Below, piece after piece: positions 1 through 64,000 of a stretch of DNA of 64,000 nucleotides. This DNA is from a virus: the IMG/VR virus record IMGVR_UViG_3300032307_000830, positions 1 through 64,000 of that record. The stretch is one strand, 5' to 3'. Each line of letters opens with the position of its first letter. The first letter of the stretch is position 1. The notes beneath the pieces are model-generated. The model was not told the origin of the DNA. It saw nothing but the letters and a program-made list of their open reading frames with translations, and did not search any database. A program made the position numbers and the translations under genes.

Positions 1-3000
1 GTAACGCTGGTTTATCCAAAACCTCAGGAACAAGTGGATCTTCAGGATCAACAGGTACTGCTGGTACAGACGGTCAATCTGGTTTATCAAAATCTTCTGG
101 TACATCAGGTACATCTGGTTCATCAGGTAGTGACGGTACATCAGGAAGATCTGGGTTCAGCGCTTCTTCAGGTTCATCCGCGACATCAGGTACAAACGGT
201 TCTAACGGTGTTGCTGGTAACAGTGGTGCGAGTGGTGCTTCAGGTTCATCAGGGTCAACAGGTTCTGCTGGTACTTCAGGTATGAGTATGGCTCCAGGTG
301 CCTCAGGCGCTTCAGGAACATCAGGTTCTTCAGGAACAGCTGGTTCTAATGGTAGTTCGGGTAACGCGGGTAACAGTGGCGCTTCAGCTAATTCAGGTTC
401 ATCGGGATCTTCAGGATCAACTGGTGCTAATGGTACAATTGGTAATAGCGGTGTTAGTGGTGGTGCTGGTGCTGCCCCAGGTAGTGGTACTTCAGGTTCT
501 TCAGGATCAACTGGTACAAGTGGTACAACTGGTAACGCTGGTAACTCTGGTTTATCTAAAACTTCTGGTACTTCAGGATCTTCAGGATCAACTGGTACTG
601 CTGGTACAGACGGTCAGTCAGGTTTAAGTAAAGTATCCACAACTTCTGGTACTTCAGGGTCTTCAGGTTCTTCTGGATCAACTGGTACTGCTGGTAATGC
701 TGGTAACAGCGGTTTATCAGCGGTAAGTGGATCTTCAGGATCAACTGGTACTTCAGGTACTACTGGTGCTTCTGGTTTATCAAGATCTTCAGGTACTTCA
801 GGTTCTTCTGGATCTACAGGTACAGCTGGTGCTGATGGTGCCTCTAATCTATCTAAAACTTCTGGTACTTCAGGTTCTTCTGGATCTACAGGTAGTTCAG
901 GTAACGCAGGTAATAGCGGTTTGAGTGCTAATTCTGGTTCTTCAGGGTCTACAGGTACAAGTGGTACAAACGGAGCTGCTGGTAACATAGGTGCTTCAGC
1001 ATTAAGTGGTTCTTCAGGATCAACTGGTACAAATGGTAGCTCAGGTAACGCAGGTAATAACGGTTTAAGTGCTAATTCAGGTTCTTCAGGATCGACTGGT
1101 ACAAATGGTACTGGTGGTGTAGCTGGATTAAATGGTATAAGCGCGGTATCTGGATCTTCAGGTTCATCAGGTACGGCTGGTTTAAGTGGTGCTAACGGTT
1201 CTAACGGTACTTCAGGTGTTAGTGGAAACAGCGGATCAACTGGTTCTAATGGTACTAGTGGTAACAATGGTAACTCTGGTAATTCTGGTCTAAGCGGTGC
1301 TTCTGGATCAACTGGTTCTAACGGTACAAACGGTAATAACGGAAACAATGGTGCTAATGGTCTAAGCGGTGCTTCTGGTTCTTCAGGATCAACTGGTACT
1401 GCTGGTACAAACGGTTTACCTGTACCTTCAGGAACATCAACAGTTTCTGGTTCTTCAGGATCTTCAGGTACAAACGGTACAAACGGAGCCGCTGGTAACA
1501 TAGGTGCTTCAGCGTTAAGTGGGTCATCTGGTTCTTCAGGAACAAATGGTTCTAACGGTGTTGCGGGTAACTCTGGAAACTCTGGCTTAAGCGGTGTATC
1601 TGGTTCTAACGGTACAAACGGTACAAACGGTAACAACGGTGCCGCTGGAAACTCTGGTTTAAGCGGTATATCTGGTTCTAACGGATCTAACGGTACAAAT
1701 GGTGTTGCTGGTAACAACGGTAACTCTGGTTTAAGTGGTGTATCTGGATCTAATGGGTCAAACGGTACAAACGGTAATAACGGGGTTGCTGGAAACAGTG
1801 GTTTATCAGCGGTTAGTGGTTCAAGTGGATCAAATGGTTCAACTGGTACTTCAGGTGTGGCTGGTGGGTCTGGTTTATCTAGAACTTCAGGATTCTCTGG
1901 ATCATCTGGATCTAACGGTACAAATGGTACAAATGGTGTTGGTGGTAACAATGGTAATTCAGGTTTAAGTGGTGTATCTGGGTCTAACGGATCTAATGGT
2001 ACTAACGGTGTTGCTGGTAACAACGGAGCAAGTGGTTTAAGCGGTATATCTGGGTCTAACGGATCTAACGGTACAAATGGTAATAACGGAAACAACGGAG
2101 TAAGTGGTTTAAGCGGTGTATCTGGTTCTAACGGATCTTCAGGTACAAACGGTAACAACGGTGCTGCTGGAAACTCTGGTTTGAGTGCTAATTCTGGTTC
2201 TTCGGGATCATCTGGTACAACTGGTACAAGCGGCCAACCAGGTACGCCTGGTCAATCAAGGGGAGCTGCAACTTCTGGTTCATCTGGTACAAATGGTACT
2301 TCAGGTAACAATGGTGTATCAGGTAACAGCGGTGGTTCTGGTGTATCAGGTGTATCTGGTTCTAACGGTACAAACGGTACAACTGGTAACAACGGTAACA
2401 ACGGTGGTAATGGTGCCTCAGGTTTATCAGGTTCTTCTGGTTCTAACGGTACTCAGGGTACTAACGGTGTATCAAGAATTTCTGGTTTATCTGGTTCATC
2501 TGGTTCAACAGGTACTTCGGGTACTAGTGGCCAAGGTACTAGTGGTATATCTGGTAACGGTACTTCGGGTGTTAACGGTACTTCGGGTACATCGGGTGTA
2601 GCTGGTAATAGTGGTTTGTCAAGAACCTCTGGATCTAACGGTTCGAGTGGTACGTCAGGTAATAGTGGTAACGGTGGTTTATCTGGCCTTTCTAGAACAT
2701 CTGGTACATCTGGTGCTAATGGATCTAATGGTACTTCAGGTGTGGCTGGTACAAGTGGTCAATCTGTTAATGGTACTTCTGGTATCAGCGGTGGATCGTT
2801 CACAAACCAACCTGACTTCTTAGTTAGGACGACAGGTACTGCGACAGTTCAAAGTGTAAGTTTCTTAAAAGCTGACATAACAAATACTAGACTTGGTATC
2901 AACAATAACTCACCTGCATACACATTGGATGTTGGTGGTACTATCTACGCATCTGGTGATGTTATCGCATACTCAGATGAAAGAGTTAAGGAAAATGTTG

Positions 3001-3245
3001 TTACAATTAGTGACGCTTTAAATAAAGTAAGAAGTATGAGAGGTGTTAACTATACAAGAAACGACATTGAAGATAAATCATTGAAAATGGGTGTTATCGC
3101 GCAAGAAGTTCAAAGAGTTGTTCCAGAAGTTATCTCCATAAGAGAGTCTGATGGGCACTTAGCGGTTGCTTACGCAAACTTAGTCGGATTACTTATCGAA
3201 GCGATAAAAGATCTTGACAAAGAGATCCAAGATTTAAAGAAATAA
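1..3245 (+). CDS. Collagen-like phage fibre with C-terminal S74 intramolecular chaperone (5' end outside window)
   Basis: The reading frame is open from base 3, so the gene begins upstream; the internal ATG at 282 is not the real start. About 930 residues are Gly-X-Y triplets in which X and Y are nearly always Ser, Thr, Asn or Ala. Proline is almost absent, which is unusual for a collagen-like protein. Triplets of the type G-L-S followed by A/K/R/V-x-S interrupt the repeat irregularly every 20-35 residues. From about 2800 a non-repetitive stalk leads into a peptidase S74-type chaperone (about 2970-3245): motif SDERVKEN, then GVIAQEVQ, then a terminal helix with LIEAIKDL. In this family the domain trimerises the fibre and cleaves itself off at the Ser of SD. 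It is probably a tail or head fibre. Its many hydroxyl residues make it a candidate glycosylation target. Confidence 0.92.
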   Translation, partial: NAGLSKTSGTSGSSGSTGTAGTDGQSGLSKSSGTSGTSGSSGSDGTSGRSGFSASSGSSATSGTNGSNGVAGNSGASGASGSSGSTGSAGTSGMSMAPGASGASGTSGSSGTAGSNGSSGNAGNSGASANSGSSGSSGSTGANGTIGNSGVSGGAGAAPGSGTSGSSGSTGTSGTTGNAGNSGLSKTSGTSGSSGSTGTAGTDGQSGLSKVSTTSGTSGSSGSSGSTGTAGNAGNSGLSAVSGSSGSTGTSGTTGASGLSRSSGTSGSSGSTGTAGADGASNLSKTSGTSGSSGSTGSSGNAGNSGLSANSGSSGSTGTSGTNGAAGNIGASALSGSSGSTGTNGSSGNAGNNGLSANSGSSGSTGTNGTGGVAGLNGISAVSGSSGSSGTAGLSGANGSNGTSGVSGNSGSTGSNGTSGNNGNSGNSGLSGASGSTGSNGTNGNNGNNGANGLSGASGSSGSTGTAGTNGLPVPSGTSTVSGSSGSSGTNGTNGAAGNIGASALSGSSGSSGTNGSNGVAGNSGNSGLSGVSGSNGTNGTNGNNGAAGNSGLSGISGSNGSNGTNGVAGNNGNSGLSGVSGSNGSNGTNGNNGVAGNSGLSAVSGSSGSNGSTGTSGVAGGSGLSRTSGFSGSSGSNGTNGTNGVGGNNGNSGLSGVSGSNGSNGTNGVAGNNGASGLSGISGSNGSNGTNGNNGNNGVSGLSGVSGSNGSSGTNGNNGAAGNSGLSANSGSSGSSGTTGTSGQPGTPGQSRGAATSGSSGTNGTSGNNGVSGNSGGSGVSGVSGSNGTNGTTGNNGNNGGNGASGLSGSSGSNGTQGTNGVSRISGLSGSSGSTGTSGTSGQGTSGISGNGTSGVNGTSGTSGVAGNSGLSRTSGSNGSSGTSGNSGNGGLSGLSRTSGTSGANGSNGTSGVAGTSGQSVNGTSGISGGSFTNQPDFLVRTTGTATVQSVSFLKADITNTRLGINNNSPAYTLDVGGTIYASGDVIAYSDERVKENVVTISDALNKVRSMRGVNYTRNDIEDKSLKMGVIAQEVQRVVPEVISIRESDGHLAVAYANLVGLLIEAIKDLDKEIQDLKK

Positions 3246-3254
3246 TAAATAAGA

Positions 3255-3278
3255 AAGGGGCCTAAGGCCCCTTTTTTT
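3255..3278. terminator. Bidirectional rho-independent terminator
   Basis: Stem GGGGCC (3257-3262), loop TAA, stem GGCCCC (3266-3271). A T-run follows on the + strand and an A-rich flank gives U-rich RNA on the - strand. It sits between the convergent fibre and peptidase genes and can serve both. Confidence 0.9.
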
Positions 3279-4110
3279 ATTTTCTCAAACCGTTAAGAGA
3301 TTTTAAAGCTCTTTCTCTAACCTTTTCTTTATCGATTTTGACGTTTTCATCAACAAATGGATACTTTATATTACCCAGGGATGAAATCATCTCTAAAGCG
3401 ATATTTCGGGCTTGTTGTGCGTAGCTAATACTAACATATTCTCTGGATGAGTGCATGTTGTAGTAGCCAACGGAGTAATTTATACAAGAAAAATCATAAA
3501 AAGCCCCTAAAATACTAACATCGGTATATGGGTGTCTACCTAATGTATAATCACCCATGTAATCTTCTAGTATTGGTTGGATTGTTTTATAAAAATCACC
3601 ATTTTCGTCAAATAATTTAACTCCATTACAGTAATGGGTTACCCAGTCGTTTTCAGGGGCGTCAAATTGCAGGGCATAACCAACATTTTCGAAGAAAACT
3701 TCATCGGCTAGTGTTGAACCAAAACAACCATACTCCTCAGATACGAAAAAAACCGCTTTTAAGACCTCTACGCGCTCAAGTAACTCCAAACATACATAAA
3801 CACCCGCCTTATTATCCCCACCGCATCCAGTGGGCTTATTTGTACCCTTTTCAACGGCATATATAATATCTTCTTTATCTGGGTGATGTAAGATATCCAT
3901 ATCGACTATTCTATGCACAGAATCTGTATGCGCCACAACACATGGATAATACTCAGCGACACCTTTTGTTACATAGATATTACCGTGCTCATCTATAACA
4001 TAATCTAAATTACATTCGTTAAGATATTTTGTTATTTTCGCTATAAGATACTGCTCTTGTCCACAATAAGTTGGTGTTGAGAGGATATCTTTTAATTTTT
4101 CTTTACTCAT
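3277..4110 (-). CDS. M20/M28-type zinc peptidase
   Basis: The 277-residue protein has the full set of metal and catalytic positions of the M20/M28/M42 aminopeptidase clan: His61-Thr-Asp63, the bridging Asp99 in GGDNKAG, Glu125-Glu126 in the SEEYG motif, Asp150 and His220 in MHSSREY. It is shorter than peptidase T (about 400 residues) and appears to lack a separate dimerisation domain. No signal peptide is seen, so it would act in the cytoplasm. It overlaps the next upstream gene (glucosaminidase) by 8 bp, which suggests co-transcription. The substrate is unknown; di- or tripeptides or a cell-wall peptide are possible. Such peptidases are uncommon in phages. Confidence 0.85.
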   Translation of the reverse strand: MSKEKLKDILSTPTYCGQEQYLIAKITKYLNECNLDYVIDEHGNIYVTKGVAEYYPCVVAHTDSVHRIVDMDILHHPDKEDIIYAVEKGTNKPTGCGGDNKAGVYVCLELLERVEVLKAVFFVSEEYGCFGSTLADEVFFENVGYALQFDAPENDWVTHYCNGVKLFDENGDFYKTIQPILEDYMGDYTLGRHPYTDVSILGAFYDFSCINYSVGYYNMHSSREYVSISYAQQARNIALEMISSLGNIKYPFVDENVKIDKEKVRERALKSLNGLRK

Positions 4111-4672
4111 TAAAATATGATTTTAATTTTTGTTTATCCACGATGTTTTTAATTGTTTGTGCGTAGGTGGGTGCTTCCGCGTAATGTGCTGAAAGAAACA
4201 AATAGTATTTTTCTTCAGTATTAATGTTATTTAAATAAGTGGACTGGAAAAAACCCATGTCGACTATACAATCTTGCCACTTTTTATAATAGGCAAAGCT
4301 ATTCTTTGAGCCTGAACACGTTGTCATCCTACTTTTAGCTTCCCTCATCCCAAATAAATTATTATTTGATTTGAATAGACCACTCCTACCTAAACCGCTT
4401 TCAACAATAGCTTGCGCCATAACAATGTGTGGGAATTTTATTCCGTTATTTTTAAGTTCGTCAACAAATTTATCTTTAGAAAACTTGTCTCTTTCCTTTT
4501 GTAGATTTATTATACGAACCTTACCCTCTATCGTGTCTAGAGTATCTGATTGAAAATACCTACCAATAAAAAAGGAACCAACCATTAGTAAAATGGTGGT
4601 TCCCAACGCTATTTTAACACTTAATTTGTCTTTGACAAATTTTAGTTGATCGCTATCGTATCTGTAAAACAT
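4103..4672 (-). CDS. Membrane-anchored glucosaminidase-domain protein (candidate lysin)
   Basis: ATG at 4672 is chosen over the GTG at 4678, because the GTG lies inside a leader hairpin. The 189-residue protein has a short charged N-terminus, one membrane segment (about residues 20-39) and then a glucosaminidase (PF01832-type) domain. The catalytic Glu is in AQAIVESGLG (about residue 91), followed by NNNLFGM. Known members cleave the N-acetylglucosaminyl bond in peptidoglycan. The topology suggests a signal-anchor enzyme acting in the periplasm, either as the lysis enzyme or for wall remodelling. A promoter-like box and hairpin lie directly upstream. Confidence 0.87.
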   Translation of the reverse strand: MFYRYDSDQLKFVKDKLSVKIALGTTILLMVGSFFIGRYFQSDTLDTIEGKVRIINLQKERDKFSKDKFVDELKNNGIKFPHIVMAQAIVESGLGRSGLFKSNNNLFGMREAKSRMTTCSGSKNSFAYYKKWQDCIVDMGFFQSTYLNNINTEEKYYLFLSAHYAEAPTYAQTIKNIVDKQKLKSYFNE

Positions 4673-4674
4673 TA

Positions 4675-4696
4675 CCACTACTTATTATCGTAGTGG
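4675..4696 (-). promoter_or_regulatory. 5' leader hairpin directly before the start codon
   Basis: On the - strand CCACTAC pairs with GTAGTGG around an 8-base loop GATAATAA. The hairpin lies between the TATATTTG box and the ATG of the glucosaminidase gene and would be at the very 5' end of the mRNA. There is no T-run, so it is not a normal terminator; a role in mRNA stability or translation is possible. Confidence 0.6.
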
Positions 4697-4704
4697 CAAA
4701 TATA
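4697..4704 (-). promoter_or_regulatory. TATATTTG promoter-like box (Bacteroidota -7 type)
   Basis: The - strand reads AACTATATTTG, matching the TANNTTTG -7 element of Bacteroidota sigma-A promoters, 24 nt before the glucosaminidase ATG. Confidence 0.55.
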
Positions 4705-4705
4705 G

Positions 4706-5941
4706 TTAAAAATATTTACCGAAAAAAGTTTTTTTCTCTTTTTTACCGATAATCGATTCAATACCATCAATAACCATCTCTGGCGTTATGGTTTTTGTAC
4801 ATTCAAAATGTCTTGGTGTATCCTTGTGCTCTGGGCACCATTCCCAATCACCTGGGTTTAACCAATGTCTATTAAAACAACCATTACAAGTTTTATCTGG
4901 TTCTGGTGTGAATATTCTAACACAATCCTCAAATTCAGATAATGGGTAGCTAAATCCTGAAATTAATACAGTTGGTGTACCAATCGCCCATGACATCCAA
5001 CTCAAACCACTACCCAAACCAATAAACATTTCAGCATTTTTGATGTCAATCATTCTATCAGTCAAAGCTATGTGGCCACCAGTTTTATCGATTACACCCT
5101 TAAGTGTACCACCAAGTTTTGAGTCGTGCCAATTATCACCTAATTTTTCCGATGTTATCATCACAACTTTATATCCACGATCATTTAAGTAATCCACAAC
5201 TGTTTGCCAACCACCTGGATAGTTCCAGTATTTAGCGTGTGCAGATGCATGTGGTGCGATAATAACATATTTATCATCAAATCTACTTGGCTCATTAGGG
5301 ACGTCCATTTTAGGTTTAACCTCAGAATGTTCTAACCCTAAAATCACGCTACTAGTTTTTTGTAGTGGATGTTCTTTAAAATCGATTGGTATTCTACTCT
5401 TAACGACTTCTTTATTATCATAAAACCAACCAATGGTGTACATTGCGTATAGATCTGGTACGGGTGTACCTGGTTTAATAAACTCTAACTCTGGATACAA
5501 ACCCTCAAACCATTCGTTATGGAACGTTGATACCGCAACCTTACAATTATGTTTTTTTCTAAACTCTTCCGCAAATGGGAACCAAGCTAGCGTATCACCA
5601 ACAGCACTACTGTCTAAATGAATGTAAACTTTTTTACCAGTCGCATCGTAATTGTGTTCAAAAACTAATTCATTACTTTCAACATCATAAACCTTAACCC
5701 CCCACTCAACAAAATATTGTATAGAGCTTTTGGTCCACATGTTATTTGTTATTTCAGTGATATGGTGCACATCACCAGTTTTATTATCCATGAACACCAC
5801 ACGGTATTTTTTAGATAAAGGCCCTTTTATCTCACAAAAAACGCCGTTAATGAAATGTACAATAAATGAATTAGAGGGTTCTTTATAATCCCTAGATAAA
5901 ATTTCAGTGTTATTGTATTCGTTAATTAATGTTTCCTTCAT
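4706..5941 (-). CDS. GT9 glycosyltransferase resembling autotransporter O-heptosyltransferases (TibC/BAHT type)
   Basis: Residues 100-400 form a GT9 heptosyltransferase fold: GDTLAW (115-120), the nucleotide-sugar region APHASAHAKYWNYPGG (229-244) and IGLGSGLSWMSW (307-318). The small N-terminal domain and the C-terminal four-cysteine cluster (Cys352, 355, 369, 381; C-x2-C-x13-C-x11-C) are hallmarks of the bacterial autotransporter heptosyltransferase family. Members carry an iron ion and add heptose from ADP-heptose to Ser residues of repetitive beta-helix proteins. That subfamily assignment rests on pattern recognition only. It overlaps the carbamoyltransferase gene by 20 bp, so the two are coupled. 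The Ser-rich collagen-like fibre nearby is a possible acceptor. Confidence 0.85.
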   Translation of the reverse strand: MKETLINEYNNTEILSRDYKEPSNSFIVHFINGVFCEIKGPLSKKYRVVFMDNKTGDVHHITEITNNMWTKSSIQYFVEWGVKVYDVESNELVFEHNYDATGKKVYIHLDSSAVGDTLAWFPFAEEFRKKHNCKVAVSTFHNEWFEGLYPELEFIKPGTPVPDLYAMYTIGWFYDNKEVVKSRIPIDFKEHPLQKTSSVILGLEHSEVKPKMDVPNEPSRFDDKYVIIAPHASAHAKYWNYPGGWQTVVDYLNDRGYKVVMITSEKLGDNWHDSKLGGTLKGVIDKTGGHIALTDRMIDIKNAEMFIGLGSGLSWMSWAIGTPTVLISGFSYPLSEFEDCVRIFTPEPDKTCNGCFNRHWLNPGDWEWCPEHKDTPRHFECTKTITPEMVIDGIESIIGKKEKKTFFGKYF

Positions 5942-7550
5942 ATTTCTTATATATAAAATTATTTATTATTAATAGATCAACAACATCGTTTTCTAGATGC
6001 GTAAACGCCTCGTCTGGGTGGCAAACAATTGGTTCTTCATGTACGTTAAACGATGTGTTCAATAAAACAGGTACACCCGTTATTTTATTATATTCGTCCA
6101 ATATCTTATGGAATGTTGGGTTTGACTTTGGTGTAACTATTTGTATTCTAGCCGTTTTATCTTTAGGGTGCACAACCGTTGGTATCTTATCAGACCACTC
6201 TGGTCTTGTATCATACAACATGGTCATAAATTGAGCTGTGTAAGCCGATTTATCAACTTTAAAGACTGTATTCGCGTGCTCTTCCATAACAGCTGGTGCA
6301 AATGGCATAAAGTCATTTCTTTGCAATTTGTTATTGATTTTATCATATGTTTCTGGGTTAGTTACTTCACCGATAATACTTCTATTACCCAGAGCCCTTG
6401 GCCCGTGTTCGTATCTACCATTAAATACACCGATAATCTTACCGTTAGCTAAGTACTTAGCAGCTTTTTCTGGTGTGAAAAGTTCTCTACTAAACTTATT
6501 AACATCCCAATATTGATCACCAACTTCATCATCGGTGTATGACGTACCCATAAAAACATCGTTTAGTTTAAACGGTTTAAATTCTGGGTTAAAAGTCTTG
6601 TGTACTACTAAAGCACAACCAAGTGCACAACCTTCATCACCCATTGGGGGTGTAACAAAGGCTTCGTTAACCCAGTATTGCTCATTAATTCGTTTATTTA
6701 ACTTAACATTCGCGAAAACACCACCAGCTAAAGCTATTTTTTTAACATCTGGGTATTGGTTATGTAAGTTTGTTAACAACTGAACAATCTTCTCCTCAAA
6801 AACTAATTGACCGTTATACGCTAAATCTTGTTTTGACCCAAGGTAAACCTTGGAGCCAATTCTTTTATAAAAAGAGGTGTAAAAATCTAAATAAACTTGC
6901 CCGAATAAAACACCCGAATCATCTTTATCGGTGTGAATACCCTCTATTTTTATAGCATCATTAAATGATTGGTATGCTACTAATTCATGCTTACCATGCC
7001 CAGCCATACCAACGACTTTACCCTCATCTTTTAGTCGTTTAAAACCCAAGAATTCGGTTAACATCGCATAATAGTGACCAAATGATTTATTTTTAAGACC
7101 AAGACCGTCAATAAAACTTAAATTACCGTTACTACCGATAAAATATTTTGCGCTATATTTACCACCACTAGCATCCATAGTCACGACTAAAGTATCTTCC
7201 TCAAAACCACTTAAATAATAAGCTGTTGCGGCGTGAGAATCATGGTGATCAACAAAAATAAATTTATGTTCTGGGAAAGGTAAACCAGTTTCTAATGTAT
7301 CCCATATTATTTTAACCTCATTTTTGGGGTAATAACTAGTTATGTAATCAATATCATTGATATTAAACCCTAGTTTATCTGTGGCATCCCTTAAACTAAA
7401 ATACGGGCATCTAAACACGTCTGAATAAAAATCTTTATAAACTTTTATCCTATTATGTCTCTCTTCTTCCAAAGAGAAAATAATTTTACCGTTATCTATT
7501 AAAGTAATACCACAACAATGACCACCAGCTGATATACCTAATATTTTCAT
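5922..7550 (-). CDS. O-carbamoyltransferase (NodU/TobZ family)
   Basis: The 542-residue protein has the two-part layout of the family. The N-terminal ASKHA/Kae1-like domain starts with ILGISAGGHCCG and carries the metal-binding DHHDSHAATAY around residue 100. The C-terminal domain has EHGPRALGNRSI and LNTSFNVHEEP. Known members transfer a carbamoyl group from carbamoyl phosphate to a sugar hydroxyl through carbamoyl-AMP. It sits between a GT9 and a GT4 gene, overlapping both (20 bp and 4 bp), so the acceptor is probably the glycan made by the neighbouring transferases. Length is normal and nothing is missing. Confidence 0.93.
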   Translation of the reverse strand: MKILGISAGGHCCGITLIDNGKIIFSLEEERHNRIKVYKDFYSDVFRCPYFSLRDATDKLGFNINDIDYITSYYPKNEVKIIWDTLETGLPFPEHKFIFVDHHDSHAATAYYLSGFEEDTLVVTMDASGGKYSAKYFIGSNGNLSFIDGLGLKNKSFGHYYAMLTEFLGFKRLKDEGKVVGMAGHGKHELVAYQSFNDAIKIEGIHTDKDDSGVLFGQVYLDFYTSFYKRIGSKVYLGSKQDLAYNGQLVFEEKIVQLLTNLHNQYPDVKKIALAGGVFANVKLNKRINEQYWVNEAFVTPPMGDEGCALGCALVVHKTFNPEFKPFKLNDVFMGTSYTDDEVGDQYWDVNKFSRELFTPEKAAKYLANGKIIGVFNGRYEHGPRALGNRSIIGEVTNPETYDKINNKLQRNDFMPFAPAVMEEHANTVFKVDKSAYTAQFMTMLYDTRPEWSDKIPTVVHPKDKTARIQIVTPKSNPTFHKILDEYNKITGVPVLLNTSFNVHEEPIVCHPDEAFTHLENDVVDLLIINNFIYKKYEGNIN

Positions 7551-8494
7551 TTACTATATTCTTTGAATAATTCCGCTAATTCCGTTGATCTATTATACCA
7601 CGATAAACTCTCAGCGTGGGCAATAGCTCTATTTCTATAAACTTCGTAATTATTTGTTATATCGTCTAAACCACGCACTAACTCAACGACATTTCTAGGC
7701 GCTCTCCACATACCATTAAAATCCGTCTCCATTTCAATCCAACCATTTACAGGTAAACCACAAGCCGCGGCCTCTAATATAGTTAAATTTGGGTGGCCAG
7801 CTTCTAGTTCAGATGGGTGCATAAAAATTGTGTGCCTATGATAAAGATTAACAAGTTCTTCTTGATTGGGTTCCCACTCCAAATTTAATTTTGGGTAACC
7901 AAAAACCCATGGGTTCTCGTTTAAGAAATTTTCATTATTTCTAGGCCCTGCTATTGTGATTGGTAAATTCCTAGCCATGGCAGCTTTAATTGCAAAACCA
8001 AAACCTTTTCTATCATAACCATTCATACCAGCCAAACCGTTATTAGCTAAACACAATAACCTATGTTCTTTAGGCGGGTTTTTAGCTGGGGTGAAAAAAT
8101 CCGTATTAACGCCATGCGAAAAATATACCGCTTTGGGTGTATCGAAATACGGTACCAAAAATTTACCAGGCATCAGTGAAACCAATGAATTTTCAATAGC
8201 TTTTAGATTTTCTTTAAAAACAAATGAGTTTTTACCGTAGTAAAAAGCATGGTGATCATGTAGCTGGTAAATGTAAGGTATATTCCTTTCGTGTAGGAAA
8301 TGACACAGATTGGCCATGTGTACATGTACGATATCATATTCACCTGGTTGGATCTCATTTGCGTACTTAATATCAACCTCGTGACCTAATAATCTTAAAT
8401 TTTGTGTGAATTCCCACACGATTTTTTCGACAGCACCCCAATTAGGTGGTGGTACTGGTATCCCGCATCCAGGATGTACTTGACATATTTTCAT
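7547..8494 (-). CDS. GT4-family glycosyltransferase
   Basis: The 315-residue GT-B protein starts with CQVHPGCGIPVPPPNWGAVE, the Gly-rich start of a GT4 acceptor domain. The C-terminal donor half contains SELEAGHPNLTILEAAACG, the E-x7-E signature that binds the nucleotide-sugar. It is slightly short for the family (usually 350-400). It overlaps the carbamoyltransferase by 4 bp and lies 9 bp downstream of the three-domain transferase, so it belongs to the same operon. Sugar donor and acceptor cannot be told from sequence. Confidence 0.9.
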   Translation of the reverse strand: MKICQVHPGCGIPVPPPNWGAVEKIVWEFTQNLRLLGHEVDIKYANEIQPGEYDIVHVHMANLCHFLHERNIPYIYQLHDHHAFYYGKNSFVFKENLKAIENSLVSLMPGKFLVPYFDTPKAVYFSHGVNTDFFTPAKNPPKEHRLLCLANNGLAGMNGYDRKGFGFAIKAAMARNLPITIAGPRNNENFLNENPWVFGYPKLNLEWEPNQEELVNLYHRHTIFMHPSELEAGHPNLTILEAAACGLPVNGWIEMETDFNGMWRAPRNVVELVRGLDDITNNYEVYRNRAIAHAESLSWYNRSTELAELFKEYSK

Positions 8495-8503
8495 AATGAA
8501 TTT

Positions 8504-11254
8504 TTAATTTGCGAATATGGCCGCAACATCGTTATCTTTATTTTTATCTTTTTTATCGACAATTGAATAACCAGGTAGGTGTTTTGTATAAACTTTGGTT
8601 GACATCGCACCGTGTAATCCAGCTACTTTAGTCATCCATAAATCAAACGCATCCCATTTACAAGTTTCAAACTTCTCAACAAAAGTAGGTAATTTTTCTC
8701 TATTAATCAAGTAAGATTGTGCTGGTGCGAAGATACTTAGGTTTAATAATAAATCTTCTCTTTGACCCTCATATCTTTCAGCAACATAGTTACCAAAACC
8801 AACCATATCAACATTTTCTTCCTTAGCCAATTGAGACCATCTGATCAAATTATCGTATAGTTCCTGATATGGACTATCAATGATAACGTCACCTTCAAAA
8901 ACAAGTACAAAATCGTATTTATCATTATCTGGTAATGTGATACCATTTTTATGTGCCAAGAAACAACCATAATGGCCTGGAGACAATTTAAAATATCCTG
9001 GTTCTGGCGCAACATCGTGAGGTCTGTTACAAGTATCAGCTGGTGGTAGATCTTTGTAGATTACGTTAACTTGCTCGTAGTACTCAACGTTATCAAAATT
9101 ACTAGCGAAGTCTTTTAATGAAAAAGCTGATCTAAGTTCTTTTTGATTCGTTGTTGGTTCTGTTACCAAGTGAACAATTCTAATCTTAGGTTTACCATCA
9201 TTTTCACCTTTTAATAAATCCACAGTATTAATATCACCATTATATGTGAACATACCGTTATTTGGTAATTTTGTTGTTAAATAATCATTATCAACTTCAA
9301 TTGATTTATACTCAATAAATTGTTTGGTGTCTTTATCGAAAGAAGAGTACTCGATAAGATATTTAGCATCTTCACTCAAATCAAAATTAACAATGCGGTA
9401 CCAAGCACCTTTACCTGTAACGGTTAATTGTTCTTCGTGTAATAAAGAATCGTTTTTGTTAATTTTTATATTAATAATACGGCTATCTATTGAATTTGAG
9501 ACCTGGAAATACGTGACAAATGTATTTGGTATGTTGCTAGGTAATAAAGTAAAATATTCTACCCTAGAATAGTCCCTATGGTGAAAATTTGTTGCGATTT
9601 CTGTCTTAAAAATCTCTTCACCAACTAATTCGATCTCATTTAACTTATCTTTAAACGCGAAATACATTAAATTTTCATAACCATTGCTATGGGAACCCCA
9701 TTTATGTCTTAAATTTTCATAATCATCCGCGTTAAAAACTCGATCTACATTATTCAAGTAAAACTCTGGTTTAATACCCATAAAGAATGTTGTGACAGAA
9801 TGGCCTTCAGCATTATTAGGCATATCACCAAAATACGCTGATTTTTTATTCAACACACTTGAGATGTTATCTAAATACGCGTCATTTTTTAACACGTAAT
9901 CGTAATTAAGGAAATAAACTTTTTCAAAACCCAGTTCATGAGCTAAAGCGGCACCGTTATAGTAGTTTGTATAGCAAGTTGGTCCGTGATAAACATCATT
10001 ACCTTCACCCCTTAAATTAACAAATGCGAAAAAATCGCCTTCACCGTATCTACTTTGGGAGTAAAAGGTGTGTTTTGTTAAAATATTGTTTTTATCGTAA
10101 ATACAATAATCAACTAGATTTTGTAAATCTGGTGAAATAGGTAAATGTGATGTTAAAATAACTTTTCTACCTGTTTTTTTTGCAGCTAAAATACACTCAA
10201 CAGTGGTATCAAAAGAACTTTTTGTTGTTGGGTAAGTTGATATGATCACAGCCTCATTCGATCTGTTAATATCCAATGCTGTATTTACTTCATAACCCGA
10301 TTCAAGTGTATTTTTAATTATTTCACAGTTTTTGTTAAAATCTGTGAAGTCCAAGTAATTAACATTATCGAATTTATCAAAATAGTTTAAATAAACATTT
10401 AAATTGTAAATTAAAATAGGTAAATTCCATGAAATTGCTTCACGAATAACTAATGGCATTGTTTCTTTATCGTTATCCGTTCCTCTAGAAGTAAATAGGA
10501 ATAAATCCATAGCCTGATAGAATCTATCCACATCTTTTCTTTCACCGTGCCAAACAACATTACTTGGTTTATCAATCATGAGCGGTTCCCAGTAATGGGC
10601 GAAGTTACCCGCTTGATTTCCAACTGAATGGAAAACATATTCTGGTAAAGATTTAGCGTATTCGAAAAATTCTTTCTGATTTTTTCTTGGTGTGAATAAA
10701 CCTACGTGTAAAACATGTTTCTTACTAGGATCTAAACCAAGATCTTTCAAAGCATCTTCTCTATTTGGCCTTTGTTTATATTCAATAGGGTACTCAACTA
10801 AAACTTTTGGGATATCGATTGATTCGTATTGTTTGATTTGCCAATTTGACACAAACATGAATTTATCTGGGAAGAATTTTTTTTGTGTTGCATCGTATGA
10901 TGAATCATGTGACGTTTCAACAATTATATAACCCCTATCTTTTTTATAGAGTTCCTTTGCAACATCAAAATCCATAAAATACTCTGGGATTTCTTCTAAA
11001 TGGACAATATCAGGAGAAATATTATTAATAATATTAATTAATTCCATTTTATTTTCCTCTAGAGTAAAGAATTTATCTCTAGCAACCATAGAAGTTATTT
11101 TATCGCGCTGTACGACAAGAACACCACCAGTGTGATTCGACCATTCAACTACGTAGATATCAAAAGTATCCCTAAGTAATTCAATTTTTTTGGTTAAATA
11201 TTGTGGTAAGCCACCTGTGGATAAATGCGGTGCTACATAAAGTAATTTTTTCAT
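8504..11254 (-). CDS. Three-domain glycosyltransferase (GT4, GT-A-like, GT25)
   Basis: The 916-residue protein looks like a fusion. Residues 1-310 are a GT4 unit (LHVGLFTPRKN at 182-192; DNDKETMPLVIREA at 260-273). Residues 330-560 look like a second transferase domain of GT-A type (IISTYPTTKSSFDTTVECI), less certain. Residues 570-680 may be a beta-sandwich linker. Residues 690-900 match GT25 LPS-type transferases: LSPGHYGCFLAHKNGI (757-772), then VFEGDV (785-790), where EGD replaces the usual EDD. It is first in its operon and probably adds two or three sugars in sequence. The unusual acidic motif may change or weaken the GT25 activity. Confidence 0.85.
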   Translation of the reverse strand: MKKLLYVAPHLSTGGLPQYLTKKIELLRDTFDIYVVEWSNHTGGVLVVQRDKITSMVARDKFFTLEENKMELINIINNISPDIVHLEEIPEYFMDFDVAKELYKKDRGYIIVETSHDSSYDATQKKFFPDKFMFVSNWQIKQYESIDIPKVLVEYPIEYKQRPNREDALKDLGLDPSKKHVLHVGLFTPRKNQKEFFEYAKSLPEYVFHSVGNQAGNFAHYWEPLMIDKPSNVVWHGERKDVDRFYQAMDLFLFTSRGTDNDKETMPLVIREAISWNLPILIYNLNVYLNYFDKFDNVNYLDFTDFNKNCEIIKNTLESGYEVNTALDINRSNEAVIISTYPTTKSSFDTTVECILAAKKTGRKVILTSHLPISPDLQNLVDYCIYDKNNILTKHTFYSQSRYGEGDFFAFVNLRGEGNDVYHGPTCYTNYYNGAALAHELGFEKVYFLNYDYVLKNDAYLDNISSVLNKKSAYFGDMPNNAEGHSVTTFFMGIKPEFYLNNVDRVFNADDYENLRHKWGSHSNGYENLMYFAFKDKLNEIELVGEEIFKTEIATNFHHRDYSRVEYFTLLPSNIPNTFVTYFQVSNSIDSRIINIKINKNDSLLHEEQLTVTGKGAWYRIVNFDLSEDAKYLIEYSSFDKDTKQFIEYKSIEVDNDYLTTKLPNNGMFTYNGDINTVDLLKGENDGKPKIRIVHLVTEPTTNQKELRSAFSLKDFASNFDNVEYYEQVNVIYKDLPPADTCNRPHDVAPEPGYFKLSPGHYGCFLAHKNGITLPDNDKYDFVLVFEGDVIIDSPYQELYDNLIRWSQLAKEENVDMVGFGNYVAERYEGQREDLLLNLSIFAPAQSYLINREKLPTFVEKFETCKWDAFDLWMTKVAGLHGAMSTKVYTKHLPGYSIVDKKDKNKDNDVAAIFAN

Positions 11255-11274
11255 AAATCTTTTTCTTAACTATA

Positions 11275-11282
11275 CAAATATA
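11275..11282 (-). promoter_or_regulatory. TATATTTG promoter-like box before the glycan operon
   Basis: The - strand reads TTATTACTATATTTG, 20 nt before the ATG of the three-domain transferase. The same 15-mer precedes the DNA polymerase gene. The box is embedded in a small inverted repeat, ACTATA-TTTG-TATAGT. It fits a Bacteroidota -7 element and would give the glycan block its own promoter behind the capsid terminator. Confidence 0.6.
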
Positions 11283-11307
11283 GTAATAAAGGAAAGAAAT
11301 ATAAACA

Positions 11308-11336
11308 AAAAAGGGTGGAAAAAATCCACCCTTTTC
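11308..11336 (-). terminator. Rho-independent terminator after the major capsid gene
   Basis: On the - strand AAAGGGTGGA pairs with TCCACCCTTT around a T-rich loop and is followed by TTTTTTG. It separates the highly expressed capsid gene from the glycan operon. Confidence 0.9.
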
Positions 11337-11357
11337 AGAATTAATGTAACCCTAAGA

Positions 11358-12938
11358 TTATCTTAAACCAGTGATACCGAAGCTAACGATATTTTTACAC
11401 TTGATTACACCATAGAAACGGTTGTTAACCATTTTCTTAGCGTAACGAGTCATAATACCCTTAACTGGTGCAAAGGTGAATGGGTTGTACATTGTAGGAG
11501 TTAATTGCATTGGCACGTATGGTGCGTAGATGTAACCTGTATCCAACAAAGATGTACCTTTGTGACCCATCAAGATTGTATCAGCTGGGAAGTAAGGATC
11601 ACGGTAAACTTGGTATCTTCCACCCAATGAACCGATTCTCTCGATACCCATGTTATATTTGTCTTGCTCAGGAGCAGCGTTAGATACGTGGAAGTATTCT
11701 AAGTCGTCCAAGATAGCAGAAACTTCAGCAGAAACTACGATCCAGTTAGCACCACCTCTTAAGGTAGCTTTGTGGATTTGTGCAGAAACTTGGTTGATCG
11801 CAGTGATCAAAGTTTGGTTCCATTCTTTTTGAGTATAGAAACCGTTTGTTGCAGATAAACCACCTGTGTTAACTCTTGAACCAGAGTAATCCCAAGTCAT
11901 TCTCCATGCAGCACCTCTACGTAAGTCACGTAAAATTTCACGGTCAATCTCAGCAGCAACTTGCTCAGACAATAAAGCTGTCAATTCAGCTTCTGCATCA
12001 ATGTTATGGAACGCTGATACGTCTTGAGCTAATTCTGGAGACCATTGAGCTCTTAACTTTCTTTCGATAACAGAAACTGTTACAGACTTAAGTTCGAAGC
12101 TAACTTCACCCATTTGATCATTGTACTCTAAAGATTCGTATTCTTTAGCTGTTACTGTTAAACCAGTTAATGGTAATGCCACAGAAGAACTGTTGTTAAC
12201 AACAGCGATGTAAACAACACCTTGTGAATCCATGATTGAGTTACCATATTTTTGAGCTGGTAAATAGAAATCGAAATCAGCGTTAGCTGTAGCTGAAGTG
12301 ATTGCCAAAGTAGACATAACTTCTTCAGCATTTTCCCAGTTGCTAATAGTTGCAGCGAAGTCAACTTTAATGATTTCTGTTGAACCTGTTGGAATTGAAG
12401 TACCAGATTTAGTAGCGTAACCACTTGCTGCTGATGAACTAAACTGGAATAAGCTAGATGTAGTTGTTGAACCTGTTAATACAGCAGCTTCACCTTTAGA
12501 AGTGTCATAAAGACCGTTTTCGCCATAGAAAGCGTCATAAAGGTTAGGGCTAACTGAAGTACCAGCTGGGTCAATACCAGCAGCTCCTGAAGCAAATGCT
12601 GAATTTTCCAATTTAGGTACGAAGTAGAACAATTTACCAATAGGTAAGTTCAACGCTTGTACTGAAACGATTTCGTTAGCTAATAATTTAGAGAATACTC
12701 TTCTCACGATTGGGAATACCACAGTTTCGAAAGAACCTTCGTTACCTAAAGCAACTGATTCATTAAGCATGTAAGATGCTTGGTTTTCGAATAATTGTGC
12801 GATATTCTCTTTTCTGTGACCACCTAAGCCTTCTAAAAGACCTAAGCTATCCCATCTGTTAATTACGTCAGTACGTACAGCTTTCAAGTGATTTAAGCTT
12901 ACGTTACCAACTTTTCCTGATTCTAATAATGCTCCCAT
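11358..12938 (-). CDS. Major capsid protein, T4 gp23-like
   Basis: The 526-residue protein matches gp23 in length and order. The N-terminal propeptide ends in MLNE60|S61, close to the T4 cleavage at 65/66 and fitting the gp21 rule of hydrophobic-x-Glu. It is followed by FPIVRRVFSKLLANEIVSVQ, then the HK97-type core with SPELAQDVSAFHNIDAEAEL and EIDREILRDLRRGA. A Ser/Thr-rich stretch (about residues 150-190) may be a surface-exposed insertion. It lies directly after the gp22-like scaffold gene, as in T4. A strong terminator follows. Confidence 0.96.
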   Translation of the reverse strand: MGALLESGKVGNVSLNHLKAVRTDVINRWDSLGLLEGLGGHRKENIAQLFENQASYMLNESVALGNEGSFETVVFPIVRRVFSKLLANEIVSVQALNLPIGKLFYFVPKLENSAFASGAAGIDPAGTSVSPNLYDAFYGENGLYDTSKGEAAVLTGSTTTSSLFQFSSSAASGYATKSGTSIPTGSTEIIKVDFAATISNWENAEEVMSTLAITSATANADFDFYLPAQKYGNSIMDSQGVVYIAVVNNSSSVALPLTGLTVTAKEYESLEYNDQMGEVSFELKSVTVSVIERKLRAQWSPELAQDVSAFHNIDAEAELTALLSEQVAAEIDREILRDLRRGAAWRMTWDYSGSRVNTGGLSATNGFYTQKEWNQTLITAINQVSAQIHKATLRGGANWIVVSAEVSAILDDLEYFHVSNAAPEQDKYNMGIERIGSLGGRYQVYRDPYFPADTILMGHKGTSLLDTGYIYAPYVPMQLTPTMYNPFTFAPVKGIMTRYAKKMVNNRFYGVIKCKNIVSFGITGLR

Positions 12939-12984
12939 TTTAGTAATTTTTTTTTAAGTTTGTTTTATTAATTATTATTTAATT

Positions 12985-14223
12985 TTAGATTTTACCGATG
13001 ATCTCACGAATTCTATCCAATTGTGGGTTCGTATAAGCAGTTGATTCATTTAATTTTGATGAACCGCTAGCTTTTGGAGTTTCCATAATTTTTTCTTCAA
13101 CCATCTGTTTAGTTGCAGTTTTGTTCGAACTAAATTGTGACTGCATTGAATTAAAGATTTCTCTAGATTCGTTTAAGTTTTTAGCTCCATCGAATCTTTT
13201 AAGGATTTCTAATTTTTCATCCTTAGTTGTAGAGTTTTCAGTAATCAATTTAATCGCGTATGTTAAATTAGACGAAAACAAGGCAACCTCTTGTAACTGA
13301 GACTTAAGATTTTTAATAGCAGATTTATAATCAGCTTCAGAACCTTTAAATTCTTCGGCTAAAGTTTTAAAACCTTCTAACTCTTTAGTCTTTTTATTAT
13401 TTTCAGCCACTATTTCTTGGTATTTTTTTCTCATGACAACCAAGCTTTCATGTAACTCTTTTTCTTTTGAATTTTCGTTGGTCTCTGTAGCTTCTTCAGC
13501 AACAGTTTCTTCAACTTTTTCAGCCTCGTTAGTTTTTTCTTCCTTTTCAGTGGACATCTCTGCTAATGCAGCTGCGTCTTCTTCACTGATTTCGATTTCA
13601 AAAACAGGCTCTTCTTCTTTGATCATTTCATCGGCAGTCTCTTCGAGTTTCTCAACAGCATCTTTAGTAGCCATAGGGTGTTCATCACCGTATTCATCTA
13701 CTTTACCTTCTTCTTCGAGTTTCTCAACAGCATCTTTAGTTGCCATAGGGTGTTCATCACCGTATTCAGCTAAATCCTCTGCTGGTAACGTCTCTTCAGA
13801 ACCTTCTTTAGATTCTTCATCAGAAGCTGGGTTAATGTTGATCTGTAAACCACCCTCAGGTGTTTGCACGATTTCGATTTCGTCAGCGGGTTCCATGAGT
13901 TCGAAATGTTTAATAACTTCCTCATCCGATTTGTCGGTTAAGTCGATAACTTCCTCACCTTCTTCACCAGAAAGATCGGTTGCGTCACCACCCATACCGC
14001 CATCGTTATTATCCGCTTGATCTAAATCACCAGGTAGTTCAGCACCTGGCATGTCATTTGTAGACTCTTCGTCATCAATACCTTCTTGAAGGTTATTTTT
14101 GACAATTTCTTCTAGTTCCTCTTTAAGGGTACTCTTTAACGCATGGTTAGCATTTTTAGAGACAGCCTCTCTTAGTTCTTGAATTTCAGCGAGAGTCTCT
14201 GCTAAAATATTTGTTTTGCTCAT
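12985..14223 (-). CDS. Prohead core scaffold, gp22 position
   Basis: The 412-residue, very acidic, helix-rich protein is encoded between the prohead protease and the capsid gene, exactly where T4 places its scaffold gp22. Similarity to gp22 itself is not evident, so the call rests on position and composition. It contains two near-identical 24-residue repeats (EYGDEHPMATKD-type) in the acidic half and a coiled-coil second half. Several hydrophobic-x-Glu|Ser sites (LNE|SREIF, KLNE|STAY, LHE|SLV) fit gp21 protease cleavage, as expected for a core protein that is degraded during maturation. Confidence 0.78.
   Translation of the reverse strand: MSKTNILAETLAEIQELREAVSKNANHALKSTLKEELEEIVKNNLQEGIDDEESTNDMPGAELPGDLDQADNNDGGMGGDATDLSGEEGEEVIDLTDKSDEEVIKHFELMEPADEIEIVQTPEGGLQININPASDEESKEGSEETLPAEDLAEYGDEHPMATKDAVEKLEEEGKVDEYGDEHPMATKDAVEKLEETADEMIKEEEPVFEIEISEEDAAALAEMSTEKEEKTNEAEKVEETVAEEATETNENSKEKELHESLVVMRKKYQEIVAENNKKTKELEGFKTLAEEFKGSEADYKSAIKNLKSQLQEVALFSSNLTYAIKLITENSTTKDEKLEILKRFDGAKNLNESREIFNSMQSQFSSNKTATKQMVEEKIMETPKASGSSKLNESTAYTNPQLDRIREIIGKI
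13641..13768 (-). repeat. Two-copy 56-bp tandem repeat, period 72 bp, inside the scaffold gene
   Basis: Copies at 13641-13696 and 13713-13768 differ at a single base. The 72-bp period keeps the frame and duplicates about 24 residues. The near identity points to a recent duplication or ongoing homogenisation. Confidence 0.92.
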
Positions 14224-14267
14224 GTTTTAATTTATTAAAAAATTATTATGATAGATTATCTTAGTAA

Positions 14268-14277
14268 TAAATACTAT
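14268..14277 (-). promoter_or_regulatory. TATTTAT-core late-promoter candidate before the scaffold gene
   Basis: The - strand reads TAGTATTTAT, 44 nt before the scaffold ATG and just after the terminator of the DUF4494 gene. It sits inside a GATAG...CTATC inverted repeat. Confidence 0.45.
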
Positions 14278-14339
14278 CAAAAAAGCAAAAAGACTAAAAA
14301 ATTATAAAAAACCCCATAATTAAAGGTTATAACAAAAAA

Positions 14340-14364
14340 AAAGTCACCCATAAAGAGTGACTTT
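14340..14364 (-). terminator. Rho-independent terminator after the DUF4494 gene
   Basis: AAAGTCAC pairs with GTGACTTT, and on the - strand the stem is followed by a run of T (14331-14339). It separates the DUF4494 transcript from the scaffold-capsid unit. Confidence 0.88.
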
Positions 14365-14386
14365 CATATAATATTTTGTTATTTTT

Positions 14387-14626
14387 TTATTCGGCGTTGA
14401 TGTCAACTCCTTCAGGAACAATAACTCTAACGAATCTTGATTCATCGATTTTTAAGATTCTGTATTCACCCATAATACCCTCTAAATCCTTGATTACAGA
14501 GGCTTCCGCGTCTGTTACGGAAATCGCTTTAGTTAAATAGTTCTCTTTAACTTTCTTAATTTTACCCGTTTGCTCGTCTTCAACAAGAAACTGAATTGTA
14601 ACTGTGTACCAATAATATGTTTTCAT
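14387..14626 (-). CDS. DUF4494-like small protein
   Basis: The 79-residue protein has the recognisable pattern of DUF4494, a family best known from Bacteroidota and their phages: a Trp-Tyr start, KVKENYLTKAISVTDAEA in the middle and a closing MGEYRILKI. The function of the family is unknown. It lies between the prohead protease and scaffold genes, so it is made with head proteins, but it need not be one. It is indirect evidence for a Bacteroidota host. Confidence 0.75.
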   Translation of the reverse strand: MKTYYWYTVTIQFLVEDEQTGKIKKVKENYLTKAISVTDAEASVIKDLEGIMGEYRILKIDESRFVRVIVPEGVDINAE

Positions 14627-14680
14627 AAAAAAATTTTTTTAATTGCTACAATTCTAGGTATAATTAGGGTAAAAGTCAAA

Positions 14681-15427
14681 TTAAAACTTCAAAAATTTGT
14701 TTAACTTAGCAACTAAATCTTCTTTTGAATCGGTTCCGATGTATTTTTCACCAGTTGCACGGTTAACACCTTTAGTCTCTTCTATCTCTTTTGGTTGGTT
14801 TAAAACTTCATCATATTTGTTGAAGTCATTCGCATCTTTATAAAGATATGAGCCTGGTGTCGATGGTGATGATACGATATCCCAACAAATTAATTCAAAA
14901 TCGTCTTGTACAACATTCTTACCATTAATCTTTTTAAGGCTACCAACTCCTCTAGATGAGATACCTAAAGTCATACCATAACCTAAGTAATGTGCAACTA
15001 AATCACCATTACAAGATATAACACCACTTCTTCTAAAACCTTCTGAAACTAATATCTCCAATTTACCAATAAGGACATTATCTTTCCAGAACATATCAAC
15101 TATTCTATGTGGTGACCCACCTTTAAGTGATATAACCGATTCTTGTGGGTGATCCAATTCATGGAAGCTAGAGTTTCTAGCGATAACCTCTCTATATCTT
15201 TCAACTTCTCTTTTTAAGATATCTTCTGGATAAACTCTACCATTTCTGTTCTCAACGCCATATTTTTGTAATGTAGCGTAATAATATATTGGACCTGATA
15301 AATCTATGGCTCCGCTAAAATCTTCGTTTATAATCTGACTCTGTAAACCTTCAGATACGGACCCAGCATCGCCTTCAACTAAAATACCAAAACCCTCTTC
15401 GTTTTCTTTTAAAATTTTTATCCCCAT
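14681..15427 (-). CDS. Prohead core protease, T4 gp21-like
   Basis: The 248-residue protein has the phage prohead serine protease signature: YGVENRNGRVYP, the His-containing HELDHP (89-94) and the Ser-containing GMTLGISSRG (151-160), then FELICWDIVSSPSTPGSY. In T4 this enzyme cleaves scaffold, capsid and internal proteins after hydrophobic-x-Glu. Its position between portal and capsid genes agrees. A TATATTTAT-type motif lies 19 nt upstream of the start. Confidence 0.95.
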   Translation of the reverse strand: MGIKILKENEEGFGILVEGDAGSVSEGLQSQIINEDFSGAIDLSGPIYYYATLQKYGVENRNGRVYPEDILKREVERYREVIARNSSFHELDHPQESVISLKGGSPHRIVDMFWKDNVLIGKLEILVSEGFRRSGVISCNGDLVAHYLGYGMTLGISSRGVGSLKKINGKNVVQDDFELICWDIVSSPSTPGSYLYKDANDFNKYDEVLNQPKEIEETKGVNRATGEKYIGTDSKEDLVAKLNKFLKF

Positions 15428-15446
15428 TGCTATATGAATATATCTA

Positions 15447-15456
15447 ATAAATATAG
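15447..15456 (-). promoter_or_regulatory. TATTTAT-core late-promoter candidate before the protease gene
   Basis: The - strand reads CTATATTTAT, 19 nt before the gp21 ATG, in the short gap after the AAA ATPase gene. Confidence 0.42.
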
Positions 15457-15478
15457 CGAAAACATGTTAAATACCATT

Positions 15479-16408
15479 TTAGTCCTCAGAAAGATCAAAT
15501 CCGATTCTATCATCAGCTATTTTGGATTTTTTGAGTCTTTTAATTGTGTCGGTATAATCGTTTTTAAGGATGTATAAAGAAATGAAAGTTTCTTTAAGGT
15601 GAGCCATTGTATATTTATCTGTATCTTTTACTAATTTATCGATATCGTATAATTTCTTATCCTCATCTGTTAGTATCGATTCAAAGTATAATTTTCTATC
15701 CTCAGCATTAGGTTTTTCGATTTTGTATTTCTTGTCGAATCTTGATGGTCTATCTTTAATTCTATCAGGTATTCTATCCAGATTGTTGGTTGTTGCGACA
15801 TAAACCACATTATCGATCGAATTTAGGCCATCCAAGAAATTTAAAAACACCTCTTCACCAAACTTATCGATAACTAAATCTAAGTCTTCGATAATACATA
15901 ACAAAGGTCTTTCTTTTTCGACCTTTCTAACCAATTTAGCCAACTCGACCCAGTTGAACGGATTATCAAAGTATATTGAGATGCCGTCATATTTTTTAAG
16001 TTCGTCAACTAGTAAATGTATTAGTGATGTTTTACCACAACCAGGGTCCCCATATAATATTATACCGCGTTTAGGTGTTAGATTATATGTCCTAAACCTT
16101 TCAATGTTATCCCAGAATATTTTTAAATCTGTTATGATCTGATTATGTGGTAAAGAAGGTAAATGAAAAAACTCATCACTTTTATAATTCAACTTAGAGA
16201 TACCGAAACCGTTACCTTCATTATATATCATGGTATAAAGGCCAGACTCTACAGTAGCAACCGTCTTGAAATTAAAATAGAAATCAGTGTTGTTTATTGT
16301 GTACCAAGATTCAATTGATGGTAGTATTCTCTGTAAATGATCGTTCATGATCTCAATACCCTCTTCTAGAGGTATTTCTTCATATTCAAAGTCTTCGTGT
16401 TCTGGCAT
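15479..16408 (-). CDS. AAA+ ATPase, BCS1-like
   Basis: Residues 110-280 form one AAA+ module: Walker A GDPGCGKT (120-127), Walker B LLCIIEDLD (169-177), a sensor-1 ATTNN and an arginine-finger region RIKDRPSRFDKKY. The layout is closest to BCS1/proteasome-type unfoldases. The N-terminal 100 residues are a private domain. It overlaps the upstream gene by 23 bp. Its place inside the head operon suggests a role in prohead assembly or protein remodelling, but no T4 counterpart is known to me. Confidence 0.9.
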   Translation of the reverse strand: MPEHEDFEYEEIPLEEGIEIMNDHLQRILPSIESWYTINNTDFYFNFKTVATVESGLYTMIYNEGNGFGISKLNYKSDEFFHLPSLPHNQIITDLKIFWDNIERFRTYNLTPKRGIILYGDPGCGKTSLIHLLVDELKKYDGISIYFDNPFNWVELAKLVRKVEKERPLLCIIEDLDLVIDKFGEEVFLNFLDGLNSIDNVVYVATTNNLDRIPDRIKDRPSRFDKKYKIEKPNAEDRKLYFESILTDEDKKLYDIDKLVKDTDKYTMAHLKETFISLYILKNDYTDTIKRLKKSKIADDRIGFDLSED

Positions 16409-16832
16409 TTGATTTTTTTGAAAAGTAACTTAATTTATTTTGTTCTAAGGATTCAATTATAAGATTAGACAACTCACGCATTTTTTTAAACATTAAAGGT
16501 GAATTAAATTTAATTTTTTCTTCTGGATAAACGGTTAGCTCAATAAACATGAAGCTTTTTTTATCATCTGACATGCCAGAGGCCCTTAGATCTAAGTCAA
16601 CGATAAAATTTTGTTTGAAATACACCTTATCAATTTTATCTTTTACGTTAACTATTATTTGTTTACGCATTAATCTTATATAAGATTCGTAGTTCTCTAT
16701 ATCCTTTGGTTGAACCCACGATTCCACGTTTATATAAACAGCGTTTAATTTTACAGCATCTATGGTGCCGTATTTAACTCGAAATCTCTCGTCTGTGAAG
16801 AGTTTCTTTTCTTTCCCGAATTTGCATTGCAT
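16386..16832 (-). CDS. Unknown protein coupled to the AAA ATPase
   Basis: The 148 residues are mixed alpha/beta with no recognised motif and a basic C-terminus (NARTRRL). The 23-bp overlap with the ATPase start suggests translational coupling and perhaps a physical partnership, such as an adaptor. It is first in its transcript, divergent from the small membrane protein gene. Confidence 0.8.
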   Translation of the reverse strand: MQCKFGKEKKLFTDERFRVKYGTIDAVKLNAVYINVESWVQPKDIENYESYIRLMRKQIIVNVKDKIDKVYFKQNFIVDLDLRASGMSDDKKSFMFIELTVYPEEKIKFNSPLMFKKMRELSNLIIESLEQNKLSYFSKKSNARTRRL

Positions 16833-16910
16833 TTGCTTTAATCATATTTTAAAATATATTTATTGTTAGGTGATAATAATAGTAAAAAAAAGTTACTAAA
16901 GCAAATTTTC

Positions 16911-16920
16911 AGATATTTAT
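16911..16920 (+). promoter_or_regulatory. AGATATTTAT late-promoter candidate
   Basis: An exact AGATATTTAT, 33 nt before the + strand membrane-protein gene. The same 10-mer precedes the sheath and tube genes at 39 and 36 nt. Confidence 0.55.
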
Positions 16921-16953
16921 ATAAAAATAAAAACAAATCAAATAGTATTAATC

Positions 16954-17199
16954 ATGAAAAAATTTATTAACGACTTATTGTCAGGTCAAAGTGAGACATC
17001 TAGTAAAAGATTCGCAGCTTTATTTACGCTATTGAACGTTATTATCCTAGCTTATGTTGCTACATTTAGAAACCCAGAAGGTACACCAGAGTATATGTAC
17101 GATGCATTGTGCCTTATAGCTGGTGGTGGCTTAGGTTTAACGGTTATTGAAAAGATTTTCAGTAAAAAAGGTGGTTCTGATAACACACCTAAAGAATAA
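16954..17199 (+). CDS. Small two-helix membrane protein, holin candidate
   Basis: The 81-residue protein has two hydrophobic segments (about residues 22-40 and 50-66) separated by a short polar turn, and a charged C-terminus with KKGGSD. Size and topology fit class II holins, and similar small membrane proteins occur in many Bacteroidota phages. It stands alone on the + strand inside a - strand head cluster, with its own late-type motif and a terminator, which fits a separately timed lysis gene. The lytic role is inferred. Confidence 0.75.
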   Translation: MKKFINDLLSGQSETSSKRFAALFTLLNVIILAYVATFRNPEGTPEYMYDALCLIAGGGLGLTVIEKIFSKKGGSDNTPKE

Positions 17200-17250
17200 A
17201 ATATTCCGCTATAAGCGGTGTTTTAGGACCGTTCCAGTTATGGGACAAAA

Positions 17251-17277
17251 AAAGCCAGGATTCGCTACCCTGGCTTT
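17251..17277. terminator. Bidirectional rho-independent terminator
   Basis: AAAGCCAGG (17251-17259) pairs with CCTGGCTTT (17269-17277). A T-rich tail follows on + and an A-run precedes it, which gives U-rich RNA on -. It serves the convergent membrane-protein and unknown head-cluster genes. Confidence 0.92.
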
Positions 17278-17297
17278 ACTTTTTTATGTAGATTTTT

Positions 17298-18011
17298 TTA
17301 TTCGAAACTTTTCTTAAGGTCGATAATGTTATCGATGGTTTCGAGAGATGGTTTTTCATTTTTCATCTCATTTAGTTTTGTTCTAACCTCTAATAATTTT
17401 TTAACGATTATAATATCATCAGCGTTATTAATTGTTTGCTCAACAACATTTTGTGTACTTTCGATCAAATTACTGTAATAACTATTAATAGCTGACTCAT
17501 CGTTTTCCGCGAATAAATTTAAAACTTTAACTTGTTCCTCATTTAACTTGGAGATTTTATCTGTCAAACTATTATTGATTTTTTCAATTGATTCAGTTAA
17601 TGACTCAGCCGATTTTTCAACTCTTGTTAGATGTTTGATTAGGTTTGTTTTGTGTTTAACTTTTTCAACCAAGGAAAGTTTTTTACCAAAAACAAGTTGG
17701 TCGATGCTTTCATTAACAGTACCTTCAATAGATATCTCTTCCTCTGTCAAACCTTTAAGCTTATCAACATCAGATAAATTGAATGATCTTAAGTGGCTTA
17801 TTGATTCCTCAACAAATTCCTTAGCGATTGACTCATCCTCAAACCTCATAGTGTTTAATAAATCATATACCTCGGTAAACTCTCTTAACGTATTATTTTC
17901 TTTTAAAACTTTAACGTATTTGGCAAAAGATTCTTTAAAATCCTTTTCACCTTTATTCTGATAAGTCTTTTCTAAGTTTGAAAGTATGCTTTCTTTTAAT
18001 TGTCCAAACAT
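17298..18011 (-). CDS. Unknown helical protein between portal and protease
   Basis: The 237 residues are predicted almost entirely helical and acidic, with heptad-like stretches, and resemble no family I recognise. T4 has the small prohead core proteins gp67 and gp68 at this location. This protein could be a functional counterpart, but it is larger. A hydrophobic-x-Glu|Ser site (LIE|STQN) fits prohead protease processing. It follows the portal gene by 29 bp. Confidence 0.82.
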   Translation of the reverse strand: MFGQLKESILSNLEKTYQNKGEKDFKESFAKYVKVLKENNTLREFTEVYDLLNTMRFEDESIAKEFVEESISHLRSFNLSDVDKLKGLTEEEISIEGTVNESIDQLVFGKKLSLVEKVKHKTNLIKHLTRVEKSAESLTESIEKINNSLTDKISKLNEEQVKVLNLFAENDESAINSYYSNLIESTQNVVEQTINNADDIIIVKKLLEVRTKLNEMKNEKPSLETIDNIIDLKKSFE

Positions 18012-18027
18012 TTTTTTAATTTTAATT

Positions 18028-18037
18028 ATAAATAGTT
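18028..18037 (-). promoter_or_regulatory. AACTATTTAT late-promoter candidate
   Basis: The - strand reads AACTATTTAT, 16 nt before the ATG at 18011. The identical 10-mer is found 16 nt before the terminase start. Confidence 0.45.
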
Positions 18038-18040
18038 TTA

Positions 18041-19870
18041 TTATAATAATTTATCGATTTCATCAATCGTTTTTTTAAGCGATTCGTTTATTAAATTATT
18101 TTTAGCTTCTAATTTTTTTCTAGTTGTTTCAGCTAAAGGTTCTTCTGGGGCCGCTGGTTCAGCAGCCGCTGGTTCAGCACCACCTTCGGCACCACCCTCA
18201 GCACCTGGTACTTCTAACGGTGCAGTAAAGTCGGTTCCAGCCGCGGTATCCATACCACCACCCATGTCTCCGCCACCACCGCCACCGCCAGATGACATAT
18301 CTGATGCAGGTGCACTTCCATCAGCACCCAAGGTCATATTATTAGGGTCAATTTTATAAAGTTTATAAATATCCCTGAATATACCAGTTTGTTTAATGGT
18401 TTCACCCAATGATTTAAGCTCTTCACCACCAGCTTTTTCAACAGCTTGTCTTTGAATGTCGAGTTTAATCTCATCATCACTCATATTTAAGATTTCTTTC
18501 TTAGCATATGTCATAGACACAGCACCGAATCCATTACCAGCATCTGAAACCGCATCACGATACAACTGAATTTTTTCTTTCCAGTTTTGTATTTTAAGCA
18601 TTTCAGCTTGGGTGGACGGGCTAGTCAGCGTTATTGTGAAATTCTCTAGATCATCCGTAAAACCTTTAGTATAAAGGTGGATAATAGCCATTTTATTTAA
18701 CTCCTGAATTAAAGCTTTCTGCACTCTGTGTACAGCTCTAGCAAAACGCACGTCAAGAATAGCCAGGTTTTTACCATCACCAGTAGCTTCCTCAAAACCA
18801 ATAAAGGCTTTAGGAACTCTTAGCGCGGCCAACATTTTCTTTTGGATGTACTCAATATCAGCGATCTCGGAAAGGTTTTGCGCCCCAGGTAATGTCTCAA
18901 TAGGCATCGCCAATGAAGGGTCTCTAACGGGGATGAAATAATCCTGATCAACTGCTAAAGCGTTATAGCGTGTATCTTGGTTACCATTGTTTTTATCAAC
19001 CATGTTAACTCTTTTAAAGTTATTAGCAATCTTATCAACGTATGCATCAACATCTTTATCATCCATGTTACCAACAAAGACCTTATACACACGTCTTTCT
19101 GGTGCTCTAGTGACACGATACACTAACATGGCATCCTCAGACAACAATAATTGTTTCCAAATCCTTCTTACCTTTTCTAACATTGAAGTACCGTAAGGTA
19201 ATCTTCTATCGTCACCAAGTAATCTAAAGTGGGAGATCTCAAATGAATTAAATTCAACGTTTTTGTCTTTCCAGAAGAACTTGATATTTTGTTCTTTTTG
19301 TTGATCATCTAAACTAGTAACTTTTGAGAAACCTGGTTCAGACCTTGTCATTTCTATATTAGGTAATTGAGTCACACCAACAATACCTTGGTTAGGTACA
19401 ATTTTGTTGTATATGAAATTATCACCATATTTACAAACGTTTCTAGCCCATGAAGTTAGGTTAGCGTTGATGTCTAAAACGTTTTCAAATAAATGAGTTA
19501 ACTCTTTTTTAATTCTGCTACTGTCAGAATATATTGTTAAAACTTTACCGTTTTCATTTGCCGTTGTAGCTTCTTCAGCGAAAATATCTAAAGCAACAGA
19601 AATTTCTGGTGTATACTCCATCGCTTCGTAATCGTAATAAGAAGCAATCCTTGTTGGTTCATAATAAACCGCTTTTTGATAAAGCTCGTTATCAATCTTT
19701 TTCCATTGGTTCTGTAAATAGAGTGTTTGTTGTGCCTCTAACTTTTTTTGATCTAGTTCGGACCCGCTAAGGCCATCAAAAGAACTAGGGTCGATGACAT
19801 ATTTAGGTCCATCAACCTCGTTACCCAGAACTTTATTTAGTTTTTGATATATTGTTAATTTATTAGCCAT
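18041..19870 (-). CDS. Portal protein, T4 gp20-like
   Basis: The 609-residue protein has the gp20 features: an N-terminal SYYDYEAMEYTPEISVALDI, a crown/wing core with FFWKDKNVEFNSFEISHFRL and PYGTSMLEKVRRIWKQLLL, and the clip/stem region ALRVPKAFIGFEEATGDGKN. It forms the dodecameric DNA channel at the unique capsid vertex. The C-terminal 90 residues are low complexity (a Gly-run, then Ala/Pro/Glu-rich), longer than in T4, and end near LINE|SLKK, a possible gp21 cleavage site. Confidence 0.95.
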   Translation of the reverse strand: MANKLTIYQKLNKVLGNEVDGPKYVIDPSSFDGLSGSELDQKKLEAQQTLYLQNQWKKIDNELYQKAVYYEPTRIASYYDYEAMEYTPEISVALDIFAEEATTANENGKVLTIYSDSSRIKKELTHLFENVLDINANLTSWARNVCKYGDNFIYNKIVPNQGIVGVTQLPNIEMTRSEPGFSKVTSLDDQQKEQNIKFFWKDKNVEFNSFEISHFRLLGDDRRLPYGTSMLEKVRRIWKQLLLSEDAMLVYRVTRAPERRVYKVFVGNMDDKDVDAYVDKIANNFKRVNMVDKNNGNQDTRYNALAVDQDYFIPVRDPSLAMPIETLPGAQNLSEIADIEYIQKKMLAALRVPKAFIGFEEATGDGKNLAILDVRFARAVHRVQKALIQELNKMAIIHLYTKGFTDDLENFTITLTSPSTQAEMLKIQNWKEKIQLYRDAVSDAGNGFGAVSMTYAKKEILNMSDDEIKLDIQRQAVEKAGGEELKSLGETIKQTGIFRDIYKLYKIDPNNMTLGADGSAPASDMSSGGGGGGGDMGGGMDTAAGTDFTAPLEVPGAEGGAEGGAEPAAAEPAAPEEPLAETTRKKLEAKNNLINESLKKTIDEIDKLL

Positions 19871-19875
19871 ATTTT

Positions 19876-20115
19876 TTAATTTACGTATTCACAGTCAACA
19901 TAAGGTGGAAATTTATAGTTTTCGGTAACACCATCCCACTCCTTTTTTTGTACATATGTTGTTGTACCATCAGATTCTGGTGAACATTTAATTGCGTCAA
20001 CATTTCTTTGTAACGCTTTACCTTCTAATTTACCACTTTCCTTCTCTTTTGTTCTAATAATTGAAACCGAACCAGGTCCAGTGCTTCTTGCTTGTTTAAT
20101 TAAGATATTTCCCAT
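19876..20115 (-). CDS. Small unknown protein between terminase and portal
   Basis: The 79 residues include no recognised domain. There are two Cys (in IKCSPES and VDCEYVN) and a basic N-terminal half. Spacing is tight on both sides (5 bp to the portal gene, 22 bp from the terminase gene), so it is co-expressed with packaging genes. Confidence 0.75.
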   Translation of the reverse strand: MGNILIKQARSTGPGSVSIIRTKEKESGKLEGKALQRNVDAIKCSPESDGTTTYVQKKEWDGVTENYKFPPYVDCEYVN

Positions 20116-20137
20116 TTTAAATTAGTTTAAAATTATT

Positions 20138-21937
20138 TTATTTTTTTTTAGTTACACCGAATAACCAACCGTATTCTTTGGTGTTTGACATAGTAGCGTT
20201 ATTGTCATATTTATCCGCGTCATAATACGATTTACTTGGGTCTGGTGAACTAGTTACATCTTTTAATAAATAGTCTGCATCCGTTTTTACGTTATTAGTT
20301 GTTATTTTCCAACTATCTAACATAGCCCTAGTCATATTATCAGATTCTTGTAATCTTTTAAATGAAGTATTTGCCACGAATAAGCACATACCAAGAGCCA
20401 TAATAAGGTCATCATGCGACCCTTTCATGTGATCTGGTTTACCGTTCTTATAAACAAACTTTTTAAGTTCGGCTGTCAATCTCTCACTTCTGATTTTAAA
20501 ATTACCTCTAGATACCGCTTCTTCTAAAGCGGCTACAATTTGACTTCTTCTATTTCTTGAGGCAAAGTTTATACCAGGTATAGCGTTTTCATCAGGTATA
20601 TAGTACATACTGTTACTATCACCATCTTTGTCGTAATGTAATAATTTTTTAGGGTAATTTAACTCTTTAAGTTTTTGTGTCGAGGCAACACCCATACCAC
20701 CAGTAATATCAAATGTTGATAGGGCATCATACATTCTACCGTATTGGTCTACCAACTGGGCCGCAATATCTGGTGGAACTTTACCGTGGTATTCTAAAAC
20801 CTGCTCGAATGTGTCGTAATCAATAATACACATACCAGTAGCATCCTCAGAATCACCTCTTGAAACGTCAAGGGCTAAAATATACCTATGACCTTTTTCA
20901 GGTAACTTCCATATCCATAAGTTACTATCCCATGCTTTGTCCTTAATTTCTGGGTCTTTAACATTATCCTGTTCTTGTTTTCTAATAACATCACCCTCAA
21001 TTACGTTATCACCAGACCCGATAAACGCGCACTCCAACTCCTGATTAATCATTCGTTTATTGAAGTTCATGTCCCTACACATATTTTCATACCATGAAGA
21101 ATGTGGTTTATAACCATCTTCCATGAATTTGGCTATAACGTCTGGGTGTAAATCTATAACAGAGTCAATAATATCTTCATCTTTTTCAGATGCGGGTTTT
21201 TGGAACCAGTCAACGATATCTTTTGTTTTAACTAAACGTAAATCTTTATTAAATCGAGGATCTTGCCACCATTTTAAGTGCGTAACACAGAAGCTGTTTT
21301 CACCTTTAATGGCGCCCTCATATGAAGCGTAATAGATTGGGTCTAATCCGTTAGGCGTTGAAATTAACACGGCTTTACCACCAGTACCAATAGAAGCCAA
21401 ACAAGCTGTCCATAGTTCTTGGCCACCTTCAACGAAGGCCGCTTCATCTATTAATAAAACTGTTGGTGTGTAACCACGCAAGGCATCTTGTGATGTTGCT
21501 ACGGCTTTGATTTCGGAACCATTTGATAATCTAACGTGTTTTTGTGAGGATTTATCAAATGTAACATTAACCCAACTAGGTAATTGTTTAATGAAGTTTA
21601 TAATCTTATTCTGGAACTCGATTGCGGTTTCCTGTTTGTTAGCTAGGATCAAAACCTTTTCGGGTCTATCTGGGCTAGCAAAGGCTGTAAGTACGGCAGA
21701 ATAGGCGGCGGTTACTGTTGAGATACCAGCCTGGCGATACTTAAGAACTAAATTAAATCTATGTTTTCTGTAGTTGGAAACAAGTGTTTTTTGACCATCA
21801 AATAACTCAAAGGGTACATATCCTTCTCTCGTTTTATCGAAAGTTTCAAAATAACTTTCAATGACATAGCAAGGATCCTGAGAACATTTAGCGAACTCTA
21901 AAAGTAATTCTTTCTTATCTGTAATTTGTTTTTTCAA
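20138..21937 (-). CDS. Terminase large subunit, T4 gp17-like
   Basis: The ATPase half has the phage-type Walker A region YRQAGISTV (67-75) and Walker B VLLIDEAAF (160-168). The nuclease half has ALDVSRGDSEDATG (355-368) and a final acidic SHDDLIMALG. It packages DNA at the portal and cuts the concatemer. The frame begins at TTG 21937; no in-frame ATG exists nearby. An out-of-frame ATG at 21953 would start a 12-codon reading frame over the same bases. This is either a real TTG start or a sign of an indel in the A-run. Confidence 0.95.
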   Translation of the reverse strand: MKKQITDKKELLLEFAKCSQDPCYVIESYFETFDKTREGYVPFELFDGQKTLVSNYRKHRFNLVLKYRQAGISTVTAAYSAVLTAFASPDRPEKVLILANKQETAIEFQNKIINFIKQLPSWVNVTFDKSSQKHVRLSNGSEIKAVATSQDALRGYTPTVLLIDEAAFVEGGQELWTACLASIGTGGKAVLISTPNGLDPIYYASYEGAIKGENSFCVTHLKWWQDPRFNKDLRLVKTKDIVDWFQKPASEKDEDIIDSVIDLHPDVIAKFMEDGYKPHSSWYENMCRDMNFNKRMINQELECAFIGSGDNVIEGDVIRKQEQDNVKDPEIKDKAWDSNLWIWKLPEKGHRYILALDVSRGDSEDATGMCIIDYDTFEQVLEYHGKVPPDIAAQLVDQYGRMYDALSTFDITGGMGVASTQKLKELNYPKKLLHYDKDGDSNSMYYIPDENAIPGINFASRNRRSQIVAALEEAVSRGNFKIRSERLTAELKKFVYKNGKPDHMKGSHDDLIMALGMCLFVANTSFKRLQESDNMTRAMLDSWKITTNNVKTDADYLLKDVTSSPDPSKSYYDADKYDNNATMSNTKEYGWLFGVTKKK

Positions 21938-21953
21938 ACTTGTTTCTTTCCAT

Positions 21954-21963
21954 ATAAATAGTT
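21954..21963 (-). promoter_or_regulatory. AACTATTTAT late-promoter candidate before terminase
   Basis: The - strand AACTATTTAT lies 16 nt before the TTG start, within the 28-bp gap after the upstream gene. Confidence 0.45.
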
Positions 21964-21965
21964 TA

Positions 21966-23108
21966 TTATAGTCCTAAATCACTTAAACTAATACCATCAA
22001 GGTCATCGTTGTTAAAATTGTACTCCATAATTTCCATCCTTTTGGATCTAGCGATGGAATCAATTTCCTTTTTTGCGTAATCAGGTCGATGCTCAACTAA
22101 TGACATAAATTCGATAAAATCATCAGCGTCTTTTTTAAAGAGCTCGATTAAAATCAATTTTTTAATGTCGTAGTCGTCAACATCGATCAAACCGTGTAAA
22201 TTTCCCCACATGGTTGGGAACAACCTAATGTCCCATAATTCAGCGATGATTGTATCGGTATAATCAATAACCTTTTTAGCGTCTTTTTTGGGTAACCCAG
22301 CGACAGAAAAAAGGGAAATAATACCTTTTGTCATCTCCAGAATCAATATCGGGAAATTCATACCTTTAGCTATAATTTTAGGAATTTCTCCACTAAAGTC
22401 AAGGTCAACGTAACCAGCATTATTAGAATCATTTGATTGGATTTGTTGTTGGAAATCCTCATCGCTAATTAAGTAGTAAAATAAGTCATTAGCAATTAAC
22501 GCTTTTTGATAAAAAGGTATCACATCAGGAACGATTTTTTCAATATCGTCACGATAAAGGTGAAATATATAAAGTGCTCGTAACGATGCGCCCTGAGAGA
22601 AGGCGTTTATAGTTCTTCTTTTAACAACTTCAGCAAGCAACTCCTCATCATTCTCAATCTCCTCTTTTTCTTCTTGTGTTAGAGGGGTTTCCATACTCAT
22701 TTCCTCAGGTAATTTAATTGTACCTGGTTCCATTATCTCAAGATCGAAAATGACCTCATCATAACCTAGGTTCCACTCATCGCGTATGATTTTTTCAGCC
22801 AAATCACAAAGCGCAACTCTTTTGCCACTTTCCATGTTTGTTGCGCGAAACATCGCCCCACCAGCTGACATCATAACTTCCATTGGGCTTATAAGTTCTT
22901 TTGGTGTTTGGAACGTATTTGAGTAAGAATCGATTAATTCTTTGTATCTTTCAGAGGCAATCATTTCTTCGCGCCAAGACTCTGGGTGCGTACTTTGATC
23001 GTAGTAAGGTAACTTACCCAATGGGTGGGTTCTCTTTGAGAGTTTTTCAATCGTTGATTTAGCGATCAAATTTGGGTAATCACCCAATTGTAGTCCTGAT
23101 TTTCTCAT
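21966..23108 (-). CDS. Unknown phage protein upstream of terminase
   Basis: A 380-residue, largely helical, acidic protein with no recognised motif or membrane segment. It contains a run of Glu-rich residues around 145-160 and ends DDLDGISLSDLGL. It is first behind its own TAAATTTG box and a leader hairpin. Being adjacent to the terminase gene, it may be a packaging or head-completion factor, but this is only positional. Confidence 0.83.
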   Translation of the reverse strand: MRKSGLQLGDYPNLIAKSTIEKLSKRTHPLGKLPYYDQSTHPESWREEMIASERYKELIDSYSNTFQTPKELISPMEVMMSAGGAMFRATNMESGKRVALCDLAEKIIRDEWNLGYDEVIFDLEIMEPGTIKLPEEMSMETPLTQEEKEEIENDEELLAEVVKRRTINAFSQGASLRALYIFHLYRDDIEKIVPDVIPFYQKALIANDLFYYLISDEDFQQQIQSNDSNNAGYVDLDFSGEIPKIIAKGMNFPILILEMTKGIISLFSVAGLPKKDAKKVIDYTDTIIAELWDIRLFPTMWGNLHGLIDVDDYDIKKLILIELFKKDADDFIEFMSLVEHRPDYAKKEIDSIARSKRMEIMEYNFNNDDLDGISLSDLGL

Positions 23109-23116
23109 AAAAAAAA

Positions 23117-23141
23117 TGCCTTGTTTATTATTAACAAGGCA
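23117..23141 (-). promoter_or_regulatory. Leader hairpin with T-run immediately before a start codon
   Basis: TGCCTTGTT (+ strand, 23117-23125) pairs with AACAAGGCA (23133-23141). On the - strand it is followed by T8 and then the ATG at 23108, so it looks like an intrinsic terminator in a 5' leader. It could be an attenuator, or the terminator of the upstream unit. It has the same box-hairpin-ATG order as at 4672-4704. Confidence 0.65.
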
Positions 23142-23147
23142 AATTTA
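23140..23147 (-). promoter_or_regulatory. TAAATTTG promoter-like box
   Basis: The - strand reads ACCTAAATTTGCC, matching TANNTTTG, immediately upstream of the leader hairpin of the 380-residue protein gene. Confidence 0.5.
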
Positions 23148-23175
23148 GGTAAAAATTTTTAATTAACCAAATTTT

Positions 23176-23313
23176 TTAAGCTTTTGGTTTCCCTTTTTCA
23201 TCCTCATTAGGTTTTGGGATGTCGATTTTTGAAGGGTTTTTTGTTGGTGACGGAGTTTTAACTGGCGTCTCAACAGGCGCTTTTGTTGGCATTTGGTATT
23301 GATCGTTTCTCAT
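23176..23313 (-). CDS. Small Lys/Pro-rich protein, 45 residues
   Basis: A short frame starts with ATG at 23313, only 4 bp after the stop of the upstream gene, and encodes MRNDQYQMPT followed by a Pro/Lys/Thr-rich tail (KAPVETPVKTPSPT) and DEKGKPKA. The spacing and the otherwise empty 200-bp interval make it likely to be real. The disordered, basic composition suggests a DNA- or protein-binding tail. Its function is unknown. Confidence 0.65.
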   Translation of the reverse strand: MRNDQYQMPTKAPVETPVKTPSPTKNPSKIDIPKPNEDEKGKPKA

Positions 23314-23317
23314 ATTA

Positions 23318-24133
23318 TTATGAATTTTTTTTACTTTTTATGTAATTTAAAATATCGGATTTGTTCAACTTTGGCTTTTCCGACTCTGCAATAATACGAA
23401 AGATATCCGAATTAACCAAATTTTCTTCAATTTTTTCAGTTTCTTCTTTTAGAACATCCAAAATTCTTCTCAACTCTTTATAAGCTTCTTGCTGTTTATC
23501 ATCTTTTAGTAAATCAACAACTTTTTTAAGGATCCAAGATTTGTTACCCAATTTATCTAATAGACCTTCATAAGCTATCGCGTCCATCTTACTGATAACG
23601 GTGTCATAAGAAGGTTCTCTTGGTTCAGATTTTTTTGTTGGGAATAAACTTAATTGATTTGTGTCCTTTGTATTTATAACCTTAAAGTTACCTTCAGATT
23701 CTAAAGCTTCTTTTGCTTGTTCAAATGTTTTAAACTCTTCCTCTTCATTATCTTGCATATCATAATGAAAAACCGTGTTAGCGTAATCAATTACACCATC
23801 TTTATCCGTTGTTTCAACAGTATCACCATTCTCATCTTGGATGTTATACCTTTCATCATCAAATTTAACTGGGTGTCTTCTATCCCAAGGTAAATCATAA
23901 TATGTGTACCCACCTGTTAATCTAGATATAAGGGTGTCAATTGTATCATTGAACGACCAGTTAGCCGCATCATCCTCTTCAGATTCTGTTTGCATACTCG
24001 CCTCAGCTTCTTTTTTGGTATTCATAAGCTGCTGAATAGCTTCCTTAGCTTTATCCAGTGATTGTATCGTAGCCTCTGGATCTGAAATAGCTTTGTTTAT
24101 TATTTCGTCTGAGTTTTGTGTGTTGTCTTCCAT
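23318..24133 (-). CDS. Unknown acidic helical protein
   Basis: The 271 residues begin with an acidic helical region (about 1-70), have a middle containing WSFNDTIDTLISRLTGGYTYYDLPWDRRHP, and a helical C-terminus with Lys/Glu. No known family is recognised. IIAE|SEKP near the C-terminus fits a prohead protease site. It overlaps the upstream gene by one base, so they are translated together. Confidence 0.8.
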   Translation of the reverse strand: MEDNTQNSDEIINKAISDPEATIQSLDKAKEAIQQLMNTKKEAEASMQTESEEDDAANWSFNDTIDTLISRLTGGYTYYDLPWDRRHPVKFDDERYNIQDENGDTVETTDKDGVIDYANTVFHYDMQDNEEEEFKTFEQAKEALESEGNFKVINTKDTNQLSLFPTKKSEPREPSYDTVISKMDAIAYEGLLDKLGNKSWILKKVVDLLKDDKQQEAYKELRRILDVLKEETEKIEENLVNSDIFRIIAESEKPKLNKSDILNYIKSKKNS

Positions 24134-24537
24134 TAGAATTTTTCTATTTCTTCTTTATTTATTATCGCAAGTAGTTTATCCCTACTGTAAATTTTTTCTT
24201 TAACTGATTCTATAGTTTCGCCATATCTAAAAACTAACCTATCTTCAATTTCAGGTGATTCGGTTTCCCAACCCAAAGATATTATACCTTCAACACAATC
24301 ATACATTGAGAATGTATCTGAATGCATCGCCAAAGATAATTCAATATCCTCGGATTTCAATATACCGACAGTTTCAACCTGCTCAATGTTAGGTGGTGTT
24401 GGGTTACCGCTAGAAGCTGGTTGTACATCCCAATCATCACCATACTCAACCCTGTCAAGTCTATTCGTGAAAATGAACTCGTATGTGTTCTGGCCTTTAA
24501 AATCCTTATTTAAGGGGTTTATATAAATTAAATACAT
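24133..24537 (-). CDS. Unknown protein, 134 residues
   Basis: A beta-rich, acidic protein without recognised motifs. It shares one base with the next gene's start and lies 2 bp after the putative virion protein gene, within a run of tightly packed structural candidates. A small head or baseplate component is plausible from position only. Confidence 0.78.
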   Translation of the reverse strand: MYLIYINPLNKDFKGQNTYEFIFTNRLDRVEYGDDWDVQPASSGNPTPPNIEQVETVGILKSEDIELSLAMHSDTFSMYDCVEGIISLGWETESPEIEDRLVFRYGETIESVKEKIYSRDKLLAIINKEEIEKF

Positions 24538-24539
24538 AA

Positions 24540-25928
24540 TTATTTTACTTTATTTACTATGTTAAAACTTAATTCGTTATCAAATATTAAAGTTTCACCA
24601 CCAGTTTCAACCTTTATATCGATAAAATATTCTTGAGGGACTAACCACGTTGTATCTACCATAAAATAGTTGTTATTGAAAGATTTATTAGCGATCTGCC
24701 AGTCAACTATTATTATAACAGCTGGACCTTGTTTCACATACATTCTATAATAAACCGTATTACTAACGTAATATTCGGAAACGGTATATGGTTTTCTAAG
24801 AAGAACGTTAACCTTTCTCTTTTCGCCTTGTGATAGCTTCTCCTCTCTTTTAATACCGCTCAAAGATAAACCGTATCTTGTGTCATCTAGCGCGTCTATA
24901 TTGAAGTTATAGTACTTATCAGCATCTATGGGTACAAATCTTAATTTTGTGTTTGGTCTGGTTTGTCCATTGTAGATAATATCAGACCAAATGTCATTAT
25001 ATTCCGTATAGCTTGTATAAACATCTTCATTACCAAAAACTTCAACATAATAAACACCTTTTGTTTTTTGTTTTACTGTGTAATTAACATTATTAATTTT
25101 ACATGTAGGTAACTGGTCAAGATTTTGTAATTTACCATCTATAACTGAATAAAAGAACAGGTTATTAGTTTTACCCAGATAAAAAGTAACTCGGTCATCT
25201 TCTATGTGATCATTATATTGGGTTTCAATAAACGGTTCAAAAAATGTTTGCGTATGTCTTGTAAATAAACCAAGAGCAAAGTTTTTTTGCTCTACTGAGT
25301 AATCCAAAGCCTCTACAGCATCACTAAATTTTAAACAAAAACCATAATAAGTTGTGCCAGTTGTCACCCCAGTTGTTGTAATGTAATCGTTTACAAAATC
25401 AGTTATATCCATTTCAACATCCTCGTTACCCAAATCAAAATGTTGGCTTACTAAAGGGGTGCTACCGTTAGGGATGGCACCGTTTGGCGCGAAATTACTG
25501 GTGTTTGTTGCTTTAAACCAATTAGATGGTTCTAGAGCAAAGTCCTTATTTTCTGGTATACTGGTAGCTGAAGGTGTAAAATCGTACCCACTGCCCTCGT
25601 CCCAAAATTGGTTAACGACATGTAATTCTAGATCAAAAGATGTTGGTCTATAATTATCGTTAAACAATAAATTATTACTAGTACTTAAAAAATCTTTAAT
25701 ATCGAAACTAGAAGTGTTTTTAATTTTTAATATATGTCTGGTGTCGCCATCAACATTTATAACCTTTTCTGAAACCAGGTTTTTAATCTCATCAAAAGAA
25801 CAATAAAATAGGAATCTACTATTTTTAACACCAAAATATAGTTCGGATATCTGGTTTCTACCAGTGTTAACATCACTATTTTTGACGATAGTGTTATTCT
25901 TATCAAAATATGTTCTGTATATGCCCAT
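24540..25928 (-). CDS. Putative virion structural protein with a DNRLRE-like N-terminal region
   Basis: The 462 residues look beta-rich. The first 220 contain strands typical of a fibre or adhesin jelly roll (FDLELHVVNQFWDEGSGYDF, DFVNDYITTTGVTTGTTYYG, FCLKFSDAVE), resembling DNRLRE-type repeats. The C-terminal half has further beta-sandwich character (RKPYTVSEYY, QIANKSF). The TTG-type microrepeat is shared with the protein at 50276-51796. It is probably an exposed virion protein; which part of the particle is unknown. Confidence 0.75.
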   Translation of the reverse strand: MGIYRTYFDKNNTIVKNSDVNTGRNQISELYFGVKNSRFLFYCSFDEIKNLVSEKVINVDGDTRHILKIKNTSSFDIKDFLSTSNNLLFNDNYRPTSFDLELHVVNQFWDEGSGYDFTPSATSIPENKDFALEPSNWFKATNTSNFAPNGAIPNGSTPLVSQHFDLGNEDVEMDITDFVNDYITTTGVTTGTTYYGFCLKFSDAVEALDYSVEQKNFALGLFTRHTQTFFEPFIETQYNDHIEDDRVTFYLGKTNNLFFYSVIDGKLQNLDQLPTCKINNVNYTVKQKTKGVYYVEVFGNEDVYTSYTEYNDIWSDIIYNGQTRPNTKLRFVPIDADKYYNFNIDALDDTRYGLSLSGIKREEKLSQGEKRKVNVLLRKPYTVSEYYVSNTVYYRMYVKQGPAVIIIVDWQIANKSFNNNYFMVDTTWLVPQEYFIDIKVETGGETLIFDNELSFNIVNKVK

Positions 25929-25941
25929 GATAATAAATATT

Positions 25942-27588
25942 TTAATTAATGCGTAAGTTATGGTTTATTATGCTTGTTGGTTGATTTAAATTGTTTCCGT
26001 TTATCTCCTGGGTTAATTCCCCTTGTAAATCCGTGAGTAATTTTCTAGCATCGTTATTGATAGAATCTTGTACTTGACCTATTGAATGTCCATGTGTTAG
26101 TACGATGTTAATCAATTTATTAATCATCTCTAATAACTTTTCACCTCTAACCCATCCGTAGGTTTGGTAACTTTTTTTACCGTCATCAGATAATCCAGAT
26201 AAAAACTTTGCAACTGTTTCCATTGACATACCATCTTTAGGGTTCTCAAGATAATCTGGTGAATTAATACTACTTAAAAACAAAAATTTATCAGCGTACA
26301 TAATTTGTGCTGTGATATCTTTATTTTCACTTTTTTCTTCAGTTGTCGTTTTTGTTTCAGTAACGGGTGCTTGTAGTTCTTGATTACCCATAAAACGATC
26401 AGTCGAATATTTTTTTATTTTACCAATGAACTGGTTAAACTCATCAAATCTAACATAATCTAAGGAAGATGCGTCAGTTGGTTGGGTTCTTGGTATACCT
26501 AATTCATTTTGTAACTGTTGTGTTGGGTTAGTGTATTTATCTCTATTAGATGGAACAACTCTAACCACAAAATTCGTTAAGTTTGGGACAACATCGGTTG
26601 TTTCATTATTAGCCCCACCAGAATTTGGTTTTGTTGGGATTCTATTAACTAATGAAATAACGCTATTTTCACTTCTAATCTCTTGAGTACCCACCAAATC
26701 TGGGTTGTAATATTTTATCTTTTTCTCTTTATACGCTGAAATAATATCTTCGATAGCTTTTTCCATTAAAGGGACTGTATTGAACTGTAATGTGTGTCTA
26801 ACCGTGTATTGATTTCTAACAACGCCAGCGCTATAATCTTTAAGGTTATTGTATTGTTTCCTTGTTAGACCCTTTTTACCTTTAGCGTCTTGTACCGTTT
26901 CTAAAGTATCGTAAAGGCTGATAGTACATTTAATATTTTTATCATTCAAATTGTCTTTTCTCTGATACTCAAATATTAATTCAACAAAGAAATCTAAAAA
27001 AACATCTTTTTTTGTTGTTTTAGTCTCTTTTTTTTGTGTATACGTTAAAGATTTTTTATATTTTGATATTTGGAATATAGGGTATTGCGTTTTTCTAGCC
27101 TTGTTTGAGATGTGATCCAATCTAATCAAAACTCGGTTATTACCTAGCGATATTTGTTCGTTATCAAAACCAGATAAAATAGTTTCATTAACACTATTTG
27201 CAACCTCTTCGGGTGTTGTTGACTTTTCTCTGTTATCTTGTTCCCTGTATGTACTATACAAAAAGATGGGATCATTGGTAATCGGCCCAACGTATAATTG
27301 ACCCGCCTTTGTTTTAATCATCCTAACTAATTGCCCTGGTTTAGGGATCATATTTAAATTGGATGGTAGGAAAGGTTGTGCCAAAAATTCATCAAATAAT
27401 TTATCCTTTGCAACCGTATAAGACCATTCCGTATAAGTGTTACCATTAGGGTTTTTATTCTTAATAGCGTTCTGTATATCGGTAACAGTTAAATAACTTT
27501 TATATGCTTCATATGGGGCCACGCGAATTCTACCGTGGTTTAACGGGTCTTGATTATCAAAGCAAATACCTAATTCAAAACTTTCCAT
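25942..27588 (-). CDS. Putative baseplate hub protein with OB-fold start (gp5-like)
   Basis: Residues 1-115 resemble the OB-fold of gp5/VgrG-type hub proteins: FDNQDPLNHGRIRVAPYE, then LNMIPKPGQLVRMIKTKAGQ and YVGPI. The middle (120-430) is variable. The C-terminus has RGEKLLEMINKLINIVLTHGH, a pattern frequent in baseplate-associated proteins of T4-like phages. No lysozyme domain is visible, unlike T4 gp5. It overlaps the small coiled-coil gene by one base. The assignment is moderate. Confidence 0.7.
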   Translation of the reverse strand: MESFELGICFDNQDPLNHGRIRVAPYEAYKSYLTVTDIQNAIKNKNPNGNTYTEWSYTVAKDKLFDEFLAQPFLPSNLNMIPKPGQLVRMIKTKAGQLYVGPITNDPIFLYSTYREQDNREKSTTPEEVANSVNETILSGFDNEQISLGNNRVLIRLDHISNKARKTQYPIFQISKYKKSLTYTQKKETKTTKKDVFLDFFVELIFEYQRKDNLNDKNIKCTISLYDTLETVQDAKGKKGLTRKQYNNLKDYSAGVVRNQYTVRHTLQFNTVPLMEKAIEDIISAYKEKKIKYYNPDLVGTQEIRSENSVISLVNRIPTKPNSGGANNETTDVVPNLTNFVVRVVPSNRDKYTNPTQQLQNELGIPRTQPTDASSLDYVRFDEFNQFIGKIKKYSTDRFMGNQELQAPVTETKTTTEEKSENKDITAQIMYADKFLFLSSINSPDYLENPKDGMSMETVAKFLSGLSDDGKKSYQTYGWVRGEKLLEMINKLINIVLTHGHSIGQVQDSINNDARKLLTDLQGELTQEINGNNLNQPTSIINHNLRIN

Positions 27589-27794
27589 TAATCTTTAAAC
27601 TTTAATCTCTCTTTTAATTCATTGTAAACTTTATCATATGTGATTTCCACCTCTTCTAAAGTGGTGGTTAACTTTAACACATTATCTTTTAAAGCATCAA
27701 AATCATTCTTTAACCCGAGAAGGGTTTTAGCTAAATCCTTATTAGATTTCTTATCAACGTTATCGTATATTTCTTTTAACTTAGGATTATTCAT
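27588..27794 (-). CDS. Small coiled-coil protein
   Basis: The 68 residues form a single predicted coiled coil (heptads through NDFDALKDNVLKLTTTLEEVE). It is squeezed between two large structural genes with a 1-bp overlap and a 2-bp gap. It could be an assembly chaperone or a linker for either neighbour. Confidence 0.75.
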   Translation of the reverse strand: MNNPKLKEIYDNVDKKSNKDLAKTLLGLKNDFDALKDNVLKLTTTLEEVEITYDKVYNELKERLKFKD

Positions 27795-27796
27795 AG

Positions 27797-29704
27797 TTAT
27801 TGTATTTGTCCGTACCCCATAGAAAAACCCACGCCAGTTGTTGTTACCTCAACTTTTGAGTTGGTTTTAATATGAGAAACCATTAATTTTACTGTCTCCT
27901 CTAAAGCTATCATTAAATGATTCGGTGTTCCGTCTGGGAAAGTCGCAGCTGTTTCAATACCTTTTTCACTTAAATTTGATTTAAGATCGTTGATCATCGC
28001 CACCTGATTTAACCCAGGTTTCAGGGCCCCGCCGATTAAAACTAAAGGTGGTGGCATGGGTGGCATAGGGACAAAGTTTAGTAACTTTAATAATCTTAAA
28101 ATCTGTTCAATTATCGATTCACAACCACTAACTTTAAGTCCTTTAAGTGCTTTTAACAACGCTAATAAACTTTTTAAAGCCGATATATAATCCAAACCTC
28201 TTTGTTTTAAAAAATCGGCAGATATTTTTTTAGCTAAATTTATTAAATCTTTCTTAATTAGGTTAAATATGTTCTGTACCAATAGGTCTGTAATGTGATT
28301 ACCTATTTTTGTGATTAACGGTTTAATAAAACTAACCATGCTTTCAGGTGTTTTCTTACCAGTATCACCCTTTAGAACCAAAAATAATTTAGGTATAACC
28401 ATTAACTTTGGTGTTACGATCATCTGCATTAATGCATAAGGTATCGCTTTTAATATATTTAATTGGATCTCTGCGTTTATATTGGGTAGGTTAAGTACCG
28501 CGTTTGTCTCACCATCATTAATAACTTTATTTAAACCATTATTTAAACCATTTTCTAATATATTAGCTGCCTGGTCTAAATTTGGTACTTTTTGACTGTT
28601 ATCGATATTTGCGTTATTTGTGTCTGGTGCAAGTTGGTTCGGGTTTTCCCCAGGAAAAATTAACTTATTCTCTTGACTATTATTAAACAATTCCTCTAAC
28701 GAATTTAAAATATCATCAGGGTTTATTGTTACATCTAAATTACCGCAGGATGAAAACCTTAGAAAATTACTAGCTCTTAGATTACCAGTGGTTTCAATAT
28801 CGTCAAGCTCCTTAGTGTTAAAATTAAAGACGTTATCAAAATCCGAATCAGTATTTAATAAACCACTTTCTTCACCGTTTTTTTGTGTTTGGTTAGCCCC
28901 ATACTGATCGTTTAGAAAAGCTTTGTTACTGGAATCGGGTTTTGTTGTGTCATTCTCCTCACCACAAAAACCAAACATCTTTTTTAAACCTTTGGTTAAC
29001 CCACTTTGTTTAACAATGATAGCTTTATTCACGTTACCCTTAACAGATAAAGAACCTGTTAAAACATCCATGAGTATTGCCATGAAATTAGGAAAATTAA
29101 AAACTGGGGCTGTAACTGTTAAGTAATCCTTTAAAAATTCACCAAACTGTTTTTTTGAGTAGTACTCACCAAACTTAAATAAGTAGGTCGAACTATCAAT
29201 TGTACTAAGAGTAAATAAAGTTCTTTCACCTTTTTTAAGTATTAACGGATTATTAACATCAGCATTCTGTGCTTTACTAAAGAAGTAATTAACGTGTTTC
29301 GTAATATCGTTACCTTCATACATTAATTTACCAACTCGACTATCTGGTGCAACATTTAATAACCCAAATGAATCGATTTCTTGTTTACTTATCTCAATAC
29401 CTGTGACTGATAATGTTGTGTATTTTTCGGGTATAACTAAATTAGGATCACAACCAAAAACTTTATAGAAGTTATCAGTTATAACCTTATTGATTGAATC
29501 GAATTTTTTTAACTGTGATAGACTACCTTTTAGTATCAAAGATTTAAATTCTTTTTGACCCCTCGTTGATTTAACCAACTCAACCAAAAAATCAATAAAT
29601 TCAAGCTTGTCTAGTTTTTTTTGCGCATCAGTTACGTATGGTTTCTGTGTGTTAGAAACCACTAATGATCTATACCTTGAAAATATCTCGCTTTGTGAAC
29701 TCAT
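27797..29704 (-). CDS. Large putative structural protein, 635 residues
   Basis: The N-terminal half is mixed, the middle (about 260-390) is Asn/Asp-rich and probably disordered, and the C-terminal half is strongly helical and hydrophobic (KSLLALLKALKGLKVSGCE, RLLKLLNFVPMPPMPPPLVL) without being a typical membrane protein. It could be a baseplate or tape-measure-like component. It overlaps the upstream gene's stop by one base. Confidence 0.78.
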   Translation of the reverse strand: MSSQSEIFSRYRSLVVSNTQKPYVTDAQKKLDKLEFIDFLVELVKSTRGQKEFKSLILKGSLSQLKKFDSINKVITDNFYKVFGCDPNLVIPEKYTTLSVTGIEISKQEIDSFGLLNVAPDSRVGKLMYEGNDITKHVNYFFSKAQNADVNNPLILKKGERTLFTLSTIDSSTYLFKFGEYYSKKQFGEFLKDYLTVTAPVFNFPNFMAILMDVLTGSLSVKGNVNKAIIVKQSGLTKGLKKMFGFCGEENDTTKPDSSNKAFLNDQYGANQTQKNGEESGLLNTDSDFDNVFNFNTKELDDIETTGNLRASNFLRFSSCGNLDVTINPDDILNSLEELFNNSQENKLIFPGENPNQLAPDTNNANIDNSQKVPNLDQAANILENGLNNGLNKVINDGETNAVLNLPNINAEIQLNILKAIPYALMQMIVTPKLMVIPKLFLVLKGDTGKKTPESMVSFIKPLITKIGNHITDLLVQNIFNLIKKDLINLAKKISADFLKQRGLDYISALKSLLALLKALKGLKVSGCESIIEQILRLLKLLNFVPMPPMPPPLVLIGGALKPGLNQVAMINDLKSNLSEKGIETAATFPDGTPNHLMIALEETVKLMVSHIKTNSKVEVTTTGVGFSMGYGQIQ

Positions 29705-30081
29705 TATTCATATTCTTTTTCATTTGTATCCGATGAAGCACCTTGTTTCTTAATGAACTCCTCAGCCCATTTTCTATCTTCATCAGTAATTGTCATGCTA
29801 ACACCAGAACCTTCTGTTGGCTTACCAGACTTATAAAGAATATCCCCTTGTATTTTGATTAACCTTAGTTTTTTTTCAATAGATGAGTCGATGATCTTAA
29901 GTAGATCATTTGTTATCTTACCAACTAAGGCTATATCCGAATTTTCATTAATGTCTCTAGAGAATTTTTTATAGGCGGTTAAAGCTCTATTTCTCTCATC
30001 AACAATCTCATTGTATGTTTCTTGCATGAGTTCCTTCATACTTTCTTCAGAAACATCAACTTTTTTCTTTTTAGGTACCAT
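29704..30081 (-). CDS. Unknown helical protein, 125 residues
   Basis: It has a basic start (MVPKKKK), then two long helices and an acidic C-terminus. Size and helix-rich composition would allow a small terminase subunit, but there is no motif support and it lies 8 kb from the large subunit. An ATATTTATT motif precedes it inside the end of the sigma-factor gene. Confidence 0.75.
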   Translation of the reverse strand: MVPKKKKVDVSEESMKELMQETYNEIVDERNRALTAYKKFSRDINENSDIALVGKITNDLLKIIDSSIEKKLRLIKIQGDILYKSGKPTEGSGVSMTITDEDRKWAEEFIKKQGASSDTNEKEYE

Positions 30082-30098
30082 AATAATGTTATTTATTA

Positions 30099-30108
30099 AT
30101 AAATATCA
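30099..30108 (-). promoter_or_regulatory. GATATTTAT late-promoter candidate
   Basis: The - strand reads TGATATTTATTAATAAATAAC, 17 nt before the ATG at 30081. It overlaps the last codon of the sigma-factor gene, so the promoter would be partly intragenic. Confidence 0.5.
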
Positions 30109-30819
30109 GGCATCCAAATAATTGTCCTTAAAAATCTTATACAACGACTTAAATCTTTTCATACTATTCCTGATTTCCTTAGTATTTAAGCCCGTCATAT
30201 TTCGTATATATAACAATATTAGATTTTTATTAAACTTCGGTGAGTTCTTACCCTCATTTACTTGTGAGAACAGCTCGCGCCATTCTTCTAAAATTTTAGC
30301 CAATGAATGACCAACCTTAAATTCGTTCTCACTTAAATCATCAGCCTCTAAGTCTTTTCTTATACTAGAGGCCAAAGATTCAATAAAAATTGTTAAATCG
30401 AGATCATCATTATCAATCCTATATAATAAATCATCTCTTTTTAATACCTCACCTTCGTTTTGGTCAATGTCAACAAGTGACATATTTTTTTTATACTCTT
30501 TAACCATCTCGCCAAAGAGATAATTCTTACAGATAGTCCCGAAATATGAAAATGATCTCTTACCCTTTTCTGGTTTGAATTTATCAAATTTTGTCATTAA
30601 GAAGGATAGGGTGTCTGCATGTAAATCGTTGAATTCGTAGGATTGTCTGTATAATTTATACGTTCTTATAATACTTTCTATCATTTTATTGATAGGTTCT
30701 TGTAAGTGTTCTCTATAAATTTTCTCTCTTTCCTCAACAGTTTTAGCATCCAGAAACATGATCACCGCTTTCTCCTGGTCTACACCATAATAATTGCGAT
30801 CTTTTTTCTGTCTTGCCAT
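30106..30819 (-). CDS. Late-gene sigma factor, T4 gp55-like
   Basis: The 237-residue protein has a sigma-70 region-2-like core: YEFNDLHADTLSFLMTKFDKF (61-81) followed by KGKRSFSYFGTICKNYLFGEM (85-105). This is the pattern seen in gp55 proteins, which direct host RNA polymerase to late promoters together with the sliding clamp. No full sigma regions 3 or 4 are present, although the C-terminal helices (NMTGLNTKEIRNSMKRFKSL) look like a degenerate helix-turn-helix. It likely reads the TATTTAT-core motifs in this window. Confidence 0.85.
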   Translation of the reverse strand: MARQKKDRNYYGVDQEKAVIMFLDAKTVEEREKIYREHLQEPINKMIESIIRTYKLYRQSYEFNDLHADTLSFLMTKFDKFKPEKGKRSFSYFGTICKNYLFGEMVKEYKKNMSLVDIDQNEGEVLKRDDLLYRIDNDDLDLTIFIESLASSIRKDLEADDLSENEFKVGHSLAKILEEWRELFSQVNEGKNSPKFNKNLILLYIRNMTGLNTKEIRNSMKRFKSLYKIFKDNYLDA

Positions 30820-31649
30820 TATTCACCAACTTCATTTTCCTCATAAATTATATGCCTATCTTCGTTAAACATGTATTCTTTTTTGGCTGACTCCATCCAG
30901 AACAAAGCTTCTTTTGGATCGATTTTATATTCAACAGCCTCACTGTTTTTATAAAGCCAGAATAATGACCCGTTTCTCATATTTACGTGCTTATACCCTA
31001 TCTTAGGAATAACCATTGATTTATATCCGTTTTTATGAAAACGTAATAAGAACTCATAATTAAATGTTAATTTAATCTGTTTTAAACCATTTATTTCGTT
31101 ATAAACAGATGTTTTGATCACCATACCACACGGGTTGATATTTGGGTACTCTAACAAAGTCTCGAGGTCGATTGAACCTAAAGTCTCACTAAAGTTATAA
31201 GCCCAAACAGCCTCGTTTGATAAGCCAATAAACTTGTTATCTTCAGATACATCATTAATAATTGGTAGGAACATATCAACATCTGGATAAGCCGTAACAT
31301 AATCATTAACATTTTTGTACCAAGTTTTTGAAACCTCATCATCAAACTCAAGAACGCTCATAAATTCTGTTGTAACTTCTTTAGCGGCGAAATTTATCTG
31401 ACTTTGATAATCAGAATCACCATCGTTGGTTACCACATCGATGTTTAGGTCATATTTTTTAAAGTCAAAAGAGGCCATCTTAGTGATAACATCTAAACAG
31501 TTGCATGTTACAATTAATACTCTTTCTGGTTTAACATCGTTTCTGTCAATTGATGACAAAGCAACGTCAAATAAATCGTCAAAATTTTGCGTACCAATAC
31601 TTTCAACGGAATGTACTGGTATTATAACGGTTAAATTAGTTTTCTTCAT
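30819..31649 (-). CDS. GT2-type glycosyltransferase (GT-A fold)
   Basis: The 276-residue protein begins LTVIIPVHSVESIG, the classic GT2 start. VVTNDGDSDYQSQIN supplies the nucleotide site and LEFDDEV the acidic metal motif; INPCGMVIKTSVYNEINGLKQ is typical of the acceptor side. It overlaps the sigma-factor start by one base and the upstream transferase gene by 14 bp. Substrates are unknown. Confidence 0.87.
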   Translation of the reverse strand: MKKTNLTVIIPVHSVESIGTQNFDDLFDVALSSIDRNDVKPERVLIVTCNCLDVITKMASFDFKKYDLNIDVVTNDGDSDYQSQINFAAKEVTTEFMSVLEFDDEVSKTWYKNVNDYVTAYPDVDMFLPIINDVSEDNKFIGLSNEAVWAYNFSETLGSIDLETLLEYPNINPCGMVIKTSVYNEINGLKQIKLTFNYEFLLRFHKNGYKSMVIPKIGYKHVNMRNGSLFWLYKNSEAVEYKIDPKEALFWMESAKKEYMFNEDRHIIYEENEVGE

Positions 31650-32715
31650 TTTCTTCTACGGTTTGATTAAAATTTTCTTTTATTTTTTCAAGCTTTGACA
31701 TTTTTTTATTAAATAAATGTTCGAAAACTTCCATTGTGTTTTTCTCAAACACCTCTTTTGTATATTTTTCACCGATTGTTTGTGAAACGGTTAATAAGTT
31801 TTCAGGTAATGTATCATCTAACCAATTTTTAATGTAACTAGATAAGATTTCTGGAATCTGGTTTTCATCGTAAACCCAAATACCATTGTCATCAGTCATC
31901 CACTCTGGGATAATATTAGGTACTTTACCGATTACGGGTACATTACACTTAATTGATTCAACTGGAAAACGACCAAAAGATGAGTCGTCATCAACCCAAA
32001 TTGAAACAGCGCACTCTTTTAAGTTTTCAGCGAAATCTTTGTGGTTCATCGCGTGCATATCTTTAAAAGAAATAAATCGATAAATAGGGAATTTTAAGTA
32101 AAAAGCTTTAATGATTTTAGCTGCTTTTCTAGCCTCTCTACAATGAATCGCGATTATCGGTTTTTGTGGTTTTTCGCTAGCGGAAAAATTACCTTCAACC
32201 ATCGGCTCGATGAATTGTACATCTTCAACAGGTACGGTATCCTCAACCATAGTCTTTAATGTGTTTGACGTTGTGATGCATTCCTCGGCACCAAGATCAA
32301 CCCAAGATTTACCAGGTGAGAAAGCTTCCAACATGTAATCAAATGATTGTACGTAAATAATTTTTTCTAGTGGCATAGAGCTAATCTGTTCGAAAACGCT
32401 ACCATATACTTCTGGTACAACGATAAAATCAGATGGGCCCACAACAAGATTGTTATCCTCGATTGACATGTGCTCTAATTCATCACACTCTGGCGTTAAC
32501 CAAGAACCAACTTTAATGAAGTCATTTTTCTCGTGTAGAATCGCCACATTGTAGCCGTTATTTTTAAGAACAAGCGCTTGACTATACAAGTGTATAACGC
32601 TAGATTTACCGTTACCCTTTGTGTCGGGAACCAAAAAAATGATCTTATGTTCTTTGTTTTTAATCTTAGCGATTGCGGATTCAAGATTGCTAACTATTTC
32701 TTTAGTTTTTTCCAT
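31636..32715 (-). CDS. GT-B (GT4-like) glycosyltransferase
   Basis: The 359 residues show two Rossmann-like halves. The N-terminal half has KIIFLVPDTKGNGKSSVIHL and YVQSFDYMLEAF. The C-terminal half has VSIWVDDDSSFGRFPVESIKC with VPVIGKVPNIIPEW, the donor-binding E-containing region of GT4 enzymes. A helical tail follows. It overlaps both neighbours by 14 bp, an arrangement typical of this operon. Confidence 0.85.
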   Translation of the reverse strand: MEKTKEIVSNLESAIAKIKNKEHKIIFLVPDTKGNGKSSVIHLYSQALVLKNNGYNVAILHEKNDFIKVGSWLTPECDELEHMSIEDNNLVVGPSDFIVVPEVYGSVFEQISSMPLEKIIYVQSFDYMLEAFSPGKSWVDLGAEECITTSNTLKTMVEDTVPVEDVQFIEPMVEGNFSASEKPQKPIIAIHCREARKAAKIIKAFYLKFPIYRFISFKDMHAMNHKDFAENLKECAVSIWVDDDSSFGRFPVESIKCNVPVIGKVPNIIPEWMTDDNGIWVYDENQIPEILSSYIKNWLDDTLPENLLTVSQTIGEKYTKEVFEKNTMEVFEHLFNKKMSKLEKIKENFNQTVEENEEN

Positions 32716-33337
32716 TTTCTTCTTTGTTTAGTTTTTTTAGGAGTTTAAATAATTCTTTAGTGTTAATTATAGTATAATCAGATTTAATGTCAACATTAAA
32801 TTCATTTTGATACTTTATGGATGTTTTACCTTTGGGTTTTGCTTTTAAGATTTTTGGGTTATCTGTCACCAAAACATCACAATGTGACCAAAAGTCTTTC
32901 CATTTCTTTGGGAAGACTATTTGTTCTAGATTATAATAGTTTTTACTTAGAAAGAACAATGTGGCCGCTTTAGATCTTTGGCTCTCATTGTTTAACAATA
33001 AGATGTTAATCTTATTTTTGTTTGAGAAATCTGATATTTCTTTTATAATGCCAGGTTCAGTTTCATCTGTCCTACCAAAAACCTCAAAGCATGCATCATC
33101 GTACATAAATCTTTCCAGATTAAACGATTCATCTTTCTTGTTTTCGGTAAATTCAACTTCCTCATCGGTCTTAAACTCTGGTGACTCAACGCTACCATCA
33201 ATATCTGGGAAAGAAGCGGATAAATTAAAAGGATTTATAGGTTCTATCGCTTCTTTTTCGAATTCGAACTCATATAAATCCTTTAATTTTGAAATGTGAT
33301 CCCTTAAAATATTATTTATCGTAATACCTACTATCAT
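32702..33337 (-). CDS. HAD-like protein with degenerate active site (tentative)
   Basis: The 211 residues resemble the outline of a HAD-fold nucleotidase: an N-terminal strand followed by an inserted acidic loop, then KINILLLNNESQRSKAATLFFL, a DVLVTDNPKIL strand and a Lys-rich region. The expected DxDxT nucleophile is replaced by GITINN, so phosphatase activity would be lost. The fold call is tentative; it may be a scaffold or regulatory protein. A 22-bp palindrome lies directly upstream. Confidence 0.6.
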   Translation of the reverse strand: MIVGITINNILRDHISKLKDLYEFEFEKEAIEPINPFNLSASFPDIDGSVESPEFKTDEEVEFTENKKDESFNLERFMYDDACFEVFGRTDETEPGIIKEISDFSNKNKINILLLNNESQRSKAATLFFLSKNYYNLEQIVFPKKWKDFWSHCDVLVTDNPKILKAKPKGKTSIKYQNEFNVDIKSDYTIINTKELFKLLKKLNKEENGKN

Positions 33338-33340
33338 ATA

Positions 33341-33362
33341 ATTATTTTTAGCTAAAAATAAT
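33341..33362. promoter_or_regulatory. 22-bp perfect palindrome between PhoH and the HAD-like gene
   Basis: ATTATTTTTAG followed by its exact reverse complement CTAAAAATAAT. It lies 4 bp upstream of the HAD-like start and 24 bp after the PhoH stop. It has no T-run, so operator or RNA-stability roles fit better than termination. Confidence 0.55.
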
Positions 33363-33385
33363 AAAGAAGTTAGGTAAAATAAACA

Positions 33386-34150
33386 CTACATTTTACTTTC
33401 GTTAAATATTTTTTCGATTTTTTTGATTAACGGGTTTCTAACAACATCGTCTTCACCAAGCACTACCGTACCAACCTCGTCAAAATCACTAAACTTTTGG
33501 ATGATGAAATTTAATGAACTTTCACCTTTCCTTTTCATATCGATTTGGTTTTCGTCACCCAAGAATATCATCTTAGAGTTTTCACCAAGTCTAGTCATAA
33601 TGGTTCTAATATTATCAATTGAGATATTTTGAGCCTCATCAATTATCGTAATTGAATTGTCGATGTTAATACCTCTCATGTATGCTATCGGCATCTCCTC
33701 GATCATGTTATTCGCTCTCAAAAGCTCAACATTATGTTTTCCAATAACCTTTTCAAAATTATGCATAAATGAGTACATAAACGGTTCCATTTTTTCTTTC
33801 ATGGTACCCTTTAAGAAACCAATCTCTTCGTCTTTTAATGTTGTCACCGATTTAACGATAACAATTTTTCTATATCTAGGGTCGTTCTTAAGAAGTTCTA
33901 ATGCCATAGCGCATGATAAGAACGTTTTACCAGTACCTGGTAACCCAGAACAAATAACCATCTCTTTGTTTTTTATCTCAGTGATTAATTTTTTTTGGTT
34001 TTGGGTTTTGCACTTAATATCCACCCTCATTTTATCAAGGACGTTACCACTATGTGCGCGGGTAATCTCCTCAAGAGCCTCAAACTCTTCTTCAGGGGTT
34101 AATTTTTTTCTTGTTCTTCTTGTTGTTGGTTTTGTTTGTCTGTTACCCAT
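33386..34150 (-). CDS. phoH: PhoH-family ATPase
   Basis: The 254-residue protein has Walker A GLPGTGKT (69-76), Walker B ITIIDEAQN, and the PhoH signatures TRLGENSKMIFLGDENQID and VVRNPLIKKIE. PhoH-like ATPases are common auxiliary genes in marine and T4-like phages and may act on RNA or phosphate stress; the precise role is unsettled. It lies one base from the small HAD phosphatase gene. Confidence 0.95.
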   Translation of the reverse strand: MGNRQTKPTTRRTRKKLTPEEEFEALEEITRAHSGNVLDKMRVDIKCKTQNQKKLITEIKNKEMVICSGLPGTGKTFLSCAMALELLKNDPRYRKIVIVKSVTTLKDEEIGFLKGTMKEKMEPFMYSFMHNFEKVIGKHNVELLRANNMIEEMPIAYMRGINIDNSITIIDEAQNISIDNIRTIMTRLGENSKMIFLGDENQIDMKRKGESSLNFIIQKFSDFDEVGTVVLGEDDVVRNPLIKKIEKIFNESKM

Positions 34151-34151
34151 A

Positions 34152-34442
34152 TTAAAAGTAATTTTCGCTGTTTATGTTTTTATCATCAATAAATAAATCA
34201 TAAGGTGGCTTACCGAATTTTAATTCGTGATATTTTACACCCCACTCTTTAAATTGTTTTTTTGTTAACTCAGAATGGTCAATACCAGTTACTGAACCTC
34301 TCGCGGTCCAATAAACAATTGTATTACCCTCATCGTATAGATTATTTATTTTTTGTATTCTATCGAGCATCGGTTCTGAGGTAGCATAATCCGTACCACT
34401 CGTATTACAGATTGTATGATCAATATCAACGTATATTAACAT
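34152..34442 (-). CDS. Small HAD-family phosphatase
   Basis: At 96 residues it is a minimal HAD domain with an intact DIDHTIC (DxDxT) nucleophile, a motif II Thr in VYWTARGS, and a final acidic FIDDKN. Similar short HAD proteins sit in capsule and nonulosonic-acid gene clusters, and here it adjoins the glycan block. It overlaps the methyltransferase gene by 7 bp. The likely substrate is a small sugar- or nucleotide-phosphate. Confidence 0.85.
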   Translation of the reverse strand: MLIYVDIDHTICNTSGTDYATSEPMLDRIQKINNLYDEGNTIVYWTARGSVTGIDHSELTKKQFKEWGVKYHELKFGKPPYDLFIDDKNINSENYF

Positions 34443-35062
34443 ACTTTCTCAAAGAATAAAAACTCGTAATTAGATTTACCCTCTAATCGCTTACTAGCGA
34501 CTAAGTTGTAATTTGTTAAATAACCCAGAATATAATCGGAATTTGTTTGACAAGCTAACCTAACATTCTCTCTTTGGCTATAATCACCTCTAAACATAGT
34601 CTTTTTATTATATCTTATCTGTAACATTACTTCATTAATATTTGAATCATTTACATTTTTTAAGAAATTAATCAGGTATTTCTCATCTGGGAAATGTTGT
34701 ATAACAGCCTGTGATATAAAAATGTCAGCGCTTAGGTCATTAAACGTTTCTTTATCATCAACATTATAAAGATCAACATTTAAACCGTTTAAATTATTAC
34801 TGGCTTCGGCCAACTGTCTAACGGATATATCAAAACCGATATATTTTTTTATGTTTTTAGCTGAGAAAAGATATTGACCCAAAAAGCCACCACCTATGCC
34901 GTAATCAACCACAACTTTATCATTAAAATCGTATTTAGCGATAAAATTATTTTCCCAACTTTTTGTTAGGGTGTCGAAATCACCTAGATAATCGTTTATT
35001 TCTATGTGCGAAAAAACTGGGTCACACGTTTCCCAAAAATTTATTAACTCTTTTTTTTCCAT
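34436..35062 (-). CDS. SAM-dependent class I methyltransferase
   Basis: ATG at 35062 (MEKKELINF) is preferred to the upstream TTG, because it lies 2 bp after the preceding stop codon. The Rossmann core is clear: VVVDYGIGGGFLGQYL (motif I), IGFDIS (motif II) and DIFISQAVIQHF. Residues after 150 form a variable substrate part. In this setting it probably methylates a sugar or an aglycone of the phage-encoded glycan, but small-molecule or protein targets are possible. Confidence 0.87.
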   Translation of the reverse strand: MEKKELINFWETCDPVFSHIEINDYLGDFDTLTKSWENNFIAKYDFNDKVVVDYGIGGGFLGQYLFSAKNIKKYIGFDISVRQLAEASNNLNGLNVDLYNVDDKETFNDLSADIFISQAVIQHFPDEKYLINFLKNVNDSNINEVMLQIRYNKKTMFRGDYSQRENVRLACQTNSDYILGYLTNYNLVASKRLEGKSNYEFLFFEKVC

Positions 35063-35064
35063 AA

Positions 35065-35715
35065 CTATTTTCTTATAAATAGGCAATCCATGTAATCTGT
35101 GCCGAACCTACCCGTCCATTTTGATGAAAAATGTAGGTTATATCCAAGATCAATTATTTTTTGTACGTATTCATCTGTTTTATCTTTTAGATCTGGGTCA
35201 ATGAAATCATGAAACTCTATAGATATTTGATTTATTTTATCGCAAATTTCTGGTGTCAAGCTATCTATTAGAAAATACTCAGAACCCTCAATATCAATTT
35301 TTAAATAATCAATATAGTCAACACCAACATCGTTCATTAAATCTGAAATTGTGATAGTATTAACCATGTATTTTTTTGGTTCTTCCTCACCCCATTTAAA
35401 ATACTTGTTGTTTTCAGCTAAAATGTTACCAGCTTCGTGATTTTTTACCTCAGTAAAAAATAATTCAACATTACTTTCATTATATATGGCTTTATTTACC
35501 ATAATAACTTTATCATTACATAATGGTAGTAGATTGTTTTTAAATAACTCGATATTAGGTTCAACACCGATATATTTTTTAATCGAGTCTAAACCAAAAA
35601 ACTCAATAAATTTTTCATAGAATCTACCATCATTAGTGCCTAAATCAAAAATAACGATATCATTTTTTTTATTAACTAATATTGTGTGATCTAATAGTGT
35701 TTCTGTTCTTATCAT
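35065..35715 (-). CDS. FkbM-family O-methyltransferase
   Basis: The 216-residue protein shows the FkbM layout: IVIFDLGTNDGRFYEKF (motif I), IGVEPNIELF, and the family hallmark DYLKIDIEGSEYFLI. FkbM enzymes often methylate sugar hydroxyls in polysaccharide loci, matching its position between NeuB and another methyltransferase. It overlaps the NeuB gene by 4 bp. Confidence 0.92.
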   Translation of the reverse strand: MIRTETLLDHTILVNKKNDIVIFDLGTNDGRFYEKFIEFFGLDSIKKYIGVEPNIELFKNNLLPLCNDKVIMVNKAIYNESNVELFFTEVKNHEAGNILAENNKYFKWGEEEPKKYMVNTITISDLMNDVGVDYIDYLKIDIEGSEYFLIDSLTPEICDKINQISIEFHDFIDPDLKDKTDEYVQKIIDLGYNLHFSSKWTGRFGTDYMDCLFIRK

Positions 35716-36557
35716 TTTCTAAGTGTTTTCATCTTAGCCAACTCACCGCCAAAAAGTTCTCTAGCTTTTATCGGAATATTTAAACCAGCTTCTATATCAC
35801 GAATACCTTTAACTAGTTTAAATAAACCAGATGGTTCAATAGACGCTGAATGGTCGGAGCCCCACATAGTCCTATCCAAAGTAATATGACGCTCAATCCA
35901 GGTAACACCCATAGGTACCGTTGCAAATGTTGTAACAAGACCATATTCGTGCCCACTGTAACCAATTTCTTTATCAGTCCATTTTCTTTTTAACCAGGAG
36001 ATGTAGTTTAAATTTAACTCCTCTACTGGGCATGGGTAAGTTGAATTTGTGTGCATGATAACATCTGGTTGACAACTCAAAACACACTCATCGATTTGAC
36101 ATTCATCGCTCATTCCAGTTGATATCATCAAATAATCTGATTTTTGTCTAGCGTATTGGCACAAGTTAATGTCAGTTATTAAAGCTGATGGTATTTTCAT
36201 AACAACACCCAAATCAGTTTTATATCTCATCATAAAATCAACCGAATCCATATCCCAAACTGAGGCAAACCACCCTATATTTAACTGCTTACAAAATCTA
36301 TCAATTTCATCATATTCTTTTTCACCGAATTCAGTTTTCCATTTATATTCGAGGTACGTTATCTCACCCCAAGGTGTTTGACGCATTTTACTTTTTTGAT
36401 CTTCTGGGACGCAAACATCTGGGTTTCTTTTTTGAAACTTTACGTAATCACACCCAGCGGCTTTAGCTACCATAATTAATTGTTTGGCTATTTCAATATC
36501 GCCGTTGTGGTTAATCCCTATTTCCGCGATTACCTTAACTTTGTTGTTCTTCTTCAT
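35712..36557 (-). CDS. neuB: N-acetylneuraminate (nonulosonic acid) synthase, NeuB-like
   Basis: The 281-residue TIM barrel has the NeuB signatures: VIAEIGINHNGDIEIAKQL, DYVKFQKRNPD, MKIPSALITD, ISTGMSDE, NSTYPCP, GYSGHEYG and WGSDHSASIEPSG. The enzyme joins phosphoenolpyruvate to an N-acylated hexosamine to form sialic acid or a relative such as legionaminic or pseudaminic acid; sequence alone does not tell which. The C-terminal antifreeze-like (SAF) domain of full-length NeuB (about 340-350 residues) is missing. It overlaps the sialyltransferase-like fusion gene by 23 bp. Confidence 0.93.
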   Translation of the reverse strand: MKKNNKVKVIAEIGINHNGDIEIAKQLIMVAKAAGCDYVKFQKRNPDVCVPEDQKSKMRQTPWGEITYLEYKWKTEFGEKEYDEIDRFCKQLNIGWFASVWDMDSVDFMMRYKTDLGVVMKIPSALITDINLCQYARQKSDYLMISTGMSDECQIDECVLSCQPDVIMHTNSTYPCPVEELNLNYISWLKRKWTDKEIGYSGHEYGLVTTFATVPMGVTWIERHITLDRTMWGSDHSASIEPSGLFKLVKGIRDIEAGLNIPIKARELFGGELAKMKTLRK

Positions 36558-38382
36558 AATATTTTGCTTTTATTGTTGTTATAATTTCACCAGCATCAAA
36601 ACCGTCTATCATCATATCGTAAATATCTCTCACAATATCTGAGTCATAAAATCTAACCTTTACGTTTTTATTAATAAAATTACTTAAAGCAATAATAACA
36701 AAATTAAGATCAAAGTCAAGAGAGTGTGGTTTATTCTCATCAACATATGGGTTTATAAATTTTGAAACTCCGTGTTCTTTAAATGATCCATCCTCATTTA
36801 TCCTACTATATAGGTTGTAACCGATTATGTTAACGCGTTTACTGTTTAGTAAACTAAAGAACAACATCATACTAACCCCAGATGTTGGTAGAGGTAATTT
36901 TCTATTATGTTCCCTTCTTTTTGTTATTGCGTAGTATGAATTAGATCTAGCGCACATAAAATTAAATGGGTCGACATTGTGCGTGTTTGTTGGGTGTTGT
37001 TTTTCTAAAGTTTTTCTAACATTACCCGTTAGAAGCCACAATTTATCTGGGTTAAAGTTACCGTTAGTTATTTCGTTTAATAACACTATTTCATTTGTTG
37101 AGCAATAGTAATAATCAACGTCAAACAGATGGGCTAATTTAAAACCCCAGTTTGTTGTTACAACCCTAGTTTGTAATATTTCGGGTAAAACCGAATACAA
37201 CATTTCGTTACCAATACCAGATGAAACCAAGCTAACACTACCTAAATCAACAGATAAAAACCTATATTTTTTAGAGTAATCCAACCAAAGCTTTTCTATT
37301 GCTTTGTAGTCTTTTTCAAATTCCTTTTGTTTAATGTTCCAAGGTTTTTCACCAACATAATGTATAACTTTTATGTCTTTTAAAGCACTAGCTAATTCAT
37401 CTGATTTGGAGTCATCAAAACATCTTTTTAGTAGGTTATAATCTGACGACAAAAATAAAACATCAAAATTTTTCAAATACTCATTAAGTAAACTTTGATC
37501 CAGAAACTTGGGGTTAGTTAATTTTGGGAATAGGTTTAACATGTTTTTCACATGTTCATCTGAGCGCATAAAAGAACCGCTTAGTAGTAAAAAACCGCCA
37601 TTTAATGAAACATCGTCTGAACCAGCTTTTTTGATAATAGGTTTTCTTATGTACTGGGATGTGTCCCTTGTTGCCGCGATATCGTGATCAATAAGATATA
37701 AATCTCTTAAAGAGTTAACAACTAACATATCACTATCTAAATACAAAACCTTATCATAATCAGTAAAATTAAAGATCTCAATTGTTAACACCGATGGTAT
37801 AAACCTATGAAAATTTTTACTTATTTTACTTTTGAAAAGAGTTATTACATCATTGTAATGACCCGTTGTATCAATTTTTTTAAAGATTGTTTTTCTATAG
37901 AATAACTTTAACTCATCAATCTTTTCATCAGATAATGGTGACAATTCATCACTATACATTATAATCAGATCCCCATTGAACCATGGGTTGTTTTCCAAAA
38001 ATGAGTTTATAAAAACGTAAAAATGGTCAGCAAATGGGTTATTTAATATTGTGGTTAACGCGTATCTTTCAGGTAAAACCCTGTTCATCTTAATATTCGC
38101 CTTATCTTTTAAATCAGACTTCTCAACATCAATTTTTTTAGCAAACGAGCTTAGGTTGATGTCGTCTTCCTTTTTTTCTTTAACTAATTTTACGGTTGTT
38201 TTATATACAGGTTCTTCCTGCGTATGTGTTTTTCTCTTTATATCCTTTTTTTCTGGTATAACATTAACCTCTTCAACGATACTTTCTTGTATCGCCGTGT
38301 CAATATTAACCTCTTTATCAATAACCTCTTGTTTGATTAATTTACTGGTTATAGCCCTATTTTTCTTTAAGAAATACCCCAT
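36535..38382 (-). CDS. GT8 glycosyltransferase fused to a sialyltransferase-like domain
   Basis: Residues 1-100 are a charged, likely disordered leader. Residues 105-370 form a GT8 (LgtC-like) domain: YDKVLYLDSDML with DxD at 216-218, LNGGFLLLSG and HYVGEKPWN. Residues 375-570 form a second module with LPTSGVSMMLFFSLL, NIIGYNLYS and KPHSLDFDLN, resembling bacterial sialyltransferases (GT42/GT29-like) or related DUF115-type folds; this part is tentative. Sitting between neuB and neuA, the pairing suggests successive addition of a hexose and a nonulosonic acid. It overlaps both neighbours (23 and 26 bp). Confidence 0.82.
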   Translation of the reverse strand: MGYFLKKNRAITSKLIKQEVIDKEVNIDTAIQESIVEEVNVIPEKKDIKRKTHTQEEPVYKTTVKLVKEKKEDDINLSSFAKKIDVEKSDLKDKANIKMNRVLPERYALTTILNNPFADHFYVFINSFLENNPWFNGDLIIMYSDELSPLSDEKIDELKLFYRKTIFKKIDTTGHYNDVITLFKSKISKNFHRFIPSVLTIEIFNFTDYDKVLYLDSDMLVVNSLRDLYLIDHDIAATRDTSQYIRKPIIKKAGSDDVSLNGGFLLLSGSFMRSDEHVKNMLNLFPKLTNPKFLDQSLLNEYLKNFDVLFLSSDYNLLKRCFDDSKSDELASALKDIKVIHYVGEKPWNIKQKEFEKDYKAIEKLWLDYSKKYRFLSVDLGSVSLVSSGIGNEMLYSVLPEILQTRVVTTNWGFKLAHLFDVDYYYCSTNEIVLLNEITNGNFNPDKLWLLTGNVRKTLEKQHPTNTHNVDPFNFMCARSNSYYAITKRREHNRKLPLPTSGVSMMLFFSLLNSKRVNIIGYNLYSRINEDGSFKEHGVSKFINPYVDENKPHSLDFDLNFVIIALSNFINKNVKVRFYDSDIVRDIYDMMIDGFDAGEIITTIKAKYYEEEQQS

Positions 38383-39004
38383 CTAGATCGACTTTTGTGT
38401 CAACGTCTGTAACATCATTAATTTTTAAAAAAAATGTTTCATTGTTATATAAATTATTATTAAGTTCATTAAAGTAACTAACATTAAATATAGCTATATA
38501 GTGAGAAATTTCAAATAATAATGGATAATCTTGCCTTCTATATAGATTATGTTCAATTAATTGCTTACCCATGTTATTTCCCAGATCAAACATATATAGA
38601 TACGGGTGCGTACCCTTTATCTCTTTTTTACATAAAAGAGAATTACTGGAACTCTCAACAAAAGCGTTATAAGCTCTTTCAACGTCATTCCAAGTCCTCT
38701 CTGGATATGTGAGATAAAGCATTATAACCAGAGACTTTTCATCAATATCACCATTATCGATATGGTACTGCACCACATCTTTTGTACTAGTTTCATCTTT
38801 AGCTAAATTATCTGGTCTAATGGATACACTCAACCCCATTAATTTAGCTTTTTCGATTAAAACCTCATCGTCTGTTGAAATCAAGACTTTGCTAAGTAAT
38901 TCATTAGGGATGATGTTAATCGTATTATCAAATAGGATTCTATTTTTAAACGGCAAACCTTTTGAGTTCCTTCTTGCTGGGATTAGTATGGTTAGATTAT
39001 CCAT
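38357..39004 (-). CDS. neuA: CMP-sialic acid synthetase, NeuA-like
   Basis: The 215-residue cytidylyltransferase has the P-loop-like IPARRNSKGLPFKN (8-21), ISTDDEVLIEKAKLMGL, RPDNLAKDETSTKDVVQ and LYLTYPERTWNDV. It would activate the NeuB product to the CMP-sugar for the sialyltransferases on either side. Its order between neuB and the GT29-like gene is that of a dedicated pathway. The length is normal for the catalytic domain (about 220-230). Confidence 0.93.
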   Translation of the reverse strand: MDNLTILIPARRNSKGLPFKNRILFDNTINIIPNELLSKVLISTDDEVLIEKAKLMGLSVSIRPDNLAKDETSTKDVVQYHIDNGDIDEKSLVIMLYLTYPERTWNDVERAYNAFVESSSNSLLCKKEIKGTHPYLYMFDLGNNMGKQLIEHNLYRRQDYPLLFEISHYIAIFNVSYFNELNNNLYNNETFFLKINDVTDVDTKVDLDGVFLKEK

Positions 39005-39530
39005 TAACCAATAATTTAACTTTACCGTCTCTTATTAATTCACTAACTAAGGATTCCTCAATATTGGGTGCATGACCTCTCATTACCGAGTCATCTTCAT
39101 AGTAGTGCACACCGTTTTTAAAAAAATCAAAACCATGTATCTTTACGGTATAACCCTCTTCAATAAAATAAAATATCATTACAAGACCAGTTGTGGCCCA
39201 TGAATTGTTTTTATTAATGAGTTTATTAATTTTATTATAAAAACTAAGTGGTATTATGGTATACCCATTTTCAATTAGTTCGTTAATTTTTTGGGTATTT
39301 GGTGCCGCTACACTAGGGTAAGCGAAAAATTTTTGATCAAACTTAACATTGTTATGTTTATTTGACATCACCGTTTTAACCCAGTAATTAGTTTTTTTAC
39401 CCACAAATTTTTCAAAAGATTCGGTTTCAAAATTATTAAACCTAACAACAATATCATGTGAATCAATTAATTCACCGTATTCATTATTTAGACAAGAAGG
39501 TCCGTTACCGATTAATAAGATTTCCCTCAT
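38997..39530 (-). CDS. GT29-like sialyltransferase
   Basis: The 177-residue protein starts with a text-book sialylmotif-L-like segment (LLIGNGPSCLNN, then ELIDSHDIVVRFNNF, residues 5-34). A motif-S-like NSWATTGLVMIFYFI (109-123) with IHGFDFF follows, and then HYYEDD and HAPNIEE as candidates for the final His/Glu motifs. It is much shorter than animal or bacterial GT29 proteins (about 300), so it is a compact catalytic core without membrane anchor. It lies 4-8 bp overlapped between NeuA and the GT2 fusion, so CMP-nonulosonate is the expected donor. Confidence 0.85.
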   Translation of the reverse strand: MREILLIGNGPSCLNNEYGELIDSHDIVVRFNNFETESFEKFVGKKTNYWVKTVMSNKHNNVKFDQKFFAYPSVAAPNTQKINELIENGYTIIPLSFYNKINKLINKNNSWATTGLVMIFYFIEEGYTVKIHGFDFFKNGVHYYEDDSVMRGHAPNIEESLVSELIRDGKVKLLVNG

Positions 39531-40960
39531 AAAACTTTTTTAATTTTACCTAACTCGGAAATAAACATCTCCTCATGTTTTTCTGGTGAAAAGTCATATT
39601 GGTAACCCAAAGCTCTATCACGATTAAATTTACTTAACCTATTGTGGTAGGCTTTCATTTTCTCTAAAAAATAGTTTAATCCTATTTTTTTTAAGTGTAA
39701 TAATTTAATCGGTTTATCATAAAAAACCACATTACCTTGTGGTGCCGCAACATGACAACCAAAGTTATAGTTTATTTCATTAATCTCTTTTGGTTTGAAC
39801 ATACAAAACTTATTAAAGTGGTTGTGTTCGTAACCATGTGTTACATCACTAAGTATAGAACCAGATTTTGTTAAATCAAAATCCTTAATCATCATTTCAA
39901 AACCAGTTGGTTTTATAATGGTCGCGTTACTTTCCTTAAAATCTTTTAAATATTGACCCAGATTATCGGCGTAAAGAAATTCATCCATGTCACACACAAT
40001 AACGATATCAGCGTTTTTAGATTGCTTCCAACCATTATTTTTGATTACTAAGTATGCGTCATCTCTAATTTCACCGTTTGTGTCATACGATATAATCTTT
40101 ACTTTAGGGTGTTTTCTTAATATACTAAGGCTACCATCAGTTGACTTATTATCGTAAACGACTATGTTGCTAACAAAATTCTCATAGTGTCTTAGGAAAT
40201 GTGGTATTATTTTCTCCTCATTCCAACATAAAACATGTATATCAACATTTGGTAAGGTTTGGTCAAAAATTATATGTTCATTCTCTTTATCAACACAAAC
40301 TGGTAAGTATTCAGAGTAAAGCTCCTCAAATAAATTTTTATTAGACTCCCATTTTTCATTTGTTAAACCAACGGATTTATGTATTATTTCGATATTAGAC
40401 ATAACACCTATATCAACACCTTCTAAATAGTTTTCCACGCAAAAAGGTATGTCATAAAAATGGAACCCTTCGAATCTTTGATCGAACCCAAGAACAATCC
40501 TACGTCTGTCAACAGCCATAAACACACCGTCAACCGCAACGACTTGTTTTAGTTGGTTACCGTAGCTATCAGAATACTTATTTTCCCATATCCTGGTACC
40601 ATCTGTATGTTTAACGCGTCCATGCATCGCCTTTCTAATTCTCCACCACATACCGTCAACCATATGTGTTGTACCAGCGAGACCCAAAATACCGTATTCT
40701 TGGTGTCGATTAAAAGCTTTTATAACCTTTTCACCCCAATTTTTAGTATTAAAAATAATATCGTCATGGCAGAAAACAATAATATCACTTTCAGCTTCCT
40801 TTAAACCTTTGTTATAGACTTCCGCTAGAGAATATTCGCCGTTATTTTCATACGGTAAAACCTCTACACCTTTATGTAGACAAGTTTTTTTTAAATGCTC
40901 AACAAAGTTGTCGTCTATTTTTCTGGTTGAAAAAACGATACTAATTTTAATATTACTCAT
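39527..40960 (-). CDS. Two-domain glycosyltransferase (GT2 plus Glyco_tranf_2_4-like)
   Basis: Residues 1-225 are a GT2-type unit (ISIVFSTRKIDD, SDIIVFCHDDIIF, VVAVDGVFMAVDRR). Residues 245-477 form a second GT-A unit of the Glyco_tranf_2_4/GT92-like type: VDIHVLCWNEEKIIPHFLRHY, YDNKSTDGSLSIL and the metal motif VCDMDEFL. Both appear intact. It overlaps the sialyltransferase by 4 bp and an unknown gene by 8 bp. It would supply two linkages of the same oligosaccharide. Confidence 0.88.
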   Translation of the reverse strand: MSNIKISIVFSTRKIDDNFVEHLKKTCLHKGVEVLPYENNGEYSLAEVYNKGLKEAESDIIVFCHDDIIFNTKNWGEKVIKAFNRHQEYGILGLAGTTHMVDGMWWRIRKAMHGRVKHTDGTRIWENKYSDSYGNQLKQVVAVDGVFMAVDRRRIVLGFDQRFEGFHFYDIPFCVENYLEGVDIGVMSNIEIIHKSVGLTNEKWESNKNLFEELYSEYLPVCVDKENEHIIFDQTLPNVDIHVLCWNEEKIIPHFLRHYENFVSNIVVYDNKSTDGSLSILRKHPKVKIISYDTNGEIRDDAYLVIKNNGWKQSKNADIVIVCDMDEFLYADNLGQYLKDFKESNATIIKPTGFEMMIKDFDLTKSGSILSDVTHGYEHNHFNKFCMFKPKEINEINYNFGCHVAAPQGNVVFYDKPIKLLHLKKIGLNYFLEKMKAYHNRLSKFNRDRALGYQYDFSPEKHEEMFISELGKIKKVL

Positions 40961-41258
40961 ACTCTTCTTCTACGATTAAAGGTCTTTCTAATGTATCACC
41001 TTTATATTTTAATACGGGTATTATACCCTTTATCTTTTGAATGAAGGTGAATTCGTTACCCACTTCATTCAATTCGCGCTCAATAAACGTGGCTAGTTTA
41101 TAATCTTCAGAATTCATGGGGTAGACAAAGGCATATAAAACTTTATCCCCAACCTGTATTCTTTTCCCAGACCACACCGTTTTATATTCTATGCGATCAA
41201 GAACATCTGGTGTAATCGCATTGTAAGCCCTTATCTGATCCTTAAATTCTTCTACCAT
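40953..41258 (-). CDS. Unknown protein, 101 residues
   Basis: Alpha/beta protein with no recognised motif; the middle reads WSGKRIQVGDKVLYAFVYPM. It overlaps the dUTPase stop by one base and the GT2 fusion gene by 8 bp, so it is expressed with both. The role is unclear. Confidence 0.78.
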   Translation of the reverse strand: MVEEFKDQIRAYNAITPDVLDRIEYKTVWSGKRIQVGDKVLYAFVYPMNSEDYKLATFIERELNEVGNEFTFIQKIKGIIPVLKYKGDTLERPLIVEEEYE

Positions 41259-41839
41259 TATTTAACACCTGTTGAACCAAAACCGCCTGAACCTCTGTCA
41301 GATGAGGAGAGCGAATCGGTTTTTATAAATTTAGTTTTATTCATTGTTTGAACACCAGCGATTACACCTTGAGCGATTCTATCACCATTATGGATATAAA
41401 AAGGTGCCGCTTTATCTGTATTATACAATATAACACCAACTTCACCCCTATAACCAGAATCAACAGTACCAGGGCTATTTAAAACCATGATACCGTTCTT
41501 TAAAGCCAACCCGCTTCTAGATCTAACCTGTAGTTCATAACCAGCTGGTATTTCAAAATACAAACCAGTAGGTATTAGAGCCCTATTACCAGGTTCAATT
41601 TCAATAGTTTTATCAACAAAAGCTCTTATATCAAAACCACTATCACCTTCCTTTTCGTAAGTTGGGTCTTGGTTATTAGATTTGTTAATAAACTTAACTT
41701 TTAATTTAACAACCCCACTACTTTGATCAAACTCCCATCCACCCATTAAATCACTTGTTTGTTTTAGAATTTCATCCAATTCATTCTTTGTTTCATCATC
41801 AAAGAATTCACTCATGTCCAAATTTTGTAAGTTATCCAT
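41258..41839 (-). CDS. dut: dUTP diphosphatase
   Basis: The five trimeric dUTPase motifs are present: GDSGFDIRA (1), VRSRSGLAL (2), NSPGTVDSGYRGEV (3), NGDRIAQGVI (4) and RGSGGFGSTG at the C-terminus (5). It hydrolyses dUTP to keep uracil out of phage DNA and to supply dUMP. An extra acidic N-terminal extension of about 50 residues precedes the core. Confidence 0.97.
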   Translation of the reverse strand: MDNLQNLDMSEFFDDETKNELDEILKQTSDLMGGWEFDQSSGVVKLKVKFINKSNNQDPTYEKEGDSGFDIRAFVDKTIEIEPGNRALIPTGLYFEIPAGYELQVRSRSGLALKNGIMVLNSPGTVDSGYRGEVGVILYNTDKAAPFYIHNGDRIAQGVIAGVQTMNKTKFIKTDSLSSSDRGSGGFGSTGVK

Positions 41840-41842
41840 ATT

Positions 41843-43066
41843 TTATATCAATGTTTTGTAAATTTCAGCCCTATCCTTTGTTACGTTATTCAAATTATAG
41901 GTGTCTTTAACCGTCTCATACAATTTTTCACCAAGATCTTTAACCAGATTAGGGTTATCGACTAATCTTTTAACATGTTGGCTCCATTGTTTATGGTTCT
42001 TACTAGGATCCACCAACAAAGCATTACCAGCATCATTAAAACCACCACCCTTTTCAATAGCTGAAATTAAATCGATCGTGTAAGGTCCATAATTTTGTGC
42101 AATAATAGCTTTTTTATGGAAACCAGCCTCAATAATTTTCAGTTGTGATTTATATTTGTTGAAAGAATTTTCAGCCAATGGCGCTAAAGCTACATCAAAT
42201 TCATTATAACCCTTAGCATACGACTCGATACTTTTTGTCCATATTCTTTTATACGGCATATTACTATCATCGTAAGTTAATTGTTGATCAAACTTTAACA
42301 AGTACTTTAAATAATCTGGGTATTTTTCCAGTAATCTAAAATTATCGGTGATAAAGACTTCATACATAAACCAACTTGTCTCGATTGGTTGCATTTGTCT
42401 CTCCATCCATTGGTTAGTCTCTTTGTTAAACATCTTAACCTTACCTCTGGTATCATAACCACAAAGAACAAACTGTACTTTATCAGCATATTCTCTCGCT
42501 CTTTGTGGAACACCTTTCAGTAGTTCAATATCTTTTATATGCGATGAACCACCAAGCCAGCCAAATCTAAGTCTGTTCGATTCTTTAGCGTTTGGTTTAA
42601 ATTGTGGTTCGTTTGGATTTAACGCGTTAGGTAAAATAACACAATTTTTGTTATACTTTAAAACCTCTTTTTGTAAAATACTAGTTGTTACGGTAATTAA
42701 ATCAGATTGTTTAATGACATTTATTATCGTACCAGCAAAATTAGAGCTTTTAGCTTGATTATACATGCCGTGTGATGGATCTAAATTCCAGTGGTCATCT
42801 AAATCTATGATAACTTTACCACCAAAAGACTGTATTTTTTTAATAACTTCAACTGGGTTGAAGAAATTATTACCTGGAACTCTGTGGAAGAAGAACAATT
42901 GGAATTTTTTCAAATAAGCCTCGTCATCGAAATTAATATCATGGTTAATTTCGACAAAAAAATCGGATCCGTGGTTATTTTGTAAGGTAACATGTGGATC
43001 AACACATCTATATTTACCAGACCCAGCGCGATCGTTAGGGTTTACTAGGATATTTATCTTGCTCAT
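41843..43066 (-). CDS. GT-B (GT4-like) glycosyltransferase
   Basis: The 407 residues have a two-Rossmann layout. The N-terminal half contains FFHRVPG and KVIIDLDDHWNLDPSHGMY. The donor half contains LRFGWLGGSSHIKDIELLKG and FDVALAPLAENSFNKYKSQLKIIEAG, the E-containing region of GT4. Similar proteins occur in T4-like and cyanophage genomes near structural genes. It is 3 bp from dut and is the last glycan gene before the heptose-kinase-like gene. Confidence 0.87.
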   Translation of the reverse strand: MSKINILVNPNDRAGSGKYRCVDPHVTLQNNHGSDFFVEINHDINFDDEAYLKKFQLFFFHRVPGNNFFNPVEVIKKIQSFGGKVIIDLDDHWNLDPSHGMYNQAKSSNFAGTIINVIKQSDLITVTTSILQKEVLKYNKNCVILPNALNPNEPQFKPNAKESNRLRFGWLGGSSHIKDIELLKGVPQRAREYADKVQFVLCGYDTRGKVKMFNKETNQWMERQMQPIETSWFMYEVFITDNFRLLEKYPDYLKYLLKFDQQLTYDDSNMPYKRIWTKSIESYAKGYNEFDVALAPLAENSFNKYKSQLKIIEAGFHKKAIIAQNYGPYTIDLISAIEKGGGFNDAGNALLVDPSKNHKQWSQHVKRLVDNPNLVKDLGEKLYETVKDTYNLNNVTKDRAEIYKTLI

Positions 43067-43126
43067 TAAATTATATTTCTATAATAATAAGAAAATTAAA
43101 GCAAAAATCAAAATATAATGTAAAAT

Positions 43127-43876
43127 TTATTTTGGAACAACGACCCCTCGCCTACTTACAACATCTGAAGCCATTAAATTACCAAAATCAATAGACTTTG
43201 CAATATCCGTAGTTTCGAAATATTTTAATATAAAGGCAGATGTGAATGTATCCCCAGCACCACTAACATCAATCGTGTCTCTAGGGTTTTTTGATGGATA
43301 AACAATGCCGTCAAACTCAGCCCCATGTTTACCTAAAGTGGTGATTATGTTTAATCCCTCAATATCGGATTTATTCTGTGAGTCTCGTTCACTTTTATTT
43401 AATTTAATAAAATCAAACTGCTTAAATATGTTTGACATCTTTCTTTTACTATCCAAGATAGATATTTTGCTATAATAGGCTATTTTTGATATTACCTCAT
43501 CACTCAAAAAACCTTTGTTATAGTCACTAACAATGACAATATCGGATAAAAGTATCTTATTGATGATGGATTCTGTTAATACAAGCGGTGTTATGTAACC
43601 TTCACCCTCATCAACTCTAACAATCATTTGATTACTTTTTTCATCAACAAATCTTGTTTTGGTTATTTCAGTTTCTTGTGTGATAAAATTTATTTCGCAA
43701 GTATTATTAATAGCTTTAAGGTTCTCAACAACATTACCAGCCATACCAGGATTTTCAACAACCCTAAATGGGTTTAATACAGGTACGGGTGCTTCTGGAC
43801 AAAGTCTTGTAACGTCACCATAAATAAATTTGTCAGTACACATTTCACCGATAACGGTCACTAATATCTTATCCAT
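43127..43876 (-). CDS. PfkB sugar kinase resembling the HldE heptose-7-phosphate kinase domain
   Basis: ATG at 43876 (MDKILVTVIG) is preferred: the longer frame to 43918 would begin inside the upstream terminator. The 249-residue protein matches the kinase half of HldE/RfaE: YGDVTRLCPEAPVPVLNP, NPGMAGNVVENL (42-53), ITKTRFVDEKSNQMIVRVD, IVSDYNKGFL and the catalytic DVSGAGDT (203-210). HldE-type kinases make heptose-1,7-bisphosphate on the path to ADP-heptose; the adenylyltransferase half is absent here. This links it to the GT9 heptosyltransferase-like gene at 4706-5941. Other PfkB substrates cannot be excluded. Confidence 0.85.
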   Translation of the reverse strand: MDKILVTVIGEMCTDKFIYGDVTRLCPEAPVPVLNPFRVVENPGMAGNVVENLKAINNTCEINFITQETEITKTRFVDEKSNQMIVRVDEGEGYITPLVLTESIINKILLSDIVIVSDYNKGFLSDEVISKIAYYSKISILDSKRKMSNIFKQFDFIKLNKSERDSQNKSDIEGLNIITTLGKHGAEFDGIVYPSKNPRDTIDVSGAGDTFTSAFILKYFETTDIAKSIDFGNLMASDVVSRRGVVVPK

Positions 43877-43880
43877 ATCA

Positions 43881-43888
43881 CAAATATA
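43881..43888 (-). promoter_or_regulatory. TATATTTG promoter-like box, leaderless arrangement
   Basis: The - strand reads TTTTGTATATTTGTGATATGG. The box ends only 4 nt before the kinase ATG, so transcription would start at or just before the start codon. It directly follows the terminator of the preceding gene. Confidence 0.5.
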
Positions 43889-43895
43889 CAAAAAA

Positions 43896-43919
43896 AATGA
43901 GGGTAAACAAACCCTCATT
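43896..43919 (-). terminator. Rho-independent terminator
   Basis: AATGAGGGT pairs with ACCCTCATT around a 6-base loop, followed on the - strand by T8. It ends the transcript of the 64-residue protein gene at 43946-44140. Confidence 0.92.
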
Positions 43920-43945
43920 ATTAAAAAATTTTATAGTAGTTAGTA

Positions 43946-44140
43946 TTATTTTTCTACTTCATTAACGATTTCGTCAAATTTACCAGATTTAGCGGCCTCA
44001 ACAAAATCAGCAAATTGATTTTTTGTCCAAGTTGTTATACCTTCTGGTCCGTTCTTATCACCTAAAACAATTGCGTCTGATTGAACCTCAATTACTGGAC
44101 AGCACTTATTTTTACAAAATTTAATTACGTTGTTTTCCAT
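43946..44140 (-). CDS. Small DUF397-like protein (tentative)
   Basis: The 64 residues contain CCPVIEVQSDAIVLGDKNGPEG and a C-terminal TKNQFADFVEAAKSGKFD. This beta-turn-helix outline is strikingly like DUF397 proteins of actinobacteria (D-K-x-P, then W/F-x-x-F...G-x-FD), although homology over such a short length cannot be shown by eye. Three Cys cluster near the N-terminus. It is the last gene of its transcript. Confidence 0.7.
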   Translation of the reverse strand: MENNVIKFCKNKCCPVIEVQSDAIVLGDKNGPEGITTWTKNQFADFVEAAKSGKFDEIVNEVEK

Positions 44141-44144
44141 TTTT

Positions 44145-44756
44145 TTATTTCTTTGTTGTTTTGTTATTATTTTCTTTTAAAACATTCAATTTACCACCAA
44201 ATACTTTATCACCGATTTTTATTTGGAAATTCTCATCGATGCTAGTTTTCTTAGCTTGTTCCTCAAGAACTGCCTCAACAGTTTTTTTAATGATGTACTC
44301 AATTAATTGTACATCCATTACTGGTTGTTGTGTTGGCTCTTGTTGTCTCTGAGTTGGTTTATCATATTGTTGTACAACTTCTTGAATTTGTTTCATTTTA
44401 GGTTGTGCCTGGGCAACTTTCTCCATCAAACTATCCATACCAACTGGGACCGTTGGATCCACAATTGGGTTTTCGATAAAGGATTGTAATATTTCCTTAG
44501 GCATTTTAGATGTGCTTAAATTTTTCATAGTATTTTTAGGTGCGTTACCGCCAGCTGCTCTAGTTCTAGCAACCATGTCAGCTTCACTAAGATATTCTGG
44601 TTCACGTTCTGGTGCATCATCAGAATACATAGCTCTGTTTATTTGTGGTTGTTGACTCATACTAGTTCCACCAGTATTAGCTTCAACCTTTTGCATTACC
44701 TGTCTAGCTTTGGCGATACCTTGTGCCAATATACTTGCTTTGTCTTGGTTATCCAT
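44145..44756 (-). CDS. Unknown protein, Gln-rich middle
   Basis: The 203 residues have no recognised fold. They show an N-terminal helix (KASILAQGIAKARQVMQKVE), a disordered Gln/Pro stretch around 130-145 and a C-terminal helix plus strand with LKENNNKTTKK. It overlaps the WYL-like gene by 8 bp. It could be a minor head protein or a transcript-binding adaptor; neither is supported directly. Confidence 0.78.
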   Translation of the reverse strand: MDNQDKASILAQGIAKARQVMQKVEANTGGTSMSQQPQINRAMYSDDAPEREPEYLSEADMVARTRAAGGNAPKNTMKNLSTSKMPKEILQSFIENPIVDPTVPVGMDSLMEKVAQAQPKMKQIQEVVQQYDKPTQRQQEPTQQPVMDVQLIEYIIKKTVEAVLEEQAKKTSIDENFQIKIGDKVFGGKLNVLKENNNKTTKK

Positions 44757-45306
44757 ATATTTTATATATCCATTTTAAAAATCCAGAACTATGAGTTTCA
44801 TTAATTTCAACGCTTTCCTCATCCTCTGGTTTATTTTCTGGGGTCGGTGCCTTATAATTAGGATCTTTAAAGTTTGGGTCTTTTGGTCCAGCTGGTTTGC
44901 TAACATTTACAAATGAAATGGCTTTATCACCATCCATCTTTCTATCAGAACCATCTGTTCTATAACCTGATTGGGGATCAAAAGTTTTAAGCTCCTTACC
45001 AGTTGAATCAAATAATATATCCACAGTCCCATCTTTAATCTCATCCACAAGAAATGTTTTCCACTTTTGGTTTGCCGTGTTAGTTACCCCAACTGTTTGG
45101 TATGCTCTAAGCATCCATTTACCAGTAGCCTTACTTTTACCTAAAGCAACTGGCTGTACACGTCTATAGTTTTGTTTAGTGTACTTTTTTTCGTTTGGGT
45201 CGCTAACTTTGACACCCCTATACCAAAATACGATCTCATATTTATTTTCGATCGCGTATCTTAGCATATTAAGCTTATCATCACCCGCGTTTTCAATTAT
45301 AAGCAT
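44749..45306 (-). CDS. WYL-like domain protein
   Basis: Residues 12-95 fit the WYL fold: LRYAIENKYEIVFWYRG, YRRVQPVALGKSK, GKWMLRAYQT and KWKTFLVDEI. WYL domains bind nucleic acid or nucleotides and regulate transcription or defence in bacteria. The usual N-terminal helix-turn-helix is missing here. The C-terminal 70 residues are Pro/Lys-rich and end in a short hydrophobic segment, SGFLKWIYKIYG. It may be a phage regulator or an anti-defence protein. Confidence 0.75.
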   Translation of the reverse strand: MLIIENAGDDKLNMLRYAIENKYEIVFWYRGVKVSDPNEKKYTKQNYRRVQPVALGKSKATGKWMLRAYQTVGVTNTANQKWKTFLVDEIKDGTVDILFDSTGKELKTFDPQSGYRTDGSDRKMDGDKAISFVNVSKPAGPKDPNFKDPNYKAPTPENKPEDEESVEINETHSSGFLKWIYKIYG

Positions 45307-45318
45307 ATAATTTTAAAA

Positions 45319-45585
45319 TTAAACAACAGATGAGTCTGGATAAGTATTATTTTCTTTGTAGTTGTTAACAGCGATTAATTTAGATCTTTCTTCAACATCA
45401 GTTTTATTACCGATACTATCTTTACCCTTTTCATCACCATCAGATAACGCATTTGGGTTTGTTGCGCTATATTCAAATGAGTTCGGTTTATACTCGTTAA
45501 TTGGAATTAACTTACCATCTCTTTCTTGTGTAGCAACTTGTCTTAATTGTTCAGACGCTGGTACTTTTAAAATATTGTCAGCCAT
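45319..45585 (-). CDS. Small unknown protein, 88 residues
   Basis: A charged, probably disordered protein (PNALSDGDEKGKDSIGNKTD) with no recognised domain. It is tightly packed between two other unknown genes (2 and 12 bp gaps), so it is translated from the same message. Confidence 0.72.
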   Translation of the reverse strand: MADNILKVPASEQLRQVATQERDGKLIPINEYKPNSFEYSATNPNALSDGDEKGKDSIGNKTDVEERSKLIAVNNYKENNTYPDSSVV

Positions 45586-45587
45586 AA

Positions 45588-46085
45588 TTACATTTTATTT
45601 ATTAAATTTTTTATTTTATTAACACTCTCTAATAACGCACTATTTGTCATTAGATCGGGTGTATCCATTATCCTGTCATCTAAACTAGTATCAAAATCAT
45701 CACCTTCAGAATCTTTTCTAAATTGGTTATCCATACCAGCATTAGTTCTAGCTACTTTATTACCATTTACACGAGTTCTTTCATTTTTTATTAACTCCTG
45801 TACCCATTTATTCATAACCTCACCACCGTTAAGTTCATATTCAACTGGGTTAACATTATCTCTGTCAACATTATCAAAATAAGATTTGATCATAACTAGA
45901 TTAACAAATGGTTGGTTAGGGTTATTTAACAAGTGGTTAGCTCTTTTGTAACCTTTAACTGTTTTTTGGTCACCAAACTTATTTAATACGTTTTTTATAT
46001 GATGCAAAACTTCCTCTGGTATATCGTATCGATTACCAATTAATTTAGCGTTTTCCTCATATAAGAAATTAGGTTCGTTAAACAT
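45588..46085 (-). CDS. Unknown protein, 165 residues
   Basis: Mostly helical in the first half (LIGNRYDIPEEVLHHIKNVL), then an Asp-rich linker and a short C-terminal helix containing ALLE|SVNK, a candidate prohead protease site. It overlaps the upstream gene by 8 bp. Function unknown. Confidence 0.77.
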   Translation of the reverse strand: MFNEPNFLYEENAKLIGNRYDIPEEVLHHIKNVLNKFGDQKTVKGYKRANHLLNNPNQPFVNLVMIKSYFDNVDRDNVNPVEYELNGGEVMNKWVQELIKNERTRVNGNKVARTNAGMDNQFRKDSEGDDFDTSLDDRIMDTPDLMTNSALLESVNKIKNLINKM

Positions 46086-46647
46086 TGTTTAATGATTTTT
46101 CAAAATATGATAACAAAACCTTTTTTTCAGCCTCGTTCATGTTTTCGTTGAAAAACTCGATTAATTGGTCAAATTTGCCCAATATTAGGTTTTCTTTATC
46201 TTTAATTTCTTCGATTGTCGGTAACTCTTTAGGCATTAACCTATCACCCTCGTTTTTTCTAGACAGAAGATCTTCTAACATTTTAAAAGCTCTTTCTTTA
46301 GCAACTTTTTTTAACTCTTCCTTAGGATTAGCTGGTTTTACATCTTTCATTCTAGGCTTTGCCTCTAGAAAATAATCTTCAAAAGTGTGTTCCATACCCT
46401 TTTCATAGAGATATTCATAAAACTTTTTAGGGTTATCCTTATGTTTATCAGCCTCTTTGTTAAAAGGTAGGGTTGCTTCACCGTAATATCTCCTATAATT
46501 CTGAAAAACAAATGGTTGTCTTGTTTTCAAAATAGTGGCATCGGTTGTATCGTGAGTTGTCGCGGTATAATCAATATATTTTTTGTCACCTTTGATTATA
46601 TCACCGTCAGAATCAATAAACTCCTTAATATTTTTATTACTTTCCAT
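46078..46647 (-). CDS. Unknown helical protein, 189 residues
   Basis: A strongly charged protein with long C-terminal helices (KEELKKVAKERAFKMLEDLL and onward). It starts a run of small unknown genes downstream of the DNA polymerase and carries a GATATTTAT motif 15 nt before its ATG, so it is probably a late gene. Confidence 0.78.
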   Translation of the reverse strand: MESNKNIKEFIDSDGDIIKGDKKYIDYTATTHDTTDATILKTRQPFVFQNYRRYYGEATLPFNKEADKHKDNPKKFYEYLYEKGMEHTFEDYFLEAKPRMKDVKPANPKEELKKVAKERAFKMLEDLLSRKNEGDRLMPKELPTIEEIKDKENLILGKFDQLIEFFNENMNEAEKKVLLSYFEKSLNNV

Positions 46648-46661
46648 TCGATATTTTATCT

Positions 46662-46670
46662 ATAAATATC
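46662..46670 (-). promoter_or_regulatory. GATATTTAT late-promoter candidate
   Basis: The - strand reads CACCGATATTTATAGATAAAATATCG, 15 nt before the ATG at 46647 and in the gap after DNA polymerase. It lies within an imperfect GATATTTTATC-type dyad. Confidence 0.5.
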
Positions 46671-46692
46671 GGTGATTTAAGTAATATTTCAA

Positions 46693-49600
46693 TTAAACTG
46701 GAATTTCTTCATCAAACCCAGGTAATTTAAAGACAATGTTATCTTCAAACCAATAATCTGGCTCATAATTTAATTTAACCCAGAACTCCCTCTCCATTTG
46801 TGATGGAGTATAGAATTCATATAATGTATCTTGATCCGCTATATCATCTGGTTCATCATTAACCAAATCCAACTCAGATTTAAGAAACATTTTTTTATCC
46901 TCTGGTTTTGTTATTAAGATATCATATCTATGTACTTTTGGGAAGGCTACAAGTAGAGGTTCAACCTTTTTATTGAATGAGTCTAGGTATTTCGGTACAT
47001 TATACTCACCAATATAATCAGGTTGGTTCTCTATAATGTCATTTGGTACCAATGAAGCGTACATATTACCATTTTTGTCTTCCTGAGCATCGCCGTGCGA
47101 TTTAACCTTACCGTTATTCACATAGTATATAGTATCACCAAGGTTCACATTTAAATTATGTTGTATAGCTAATTCCATGTGAGCTTGTTTAGCCAACTGC
47201 TTACCGTTTTTATCACCACCGCGATTTATGTAATCATTTATCGACTTCTTGACTCTTGCTTTTGTTGCAATTTTAGCTAACGGTATTTGTCTGTTGTAGA
47301 TTTTTTCAGCATACTCATGGTAATATTGCACGAATTCATAACCTTGTCCGTTCAATAACATCTTCATACCTTTACCCAAAAACTCCTCAATGTATAAAGG
47401 CATGGCTTTAGACTTGATACTGTTACCTGTTAAACTCACGGAACCATCATCTTCTAATAAAGCGTAGTTTTTTCTGGATAAATTAATAGTTGCTGGCCAA
47501 ATACCGTCTAAACCAAGACCCATCTCACCTCGCATGTAGGTGTCATTAAATTCCGCAACAACAGCTTTAACACCAGTGTACTCTTTACCAGCTTCAACCT
47601 CATCATTTAAACCCTTTCCGATGTATTTGAATGGTTCGCCATCTTTAGGGGCCATGAAGTTAACACCGTCCGTATCTAACACCAGCGGTTCGTAACCCCT
47701 TTTTGTGTAGAATTTAACCATTAACCTCAAATATTGTCTTGCCGTACATGTAATTCGCTCACTGACATCGATTTCAGCCCATTGAAAGGCCATAGGAGCT
47801 CCAAGGGCACCGAACATCGAGTTGATAAAGATCTTAAGCGGTAACTGCTTACGTTTATATTTATCGGCCAATTGGTAGTTACCTTCTTTTTTATATTTGT
47901 CAGATAATTTCTTAGCCTTGAAACGTTCGGTGTGGAAATATTTCAACATCGATTTCATCGCACCGTTAATATCAACGCTTGGGAACACATCGTGGGCCAA
48001 CTGAATAGCTGGGTAAAGTGAGTTGTAGTCCATCTTTCTTAAAGTGGTTGAGTAACCAACTTTGAATAGTCTTGATAAACCACCTGTATAATCTCTTTTT
48101 GTGTCGGAAATAGGTATGGCTAAGTTGTTTTCAAAAGAATAAGCCATCATAAGTAACTTCCAAAGACCAGCAGTACCCATTGTTGAGACTCTTTGATATG
48201 TGGTTGGTACTAGTTTAGCCAACAAAAAGGAAGATTGGTTATATACCGCATCGACTTCCATTGTTTCCCATAAGTCATCAATAAGATATCGCTCAACAAT
48301 ATATTTACCATCAACCTCTTGAATGGAATTTACATAAGCTCTTAATGCTCTATAAGTGTCCATTAAAAAACTAAATGTTTTTGGAGCTCTCATCTTTAAT
48401 TGAGATAACCCACTACCAGGAACATTCGTTGGGAATACGACAGTTTTACCGTTTTTTAGGTGTTGGATTATTTCTTTAACACCCTCATTAATTTTAACCT
48501 TATTACTATCAAACTCATTGTCGTTAAAGAACGAATCATCGGTCATATAAGGTTTTTTCTTTGTTACGATACCAACAGTGTTTGGTTCACCGCGCATTTC
48601 TTTAGCCTGACCACCATAACCCTCTCTTAACTCATTGTCTCCGTAAACAAATACCTTATCTGGGTTTTGTTGGACGTGTTCTCTGGTTATATTATCCATG
48701 AACTCGATTGTTGGTTTTGTTGTTGTGTATCCACCATCTCGATCGTCAAAATAATAAGGTTTTTCCGAGTACCAGGTGTTACCGATCTTATCACCAAGAA
48801 TATAAACACGGTTTTTCTTAGCAATCTTGTTGTATTTACAAACGTATTTCAAACCAACAGATTTCATACTAGAATCAATCGCTTGTGCACGTCTAGCTGA
48901 GTGCATAATATCAATGATACTATAACCAAACATATTTGTTTGGGTGTAATCCTCAACCTCGTTACCTAATTTGAGCATTGATTGTTTGTTGTTTATTAAC
49001 TCACCAACCTTAAGTGTAATCGCTATTTCTTGTATATTTAAACCAAGGATTTCACATCTTTTAAAAAAGAATGGCCAGTCAAAGTTTGCGCTGTTATAAC
49101 CCGCAATAATTGTTGGTTTAATATCGTTAATTCTCTCAAAGAATTTAATGATACCCTGTCTTTCAGATTCATCGTTATCCTCAATAGGTATGATTTCTTC
49201 AACACCCTTATTGGTGTATATACCAATCAAGAAAATTCGGTTGGTTTGCGGGTCAAGTCCTGTTGTCTCTAAGTCGAATATGAATTTATGAATATCATCA
49301 TACTCCTCAAACCCCTTAAATAGTCGTTTACCAGTATGTATAAAATACTGCTCGACTGGTGGTATCATTAAAAAATGTGATTTAATATCGTGTCTTGTGT
49401 CGTAAATATAGATACCACCTTCTCTAAAGAAAGCTTTCATTCTTTCATTACCTTGCGTACAGGTAACCAAATATTTATATCCCTCAACAAGTTTTGGGTG
49501 GTCACCGTGTTCAAGTACTTTAATATCGATACCGTATCTTTGTCTAGCCGCTTTAATCTTTGAGTCGCTGTTTCCGTAGAAATTTGTTAATTCCTTAACC

Positions 49601-49794
49601 TTATTAAGGTTTTTTATCCACATAAAAGCCAATAAAGGTTCCGTTTCAGTATAATTACCTAGTTCTGGATCCTGTTTTATCTTATGGATTAAATTAGTTT
49701 CCGCGTCATATTCGACATTGACAATATATTTTTCATCGTCATGTCCATTAAGGAACTTTTCTATATTCTCAAGCGAAATCTTATACTCGGCCAT
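46693..49794 (-). CDS. Family B DNA polymerase, T4 gp43-like, with an inserted extra domain
   Basis: The N-terminal domain is followed by the 3'-5' exonuclease (FDLETTGLD, 173-181; AGYNSANFDWPFF, 231-243). The polymerase has motif A MDYNSLYPAIQL (588-599), motif B KIFINSMFGALG (654-665) and motif C LDTDG (706-710). T4 polymerase runs directly from the exonuclease end into the YIVERYLIDDLWET region. Here residues about 362-488 form an additional domain (VFVYGDNELREGYGGQAKEMR, EPNTVGIVTKKK, FPTNVPGSGLSQLK) that elsewhere occurs as a stand-alone phage protein of unknown function. All catalytic residues are intact. Confidence 0.96.
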   Translation of the reverse strand: MAEYKISLENIEKFLNGHDDEKYIVNVEYDAETNLIHKIKQDPELGNYTETEPLLAFMWIKNLNKVKELTNFYGNSDSKIKAARQRYGIDIKVLEHGDHPKLVEGYKYLVTCTQGNERMKAFFREGGIYIYDTRHDIKSHFLMIPPVEQYFIHTGKRLFKGFEEYDDIHKFIFDLETTGLDPQTNRIFLIGIYTNKGVEEIIPIEDNDESERQGIIKFFERINDIKPTIIAGYNSANFDWPFFFKRCEILGLNIQEIAITLKVGELINNKQSMLKLGNEVEDYTQTNMFGYSIIDIMHSARRAQAIDSSMKSVGLKYVCKYNKIAKKNRVYILGDKIGNTWYSEKPYYFDDRDGGYTTTKPTIEFMDNITREHVQQNPDKVFVYGDNELREGYGGQAKEMRGEPNTVGIVTKKKPYMTDDSFFNDNEFDSNKVKINEGVKEIIQHLKNGKTVVFPTNVPGSGLSQLKMRAPKTFSFLMDTYRALRAYVNSIQEVDGKYIVERYLIDDLWETMEVDAVYNQSSFLLAKLVPTTYQRVSTMGTAGLWKLLMMAYSFENNLAIPISDTKRDYTGGLSRLFKVGYSTTLRKMDYNSLYPAIQLAHDVFPSVDINGAMKSMLKYFHTERFKAKKLSDKYKKEGNYQLADKYKRKQLPLKIFINSMFGALGAPMAFQWAEIDVSERITCTARQYLRLMVKFYTKRGYEPLVLDTDGVNFMAPKDGEPFKYIGKGLNDEVEAGKEYTGVKAVVAEFNDTYMRGEMGLGLDGIWPATINLSRKNYALLEDDGSVSLTGNSIKSKAMPLYIEEFLGKGMKMLLNGQGYEFVQYYHEYAEKIYNRQIPLAKIATKARVKKSINDYINRGGDKNGKQLAKQAHMELAIQHNLNVNLGDTIYYVNNGKVKSHGDAQEDKNGNMYASLVPNDIIENQPDYIGEYNVPKYLDSFNKKVEPLLVAFPKVHRYDILITKPEDKKMFLKSELDLVNDEPDDIADQDTLYEFYTPSQMEREFWVKLNYEPDYWFEDNIVFKLPGFDEEIPV
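48331..48711 (-). other. Inserted DUF7831-like domain inside DNA polymerase
   Basis: This in-frame stretch of about 127 codons lies between the exonuclease and the palm/fingers of the polymerase. The motifs VFVYGDNELREGYGGQA, TKKKPYM and FPTNVPGSGLS resemble a small domain often found as a separate protein in phages. The family name is from memory and should be tested. Flanking sequence matches gp43 on both sides. Confidence 0.7.
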
Positions 49795-49811
49795 AATTTA
49801 TTATTTTGGCA

Positions 49812-49819
49812 CAAATATA
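49812..49819 (-). promoter_or_regulatory. TATATTTG promoter-like box before DNA polymerase
   Basis: The - strand reads TTATTACTATATTTGTGCC, 17 nt before the polymerase ATG. It shares a 15-mer with the box before the glycan operon at 11275-11282. The early or middle timing expected for a polymerase fits a host-type promoter. Confidence 0.6.
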
Positions 49820-49874
49820 GTAATAAATGTATTAATAGTGAAATTTTCTACAAAAAAAACTTAAAATATTGATT

Positions 49875-50276
49875 TTAAACAATATCTGTTTTAATAAACG
49901 AGTCCAAAATATGGATGTACAATTCTTCTTGTATTGGTGCGATTAGTTCACCATAGACAGATGTTGGGTCCGCTAAATCAAAAAGAGTTAATTTAAACTC
50001 ACCCAAAAAAATACCTGGTTTGTCAGTGTCGTCTTTTGTAAATTGGTAGGTTACAATGTAATGTTTATTACCATCCTCATCACACGGATTCTCTAAAACA
50101 ATCTTAGCTTCTTTATTAGCGACTTTATAGATCCCAGTTTTTTCGTCTTTCATTGCGAAAGTTGCCACGCAATTTTCTATTAATTCTTCGAAACGTCTAA
50201 AATCATTACGCCCATCTCTGAAAACTTTCATTTTCAAAATCGGTAATGTTGAATTTTGTCTTATACTGAATACCAT
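49875..50276 (-). CDS. Putative baseplate/fibre-associated protein, BppU-like fold
   Basis: The 133 residues follow the pattern of the N-terminal domain of phage baseplate upper proteins (DUF2479 type): IRQNSTLPILKMKVFRD, CVATFAMKDEKTG, AKIVLENP, HYIVTYQFTKDDTDKPG and GEFKLTLFD. That suggests a small beta-sandwich attached to the baseplate or fibres. The similarity is by pattern only. It overlaps the upstream structural gene by one base and carries a late-type motif inside that gene's end. Confidence 0.7.
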   Translation of the reverse strand: MVFSIRQNSTLPILKMKVFRDGRNDFRRFEELIENCVATFAMKDEKTGIYKVANKEAKIVLENPCDEDGNKHYIVTYQFTKDDTDKPGIFLGEFKLTLFDLADPTSVYGELIAPIQEELYIHILDSFIKTDIV

Positions 50277-51796
50277 TAGAATAATTTATTAATAAATATC
50301 TTTCTACCCCCTTTTATTGTTCTTAGGTCATAAATATTGGCCATAGTATTAACTATTTTTTTAACCTCAACGCTATACAAAGGTACACAATACATTTGAA
50401 AATCTTTAACCCCACCTAAAAAGGTTCCAGCAAAAAACTTCTCAAGGACTGTGTTTATTCTTTTTGTCTCATCCAGGTAAAGGGCGTCTACTAGGTTTTG
50501 GGTACCGCCACCAAATGAGATATTAAATGGAACACCCTCTTGGTAGATAGTGTCAACATCTAATTCATGTGGAGTTACCTCAACAAAATCATAATGTCTT
50601 AAAACCAAAAACCCGTTAAGGTATATTGATAACGTACCTCTCCTGTATTTTCCATATAACAGTTCACACGCGTCATTATAACCAAAATCCCTTTCAAAAA
50701 CAGCACTTACGTGTAAGAATTTTTTTTCATTTACATCTATGACTGGTTTTTTGGTGTAACCCTCTTCTATTGTGAAATATTTTGTTACAATTAAAGATAC
50801 GGTGTGGTTTACACATGGATCATCTGGTTGTAATATGAAAGAGTTTGTTGTTATACCACTAACTTCTTGTGTCTGACCAGTATAGCATATATCGGTTGGG
50901 TATATTGTTCGATACCCTATTCTACCGTCATTAGTTATCCTGATACCAAATGCGTTGTAGTATAAATCGGAATATTCTTGGTGGTATTGTAAGACCTGTG
51001 ATTGTGGTGTGTATCGTCTACCCGTATACATTAACCCATTATAGTAGTTAAAATACCCAATATACTTTGAGAACCCATTTAATGTCACCATACCATTGTA
51101 TGTGTATATATTTTGTAGTTCTTTTGGTATTATTGAGTAATTGTCGTTTAGTTTTTTAACTTCGACAACTGTTTTATCCGCGTATTTGTTTTCGGCCCTA
51201 GTTCCGATATAAAATATAAAACCAGTATTACCAGTAAAAACATCATTTAGTGTTGTGCCAGTTGTGGTACCAGTGGTTATCCCAGTAGTAACACCTGTGG
51301 TATCACCAGTTGTCGCACCCGTTGTTATCATCGGAAAGTGTAGCAACATGTTAACACTAAAACCTTTTCTACCTCTAGTCGGGAACCATTCAACTGGTTG
51401 TTTATGTATTTTATAGAACCCCTGATAGAACCCACCAAGTAACTGGTTATAGTATTTATCGCCATCTAATTTCATGCGATCAATTTCGTATGTGTACTGA
51501 CCTGTATACCCAGATACCTCATGAAAACAGAAAGTGTCACCGCTTTCAACAACATATGTTATTTCTGGATCGATGGTTCCATTACCGTTTGGTATGAAGA
51601 AATTATCATAACCATTAAGACCAATATAATCTAACGAAACATTTGTAGCCTGTACAATACCTGGTCTAGAACATAAACCCTCAGTAACATCAATTTTAAT
51701 TAAATGACATTCACTATAGTCACGATAAAAATCTCTACAATCTTTTGTGACAGTTAAATCAAAATATTCACTCTTATCTAGTTCGGTATAAAACAT
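50276..51796 (-). CDS. Putative virion structural protein with TTG repeats and a LamG-like region
   Basis: The 506 residues are beta-rich. A linker around 51251-51331 consists of T-T-G-x units (TTGATTGDTTGVTTG), likely a flexible Thr-rich hinge. The second half (FLHVSAVFERDFGYNDACELL, GTLSIYLNGFLVLRHYDF) has the outline of a concanavalin/LamG-like jelly roll, a frequent carbohydrate-binding fold in phage fibres. It abuts the gp13-like neck gene, so it may be a neck or head fibre. Confidence 0.77.
   Translation of the reverse strand: MFYTELDKSEYFDLTVTKDCRDFYRDYSECHLIKIDVTEGLCSRPGIVQATNVSLDYIGLNGYDNFFIPNGNGTIDPEITYVVESGDTFCFHEVSGYTGQYTYEIDRMKLDGDKYYNQLLGGFYQGFYKIHKQPVEWFPTRGRKGFSVNMLLHFPMITTGATTGDTTGVTTGITTGTTTGTTLNDVFTGNTGFIFYIGTRAENKYADKTVVEVKKLNDNYSIIPKELQNIYTYNGMVTLNGFSKYIGYFNYYNGLMYTGRRYTPQSQVLQYHQEYSDLYYNAFGIRITNDGRIGYRTIYPTDICYTGQTQEVSGITTNSFILQPDDPCVNHTVSLIVTKYFTIEEGYTKKPVIDVNEKKFLHVSAVFERDFGYNDACELLYGKYRRGTLSIYLNGFLVLRHYDFVEVTPHELDVDTIYQEGVPFNISFGGGTQNLVDALYLDETKRINTVLEKFFAGTFLGGVKDFQMYCVPLYSVEVKKIVNTMANIYDLRTIKGGRKIFINKLF
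50292..50301 (-). promoter_or_regulatory. GATATTTAT late-promoter candidate inside a gene end
   Basis: The - strand reads AGATATTTATTAATAAATTATTC, 15 nt before the ATG at 50276 and inside the last codons of the upstream gene (KIFINKLF). Coding constraint may partly explain it. Confidence 0.4.
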
Positions 51797-52887
51797 TATA
51801 TTACTCTAAAAGGTTTTTGGAACGCTCTGTATTTAAGCGCTTTGTTAATTTCTTCAGCTTCCATAGACATCCTTTTCAAGATTTCTAACGGATTCAATTT
51901 AATCATTCTATCTTCCAACTCTTTTTTAAGAGTTATCATTTCGTCTTTACCCTCAGCCAATAGTGATTGGTATTCAATTTCCATTGTCGCGTCTGGGACT
52001 GGTATTTTACCACCAAAAGTACCTCTAACTCTACCTAATGTTTCTTTACACAAAGCAACGAAATATCTTCTGATCCAAGTTTTTGCTGGGTCATTTAAAT
52101 CATCGAAGTCAACATTATCAAGAGGTACATCCATTGGGGATCTGATGATGTCTTTATTTTTCGCTAAACAATCATCTTTTACCTCTGGATTAATATCGTA
52201 ATACCAATACCATACTTTACCCTGGTCAACCATAGCACCTCTAAAATCAAACTTACCACCTGGCGTATTCATTAAGTGAACATATTTTTTACCATCAGGT
52301 GCATTTGTTATTTTATAGATTAATTCCGAACGAATCATTCTATTTTTAAGGTTTCTGTCTGTTGATCTCATCAAAATATCAAAAGCTGGTAGAATATAAT
52401 AACTACCAAGACCCATATATTCAGCGCCAAACTGATTATTCCAAACACCTAAAAACGGGTCAATAACCGATTGGTCAAGAGCTGCTGGTGTAAACCAAAG
52501 AACTTCATTAATCTCCCTGTTAGCAGGTATTTCATACATTTGTTGTCCTTTAACAAGTTCTATGTAATCTTTTTTAAGAACATACCCACCTTCTCCAGCA
52601 CCCAAACCAACTATTTTTGAGTATGAATATGTGTATTGTGTTACAAGATCAAAAGTTCTATATAAAAACGCCCTTGTTAAATCAGCTTCAGTAATATTCA
52701 AACCGATTAAACTAGGCCATTGGTGTTCAATTAACCAGTTGTGTATAAACTCAACGTAATCCTCAACAGCGATTTCAAGTAGGGAGTCCATTTGTTCTTC
52801 CTCTAATTGTATTTTCCTAATTGGTGCGCCAAGCCTATGTTTGGCCTGCTTGTAGATTTTTTGTTTTTCAGTTGGATTTATTCTCAT
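51796..52887 (-). CDS. Neck protein, T4 gp13-like (tentative)
   Basis: ATG at 52887 (MRINPTEKQK) is preferred to the TTG 30 bases upstream, because the promoter-like motif lies in between. The 363-residue protein resembles neck (head-completion) proteins of T4-like phages, notably the early KHRLGAPIRKIQLEEEQMDSLLEIAVEDY and QWPSLIGLN segments. It would bind the portal and connect it to the tail. The gp14-, gp15-, gp18- and gp19-like genes follow on the opposite strand 3-8 kb away, which supports the assignment. Confidence 0.75.
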   Translation of the reverse strand: MRINPTEKQKIYKQAKHRLGAPIRKIQLEEEQMDSLLEIAVEDYVEFIHNWLIEHQWPSLIGLNITEADLTRAFLYRTFDLVTQYTYSYSKIVGLGAGEGGYVLKKDYIELVKGQQMYEIPANREINEVLWFTPAALDQSVIDPFLGVWNNQFGAEYMGLGSYYILPAFDILMRSTDRNLKNRMIRSELIYKITNAPDGKKYVHLMNTPGGKFDFRGAMVDQGKVWYWYYDINPEVKDDCLAKNKDIIRSPMDVPLDNVDFDDLNDPAKTWIRRYFVALCKETLGRVRGTFGGKIPVPDATMEIEYQSLLAEGKDEMITLKKELEDRMIKLNPLEILKRMSMEAEEINKALKYRAFQKPFRVI

Positions 52888-52893
52888 CTTGTT

Positions 52894-52911
52894 AATATTT
52901 ATTATAAATAC
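52894..52911. promoter_or_regulatory. Divergent TATTTAT-core pair
   Basis: AATATTTAT on + (52894-52902) faces the gp88-like gene, and GTATTTAT on - (52904-52911) faces the gp13-like gene 16 nt away. The two form an overlapping dyad in the 43-bp divergent gap. Confidence 0.5.
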
Positions 52912-52930
52912 TTTCAAATAAACAAACAGT

Positions 52931-54103
52931 ATGATAAATGATAAATTTGGCGACTCTTTAGATAGATTTAAGGAGTTATATAACTATAGGATAAATGAAT
53001 CGGCTTCTGTTAACGAGGTTGACTGGGACGAAGAATTTAGTGATGTTAAAAAAACTTGCTTAGCTCCAGAGATGGTTGTTAAAATGTTAAACGACCAATT
53101 AAGTCGATTAGATAAACCAAGTAAGGATAGAGAAAAAATAGACGCCAACACCCCAATAATTAGTAGGGGTAATTTACCATTAGCTGATGGTGATATTGAT
53201 GTAAATCATTTTATAAAGGAAATAACAGCCAGACCAAAACAAATATTTGACAGAAACCCTAAAATGGAGAAAAGTGATACTGGCGGTTTTCAATATACCG
53301 TTAACACTGGTATCCCAGCTTTAAGAGGTATCATCTATGACATTGATAATCAGAAGTTTTTTACGATAAACACCTGCCCAGGTGCTGGTACATGCGCGGT
53401 TAGTTGTTACGCTAGAAAGGGTTTTTACATAATGAATGATGGTAAAAACTTAAAATACATACAAAGATTAAATCTTTTATTAAACGATCCAGAGGAGTAT
53501 GAAAATATTATTATGGATGAGCTAGACCCTTTGGCTTATAAAATAAAAAGGGATTCTAGGAAAGAGGGTAAGGACATAAAATTGGTTATCAGATGGAACG
53601 ATGCTGGTGATTTTTTCGCTAAAAGATATTACGATATCGCGATTAGCGTTACAAACCAATTAGTTAAAGCTGGTTATAACATTGAATCGTATGCGTATAC
53701 AAAGATGGGTGATGTCGCTAATATCGCTGATCCTAATTTCGTTATGAATTTTTCTGATGACGCAAATAAGAAAGAGACCGCTAAGGTTGATACAGAATCA
53801 GCTAAAATTTCCAAGATAGTACCAAAGGAATTGTTCAAAGACATTTTTCTTAAAGATGGCCCGTCTTACGTTAAAGATGAAAAAGGTAAAGCTATGTTTA
53901 AGGATGATGCTTCGAAAGAAAGATTAAAAAACTTAATAAGTGTTAAATATAACGTACCTTACGAGACACTAGCTTTTAATGATGAACTACCACCAGAACA
54001 AGGTACAGAATATCTTTACAATGTTATAGTACTACCAACTGGTGATAGCGATATTGCTGCTCAAAGAAGAGACGTTAGGATTAGCTTTTTGCTACAACAC
54101 TAA
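52931..54103 (+). CDS. gp88-family (GP88) protein with a capsid-targeting-like N-terminus
   Basis: The core carries the GP88 signature: FFTINTCPGAGTCAVSCYARKGFY with Cys149, 155 and 159, then LIRWNDAGDFFAKRYYDIA-like strands. The family is known from mycobacteriophages and others and has no assigned function; the Cys cluster suggests metal binding. The N-terminus RFKELYNYRINE|SAS resembles the capsid-targeting peptides of T4 internal proteins, which the prohead protease removes after hydrophobic-x-Glu. The protein might therefore be packaged and injected. It overlaps the convergent helicase gene by 4 bp. Confidence 0.82.
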   Translation: MINDKFGDSLDRFKELYNYRINESASVNEVDWDEEFSDVKKTCLAPEMVVKMLNDQLSRLDKPSKDREKIDANTPIISRGNLPLADGDIDVNHFIKEITARPKQIFDRNPKMEKSDTGGFQYTVNTGIPALRGIIYDIDNQKFFTINTCPGAGTCAVSCYARKGFYIMNDGKNLKYIQRLNLLLNDPEEYENIIMDELDPLAYKIKRDSRKEGKDIKLVIRWNDAGDFFAKRYYDIAISVTNQLVKAGYNIESYAYTKMGDVANIADPNFVMNFSDDANKKETAKVDTESAKISKIVPKELFKDIFLKDGPSYVKDEKGKAMFKDDASKERLKNLISVKYNVPYETLAFNDELPPEQGTEYLYNVIVLPTGDSDIAAQRRDVRISFLLQH

Positions 54104-55878
54104 CGCCTCAAACTACTAATAACCTCTTTACCAACAGAGATTTCTTCTTCTGATGGGTTATCACCCATTATAGTACCAATAACTTTCATTTTAGATTGTA
54201 GGGCTTTATACATTATCATATCCAAGGTTTCATCGAATAACGGATATATAATATGCACCTTATTTTGTTGGCCTATTCTGTGTGCTCTATCTTCAGCCTG
54301 CATATGATTAGCTGGGGTCCAGTCAAGATCGTTAAATATCACAACACTACCTTCGGTAAGTGTTAAACCAACACCAGCAGCCACAATATTACCGCAGAAA
54401 ACGGTAATTTTTTCATCATTTTGAAATAAGTCAACAGCTTGTTGGCGTTTTTCCTTAGAAACGGACCCATCAATCATAACAGCTTTTTTACCAAAATGGG
54501 CCATTAACTCTTTAATTGTGTTAGAGAAACAACTAAAAATAATAACCTTTTGGCCATTTTCAATAATCTCATCAGCCATTTCAATAGTGTGTTGGATCTT
54601 ATCGTAAGATAACAATTGTCTAACTTTGATTAATTTTGTTAAGTGGTCAGTAACGGTTGGTTTTTCACCAGCAGCTTCCATTTCATCAATCCAAGCCTCA
54701 TATTCCGCTATATAACTATTATAACTGGTTGAGAACTCAAGAGGTAGATAAACTGGTTTTATTGTTTTTTGTGGTAAATCAATAGAATCATTTTTAGTTC
54801 TTCTTAAGATAACGTCTGACGAAAATTCTCTAAGTTCATCTAAATTAGATGATCCTGAACAAACCCAGTATTTTTGTTTGGTTCCTTTACGGTTAAATTG
54901 TCTACCTGCACAATATCTTTTAACATAACCAACCCAGTTAGCAGCAACTGGTGAGTCACACAAATACAATAAATTATAAAAGTCAATTGGTTTATTTGTG
55001 ATCGGTGTACCAGTCAATAACCATCTAACGGGTATTTTTTTAGCAAAATCGTTAAATATTTTTGTTCTGTTTGATGCCGCGTTTTTTAGGTAATGAGCCT
55101 CATCAGCAATAACCAGATCAAATTTGTGGTAATCAATTGGTGAAACAGGTAGGTCACTAACTTTAACCCCTCTTCTAGGTAGGTGGTGGAAATTCTTTAA
55201 AATATCATAATTAACGATAGTCCATTTCTTTACGGTTAAGTTACTTCCGTCAACAACAGAAATATTATCTGGTGAATCATAGTTTGATATTTCTATTTTC
55301 CAGTTTAGTTTTAATGACGCTGGACAAACAACCAAGATTTTCTTGAAGTTACCTTCCATCGCGGCAATTATAGCTGAAGTGGTTTTACCTAAACCCATTT
55401 CATCCGCTAAGATGAACTTATCGTTCATTAACAATTTTTTTATCGCCGTTATTTGGTGTGGTTTTGGATCTCTCTCATATTTTGAGGGGTCGATAACTGG
55501 TTCCTCTTTTCTTTGTTTTATACAATCTTTGAGAATATAAAAGGAGTAGTATCGGCCACAACCTTCTTCAAAGCAACCCCATATATGTAAAAAATCATCT
55601 TTTCGACTAAGAAGTTTATTTATGAAAATTTGTTCGGGTATAAAATCTAATTTTAATTGCTCGGCAACGAAAGCCCTGCAAGTCATACTTATATCAAAAA
55701 GTTTATTAACAACAATTGGGTCAACGTTACCGTTTCTAACAATGTATTCGCTTTGCTTCTTTGTTGGGATGAAACTCTTACTAGTAAAGTACGTTTTTTG
55801 TATACCTAAAATATAGTCGTTAGCCCCTTTATAGACTTTTAATATATCTAAAGCACGTTTCTCTATTGGTAACTGCAT
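54100..55878 (-). CDS. SNF2-family helicase-like ATPase
   Basis: ATG at 55878 (MQLPIEKRAL) is preferred to the TTG at 55914, which lies inside a perfect inverted repeat. The 592-residue protein has both RecA-like halves: LADEMGLGKTTS (motif I), ADEAHYLKN (II), WLLTGTPITN (III), and later KVIIFSCFSNTIKEL, DGSVSKEKRQ and DRAHRIGQQNKVHII (IV-VI). It resembles SMARCAL1/HepA-type translocases. In phages such proteins act in replication, recombination or counter-defence. No nuclease domain is present. Confidence 0.94.
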   Translation of the reverse strand: MQLPIEKRALDILKVYKGANDYILGIQKTYFTSKSFIPTKKQSEYIVRNGNVDPIVVNKLFDISMTCRAFVAEQLKLDFIPEQIFINKLLSRKDDFLHIWGCFEEGCGRYYSFYILKDCIKQRKEEPVIDPSKYERDPKPHQITAIKKLLMNDKFILADEMGLGKTTSAIIAAMEGNFKKILVVCPASLKLNWKIEISNYDSPDNISVVDGSNLTVKKWTIVNYDILKNFHHLPRRGVKVSDLPVSPIDYHKFDLVIADEAHYLKNAASNRTKIFNDFAKKIPVRWLLTGTPITNKPIDFYNLLYLCDSPVAANWVGYVKRYCAGRQFNRKGTKQKYWVCSGSSNLDELREFSSDVILRRTKNDSIDLPQKTIKPVYLPLEFSTSYNSYIAEYEAWIDEMEAAGEKPTVTDHLTKLIKVRQLLSYDKIQHTIEMADEIIENGQKVIIFSCFSNTIKELMAHFGKKAVMIDGSVSKEKRQQAVDLFQNDEKITVFCGNIVAAGVGLTLTEGSVVIFNDLDWTPANHMQAEDRAHRIGQQNKVHIIYPLFDETLDMIMYKALQSKMKVIGTIMGDNPSEEEISVGKEVISSLRR

Positions 55879-55897
55879 TATATTACTTAATTCCTTG

Positions 55898-55926
55898 AAT
55901 TTATTATTATTCAATAATAATAAATT
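55898..55926. repeat. 29-bp perfect AT-only inverted repeat
   Basis: AATTTATTATTATT (55898-55911), one base, then its reverse complement (55913-55926). It spans the upstream end of the helicase gene and could be an operator or RNA hairpin for the divergent pair. Confidence 0.6.
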
Positions 55927-55941
55927 TTTATGACAAAGTCA

Positions 55942-55959
55942 ATTCATTAATAAATGAAT
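55942..55959. repeat. Small inverted repeat in the divergent gap
   Basis: ATTCATT, AATA, AATGAAT. It lies between the helicase and gp14-like genes, just before a TATTTAT motif, and may be a regulator site. Confidence 0.45.
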
Positions 55960-55960
55960 G

Positions 55961-55967
55961 TATTTAT
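55961..55967 (+). promoter_or_regulatory. TATTTAT late-promoter candidate
   Basis: GTATTTATATAG, 12 nt before the ATG at 55980, in front of the neck-tail gene run. Confidence 0.42.
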
Positions 55968-55979
55968 ATAGAAAGAATA

Positions 55980-56501
55980 ATGGAAAGAAAAACTAGAATA
56001 CCGAATACTAGGTTGAATAGATTCTATGATGAAGAGGATTTTCGACTTGAATTAGATATGGCAACAGAACTAATTGAGGAAGATATGAACTTCACCGTTG
56101 TTTTATTTAGGATTGACAGAGTTAATACACAAGTTGATGACGTATATTGGGAAAGTAACACAAGAGATGTTAGGTTTAAAGCCCCAGTTGAGTTAAAAGT
56201 AATATTAAACCTAGCAAATGGTGAAAATAAATCATACTCACCTAACGGTAATATGAGATATCAAGATTACGGTAATTTAGAATTCACCGTTTTACAAAAA
56301 CAACTTGATGAGAAAAATACCGAAATAAGCTACGGGGATATAGTTGGTTACGCTGATAAAGAAAACAACTTTAAATATTTCAGTGTGTTCGATGATGATA
56401 CAATAAACAGTGATAACCCGAGCACTCATTTTGGGTATAGGGGTTATTTCAGAAGGATTAAATGTACAAACGTTGACCCTAACCTATTTAATGGAATATA
56501 A
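55980..56501 (+). CDS. Neck/head-tail connector protein, gp14 position
   Basis: A 173-residue alpha/beta protein with NTRLNRFYDEEDFRLELDMATEL at the start and YGDIVGYADKENNFKYFSVFDDD near the end. It precedes the gp15-like gene by 2 bp and the sheath and tube genes. In T4 the order is gp13, gp14, gp15, gp18, gp19, so by synteny it is the gp14-type connector. Sequence similarity to T4 gp14 is not obvious by eye. Confidence 0.72.
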   Translation: MERKTRIPNTRLNRFYDEEDFRLELDMATELIEEDMNFTVVLFRIDRVNTQVDDVYWESNTRDVRFKAPVELKVILNLANGENKSYSPNGNMRYQDYGNLEFTVLQKQLDEKNTEISYGDIVGYADKENNFKYFSVFDDDTINSDNPSTHFGYRGYFRRIKCTNVDPNLFNGI

Positions 56502-56503
56502 CT

Positions 56504-57271
56504 ATGGCGTTACCTGGATCATTTAAGAAGAATATTAATATCACGAGAGAACGTGCTAACATAGAGTACCCTTATTCTATGCAAAGTGGCGCGGCTGAGA
56601 ATATGAAGGATATGATAACCGATAAGGATACATATCTTCCTAAGGGGGTTTTACATATTGATCTTGATCGTGGTTTTAAGGAATTTGTGAAAAACAATTT
56701 AAAATTGTCTGTTGACGGTGAAGAGGTTCCTGTTTTTATGATGGGTATCCAAACCTGGAATGAGTTTTCCCAAACTTGGAAATTTTCTGATGAATACAAG
56801 AATGTTAAAATACCTTTTGTGAATATCGTTAGAAACCCAGACACAAAATATGGTACAAACCCTTCATTGATTTATAACATTCCAACTGGTAGACACTATA
56901 CATATGCTGAGGTACCTACTTGGGATGGTAATAGAAAAGGGGTTGATATTTACCAAATACCGCAACCGATACCAGTGGATATCATGTATTCTGTTAGGAT
57001 ATTTGCTTACAGACAACAAGAGCTTAACAAATTTAATACGTTAGTACTTAAGAATTTTCAGAGTAGACAGGCGTATACAATTGTTAACGGACATTATATA
57101 CCTATAGTATTAGAAGATACTTCAGACGAAAGTCAAGTGACCGATTTAACAAATAAAAGGTTCTATGTGCAACTCTATACATTTAATCTTCAAGGTTTTA
57201 TTCTAGACCCAGAGGATTTTATCGTAACACCAGCAATAAGTAGAACATTCACAATAACCGAAAACACATAA
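56504..57271 (+). CDS. Tail terminator, T4 gp15-like (tentative)
   Basis: The 255-residue protein is placed directly before the sheath gene and shows beta-rich segments such as GVDIYQIPQPIPVDIMYSVRIF and RFYVQLYTFNLQGFILDPEDF, which fit the tail-terminator fold of gp15-like proteins. Such proteins cap the tube and sheath at the neck. The assignment uses synteny plus overall pattern. Confidence 0.75.
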   Translation: MALPGSFKKNINITRERANIEYPYSMQSGAAENMKDMITDKDTYLPKGVLHIDLDRGFKEFVKNNLKLSVDGEEVPVFMMGIQTWNEFSQTWKFSDEYKNVKIPFVNIVRNPDTKYGTNPSLIYNIPTGRHYTYAEVPTWDGNRKGVDIYQIPQPIPVDIMYSVRIFAYRQQELNKFNTLVLKNFQSRQAYTIVNGHYIPIVLEDTSDESQVTDLTNKRFYVQLYTFNLQGFILDPEDFIVTPAISRTFTITENT

Positions 57272-57327
57272 AAATAATCAAACTTTTTTTAAAATGAACC
57301 CATCCTGCGGTTTTTTGGTAAAAAATA

Positions 57328-57337
57328 AGATATTTAT
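57328..57337 (+). promoter_or_regulatory. AGATATTTAT late-promoter candidate before the sheath gene
   Basis: An exact AGATATTTAT, 39 nt before the sheath ATG, in a 105-bp gap that otherwise holds only AT-rich sequence and a weak AACC/GGTT hairpin at about 57298. Confidence 0.58.
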
Positions 57338-57376
57338 CAATAAGTAAAATTAAATAATAAATAAAATTAACTAAAT

Positions 57377-60300
57377 ATGGCAAACAAAGTTTATGCATCT
57401 CCAGGTGTTTACACAACAGAGAAAGATTTAACCTTCACAACCGAAACAGTGGGCGTTACTACTTTAGGTGTTGTCGGTGAAACCCTAAAAGGTCCAGCGT
57501 TCCAACCAATATTCATCAGAAATTTTGATGAGTTTAGAACAACTTTTGGTGGTACGAACCCAGAAAAATTTAAAAATACACAAATCGTTAAGTATGAATT
57601 ACCATACATAGCAAAACAGTATTTAACACAATCAAACCAATTGTACGTAACAAGATTATTAGGTTTATCAGGATATGAAGCTGGTATGGCCTGGGCGATC
57701 AAAACGTTAGGTGCTTGCGATGAGTCAACCTTATCACATACTGGTATTACCGAAACAGAATTTGAATTTAGATTTAACACATCTACAAATCAGTTCTACG
57801 TTGTTGATCCAGGTGGGAATATCGACTTGATTGATTATGTTGCTAGTTTAACTGGTGTTGATGCTGGTGAGTTTGATACAGTCTTCAATAACTATTTCAC
57901 AACGATAGGCGGTTACGTTGGTGCTGATTTCTATGACAAGAAACACGCGATGTACTGGGGTTTATTAACTAATGACCTAGAAACGGCTATCGATACTGAC
58001 GCAACAACAACTAACATATTTGCACCAGTATTTGTTGATGCTTATGAATTACCAGTTACTGTTCCAGCTGAAGATAGAGACGCTTATGTATTAAATAATG
58101 AGTTGGTTTACAATACTACGACTCAAACATACAGTGGACCTAGTTTTGGTTTATTCTGCCACACATTTAGTTCTGCTGGCGCTAGCACATTAAAAGGTAA
58201 GTTAAGATTATACACTATGACCTTAAATTGTGACCCTTATACTGAAGGTCATAATAAAACAATGGCTACTGTTAGAAGTAGAGGTAACTATGTTTCTGAT
58301 GTATTAAAATACAAAGTTAATACTTTAGATATGGTTGCTCCAGCTGGTTTGGTTAACGACCCTTATTTAGCATTTGATTTGACTGGTACAACGGCTAACC
58401 CAACAGGTAGCACATTCTCTTATACGGTTTCGTTAAAAGAGGGTAACGCAAACTACATTAAAAACGTTATCGGTACAACACCATCAAACAAAGATTCTTT
58501 AATCTATGTTGAGGAAGTTTATGATAACTCATTAAAAATGGGTTGGTTACAAGGTAAAATTAAAGGTTTATTTACTGAAGCTGTTTCAGTTAATAACTGG
58601 GATCACTATAAATTCCAGTACCAATCACCTGTTACACCTTTTATTGTTTCGGAATTAAGAGGTGGTTTACCACAAAGATTATTTAGATTGATTTCCATCT
58701 CTGATGGTACAAACGCTAACTTTGAAATTAAAACTTCTATTGCGAATATTGACTTGTCTAAAAAGACGTTCGATATCTACGTTAGATCATTTAGTGATTC
58801 AGATAGAACACCAGTTTTATTGGAGAGATTCACTGATTGTACAATGGATGAAAGTTTAGACAACTACGTTGGTAGAAAAATTGGTACTATAGATAACAAA
58901 TACCCATTAAAGAGTAGTTATGTTGTTCTTGAGGTTGCTACTAACGCACCTGTTGACGGAGTTCCTGCTGGTTTTGAGGGGTATGAGTTCAGAACTAATG
59001 GTGAAAGTGATTACACAGCCGCTTTGGTACCTGAAATGCCTTACAAACTTAAATACTACGCTCCTGGTGATACAATTTATAACCCACCATTTGGTAATGC
59101 GGTTGTTTCAAGCGGAGATAGAATCCCTAAGAACTATTTAGGTTTCTCAAGCCAATTTGGTTTTGATAAAGACTTATTGTTGTTCAAAGGTAAAGTTAGT
59201 GTGTTAGGTGATAACGCTTATAACAATGGTGATGATTACACAACAAAAACTAAAGGTTTCCACATGGACATCAACGCTCAGTCAATTGTTGACTCAGTTA
59301 CTAACGAGCAAGTTTTTGCTACTGGTGTGGCTTCATTTACTGATCCTGTTGTTGTTGACGGTACCGCTACTCACCCATATAACAATATGAGAACAAGAAA
59401 ATTCACAGTATTATTCTCAGGTGGTTTTGATGGTTGGGATGAGTACAGAGTTAACAGAACAAACACTGACGAATATAAAATAGGTAGAACTGGATTCGTT
59501 GCTGGTCAATTTGACACATTCACTAACGTTGAATATGCTGAATTGTTCGGTACTTCTGACTACTATGCTACAATGTATGGTATTAGAACTTTCCAAAATC
59601 CTGAAGAAATCGCTATTAATATCTTAGCAACACCTGGTATTGACGTGTTAAACAACACTGACTTGGTTAGAGAGGCTATTGAAGTGGTTGAAGAAAAGAG
59701 ATTGGATGCTATTTACTTACCAACATTACCTGACATTAAATTATTAAACAATAATAACCCTTCAGATACTGAAAGTTGGTACTATGCGGAAGATATCGTT
59801 GATGAATTAGAAAATACTGATATTGATTCTAACTACACAGCGGTTTACTACCCTTGGATCCAAATTACAGATACAGACAATAACGCAAACTTGTATATCC
59901 CACCTACTGCTGAAGTAGTAAGAAATATGGCTTATACTGATAACGTAGCGTTCCCTTGGTTTGCAACTGCTGGTTACAATAGAGGTTTAGTTAAATGTAA
60001 TAGAGCGCGTATCGTTCTTGATCAAGAAGCTAGAGACGTATTATATCCTGGTAGAATCAACCCATTGGCTACTTACTCAGACGTTGGTGTTGTTATCTGG
60101 GGTAACAGAAACTTACAAGTTAAATCAAGTGCTCTTGATAGATTGAACATCAGAAGATTGTTGTTACAAGCAAGAAGATTGATTATGAGTGTATCTAAAA
60201 GATTGTTATTCGATCCAAACGATACTACAGTTAGAAATCAATTCTTGTCTTTGGTTAACCCAATCTTGGATAATATCAGAAAAGAAAGAGGTTTGACAGA

Positions 60301-60448
60301 CTTTAGAGTAAGTGTTGCTATGGACATTGAAGACAATGATAGAAATACGTTGAGAGGTAAGATATTCATCAAACCTACACCAACTTTGGAATTCATTGAA
60401 CTTGAATTTACAGTGACACCACAAAACGTTTCATTTGATAACATATAA
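57377..60448 (+). CDS. Contractile tail sheath protein, T4 gp18-like
   Basis: The 1023-residue protein begins YASPGVYTTEKDLTF, the signature start of sheath proteins, with VGETLKGPAF next. The C-terminal core (IWGNRNLQVKSSALDRLNIRRLLLQ, then DFRVSVAMDIEDNDRNTLRGKIFIKP) is the conserved sheath interaction domain. T4 gp18 has 659 residues, so about 360 extra residues lie in the variable middle, probably on the outer tail surface. It has its own late-type promoter motif and terminator and is expected to be one of the most abundant proteins. Confidence 0.96.
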   Translation: MANKVYASPGVYTTEKDLTFTTETVGVTTLGVVGETLKGPAFQPIFIRNFDEFRTTFGGTNPEKFKNTQIVKYELPYIAKQYLTQSNQLYVTRLLGLSGYEAGMAWAIKTLGACDESTLSHTGITETEFEFRFNTSTNQFYVVDPGGNIDLIDYVASLTGVDAGEFDTVFNNYFTTIGGYVGADFYDKKHAMYWGLLTNDLETAIDTDATTTNIFAPVFVDAYELPVTVPAEDRDAYVLNNELVYNTTTQTYSGPSFGLFCHTFSSAGASTLKGKLRLYTMTLNCDPYTEGHNKTMATVRSRGNYVSDVLKYKVNTLDMVAPAGLVNDPYLAFDLTGTTANPTGSTFSYTVSLKEGNANYIKNVIGTTPSNKDSLIYVEEVYDNSLKMGWLQGKIKGLFTEAVSVNNWDHYKFQYQSPVTPFIVSELRGGLPQRLFRLISISDGTNANFEIKTSIANIDLSKKTFDIYVRSFSDSDRTPVLLERFTDCTMDESLDNYVGRKIGTIDNKYPLKSSYVVLEVATNAPVDGVPAGFEGYEFRTNGESDYTAALVPEMPYKLKYYAPGDTIYNPPFGNAVVSSGDRIPKNYLGFSSQFGFDKDLLLFKGKVSVLGDNAYNNGDDYTTKTKGFHMDINAQSIVDSVTNEQVFATGVASFTDPVVVDGTATHPYNNMRTRKFTVLFSGGFDGWDEYRVNRTNTDEYKIGRTGFVAGQFDTFTNVEYAELFGTSDYYATMYGIRTFQNPEEIAINILATPGIDVLNNTDLVREAIEVVEEKRLDAIYLPTLPDIKLLNNNNPSDTESWYYAEDIVDELENTDIDSNYTAVYYPWIQITDTDNNANLYIPPTAEVVRNMAYTDNVAFPWFATAGYNRGLVKCNRARIVLDQEARDVLYPGRINPLATYSDVGVVIWGNRNLQVKSSALDRLNIRRLLLQARRLIMSVSKRLLFDPNDTTVRNQFLSLVNPILDNIRKERGLTDFRVSVAMDIEDNDRNTLRGKIFIKPTPTLEFIELEFTVTPQNVSFDNI

Positions 60449-60458
60449 TAAAATAAAA

Positions 60459-60481
60459 GGGGGTGCTTAACGGTGCCCCCC
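60459..60481 (+). terminator. GC-rich terminator hairpin after the sheath gene
   Basis: GGGGG (60459-60463) pairs with CCCCC, with wobble pairs inside and a short loop, followed by CATATTTTTA. It lies 10 bp after the sheath stop. Confidence 0.8.
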
Positions 60482-60757
60482 ATATTTTTACCGCAAGCGG
60501 TTTTCCAACTACGGTAAAAAGAAAGTAACAAAGAAAAATATTATAATAGTACTATATATAATATCTTATATTAATATTTATATATAATCTATATAATAAT
60601 ATATAATAGATAGTACCATCGTTAAGACCCTTAACAAAAATAAGCATTAAAACGGGAAAAGTCAAGTTTTTCCAAAAATATTTTTAAAAAAGCGTACAAA
60701 ACGAAAAACAAAGATATTTATTAAAAAGAATAAAACAAAACTAAATAAATAACAAAT
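60482..60757 (+). other. AT-rich intergenic region between sheath and tube genes
   Basis: No gene is seen. A second hairpin ACCGC-AA-GCGGT with T4 (60490-60504) is nested in larger arms TTTTTACCG (60485-60493) and CGGTAAAAA (60512-60520). Then comes about 80 bp of almost pure A/T with TATATAAT-like repeats (60541-60618), flanked by AGTACTAT and ATAGATAGTAC. The late-type motif follows at 60712. The region may hold strong promoters or an origin; neither is proven. Confidence 0.6.
60712..60721 (+). promoter_or_regulatory. AGATATTTAT late-promoter candidate before the tube gene
   Basis: An exact AGATATTTAT, 36 nt before the tail tube ATG, similar in spacing to those before the sheath (39 nt) and membrane-protein (33 nt) genes. 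Confidence 0.58.
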
Positions 60758-61246
60758 ATGGCTAACTTATTAATGAAAATGCCTGTTCCTTACGAACCAA
60801 AGAAAAAGAACAGGTTTATCTTAAGATTCCCAAGTTCATTAGGTATCAATGAATGGTTTGTGATCTCAACATCAAGACCAAAAGTAACAATAAATGAAGT
60901 TGAAATTCCATTCTTGAATACATCAACATACGTTGCAGGTAGATTCAACTGGGAATCAATTGATGTTACCTTCAAAGATCCAATTGGACCTTCAGCAGCA
61001 CAAGCGTTAATGGAGTGGGTTCGTCTACATGCTGAATCTGTAACAGGTCGTATGGGTTATGCCGCTGGTTATAAGAAAGACATTGAATTGGAAATGTTAG
61101 ATCCGACTGGTGTTGTTGTTGAAAAATGGATCCTTCAAGGAACATTCTTAACCAACGTTGACTTTGGATCATTAGAATACAGTGATGACGAAATCGCAGA
61201 TATCTCCGCTACATTGAGAATGGACCGTTGTATCTTGGTTTACTAA
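60758..61246 (+). CDS. Tail tube protein, T4 gp19-like
   Basis: The 162-residue protein is of typical gp19 length and shows KKKNRFILRFPSSLGINEWFV at the start, RFNWESIDVTFKDPIGPSAAQALMEW in the middle and a C-terminal beta strand pattern ending MDRCILVY. It polymerises into the inner tube of the contractile tail. Its own promoter-like motif and strong terminator mark it as a single-gene high-expression unit. Confidence 0.95.
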   Translation: MANLLMKMPVPYEPKKKNRFILRFPSSLGINEWFVISTSRPKVTINEVEIPFLNTSTYVAGRFNWESIDVTFKDPIGPSAAQALMEWVRLHAESVTGRMGYAAGYKKDIELEMLDPTGVVVEKWILQGTFLTNVDFGSLEYSDDEIADISATLRMDRCILVY

Positions 61247-61271
61247 GAGAGAGATTGCAAAAGATTACAAG

Positions 61272-61300
61272 AGGGGACGCTATGCGACCCCTTTTTTTTT
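61272..61300 (+). terminator. Rho-independent terminator after the tube gene
   Basis: AGGGG-A-CGC, loop TAT, GCG-A-CCCCT, followed by nine T. One A/A mismatch interrupts the stem. The end of the opposing Vsr-like gene overlaps its T-run. Confidence 0.92.
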
Positions 61301-61700
61301 ACCCGTTTAGTAATTTACTATGTTTACCAACAAACTTGTTGATTTTTTCTGTTAAAACTTTTTTATCAACCATCTCATGTTCCCAAATCACCATTAAGGT
61401 GTATGTTAGGTCGAATTTAACGATTTTAACTTTGTATTGATCATTCTTAAGGTTAGCCCTTTGAAAGGCGTATTTTGGCTCTGGATTATGTTTTTTACAA
61501 CAGTGGTAAAAACAACCATGGGTCTCAACCAAAATTGAGTGTTCGGTTAATAAAAAATCAAATTCTCTTTTTTTAAAAACAAAATGTTGTTCAAATTTAA
61601 CCCCTATTTCAGTGAGTAGTTCAGCAAATTTAACCTCAAGGTTTGAGGTACCATTCATTTTATTCAACATTTTTCTTGTTTTACCTTTCTTTTTTGCCAT
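61299..61700 (-). CDS. Vsr-like PD-(D/E)XK endonuclease
   Basis: The 133-residue protein has a Lys-rich N-terminus followed by NLEVKFAELLTEIGV (candidate acidic residue), then REFDFLLTEHSILVETHGCFYHCCKK, the Asp and following strand of very-short-patch/DUF559-type nucleases, and ends with YTLMVIWEHE. It lies as a lone - strand gene between tail genes, a location typical of mobile or homing-type nucleases in T4-like phages. It may nick DNA in repair or promote its own spread. No methyltransferase partner is seen. Confidence 0.82.
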   Translation of the reverse strand: MAKKKGKTRKMLNKMNGTSNLEVKFAELLTEIGVKFEQHFVFKKREFDFLLTEHSILVETHGCFYHCCKKHNPEPKYAFQRANLKNDQYKVKIVKFDLTYTLMVIWEHEMVDKKVLTEKINKFVGKHSKLLNG

Positions 61701-61818
61701 ACGTTCGTATTATTACTTAGATAAGTACCGTCAAATTACGGGTAAATAGTAAATTTTAAAAAAAATACCGTTTACACTATTTAATAATATACTATAATTA
61801 ATTAAAAAAGAAACGAAT

Positions 61819-62577
61819 ATGGATAATTCACAACAAGTTTACTTTGAACCAGCGCATGACGTAATTAGTTTACCGTCTGGTGGAAGATTCTACAAGAATA
61901 AAAAAGATTCAGTTAAAGTTGCCTATATGACAGCTTCTGATGAAAACATCTTAACTTCACCAAACCTACTTCAAAGCGGTAAAGTTCTTGATGTCTTATT
62001 GGAAAAGAAAATTTTGGATAAAGATATCAAAGCTGGTCAATTATTACCAGGTGATAGAAACGCGATTATTTTCTTCTTAAGAGCAACTGGTTACGGTGAA
62101 ATGTACCCTGTTGAGTTGTCAGACCCTAAGACGGGTGAGAGATTTGTCGCTGATATTGATATTAGCGCTTTACCAACAAAAGAGATCTCAATTCAACCAG
62201 ATGAAAATGGCGAGTGTTCTTTTGTTTTACCAAAATCCAAAAAAACGGTTAAATTTAAGTACCTGACAGCTGAAGAAGATGATAAGTTAGTTAAGGATGA
62301 TTCAGCTAGAACTAAAAAATTAGGTTCCAACGCTATTAGTCAGATAATGACACTTAGATTACAAAACCAAATCACCGAAGTTGATGGTATTAGAGATAAG
62401 AACGCAATAATTCAATTTGTCGAATCGATGTCACCAATGGATTCAGCGGAGTTCAGAAAACATCTATTTGATAACGAACCAGGACTTGATTTAAGTATTA
62501 ATGTCGAAGCTCCGAGTGGAGAGTTTTTTTTTGGTGAACTTCCTATTACAGCCAAATTTCTTTGGCCTTACGTCTGA
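61819..62577 (+). CDS. Baseplate hub assembly protein, T4 gp26-like
   Basis: The 252-residue protein has the opening of the T4-type baseplate protein family: ISLPSGGRFYKNK, AYMTASDENILTSPNLL and LLPGDRNAIIFFLRATGYGEMYP. The C-terminal part is KFRKHLFDNEPGLD-like, ending in a FFFGELPITAKFLWPYV strand. In T4 this family includes baseplate hub components or assembly factors. It ends 13 bp before the ATG of a small downstream gene in the +1 frame. Confidence 0.85.
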   Translation: MDNSQQVYFEPAHDVISLPSGGRFYKNKKDSVKVAYMTASDENILTSPNLLQSGKVLDVLLEKKILDKDIKAGQLLPGDRNAIIFFLRATGYGEMYPVELSDPKTGERFVADIDISALPTKEISIQPDENGECSFVLPKSKKTVKFKYLTAEEDDKLVKDDSARTKKLGSNAISQIMTLRLQNQITEVDGIRDKNAIIQFVESMSPMDSAEFRKHLFDNEPGLDLSINVEAPSGEFFFGELPITAKFLWPYV

Positions 62578-62590
62578 TTATAGACAGCAA

Positions 62591-62764
62591 ATGATGTATG
62601 AATCGTACATCTTAGTAAAACACGCAAATTTTACTTACGCTGATGTAATTGGAATGCCAATCTTTGAGAGAAGAAAATTCATTGAGATATTGATGGAAGA
62701 AAATGCTAAAATCAAAGAAGCTAGAGATAGAGAGATGCAAAAAGCTAAATCTAAAAGAGGATAA
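62591..62764 (+). CDS. Small tail/baseplate assembly protein in the +1 frame
   Basis: The ATG at 62591 gives 57 residues: YESYILVKHANFTYADVIGMPIFE, then a basic coiled-coil tail. The pattern (helix, aromatic, P-x-x-E/R-R-x-F-I) is typical of short tail assembly chaperone parts encoded next to gp26-like genes. The frame remains open upstream to about 62501, overlapping the gp26-like gene across a T9 run, so a frameshift fusion is conceivable; independent initiation is simpler. Confidence 0.72.
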   Translation: MMYESYILVKHANFTYADVIGMPIFERRKFIEILMEENAKIKEARDREMQKAKSKRG

Positions 62765-62767
62765 AAG

Positions 62768-62796
62768 AAACCCACTATAAAAGGTGGGTTTTTTGT
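62768..62796 (+). terminator. Rho-independent terminator
   Basis: AAACCCAC (62768-62775) pairs with GTGGGTTT (62784-62791), followed by TTTTTG. It closes the gp26-like unit. Confidence 0.93.
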
Positions 62797-62802
62797 TTTA
62801 TC

Positions 62803-62812
62803 TGATATTTAT
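62803..62812 (+). promoter_or_regulatory. TGATATTTAT late-promoter candidate
   Basis: TGATATTTATTAATAAAATG, 14 nt before the ATG at 62827 and directly behind a terminator, so a new transcript most likely begins here. Confidence 0.55.
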
Positions 62813-62826
62813 TAATAAAATGTTTT

Positions 62827-63597
62827 ATGAAAAAATATATTATAACGGAATCACAACTTAAAAGTATTGTAGAAAAATACGAACCAGTTCCACCAAATGT
62901 TGCAAAGGCGCCACCGATAAGTTTTGATGAATTTATGGACGCGATAAAAAAAGATAACGTCATAAACCAAACCGACTCAGATAATAAAGGTGATTTGAAA
63001 AGTTATGTTGCGGCTAAAATGAGTGGATCAAGGGCCGAAAAAAACATAGGTGATGCTAATAACTCTTTAGATAAAATAGCTGCTGATTATAGTAAATCTA
63101 TGGATATGATACAAGTCCATAAATTTAGAGATGATAATGTTTTAGCAAAAACTGAGGACTTAAGTGTTATAGTATTGTCTTTACTATATTATTTCTATAA
63201 AGAGGGTCAGGTGGATCACAATGTAAAAAACAATAAAGATGTTAATATTGATTATAACACGGTTTATAACGGTATTAAAAAACATGGCGTTGATGATTTT
63301 AAATGGTTGACCAATGTAAAGTTTTTTGCGAATTGGTTTATTTGGACAAACCCAGATGATGAAACGGAAAGTGTTATCTCATCTGAAGGTGAAACTGTTC
63401 AGGTTCATATTGATAATGAAACCAAAAAAACAAAATTAGTTAGACTTAGCAATATTAGCTCAAAAACACTCACCAAATTTTATAGTGATGTATTGAGATC
63501 AAGTAACCCTAATTTTATGCAGTTGATTTCGAAAGCAATTAAAAGTAATATTGTACCTAAAATCGACTCTGGTAGTTTAGAATTTATTTTCAGATAA
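62827..63597 (+). CDS. Unknown virion candidate, 256 residues
   Basis: It starts KKYIITE|SQLKSIVEKY, an opening found in many T4-like marine phage proteins and compatible with a prohead protease site. A disordered Pro-rich linker follows, then a helical domain containing TEDLSVIVLSLLYYFYKEG and FKWLTNVKFFANWFIWTNPDDE. No known family is recognised. It is followed after one base by the start of a long coiled-coil gene, so it may serve tail assembly. Confidence 0.78.
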   Translation: MKKYIITESQLKSIVEKYEPVPPNVAKAPPISFDEFMDAIKKDNVINQTDSDNKGDLKSYVAAKMSGSRAEKNIGDANNSLDKIAADYSKSMDMIQVHKFRDDNVLAKTEDLSVIVLSLLYYFYKEGQVDHNVKNNKDVNIDYNTVYNGIKKHGVDDFKWLTNVKFFANWFIWTNPDDETESVISSEGETVQVHIDNETKKTKLVRLSNISSKTLTKFYSDVLRSSNPNFMQLISKAIKSNIVPKIDSGSLEFIFR

Positions 63598-63598
63598 A

Positions 63599-64000
63599 AT
63601 GGCTCAAGGGGATATAGTAGCAATCATAGATAAATTAACTAAAGAATTAGATAACCTAAGTTCTTTGAATTCGTCTGTCAAAATTTCCCAATTTGAACAA
63701 GGTCTGATTGTAGATAAAATCTTAAAATCACACGAGAAAGCTTTAGAATCAAGGAAAGAAGCCTATCGTTACGATTTAACCCAAGATACAATATCCTCAT
63801 ATCTTAAAAAGATCCATAAACATAGCGAAAAGTATTTTGATGAGAAGGATAAAATTAAAAAAGAAAATGCTATACTTCAGTCTCAGATAAATGATTATAA
63901 AAAAATCGAAGAAAAAGCTGAGAAAGAAAGTAGGGATGAACTAAAAAAATATGTCTCAGAAAGAAGAGCCCAACTAGAGGTTGAAAAAGCTATTAATGAA
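63599..64000 (+). CDS. Coiled-coil protein, N-terminal 134 residues (3' end outside window)
   Basis: An ATG at 63599 opens a frame that continues past the right edge. The visible part begins MAQGDIVAIIDKLTKELDNL and becomes a continuous charged coiled coil (ILQSQINDYKKIEEKAEKES). After tube and chaperone-type genes the next expected product is the tape measure protein, and long coiled coils at the start fit that. Only the beginning is visible, so this is tentative. Confidence 0.8.
   Translation, partial: MAQGDIVAIIDKLTKELDNLSSLNSSVKISQFEQGLIVDKILKSHEKALESRKEAYRYDLTQDTISSYLKKIHKHSEKYFDEKDKIKKENAILQSQINDYKKIEEKAEKESRDELKKYVSERRAQLEVEKAINE

What the first reader, a model, noticed from the sequence alone, without database searches (positions are those of the whole stretch)
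4706..5941. BAHT/TibC-type protein O-heptosyltransferase next to a Ser/Thr-rich fibre
The GT9 protein carries a C-terminal C-x2-C-x13-C-x11-C cluster and an N-terminal domain typical of autotransporter heptosyltransferases, which modify Ser in repetitive proteins. The neighbouring collagen-like fibre offers several hundred Ser/Thr in regular repeats. This suggests a phage system that glycosylates its own fibre. The motif is seen; the substrate is inferred.
Basis: partly seen in the sequence, partly recalled or inferred. Interest (0 to 1): 0.82.

Follow-up and report, generated by a model that had tools for sequence, protein, structure and literature searches.

The report
Phage sugar-coats its own collagen-like fibre
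An aquatic T4-like phage carries an enzyme of the type that E. coli uses to put heptose sugars on its adhesins, and across hundreds of phages, and some bacteria, this enzyme travels with serine/threonine-rich collagen-like proteins, which points to sugar-coated phage fibres that nobody seems to have tested for.

Summary
Window 4706-5941 (-) encodes a TibC-type protein: TIGR04414 at 310 bits (cut-off 200), a predicted structure that matches TibC over 364 residues (Z 41), and catalytic Asp, Lys, Trp and four iron-finger Cys invariant in 118 distinct viral homologues. It is the last gene of a cassette (GT4/GT25-like fusion, GT4, NodU-type carbamoyltransferase, TibC-like). A Ser/Thr-rich Gly-X-Y fibre lies two genes away on the opposite strand. 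The substrate inference, unproven in the finding, gains independent support. In other phages the cassette lies directly downstream of such a fibre, in a different gene order. Among fibres sharing the S74 tip, 18 of 21 with Ser/Thr-rich Gly-X-Y stalks have the gene nearby, against 0 of 40 without. Records found by a Ser/Thr-Gly-X-Y DNA pattern carry it in 23 of 50, Gly-Pro-X records in 1 of 50, and that one holds both repeats. Nine proteobacterial chromosomes pair the gene with small secreted or lipoprotein GTSG-repeat proteins. I read this as a dedicated branch of the TibC family that O-glycosylates collagen-like stalks, extended and capped by the neighbouring enzymes. Heptose as the sugar, the modification itself and its purpose remain inferred. 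New variant of a known kind.

The parts
4706..5941 (-). TibC-type (BAHT-like) O-heptosyltransferase, 411 aa
   Evidence: TIGR04414 310 bits; 4rap/4rb4 TibC E 6e-52; model pLDDT 92.9, TibC Z 41
4799..4888 (-). four-cysteine iron-finger segment, C352 C355 C369 C381
   Evidence: aligned with TibC C339/342/358/370; invariant in 118 viral homologues
1..3245 (+). Ser/Thr/Asn-rich Gly-X-Y (collagen-like) fibre with C-terminal S74 chaperone domain, cut at its N-terminal side by the contig start; proposed acceptor
   Evidence: Collagen E 2e-88, Peptidase_S74 E 1e-13; translation; composition
5922..7550 (-). NodU/NolO-type carbamoyltransferase, 542 aa, overlaps the TibC-like gene by 20 bp; proposed cap of the glycan
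   Evidence: Carbam_trans_C 200 bits, Carbam_trans_N 119 bits; phrog_1601 E 3e-94
7547..8494 (-). GT4 glycosyltransferase, 315 aa, overlaps the next gene by 4 bp; conserved cassette member
   Evidence: Pfam Glycos_transf_1; conserved directly upstream of the TibC-like gene
8504..11254 (-). 916-aa multidomain glycosyltransferase: GT4 domain 1-325, second domain, beta-sandwich, GT25-like C-terminal domain; conserved cassette member
   Evidence: Glycos_transf_1 E 9e-12, Glyco_transf_25 E 0.02; model and fold matches
4103..4678 (-). glucosaminidase/Bax-type lysozyme, between cassette and fibre; window clade only
   Evidence: PF01832 68 bits
3277..4110 (-). M20/M42-like peptidase, between cassette and fibre; window clade only
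   Evidence: phrog_4191 E 1.5e-38
11358..12938 (-). gp23-type major capsid protein directly upstream of the cassette (context and rival acceptor)
   Evidence: PF07068 249 bits

Best explanation
The 4706-5941 protein is a TibC-family O-glycosyltransferase that acts in the infected cell's cytoplasm on the phage's own collagen-like fibre. It most likely transfers a heptose from host ADP-heptose onto many Ser/Thr of the Gly-X-Y stalk, using Asp116 as base and the Cys4 iron finger for assembly and substrate contact, as TibC does on autotransporters. The neighbouring GT4 and GT4/GT25-like enzymes extend the sugar, and the carbamoyltransferase (a methyltransferase in relatives) caps it. The glycan probably stabilises and shields a Pro-poor triple helix that lacks hydroxyproline, and may tune adsorption. 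Shown: family, fold, conserved residues, cassette, and statistical linkage to Ser/Thr-rich Gly-X-Y proteins in phages and bacteria. Inferred: acceptor, sugar identity, order of steps, purpose.
For: Family and fold. Key residues: TibC D110, K230, W305 and four Cys invariant in 118 viral domains, T226 = Ser/Thr in all, R286 = Arg in 98 of 118 (roles from PMC4358343). Fibre linkage in two gene orders: gp23-cassette-lysozyme-peptidase with the fibre convergent, or fibre-GT4/25-GT4-TibC-like-tail sheath. Tests not anchored on the enzyme: S74-tip fibres, 18/21 with Ser/Thr-rich Gly-X-Y against 0/40 without (Fisher 1e-12); pattern-found records 23/50 against 1/50. Of 20 such loci fetched, 14 have the fibre within 4.3 kb. 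Isolate Mel-JY01 and the 735-kb phage LR756501 have both; the nearest isolate lacking the enzyme, Flavobacterium phage immuto, has no Gly-X-Y ORF in the 150 of 160 kb scanned. Chromosomal pairs in nine proteobacteria, against none in 304 kb of background from the same genomes.
Against: No biochemistry. 27 of 50 Ser/Thr-Gly-X-Y records show no TibC-like gene (many are short, but 4 of 21 records of 60 kb or more also lack it). 9 of 58 viral loci show no such fibre in the fetched context. Complete ADP-heptose genes were not found in the phages, so the donor must come from the host; the Mel-JY01 host is recorded as a cyanobacterium, for which heptose is not typical (own knowledge). TibC stereoselectivity residue P300 is Gly here and in 100 of 118. 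The counts are not corrected for phylogeny.
Confidence: 0.77

Rival explanations
1. Same protein O-glycosyltransferase acting on the collagen-like fibre, but the donor is not ADP-heptose (another ADP- or NDP-sugar).
For: Adenine-contacting Arg (TibC R286) is lost in 20 of 118 viral domains and P300 is mostly Gly. In 21 large phage records searched for gmhA and hldE domain I, and 24 overlapping records searched for hldE domain II, no record reached a family cut-off. Mel-JY01 has neither gmhA nor hldE domain I, and its recorded host is a cyanobacterium.
Against: Window protein keeps Arg296, Lys237, Trp315, Asp116; TIGR04414 equivalog score is far above cut-off; hosts of the close relatives look like Bacteroidota (L454, L455), many of which make ADP-heptose (own knowledge).
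Confidence: 0.25
2. The acceptor is another virion protein: gp23 capsid in the window clade, tail sheath or tube in the others.
For: Cassette is directly downstream of gp23 in the window clade and directly upstream of tail sheath/tube in most relatives.
Against: The structural neighbour changes between the two gene orders, whereas the Ser/Thr-rich Gly-X-Y fibre is common to both; chromosomal homologues sit beside Gly-X-Y proteins.
Confidence: 0.08
3. The cassette modifies host lipopolysaccharide to block superinfection, as has been proposed for glycosyltransferases near phage tail fibres (PMC7029224).
For: GT9 is best known from LPS heptosyltransferases; phage GTs are often interpreted this way.
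Against: Best profile and fold are TibC, including the N-terminal domain that LPS heptosyltransferases lack; linkage follows fibre composition, not fibres in general.
Confidence: 0.08
4. The linkage is only shared descent: one aquatic T4-like lineage happens to carry both genes.
For: Many loci are related; counts are not phylogenetically corrected.
Against: Two gene orders, several fused architectures, 735-kb phages, Mel-JY01 and chromosomes of Methylococcaceae and other gammaproteobacteria show the same pairing; S74 relatives without such stalks lack the gene.
Confidence: 0.08

Closest known systems
TibC / AAH bacterial autotransporter heptosyltransferases (TIGR04414; PDB 4rap, 4rb4; PMC4358343)
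   Same: Profile over cut-off, whole-chain fold incl. N-terminal domain, catalytic Asp, Lys, Trp, four iron-finger Cys
   Different: Phage-encoded, in a cassette with GT4, GT4/GT25-like and carbamoyltransferase genes; partner is a Gly-X-Y fibre, not a beta-helical autotransporter; Gly at the TibC P300 position, Ser at T226
LPS heptosyltransferases WaaC/WaaF/WaaQ
   Same: GT9 catalytic domain
   Different: No N-terminal barrel or iron finger; about 30 bits and Z 18-19 only
Glycosylated collagen-like proteins (Bacillus BclA, mimivirus collagen; own knowledge)
   Same: Gly-X-Y repeat protein modified by dedicated glycosyltransferases
   Different: Those use rhamnosyl- or hydroxylysine-glucosyl-type enzymes, not a TibC-type enzyme
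Human collagen galactosyltransferase COLGALT1 (PDB 9evj)
   Same: Top Foldseek match of the 916-aa cassette partner (E 5.5e-12)
   Different: 10% identity, rmsd 22 across domains, no sequence match; a lead only
Phage virion glycosylation, e.g. mycobacteriophage capsids and tails, T5-like tail fibres (own knowledge)
   Same: Phage-encoded glycosyltransferase acting on its own virion
   Different: Different enzyme families and acceptors

Membership tests
TibC/AAH family (TIGR04414, BAHT) | Curated profile over its cut-off | tested here: met
   310.3 bits against 200
TibC/AAH family (TIGR04414, BAHT) | Four iron-binding Cys | tested here: met
   C352, C355, C369, C381 align with C339/342/358/370; invariant in 118 viral domains
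TibC/AAH family (TIGR04414, BAHT) | Catalytic base D110 and sugar contacts K230, W305, R286, T226 | tested here: met
   D116, K237, W315 invariant; R296 present; T226 is Ser233, conservative
TibC/AAH family (TIGR04414, BAHT) | N-terminal beta-barrel plus GT-B core | tested here: met
   Model aligns to TibC 21-393 from residue 23, Z 41; Pfam TibC_1st below its cut-off
TibC/AAH family (TIGR04414, BAHT) | Dodecamer ring | not testable with these tools
   Needs protein
TibC/AAH family (TIGR04414, BAHT) | Bound iron and ADP-heptose donor | not testable with these tools
   Ligands only inferred from residues
TibC/AAH family (TIGR04414, BAHT) | Partner gene is a type V autotransporter | tested here: not met
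   Flanking genes are fibre, peptidase, lysozyme, GTs and capsid; so I file it in the TibC protein family but not as an autotransporter-modifying enzyme
LPS heptosyltransferase (WaaC/F/Q) | Profile over cut-off and GT9 core without barrel or iron finger | tested here: not met
   20.9-33.6 bits against cut-offs of 170-467; fold differs
NodU/NolO carbamoyltransferase (5922-7550) | Both Pfam carbamoyltransferase domains over cut-off | tested here: met
   119 and 200 bits; the NodU equivalog itself is not reached (143 of 1000 bits)
GT25 collagen galactosyltransferase (part of 8504-11254) | GT25 profile and COLGALT-like two-domain fold | tested here: inconclusive
   Pfam GT25 E 0.02; Foldseek top hit COLGALT1 but domain arrangement does not superpose; VIA list covered the GT4 domain only

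The most novel reading that the evidence does not exclude
A branch of the TibC family is dedicated to Ser/Thr-rich collagen-like (Gly-X-Y) proteins in phages and bacteria, giving O-heptosylated, extended and carbamoyl- or methyl-capped stalks in which the sugar stands in for hydroxyproline in stabilising the triple helix.
Probability: 0.45. Interest if true: 0.87.

Novelty: new variant of a known kind. Interest (0 to 1): 0.78.

Why it matters
It predicts that many aquatic phages carry densely glycosylated fibres, which would change how adsorption, host range and virion stability are understood. It also gives the TibC family a second substrate class. Ser/Thr-rich Gly-X-Y stalks in these phages have almost no proline, so how they form stable triple helices is an open question that glycosylation could answer. 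The prediction can be tested in a cultured phage and in a two-gene E. coli co-expression. In the papers I could search, phage glycosyltransferases beside tail fibres are read as O-antigen or DNA modifiers, and I found none that links a TibC-type enzyme to a phage or to collagen-like proteins; most subscription journals are not in that library.

Tried and rejected
LPS-core modification by an ordinary WaaC/WaaF-like enzyme: rejected on profile and fold. gp23 as acceptor: the gene neighbour is not kept across relatives. Phage supply of ADP-heptose: in 21 large phage records gmhA was found in one (below its cut-off) and hldE domain I matched six (all below cut-off), never both in one record; hldE domain II also stayed below its cut-off, so the donor is probably of host origin. 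VIA-align on that model listed only GT-B enzymes over residues 1-325 and said nothing about the rest. PADLOC was not searched. The pattern scans stopped at 120 stretches, so they are samples, not censuses; 11 of the 50 Gly-Pro-X records showed no Gly-X-Y ORF in the fetched stretch and may be chance matches. The Mel-JY01 phage had no paper in the library.

Full report
Observation. The 411-aa ORF at 4706-5941 (-) is as described, including C-x2-C-x13-C-x11-C. It matches TIGR04414 (autotransporter O-heptosyltransferase, hepto_Aah_TibC) at 310 bits, cut-off 200, while LPS heptosyltransferase profiles give 34 bits or less. The only solved relative by sequence is TibC, E 6e-52. An AlphaFold2 model (pLDDT 92.9) superposes on TibC over 364 residues, from residue 23 to 404 (Z 41, rmsd 2.7); LPS heptosyltransferases reach Z 18-19 over the catalytic part only. 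TibC D110, K230, W305 and iron-finger C339/342/358/370 (roles from PMC4358343) are invariant in 118 distinct viral domains; T226 is Ser or Thr throughout, R286 is Arg in 98 of 118, and P300, a stereoselectivity residue, is mostly Gly.

Surroundings. The gene is last in a minus-strand series that starts right after gp23: 916-aa GT4/GT25-like protein, GT4, NodU-type carbamoyltransferase, TibC-like enzyme, the last three with overlapping ends. Then come a lysozyme-like and a peptidase-like gene, then, convergent, the collagen-like fibre with an S74 tip, cut by the contig start. Its Gly-X-Y part has 244 Ser, 94 Thr and 111 Asn in 885 residues, but 6 Pro. Portal, terminase, tail sheath and DNA polymerase genes in the same window identify a T4-like phage; the nearest capsid proteins among isolates are Microcystis phage Mel-JY01 and Flavobacterium phage immuto.

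Relatives. 327 IMG/VR stretches encode a relative. In the window's clade the order is gp23, cassette, lysozyme, peptidase, fibre (convergent). In most others it is fibre, GT4/25, GT4, TibC-like, tail sheath, all on one strand and mostly without the carbamoyltransferase. That slot can instead hold an FkbM or another methyltransferase, separate or fused. So what is kept next to the cassette in both orders is the Gly-X-Y fibre. Of 58 non-redundant loci with at least 12 kb of context, 49 hold a Ser/Thr-rich Gly-X-Y ORF, 44 within 5 kb.

Tests not anchored on the enzyme. (a) Loci found by the fibre's S74 tip: Ser/Thr-rich Gly-X-Y stalks, 18 of 21 with a TibC-like gene; stalks without Gly-X-Y or with Ser/Thr-poor Gly-X-Y, 0 of 40, searched over whole records (Fisher 1e-12; relatedness not corrected). 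(b) IMG/VR records found by a DNA pattern for Ser/Thr-Gly-X-Y: 23 of 50 carry TIGR04414, 17 of the 21 records of 60 kb or more; records found by a Gly-Pro-X pattern: 1 of 50, and that one also matches the Ser/Thr pattern (Fisher 1e-7). By contrast 2 of 369 genomes of the same bacterial class as Methylobacter pass the TIGR04414 cut-off. (c) In 20 of the pattern-found loci, 14 have the fibre within 4.3 kb of the enzyme. (d) Named phages: Mel-JY01 has a GTSG fibre just upstream of a 1227-aa fusion ending in the TibC-like domain, and the 735-kb LR756501 has fibre, GT4/25 homologue and enzyme in a row; LR756504 has no such ORF within 12 kb; immuto has neither (150 of 160 kb scanned).

Bacterial chromosomes. 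The genome scan returned 16 loci. Two (Winogradskyella, Flavobacteriales) look like phage contigs with the same cassette and hint at Bacteroidota hosts. In Methylobacter, Methylomicrobium, two Methylococcaceae MAGs, a Polaromonas MAG and four other gammaproteobacterial MAGs the enzyme lies beside a short secreted or lipoprotein GTSG-repeat protein; 20 arbitrarily chosen stretches (304 kb) of the same genomes and 28 short LPS-heptosyltransferase loci hold none. In a tree these group with the phage proteins, apart from TibC, a Schwartzia homologue and one phage protein (few classical members were included).

Mechanism. From established TibC biochemistry (PMC4358343) I infer cytoplasmic transfer of heptose from ADP-heptose to Ser/Thr of the stalk, then extension by the GT4 enzymes and capping by carbamoyl or methyl groups. 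The partner's top fold match is human collagen galactosyltransferase COLGALT1, a suggestive but unresolved lead. Sugar on Thr or Ser could replace hydroxyproline in stabilising the triple helix, as in annelid cuticle collagens (own knowledge), and could shield the fibre. Phage genes for ADP-heptose are sparse, so the donor would be of host origin.

Limits. No modification was observed. Database fragments, sampling caps and shared descent affect the counts. Heptose is less certain than protein O-glycosylation of the fibre. Verdict: the finding is sound; the enzyme is a TibC-family member with a new partner class, a new variant of a known kind.

Noticed in passing
L215 (PP395634.1, Microcystis phage Mel-JY01) 635-3052 +: An 805-aa GTSG-repeat fibre ORF is annotated on the opposite strand as a hypothetical CDS (739-2298 -), and the adjacent GT4/TibC-like fusion is annotated as 'methyltransferase FkbM'.
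   Followed up: yes
L456, L457, L459, L460, L461, L464, L465, L466, L467: Bacterial TibC-like genes paired with small secreted or lipoprotein GTSG-repeat proteins; in three Methylococcaceae the repeat gene lies about 100 bp or less upstream. They look like uncharacterised surface glycoproteins.
   Followed up: partly
window 5922-7550: NodU/NolO-type carbamoyltransferase in a phage; in relatives the slot is taken by FkbM or other methyltransferases, separate or fused.
   Followed up: partly
window 8504-11254: 916-aa fusion of a GT4 domain with a GT25-like half whose top fold match is human COLGALT1; the middle domains have no assigned family.
   Followed up: partly
L174 and L178 loci: Stalks with 96-97% Ser/Thr at X and Y over more than a thousand residues, next to divergent TibC-like proteins, fused to a GT4 domain or in tandem.
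   Followed up: no
L470 / L409 (G111): Phage TibC-like protein that groups with TibC and a Schwartzia homologue rather than with the other phage proteins, in a record with a very long Ser/Thr-rich Gly-X-Y fibre.
   Followed up: no
G097 64359-64814 and G093 43710-44648: Phage records that carry a gmhA-like or an hldE-domain-I-like gene besides the TibC-like gene; possible partial ADP-heptose supply.
   Followed up: no

Follow-up and report, generated by a model that had tools for sequence, protein, structure and literature searches.

We consider it fairly probable that a large T4-type phage carries a cytoplasmic nonulosonate pathway of its own, running from a hexose 6-phosphate to, most likely, virion proteins. 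The analysis shows the protein families, the gene order, the recurring association of NeuB, NeuA and HAD genes, the absence of a SAF domain and, in predicted models, two sialyltransferase-type folds; the individual catalytic steps, the sugar and its acceptor are all inferred. The genes lie in a window of 64,000 nt (the whole stretch of DNA analysed, to which all coordinates refer), part of the 64,525-base virus record IMGVR_UViG_3300032307_000830, in which head, portal, terminase, sheath and polymerase genes were also found.

An overlapping five-gene cassette

A sequence-only reading of the window had placed the synthesis, activation and transfer of a sialic-acid-type sugar in one operon of five overlapping genes. 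Our analysis bears this out: all five ORFs of 35712-40960 are present on the minus strand, with overlaps of 23, 26, 8 and 4 bp (Table 1), and each matches a Pfam family above Pfam's own cut-off, including NeuB, CTP_transf_3 and Glyco_transf_29. The synthase gene also overlaps the adjoining FkbM gene by 4 bp. The viral contigs most closely related to this one (L004 and L009) have the same gene order, which excludes chance. PHROGs, searched at E 0.01, gave no family for NeuB, NeuA, the GT8 fusion or the GT29 protein.

Table 1. Predicted genes of the glycan island and its surroundings in the window
Coordinates	Strand	Predicted product	Evidence
30819..31649	-	Weak GT2-type glycosyltransferase	Pfam Glycos_transf_2 E 0.00036, below cut-off
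31636..32715	-	Weak GT1/GT4-type glycosyltransferase, far side of PhoH	Pfam Glycos_transf_1 E 0.004, below cut-off
34152..34442	-	96-aa HAD (mini-HAD), proposed nonulosonate-9-phosphate phosphatase; outside the span of the sequence-only reading	TIGR01689 and PDB 9iqw matches
34436..35086	-	Class I methyltransferase, TTG start as listed	Pfam Methyltransf_31 E 3.1e-8
35065..35715	-	FkbM-type methyltransferase, possible sugar O-methylation	Pfam Methyltransf_21 E 2.3e-15
35712..36557	-	NeuB-family nonulosonate synthase, 281 aa, TIM barrel only	Pfam NeuB E 2e-58
36535..38382	-	GT8 (aa 113-349) fused to GT42-like sialyltransferase domain (aa ~370-615)	Pfam Glyco_transf_8 E 2.1e-18; model
38357..39004	-	NeuA-like CMP-nonulosonate cytidylyltransferase, 215 aa	Pfam CTP_transf_3 E 2.1e-6
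38997..39530	-	Compact GT29 sialyltransferase (predicted), 177 aa	Pfam Glyco_transf_29 E 2.3e-16
39527..40960	-	Double GT2-type glycosyltransferase	Glyco_tranf_2_5 E 8e-27 (aa 26-212), Glyco_tranf_2_4 E 1.2e-16 (aa 247-333)

The island varies between close relatives of the virus. The record has a second island, which includes a gene for a TibC-type protein O-heptosyltransferase and reaches to within about 100 bp of the major head gene; SIS_2/GmhA (ADP-heptose synthesis) was found in none of seven records. By terminase and head protein, the nearest isolates are the Flavobacterium phages immuto and the Microcystis phage Mel-JY01. An uncultured phage of 484 kb is likewise near, but at about 27-40% identity all of these relatives are too distant to name a host. 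T4-type late promoters gave no clue to when the genes are expressed, with 11 occurrences of TATAAATA observed versus 12.95 expected.

The synthase and the cytidylyltransferase

The synthase consists of the NeuB barrel alone. The C-terminal SAF (antifreeze-like) domain of classical NeuB was found in none of 11 family members, none of a second set of 16 (15 cellular members and the phage protein) and none of the seven records searched. In NeuB of N. meningitidis, this domain supplies a residue that contacts the N-acetyl group. E12, Q42, K121, S124, H203, H224 and D235 are invariant across the 11 members. The best solved match of the NeuB profile is PDB 6ncs (E 6.7e-48), a SAF-less NeuB from Leptospira whose 290-aa chain aligned almost to its end. 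It is a cellular protein, however, and in alignments it partly lacks the TPWG-containing segment of the phage proteins and their cellular relatives.

For the NeuA-like protein, CTP_transf_3 scored 28.2 bits (cut-off 22.6), and the CMP-Neu5Ac synthetase PDB 1eyr matched with E 4.5e-13 over residues 4-208. It has a NeuA-like N-terminal motif and a C-terminal DxD, in which D202 is invariant and D200 nearly so. Its best NCBIfam model is PseF (61 bits, far under the cut-off of 205.7), while that of the synthase is NeuB_NnaB, the Neu5Ac synthase model (195 bits, cut-off 399.65); the Pse synthase model gave 135.5 bits to the synthase (cut-off 340.25). Since both best matches fall far below their cut-offs, no named sugar can be assigned, and "sialic acid", as first proposed, is too specific.

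Distribution and linkage of the phage genes

Relatives of the synthase occur in at least 572 IMG/VR stretches and in only 3 of 50,697 deposited phage records. We built a midpoint-rooted tree whose bootstrap was unsettled and whose viral and cellular rows were nearly all top matches of the phage profile; in this sample, 59 of 61 viral synthases share a single branch (99/99) that also contains one cellular row, and repeated capture from hosts is thus not favoured. The other two viral synthases (L003 and L016) group with cells, on long branches, and cellular L102 branches next to the phage clade.

We quantified linkage from each gene in turn, collapsing near-identical contigs, although related phages are still present in all sets. 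Starting from NeuB (80 viral loci, 61 representatives, 42 of them well flanked), we found NeuA in 40/42, a HAD of the 34152-34442 type in 36/42 and GT29 in 13/42; the linked NeuB, mini-HAD and NeuA genes of this record recur together in 35/42. Other thresholds (starting from 83 viral loci, which collapsed to 63 representatives at 95% identity, 44 of them well flanked) gave HAD in 37, NeuA in 41 and GT29 in 15. Searches from NeuA (72 loci, all 72 with ORF, 52 representatives, 39 well flanked) found NeuB in 30 and HAD in 23 of the 39. Those from GT29 (80 loci, 79 with ORF, 48 representatives, 17 well flanked) found NeuB in 9 of the 17, so that GT29 and NeuB are only partly linked. Starting from HAD (80 loci, 76 with ORF, 69 representatives, 52 well flanked), phage-type NeuB was present in only 20/52, and we dropped the idea of a strictly NeuB-bound enzyme; among the HAD representatives without phage-type NeuB, 17/42 carry a distant NeuB-like protein (Pfam NeuB E 5.4e-39 in one example). 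Up to 5 kb away from viral NeuB, 13/63 representatives have a UDP-GlcNAc 2-epimerase cluster, and two DegT aminotransferase clusters recur in 15/63 and 12/63, family identity being confirmed on one scanned example per cluster; other phages therefore probably make other nonulosonates, some through a ManNAc route.

Unlike phosphatases beside the same synthase

The mini-HAD scores 26.3 bits against TIGR01689 (EcbF/BcbF capsule phosphatases), far under the cut-off of 162, and matches PDB 9iqw, a capsule biosynthesis protein (E 4e-10). D6, D8, T10, T46, K78 and D87 are invariant in 14 of 14 sequences. In cells, the neighbour of the SAF-less synthase is different. A KdsC-like phosphatase lies within 3 kb in 41/52 cellular loci (fused to NeuA in 18/52) versus 1/80 viral ones. 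This count is partly circular, as six of the cellular loci supplied the seeds of the KdsC profile. It covers 52 of 80 cellular loci; in the others, the simple ORF caller had missed the NeuB ORF or made it too long, and they were dropped. Only one of the 52, L101, has the phage-type HAD, and it lacks KdsC. The same synthase is thus accompanied by one or the other of two unlike phosphatases. In L101, phage-type NeuB and HAD genes lie 3 bp apart in a capsule locus with CpsB/CapC, Wzz/chain-length, ABC-2 and Wzt-type genes.

Two of the three cellular phosphatases tested (L117 and L102) have their best match in PDB 3e81/3e84/3e8m/4hgo, presumably the KDN-9-P phosphatase BT1713 of B. thetaiotaomicron (listed in the PDB as acylneuraminate cytidylyltransferase). 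For the third, the NeuA-fused phosphatase of L106, 3mmz and KdsC matched better than BT1713. L102 has NeuB, NeuA, phosphatase and Kdo-transferase-like genes as an ordered run.

The absence of SAF and the phosphatase context suggest a phosphorylated route, most simply from mannose-6-P to KDN. Judging from the phosphatase linkage, the precursor is probably mannose-6-P or ManNAc-6-P, and not ManNAc or a bacillosamine-type sugar, as the sequence-only reading had it. That reading had also overlooked the probable phosphatase of the cassette.

Two predicted sialyltransferases

Both sialyltransferase candidates of the earlier reading are supported by predicted models, the compact protein more surely than the fused domain. 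The compact protein scores 60.5 bits against Glyco_transf_29 (cut-off 23). Its AF2 model (pLDDT 88.7, pTM 0.88) retrieved only mammalian sialyltransferases among all 30 Foldseek matches at E ≤0.001, and its best VIA match was 2wnb (Z 16.1, rmsd 2.7, 167 aligned). By its model, the protein belongs to the GT29 sialyltransferase fold. It also has all four sialyl motifs, L, S, III (HYYE) and VS (HxxxxE), including the catalytic His, and shares these motifs and the fold with the GT29 enzymes ST3Gal1, ST6GalNAc2 and ST8SiaIII. H153 is the same in all 18 aligned relatives, and E158 is kept in at least 90% of them; motif III as HY[YWF] is present in 12/18 but neither in the L014 protein nor in the fused copies of L005, L007, L010, L011 and L030. 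In contrast to the solved chains of those three enzymes (about 265-320 residues), the phage protein has 177, and its motif L begins near residue 3, leaving no room for an N-terminal anchor.

Outside its GT8 region, the fusion protein has no Pfam match. The model of its C-terminus (pLDDT 81.0, pTM 0.84) is nearest to the GT42 fold: the best Foldseek match was CstII (1ro8, E 3e-4) and the best VIA match Cst-I (2p2v, Z 11.6, rmsd 3.9, 191 aligned). The top nine VIA matches are Campylobacter and Pasteurella sialyltransferases (Z 9.6-11.6), with SteA (9.4), the best match that is no sialyltransferase, and HPPK (9.2) close behind. Unlike Cst-I and CstII, this domain sits behind a GT8 domain, and a seven-sequence profile gave no sequence match to solved structures, CstI/CstII included, up to E 1. 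The fusion had no tblastn match in deposited phages at E 1e-3.

Discussion

In the pathway that we propose, NeuB would join PEP to a host hexose-6-phosphate, most likely mannose-6-P to give KDN-9-P, possibly ManNAc-6-P; the mini-HAD would take off the phosphate, and NeuA would form the CMP-sugar. The GT8 and GT2 enzymes would begin a short glycan, which the GT29 protein and the GT42-like domain would cap with the nonulosonate and which methyl groups may trim. The glycan would most likely be placed on virion proteins, the main alternative being the host surface; we give the virion about an even chance of being the acceptor. Virulent T4-type phages usually lyse quickly, which speaks against a role of the same pathway in remodelling the host surface, for superinfection exclusion or receptor change in a long infection. 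We regard this as rather unlikely, as the island proteins scanned include no flippase, polymerase or exporter and the TibC-type island ends beside the head gene. Nevertheless, the variability of the island and the capsule locus around the cellular NeuB-HAD pair would suit it, and PMC7824862, in its section on phage clusters of this kind, proposes a surface role for them: they are variable and comprise GTs, PfkB kinases, HAD phosphatases, carbamoyltransferases and methyltransferases.

The sugar could also arise differently, if NeuB used an unphosphorylated host sugar and formed Neu5Ac, legionaminic or pseudaminic acid from it directly; the HAD would then serve another sugar of the island. The best NCBIfam models (Neu5Ac synthase and PseF), the 32/52 HAD-first loci without phage-type NeuB and the epimerase and DegT clusters near viral NeuB are consistent with this. 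It is nonetheless unlikely, given the tie of cellular SAF-less NeuB to KdsC-like phosphatases, the missing SAF domain with its N-acetyl contact, and the lack of a NeuC-type epimerase in six of seven records searched (this one and five of six related records, which may be fragments). Finally, GT29 and GT42 enzymes are known to use sugar acceptors, and a variable island of several GTs suits a surface glycan; it is thus very improbable that the sugar serves as a hypermodification of the phage DNA. The proteins scanned (a subset of the ORFs of the record) include none for the synthesis of modified pyrimidines, although phage GTs that modify DNA are known, as noted in PMC12619734.

A similar set of enzymes, namely a 9-phosphate synthase, a phosphatase and a CMP-sugar synthetase, makes KDN in Bacteroides thetaiotaomicron (BT1713-1715) and in Prymnesium parvum. 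According to PMC6200933, Man-6-P and PEP yield Kdn-9-P, followed by a phosphatase and a CMP-Kdn synthetase; routes from unphosphorylated sugars need no phosphatase. The likeness extends to the cellular relatives of the phage synthase, whose phosphatases match BT1713 structures best in two of three cases. The system described here differs in being phage-borne and in its HAD, which appears distantly similar to EcbF/BcbF and not of the BT1713/KdsC type. Phage glycan islands are already known. The cyanophage and jumbo-phage LPS/capsule clusters (P-SSM2, S-SSM6a; PMC7824862) are likewise variable islands with GTs, methyltransferases, carbamoyltransferases, PfkB kinases and HAD phosphatases, but section 3.4.10 of that paper does not mention NeuB, NeuA or sialyltransferases, whereas here a nonulosonate branch comes with GT29 and GT42-like enzymes. 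Mycobacteriophages are reported to bear glycans on capsid and tail tube (Freeman et al. 2023), with no nonulosonate pathway named in the citation of that work in PMC12619734. Both neuA and neuB are among the genes counted in viral metagenomes in PMC3877843, whose title warns of cellular contamination, and PMC13282480 contains none of the four sugar terms looked for. In the literature searched, we found no report of a nonulosonate pathway in a phage (the query "neub" also matches Neubauer, which weakens that one search). More generally, it is possible, if doubtful, that phages keep their own long-diverged CMP-KDN (or closely related) pathway, in which a mini-phosphatase recruited separately has taken the place of the cellular enzyme, and that they use it to sialylate their virions; such a pathway would be common among uncultured phages and nearly missing from isolates.

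Cells classically control how they are recognised by a coat of sialic-acid-type sugars. If our reading is true, the phage needs only hexose phosphates, PEP and CTP from its host to produce a sialic-type coat even in hosts without one, and such a coat would change adsorption, superinfection and recognition. The island also offers very small predicted sialyltransferases and a candidate new type of phosphatase for nonulosonate synthesis, and the target of its decoration is directly testable by mass spectrometry. Given that hundreds of sequences from uncultured phages encode relatives of the key enzyme, a coat of sialic-acid-like sugars may be something that phages give to themselves or to their hosts.

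The putative nonulosonate gene run

The parent virus record (64,525 bases, IMG/VR) carries T4-type genes for the major head protein, portal, terminase, tail sheath and DNA polymerase. The sequence-only reading had described an operon of five overlapping genes, encoding NeuB, a GT8 transferase fused to a possible sialyltransferase, NeuA, a GT29-like protein and a double GT2; all five, with NeuA at 38357-39004, lie on the minus strand with overlaps of 4 to 26 bp, and the family calls passed the Pfam cut-offs. Downstream the overlapping run continues, ahead of PhoH, with two methyltransferases, the first of them FkbM-type, and with a HAD protein of 96 aa (34152-34442); upstream of the operon lie a 101-aa protein (no Pfam match) and a dUTPase. 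Among the closest relatives (loci L004-L013), the island between dUTPase and PhoH varies in content and retains NeuB, NeuA and HAD. Elsewhere in the window, a PfkB kinase scores 118 bits against its closest model, the heptose-7-phosphate kinase domain of HldE, where the cut-off is 345, and no SIS_2 (GmhA-type) match was obtained in seven records.

Features of the two glycan islands and of other genes discussed
Feature	Window position	Strand	Evidence
Collagen-repeat protein, 987 aa	282-3245	+	Collagen E 2.2e-88; Peptidase_S74 chaperone domain at end
TibC/Aah-type protein O-heptosyltransferase	in 4706-11254	-	TIGR04414 310 bits, cut-off 200
Carbamoyltransferase	in 4706-11254	-	E 3e-59
GT4-type protein and 916-aa GT1-type protein	in 4706-11254	-	
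NeuB	35712-36557	-	
GT8 fusion	36535-38382	-	
GT29 protein, 177 aa	38997-39530	-	GT29 by Pfam
PfkB kinase	43127-43918	-	

A small HAD protein in place of the KdsC-type phosphatase

The NeuB of the operon has the barrel and the conserved residues. The C-terminal antifreeze-like (SAF) domain of classical NeuB was found in none of 11 family members and in none of the seven records searched. All but one of 63 viral representatives measure 270-303 aa (58 at 285 or shorter; the exception reads 507 aa), and LR stands near the C-terminal end in 59 of the 60 viral tails compared. The best 80 cellular relatives, at 48-60% identity, include Chlorobiaceae, Anaerolineae, Hymenobacter and Streptosporangiaceae; none of the 15 cellular members scanned has SAF.

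In cells, a KdsC-like phosphatase lies within 3 kb of the SAF-less NeuB in 41 of 52 usable loci (from 80, with the profile seeded from six of these loci) and is fused to NeuA in 18. The phosphatases of two such loci, L117 and L102, best match 3e81/3e84/3e8m/4hgo, which we take to be BT1713, a phosphatase of KDN-9-P; the L106 enzyme is closer to 3mmz and KdsC than to BT1713-type structures. In phages, the HAD protein stands in place of this enzyme: a KdsC-type phosphatase occurs in only one of 80 phage NeuB loci, whereas a HAD bearing a DxDxT signature, mostly 96-117 aa long, accompanies 36 of 42 well-flanked viral NeuB representatives. NeuA is present in 40 of these 42, and all three genes in 35. 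Only one of the 52 cellular loci, L101 from a Flavobacteriales MAG, holds a phage-type HAD; there 3 bp separate it from NeuB inside a capsule locus (CpsB/CapC, Wzz, ABC-2 and Wzt-type genes).

When the search began from the HAD, however, just 20 of 52 loci proved to contain phage NeuB, which counts against an exclusive tie between the two. The 42 HAD representatives without phage-type NeuB include 17 with a distant NeuB-like protein and 12 with a TPP-enzyme cluster. These distant NeuB-like proteins represent another phage family, exemplified at locus L306 (8015-9106) by a protein of 363 aa that matches Pfam NeuB at E 5.4e-39. We take the HAD to be a sugar phosphatase that belongs to phage glycan islands and here serves NeuB.

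Candidate sialyltransferases

The proposed sialyltransferase fold was recovered in the predicted model of the GT29 protein (pLDDT 88.7, pTM 0.88). Foldseek gave 30 matches with E no higher than 0.001, every one a mammalian sialyltransferase, and the model superposes on ST3Gal1 with Z 16.1 and rmsd 2.7 over 167 residues; the family profile matched 2wnb among solved structures (E 1.9e-23). The His of HxxxxE (His153) is retained and invariant across all 18 aligned relatives, 12 of which have motif III.

For the C-terminus of the GT8 fusion (about residues 370-615), a sequence search of solved structures gave no match. Its predicted model (pLDDT 81.0, pTM 0.84) is nearest to GT42 Cst-I (Z 11.6, rmsd 3.9 over 191) and CstII (Z 10.8), with SteA and HPPK scoring Z 9.4 and 9.2. 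A sialyltransferase fold, as had been proposed here too, is thus likely, not certain.

A DUF115/MptE-like protein overlaps NeuA in L010, a relative of our island (4087-4749; Pfam E 8.2e-7, below cut-off), and a cluster resembling it by eye occurs in 14 of 63 viral representatives. Since MptE/Maf folds resemble sialyltransferases, such proteins of viral NeuB loci may be further nonulosonate transferases.

Distribution and phylogeny

Scanning IMG/VR with the NeuB alignment gave at least 572 confirmed stretches, and scanning for GT29 gave 178. The two overlap partially, with GT29 in 13 of 42 NeuB loci and NeuB in 9 of 17 loci found through GT29. Among 50,697 deposited phage records, three had a NeuB relative and one a GT29 relative (E 1e-3). 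One 484-kb uncultured phage, LR756508, holds NeuB, four GT29 genes and a mini-HAD within 5.2 kb (locus L002, 9253-14421), with a NeuA relative ~14 kb from this cluster.

In a 108-row NeuB tree, 59 of 61 viral proteins group together (support 99/99), with L101 inside the group and L102 adjoining it; the viral L003 and L016 fall among cells on long branches. As hosts, aquatic Bacteroidota are a tentative suggestion, drawn from L101 and a distant match to a Flavobacterium phage. In L102 (Neomarinimicrobiota; 7001-10225), NeuB, NeuA, the BT1713-like phosphatase and a Kdo-transferase-like gene are consecutive, perhaps reflecting a nonulosonate that replaces Kdo on lipid A.

The sugar and its acceptor

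Phage glycan islands are already known; our literature search, covering openly licensed papers, turned up no account of such a pathway for nonulosonates in a phage. We favor a phosphorylated route here, starting from Man-6-P or ManNAc-6-P. We saw no gene for a precursor in the operon, which would be explained by Man-6-P being a common metabolite. PMC6200933 outlines a route in which Man-6-P is converted to Kdn-9-P, then to Kdn and finally to CMP-Kdn; a figure legend there indicates that routes starting with unphosphorylated sugars require no phosphatase. In other phages, a UDP-GlcNAc 2-epimerase cluster (13 of 63 viral representatives) and DegT aminotransferase clusters (15 and 12 of 63) lie near NeuB, so the nonulosonate probably differs between phages.

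As acceptor we favor the virion, on two grounds. Scanning proteins of the island revealed no export or polymerization gene, and another glycan island, which encodes a TibC-type protein O-heptosyltransferase, lies close to the major head gene, ending ~100 bp from it. TIGR04414 exceeded its cut-off in four of seven records, this one among them. The main rival is that the glycan changes the host surface, as section 3.4.10 of PMC7824862 argues for cyanophage clusters. The collagen-repeat protein, likely a fiber, may be a site of glycan attachment.
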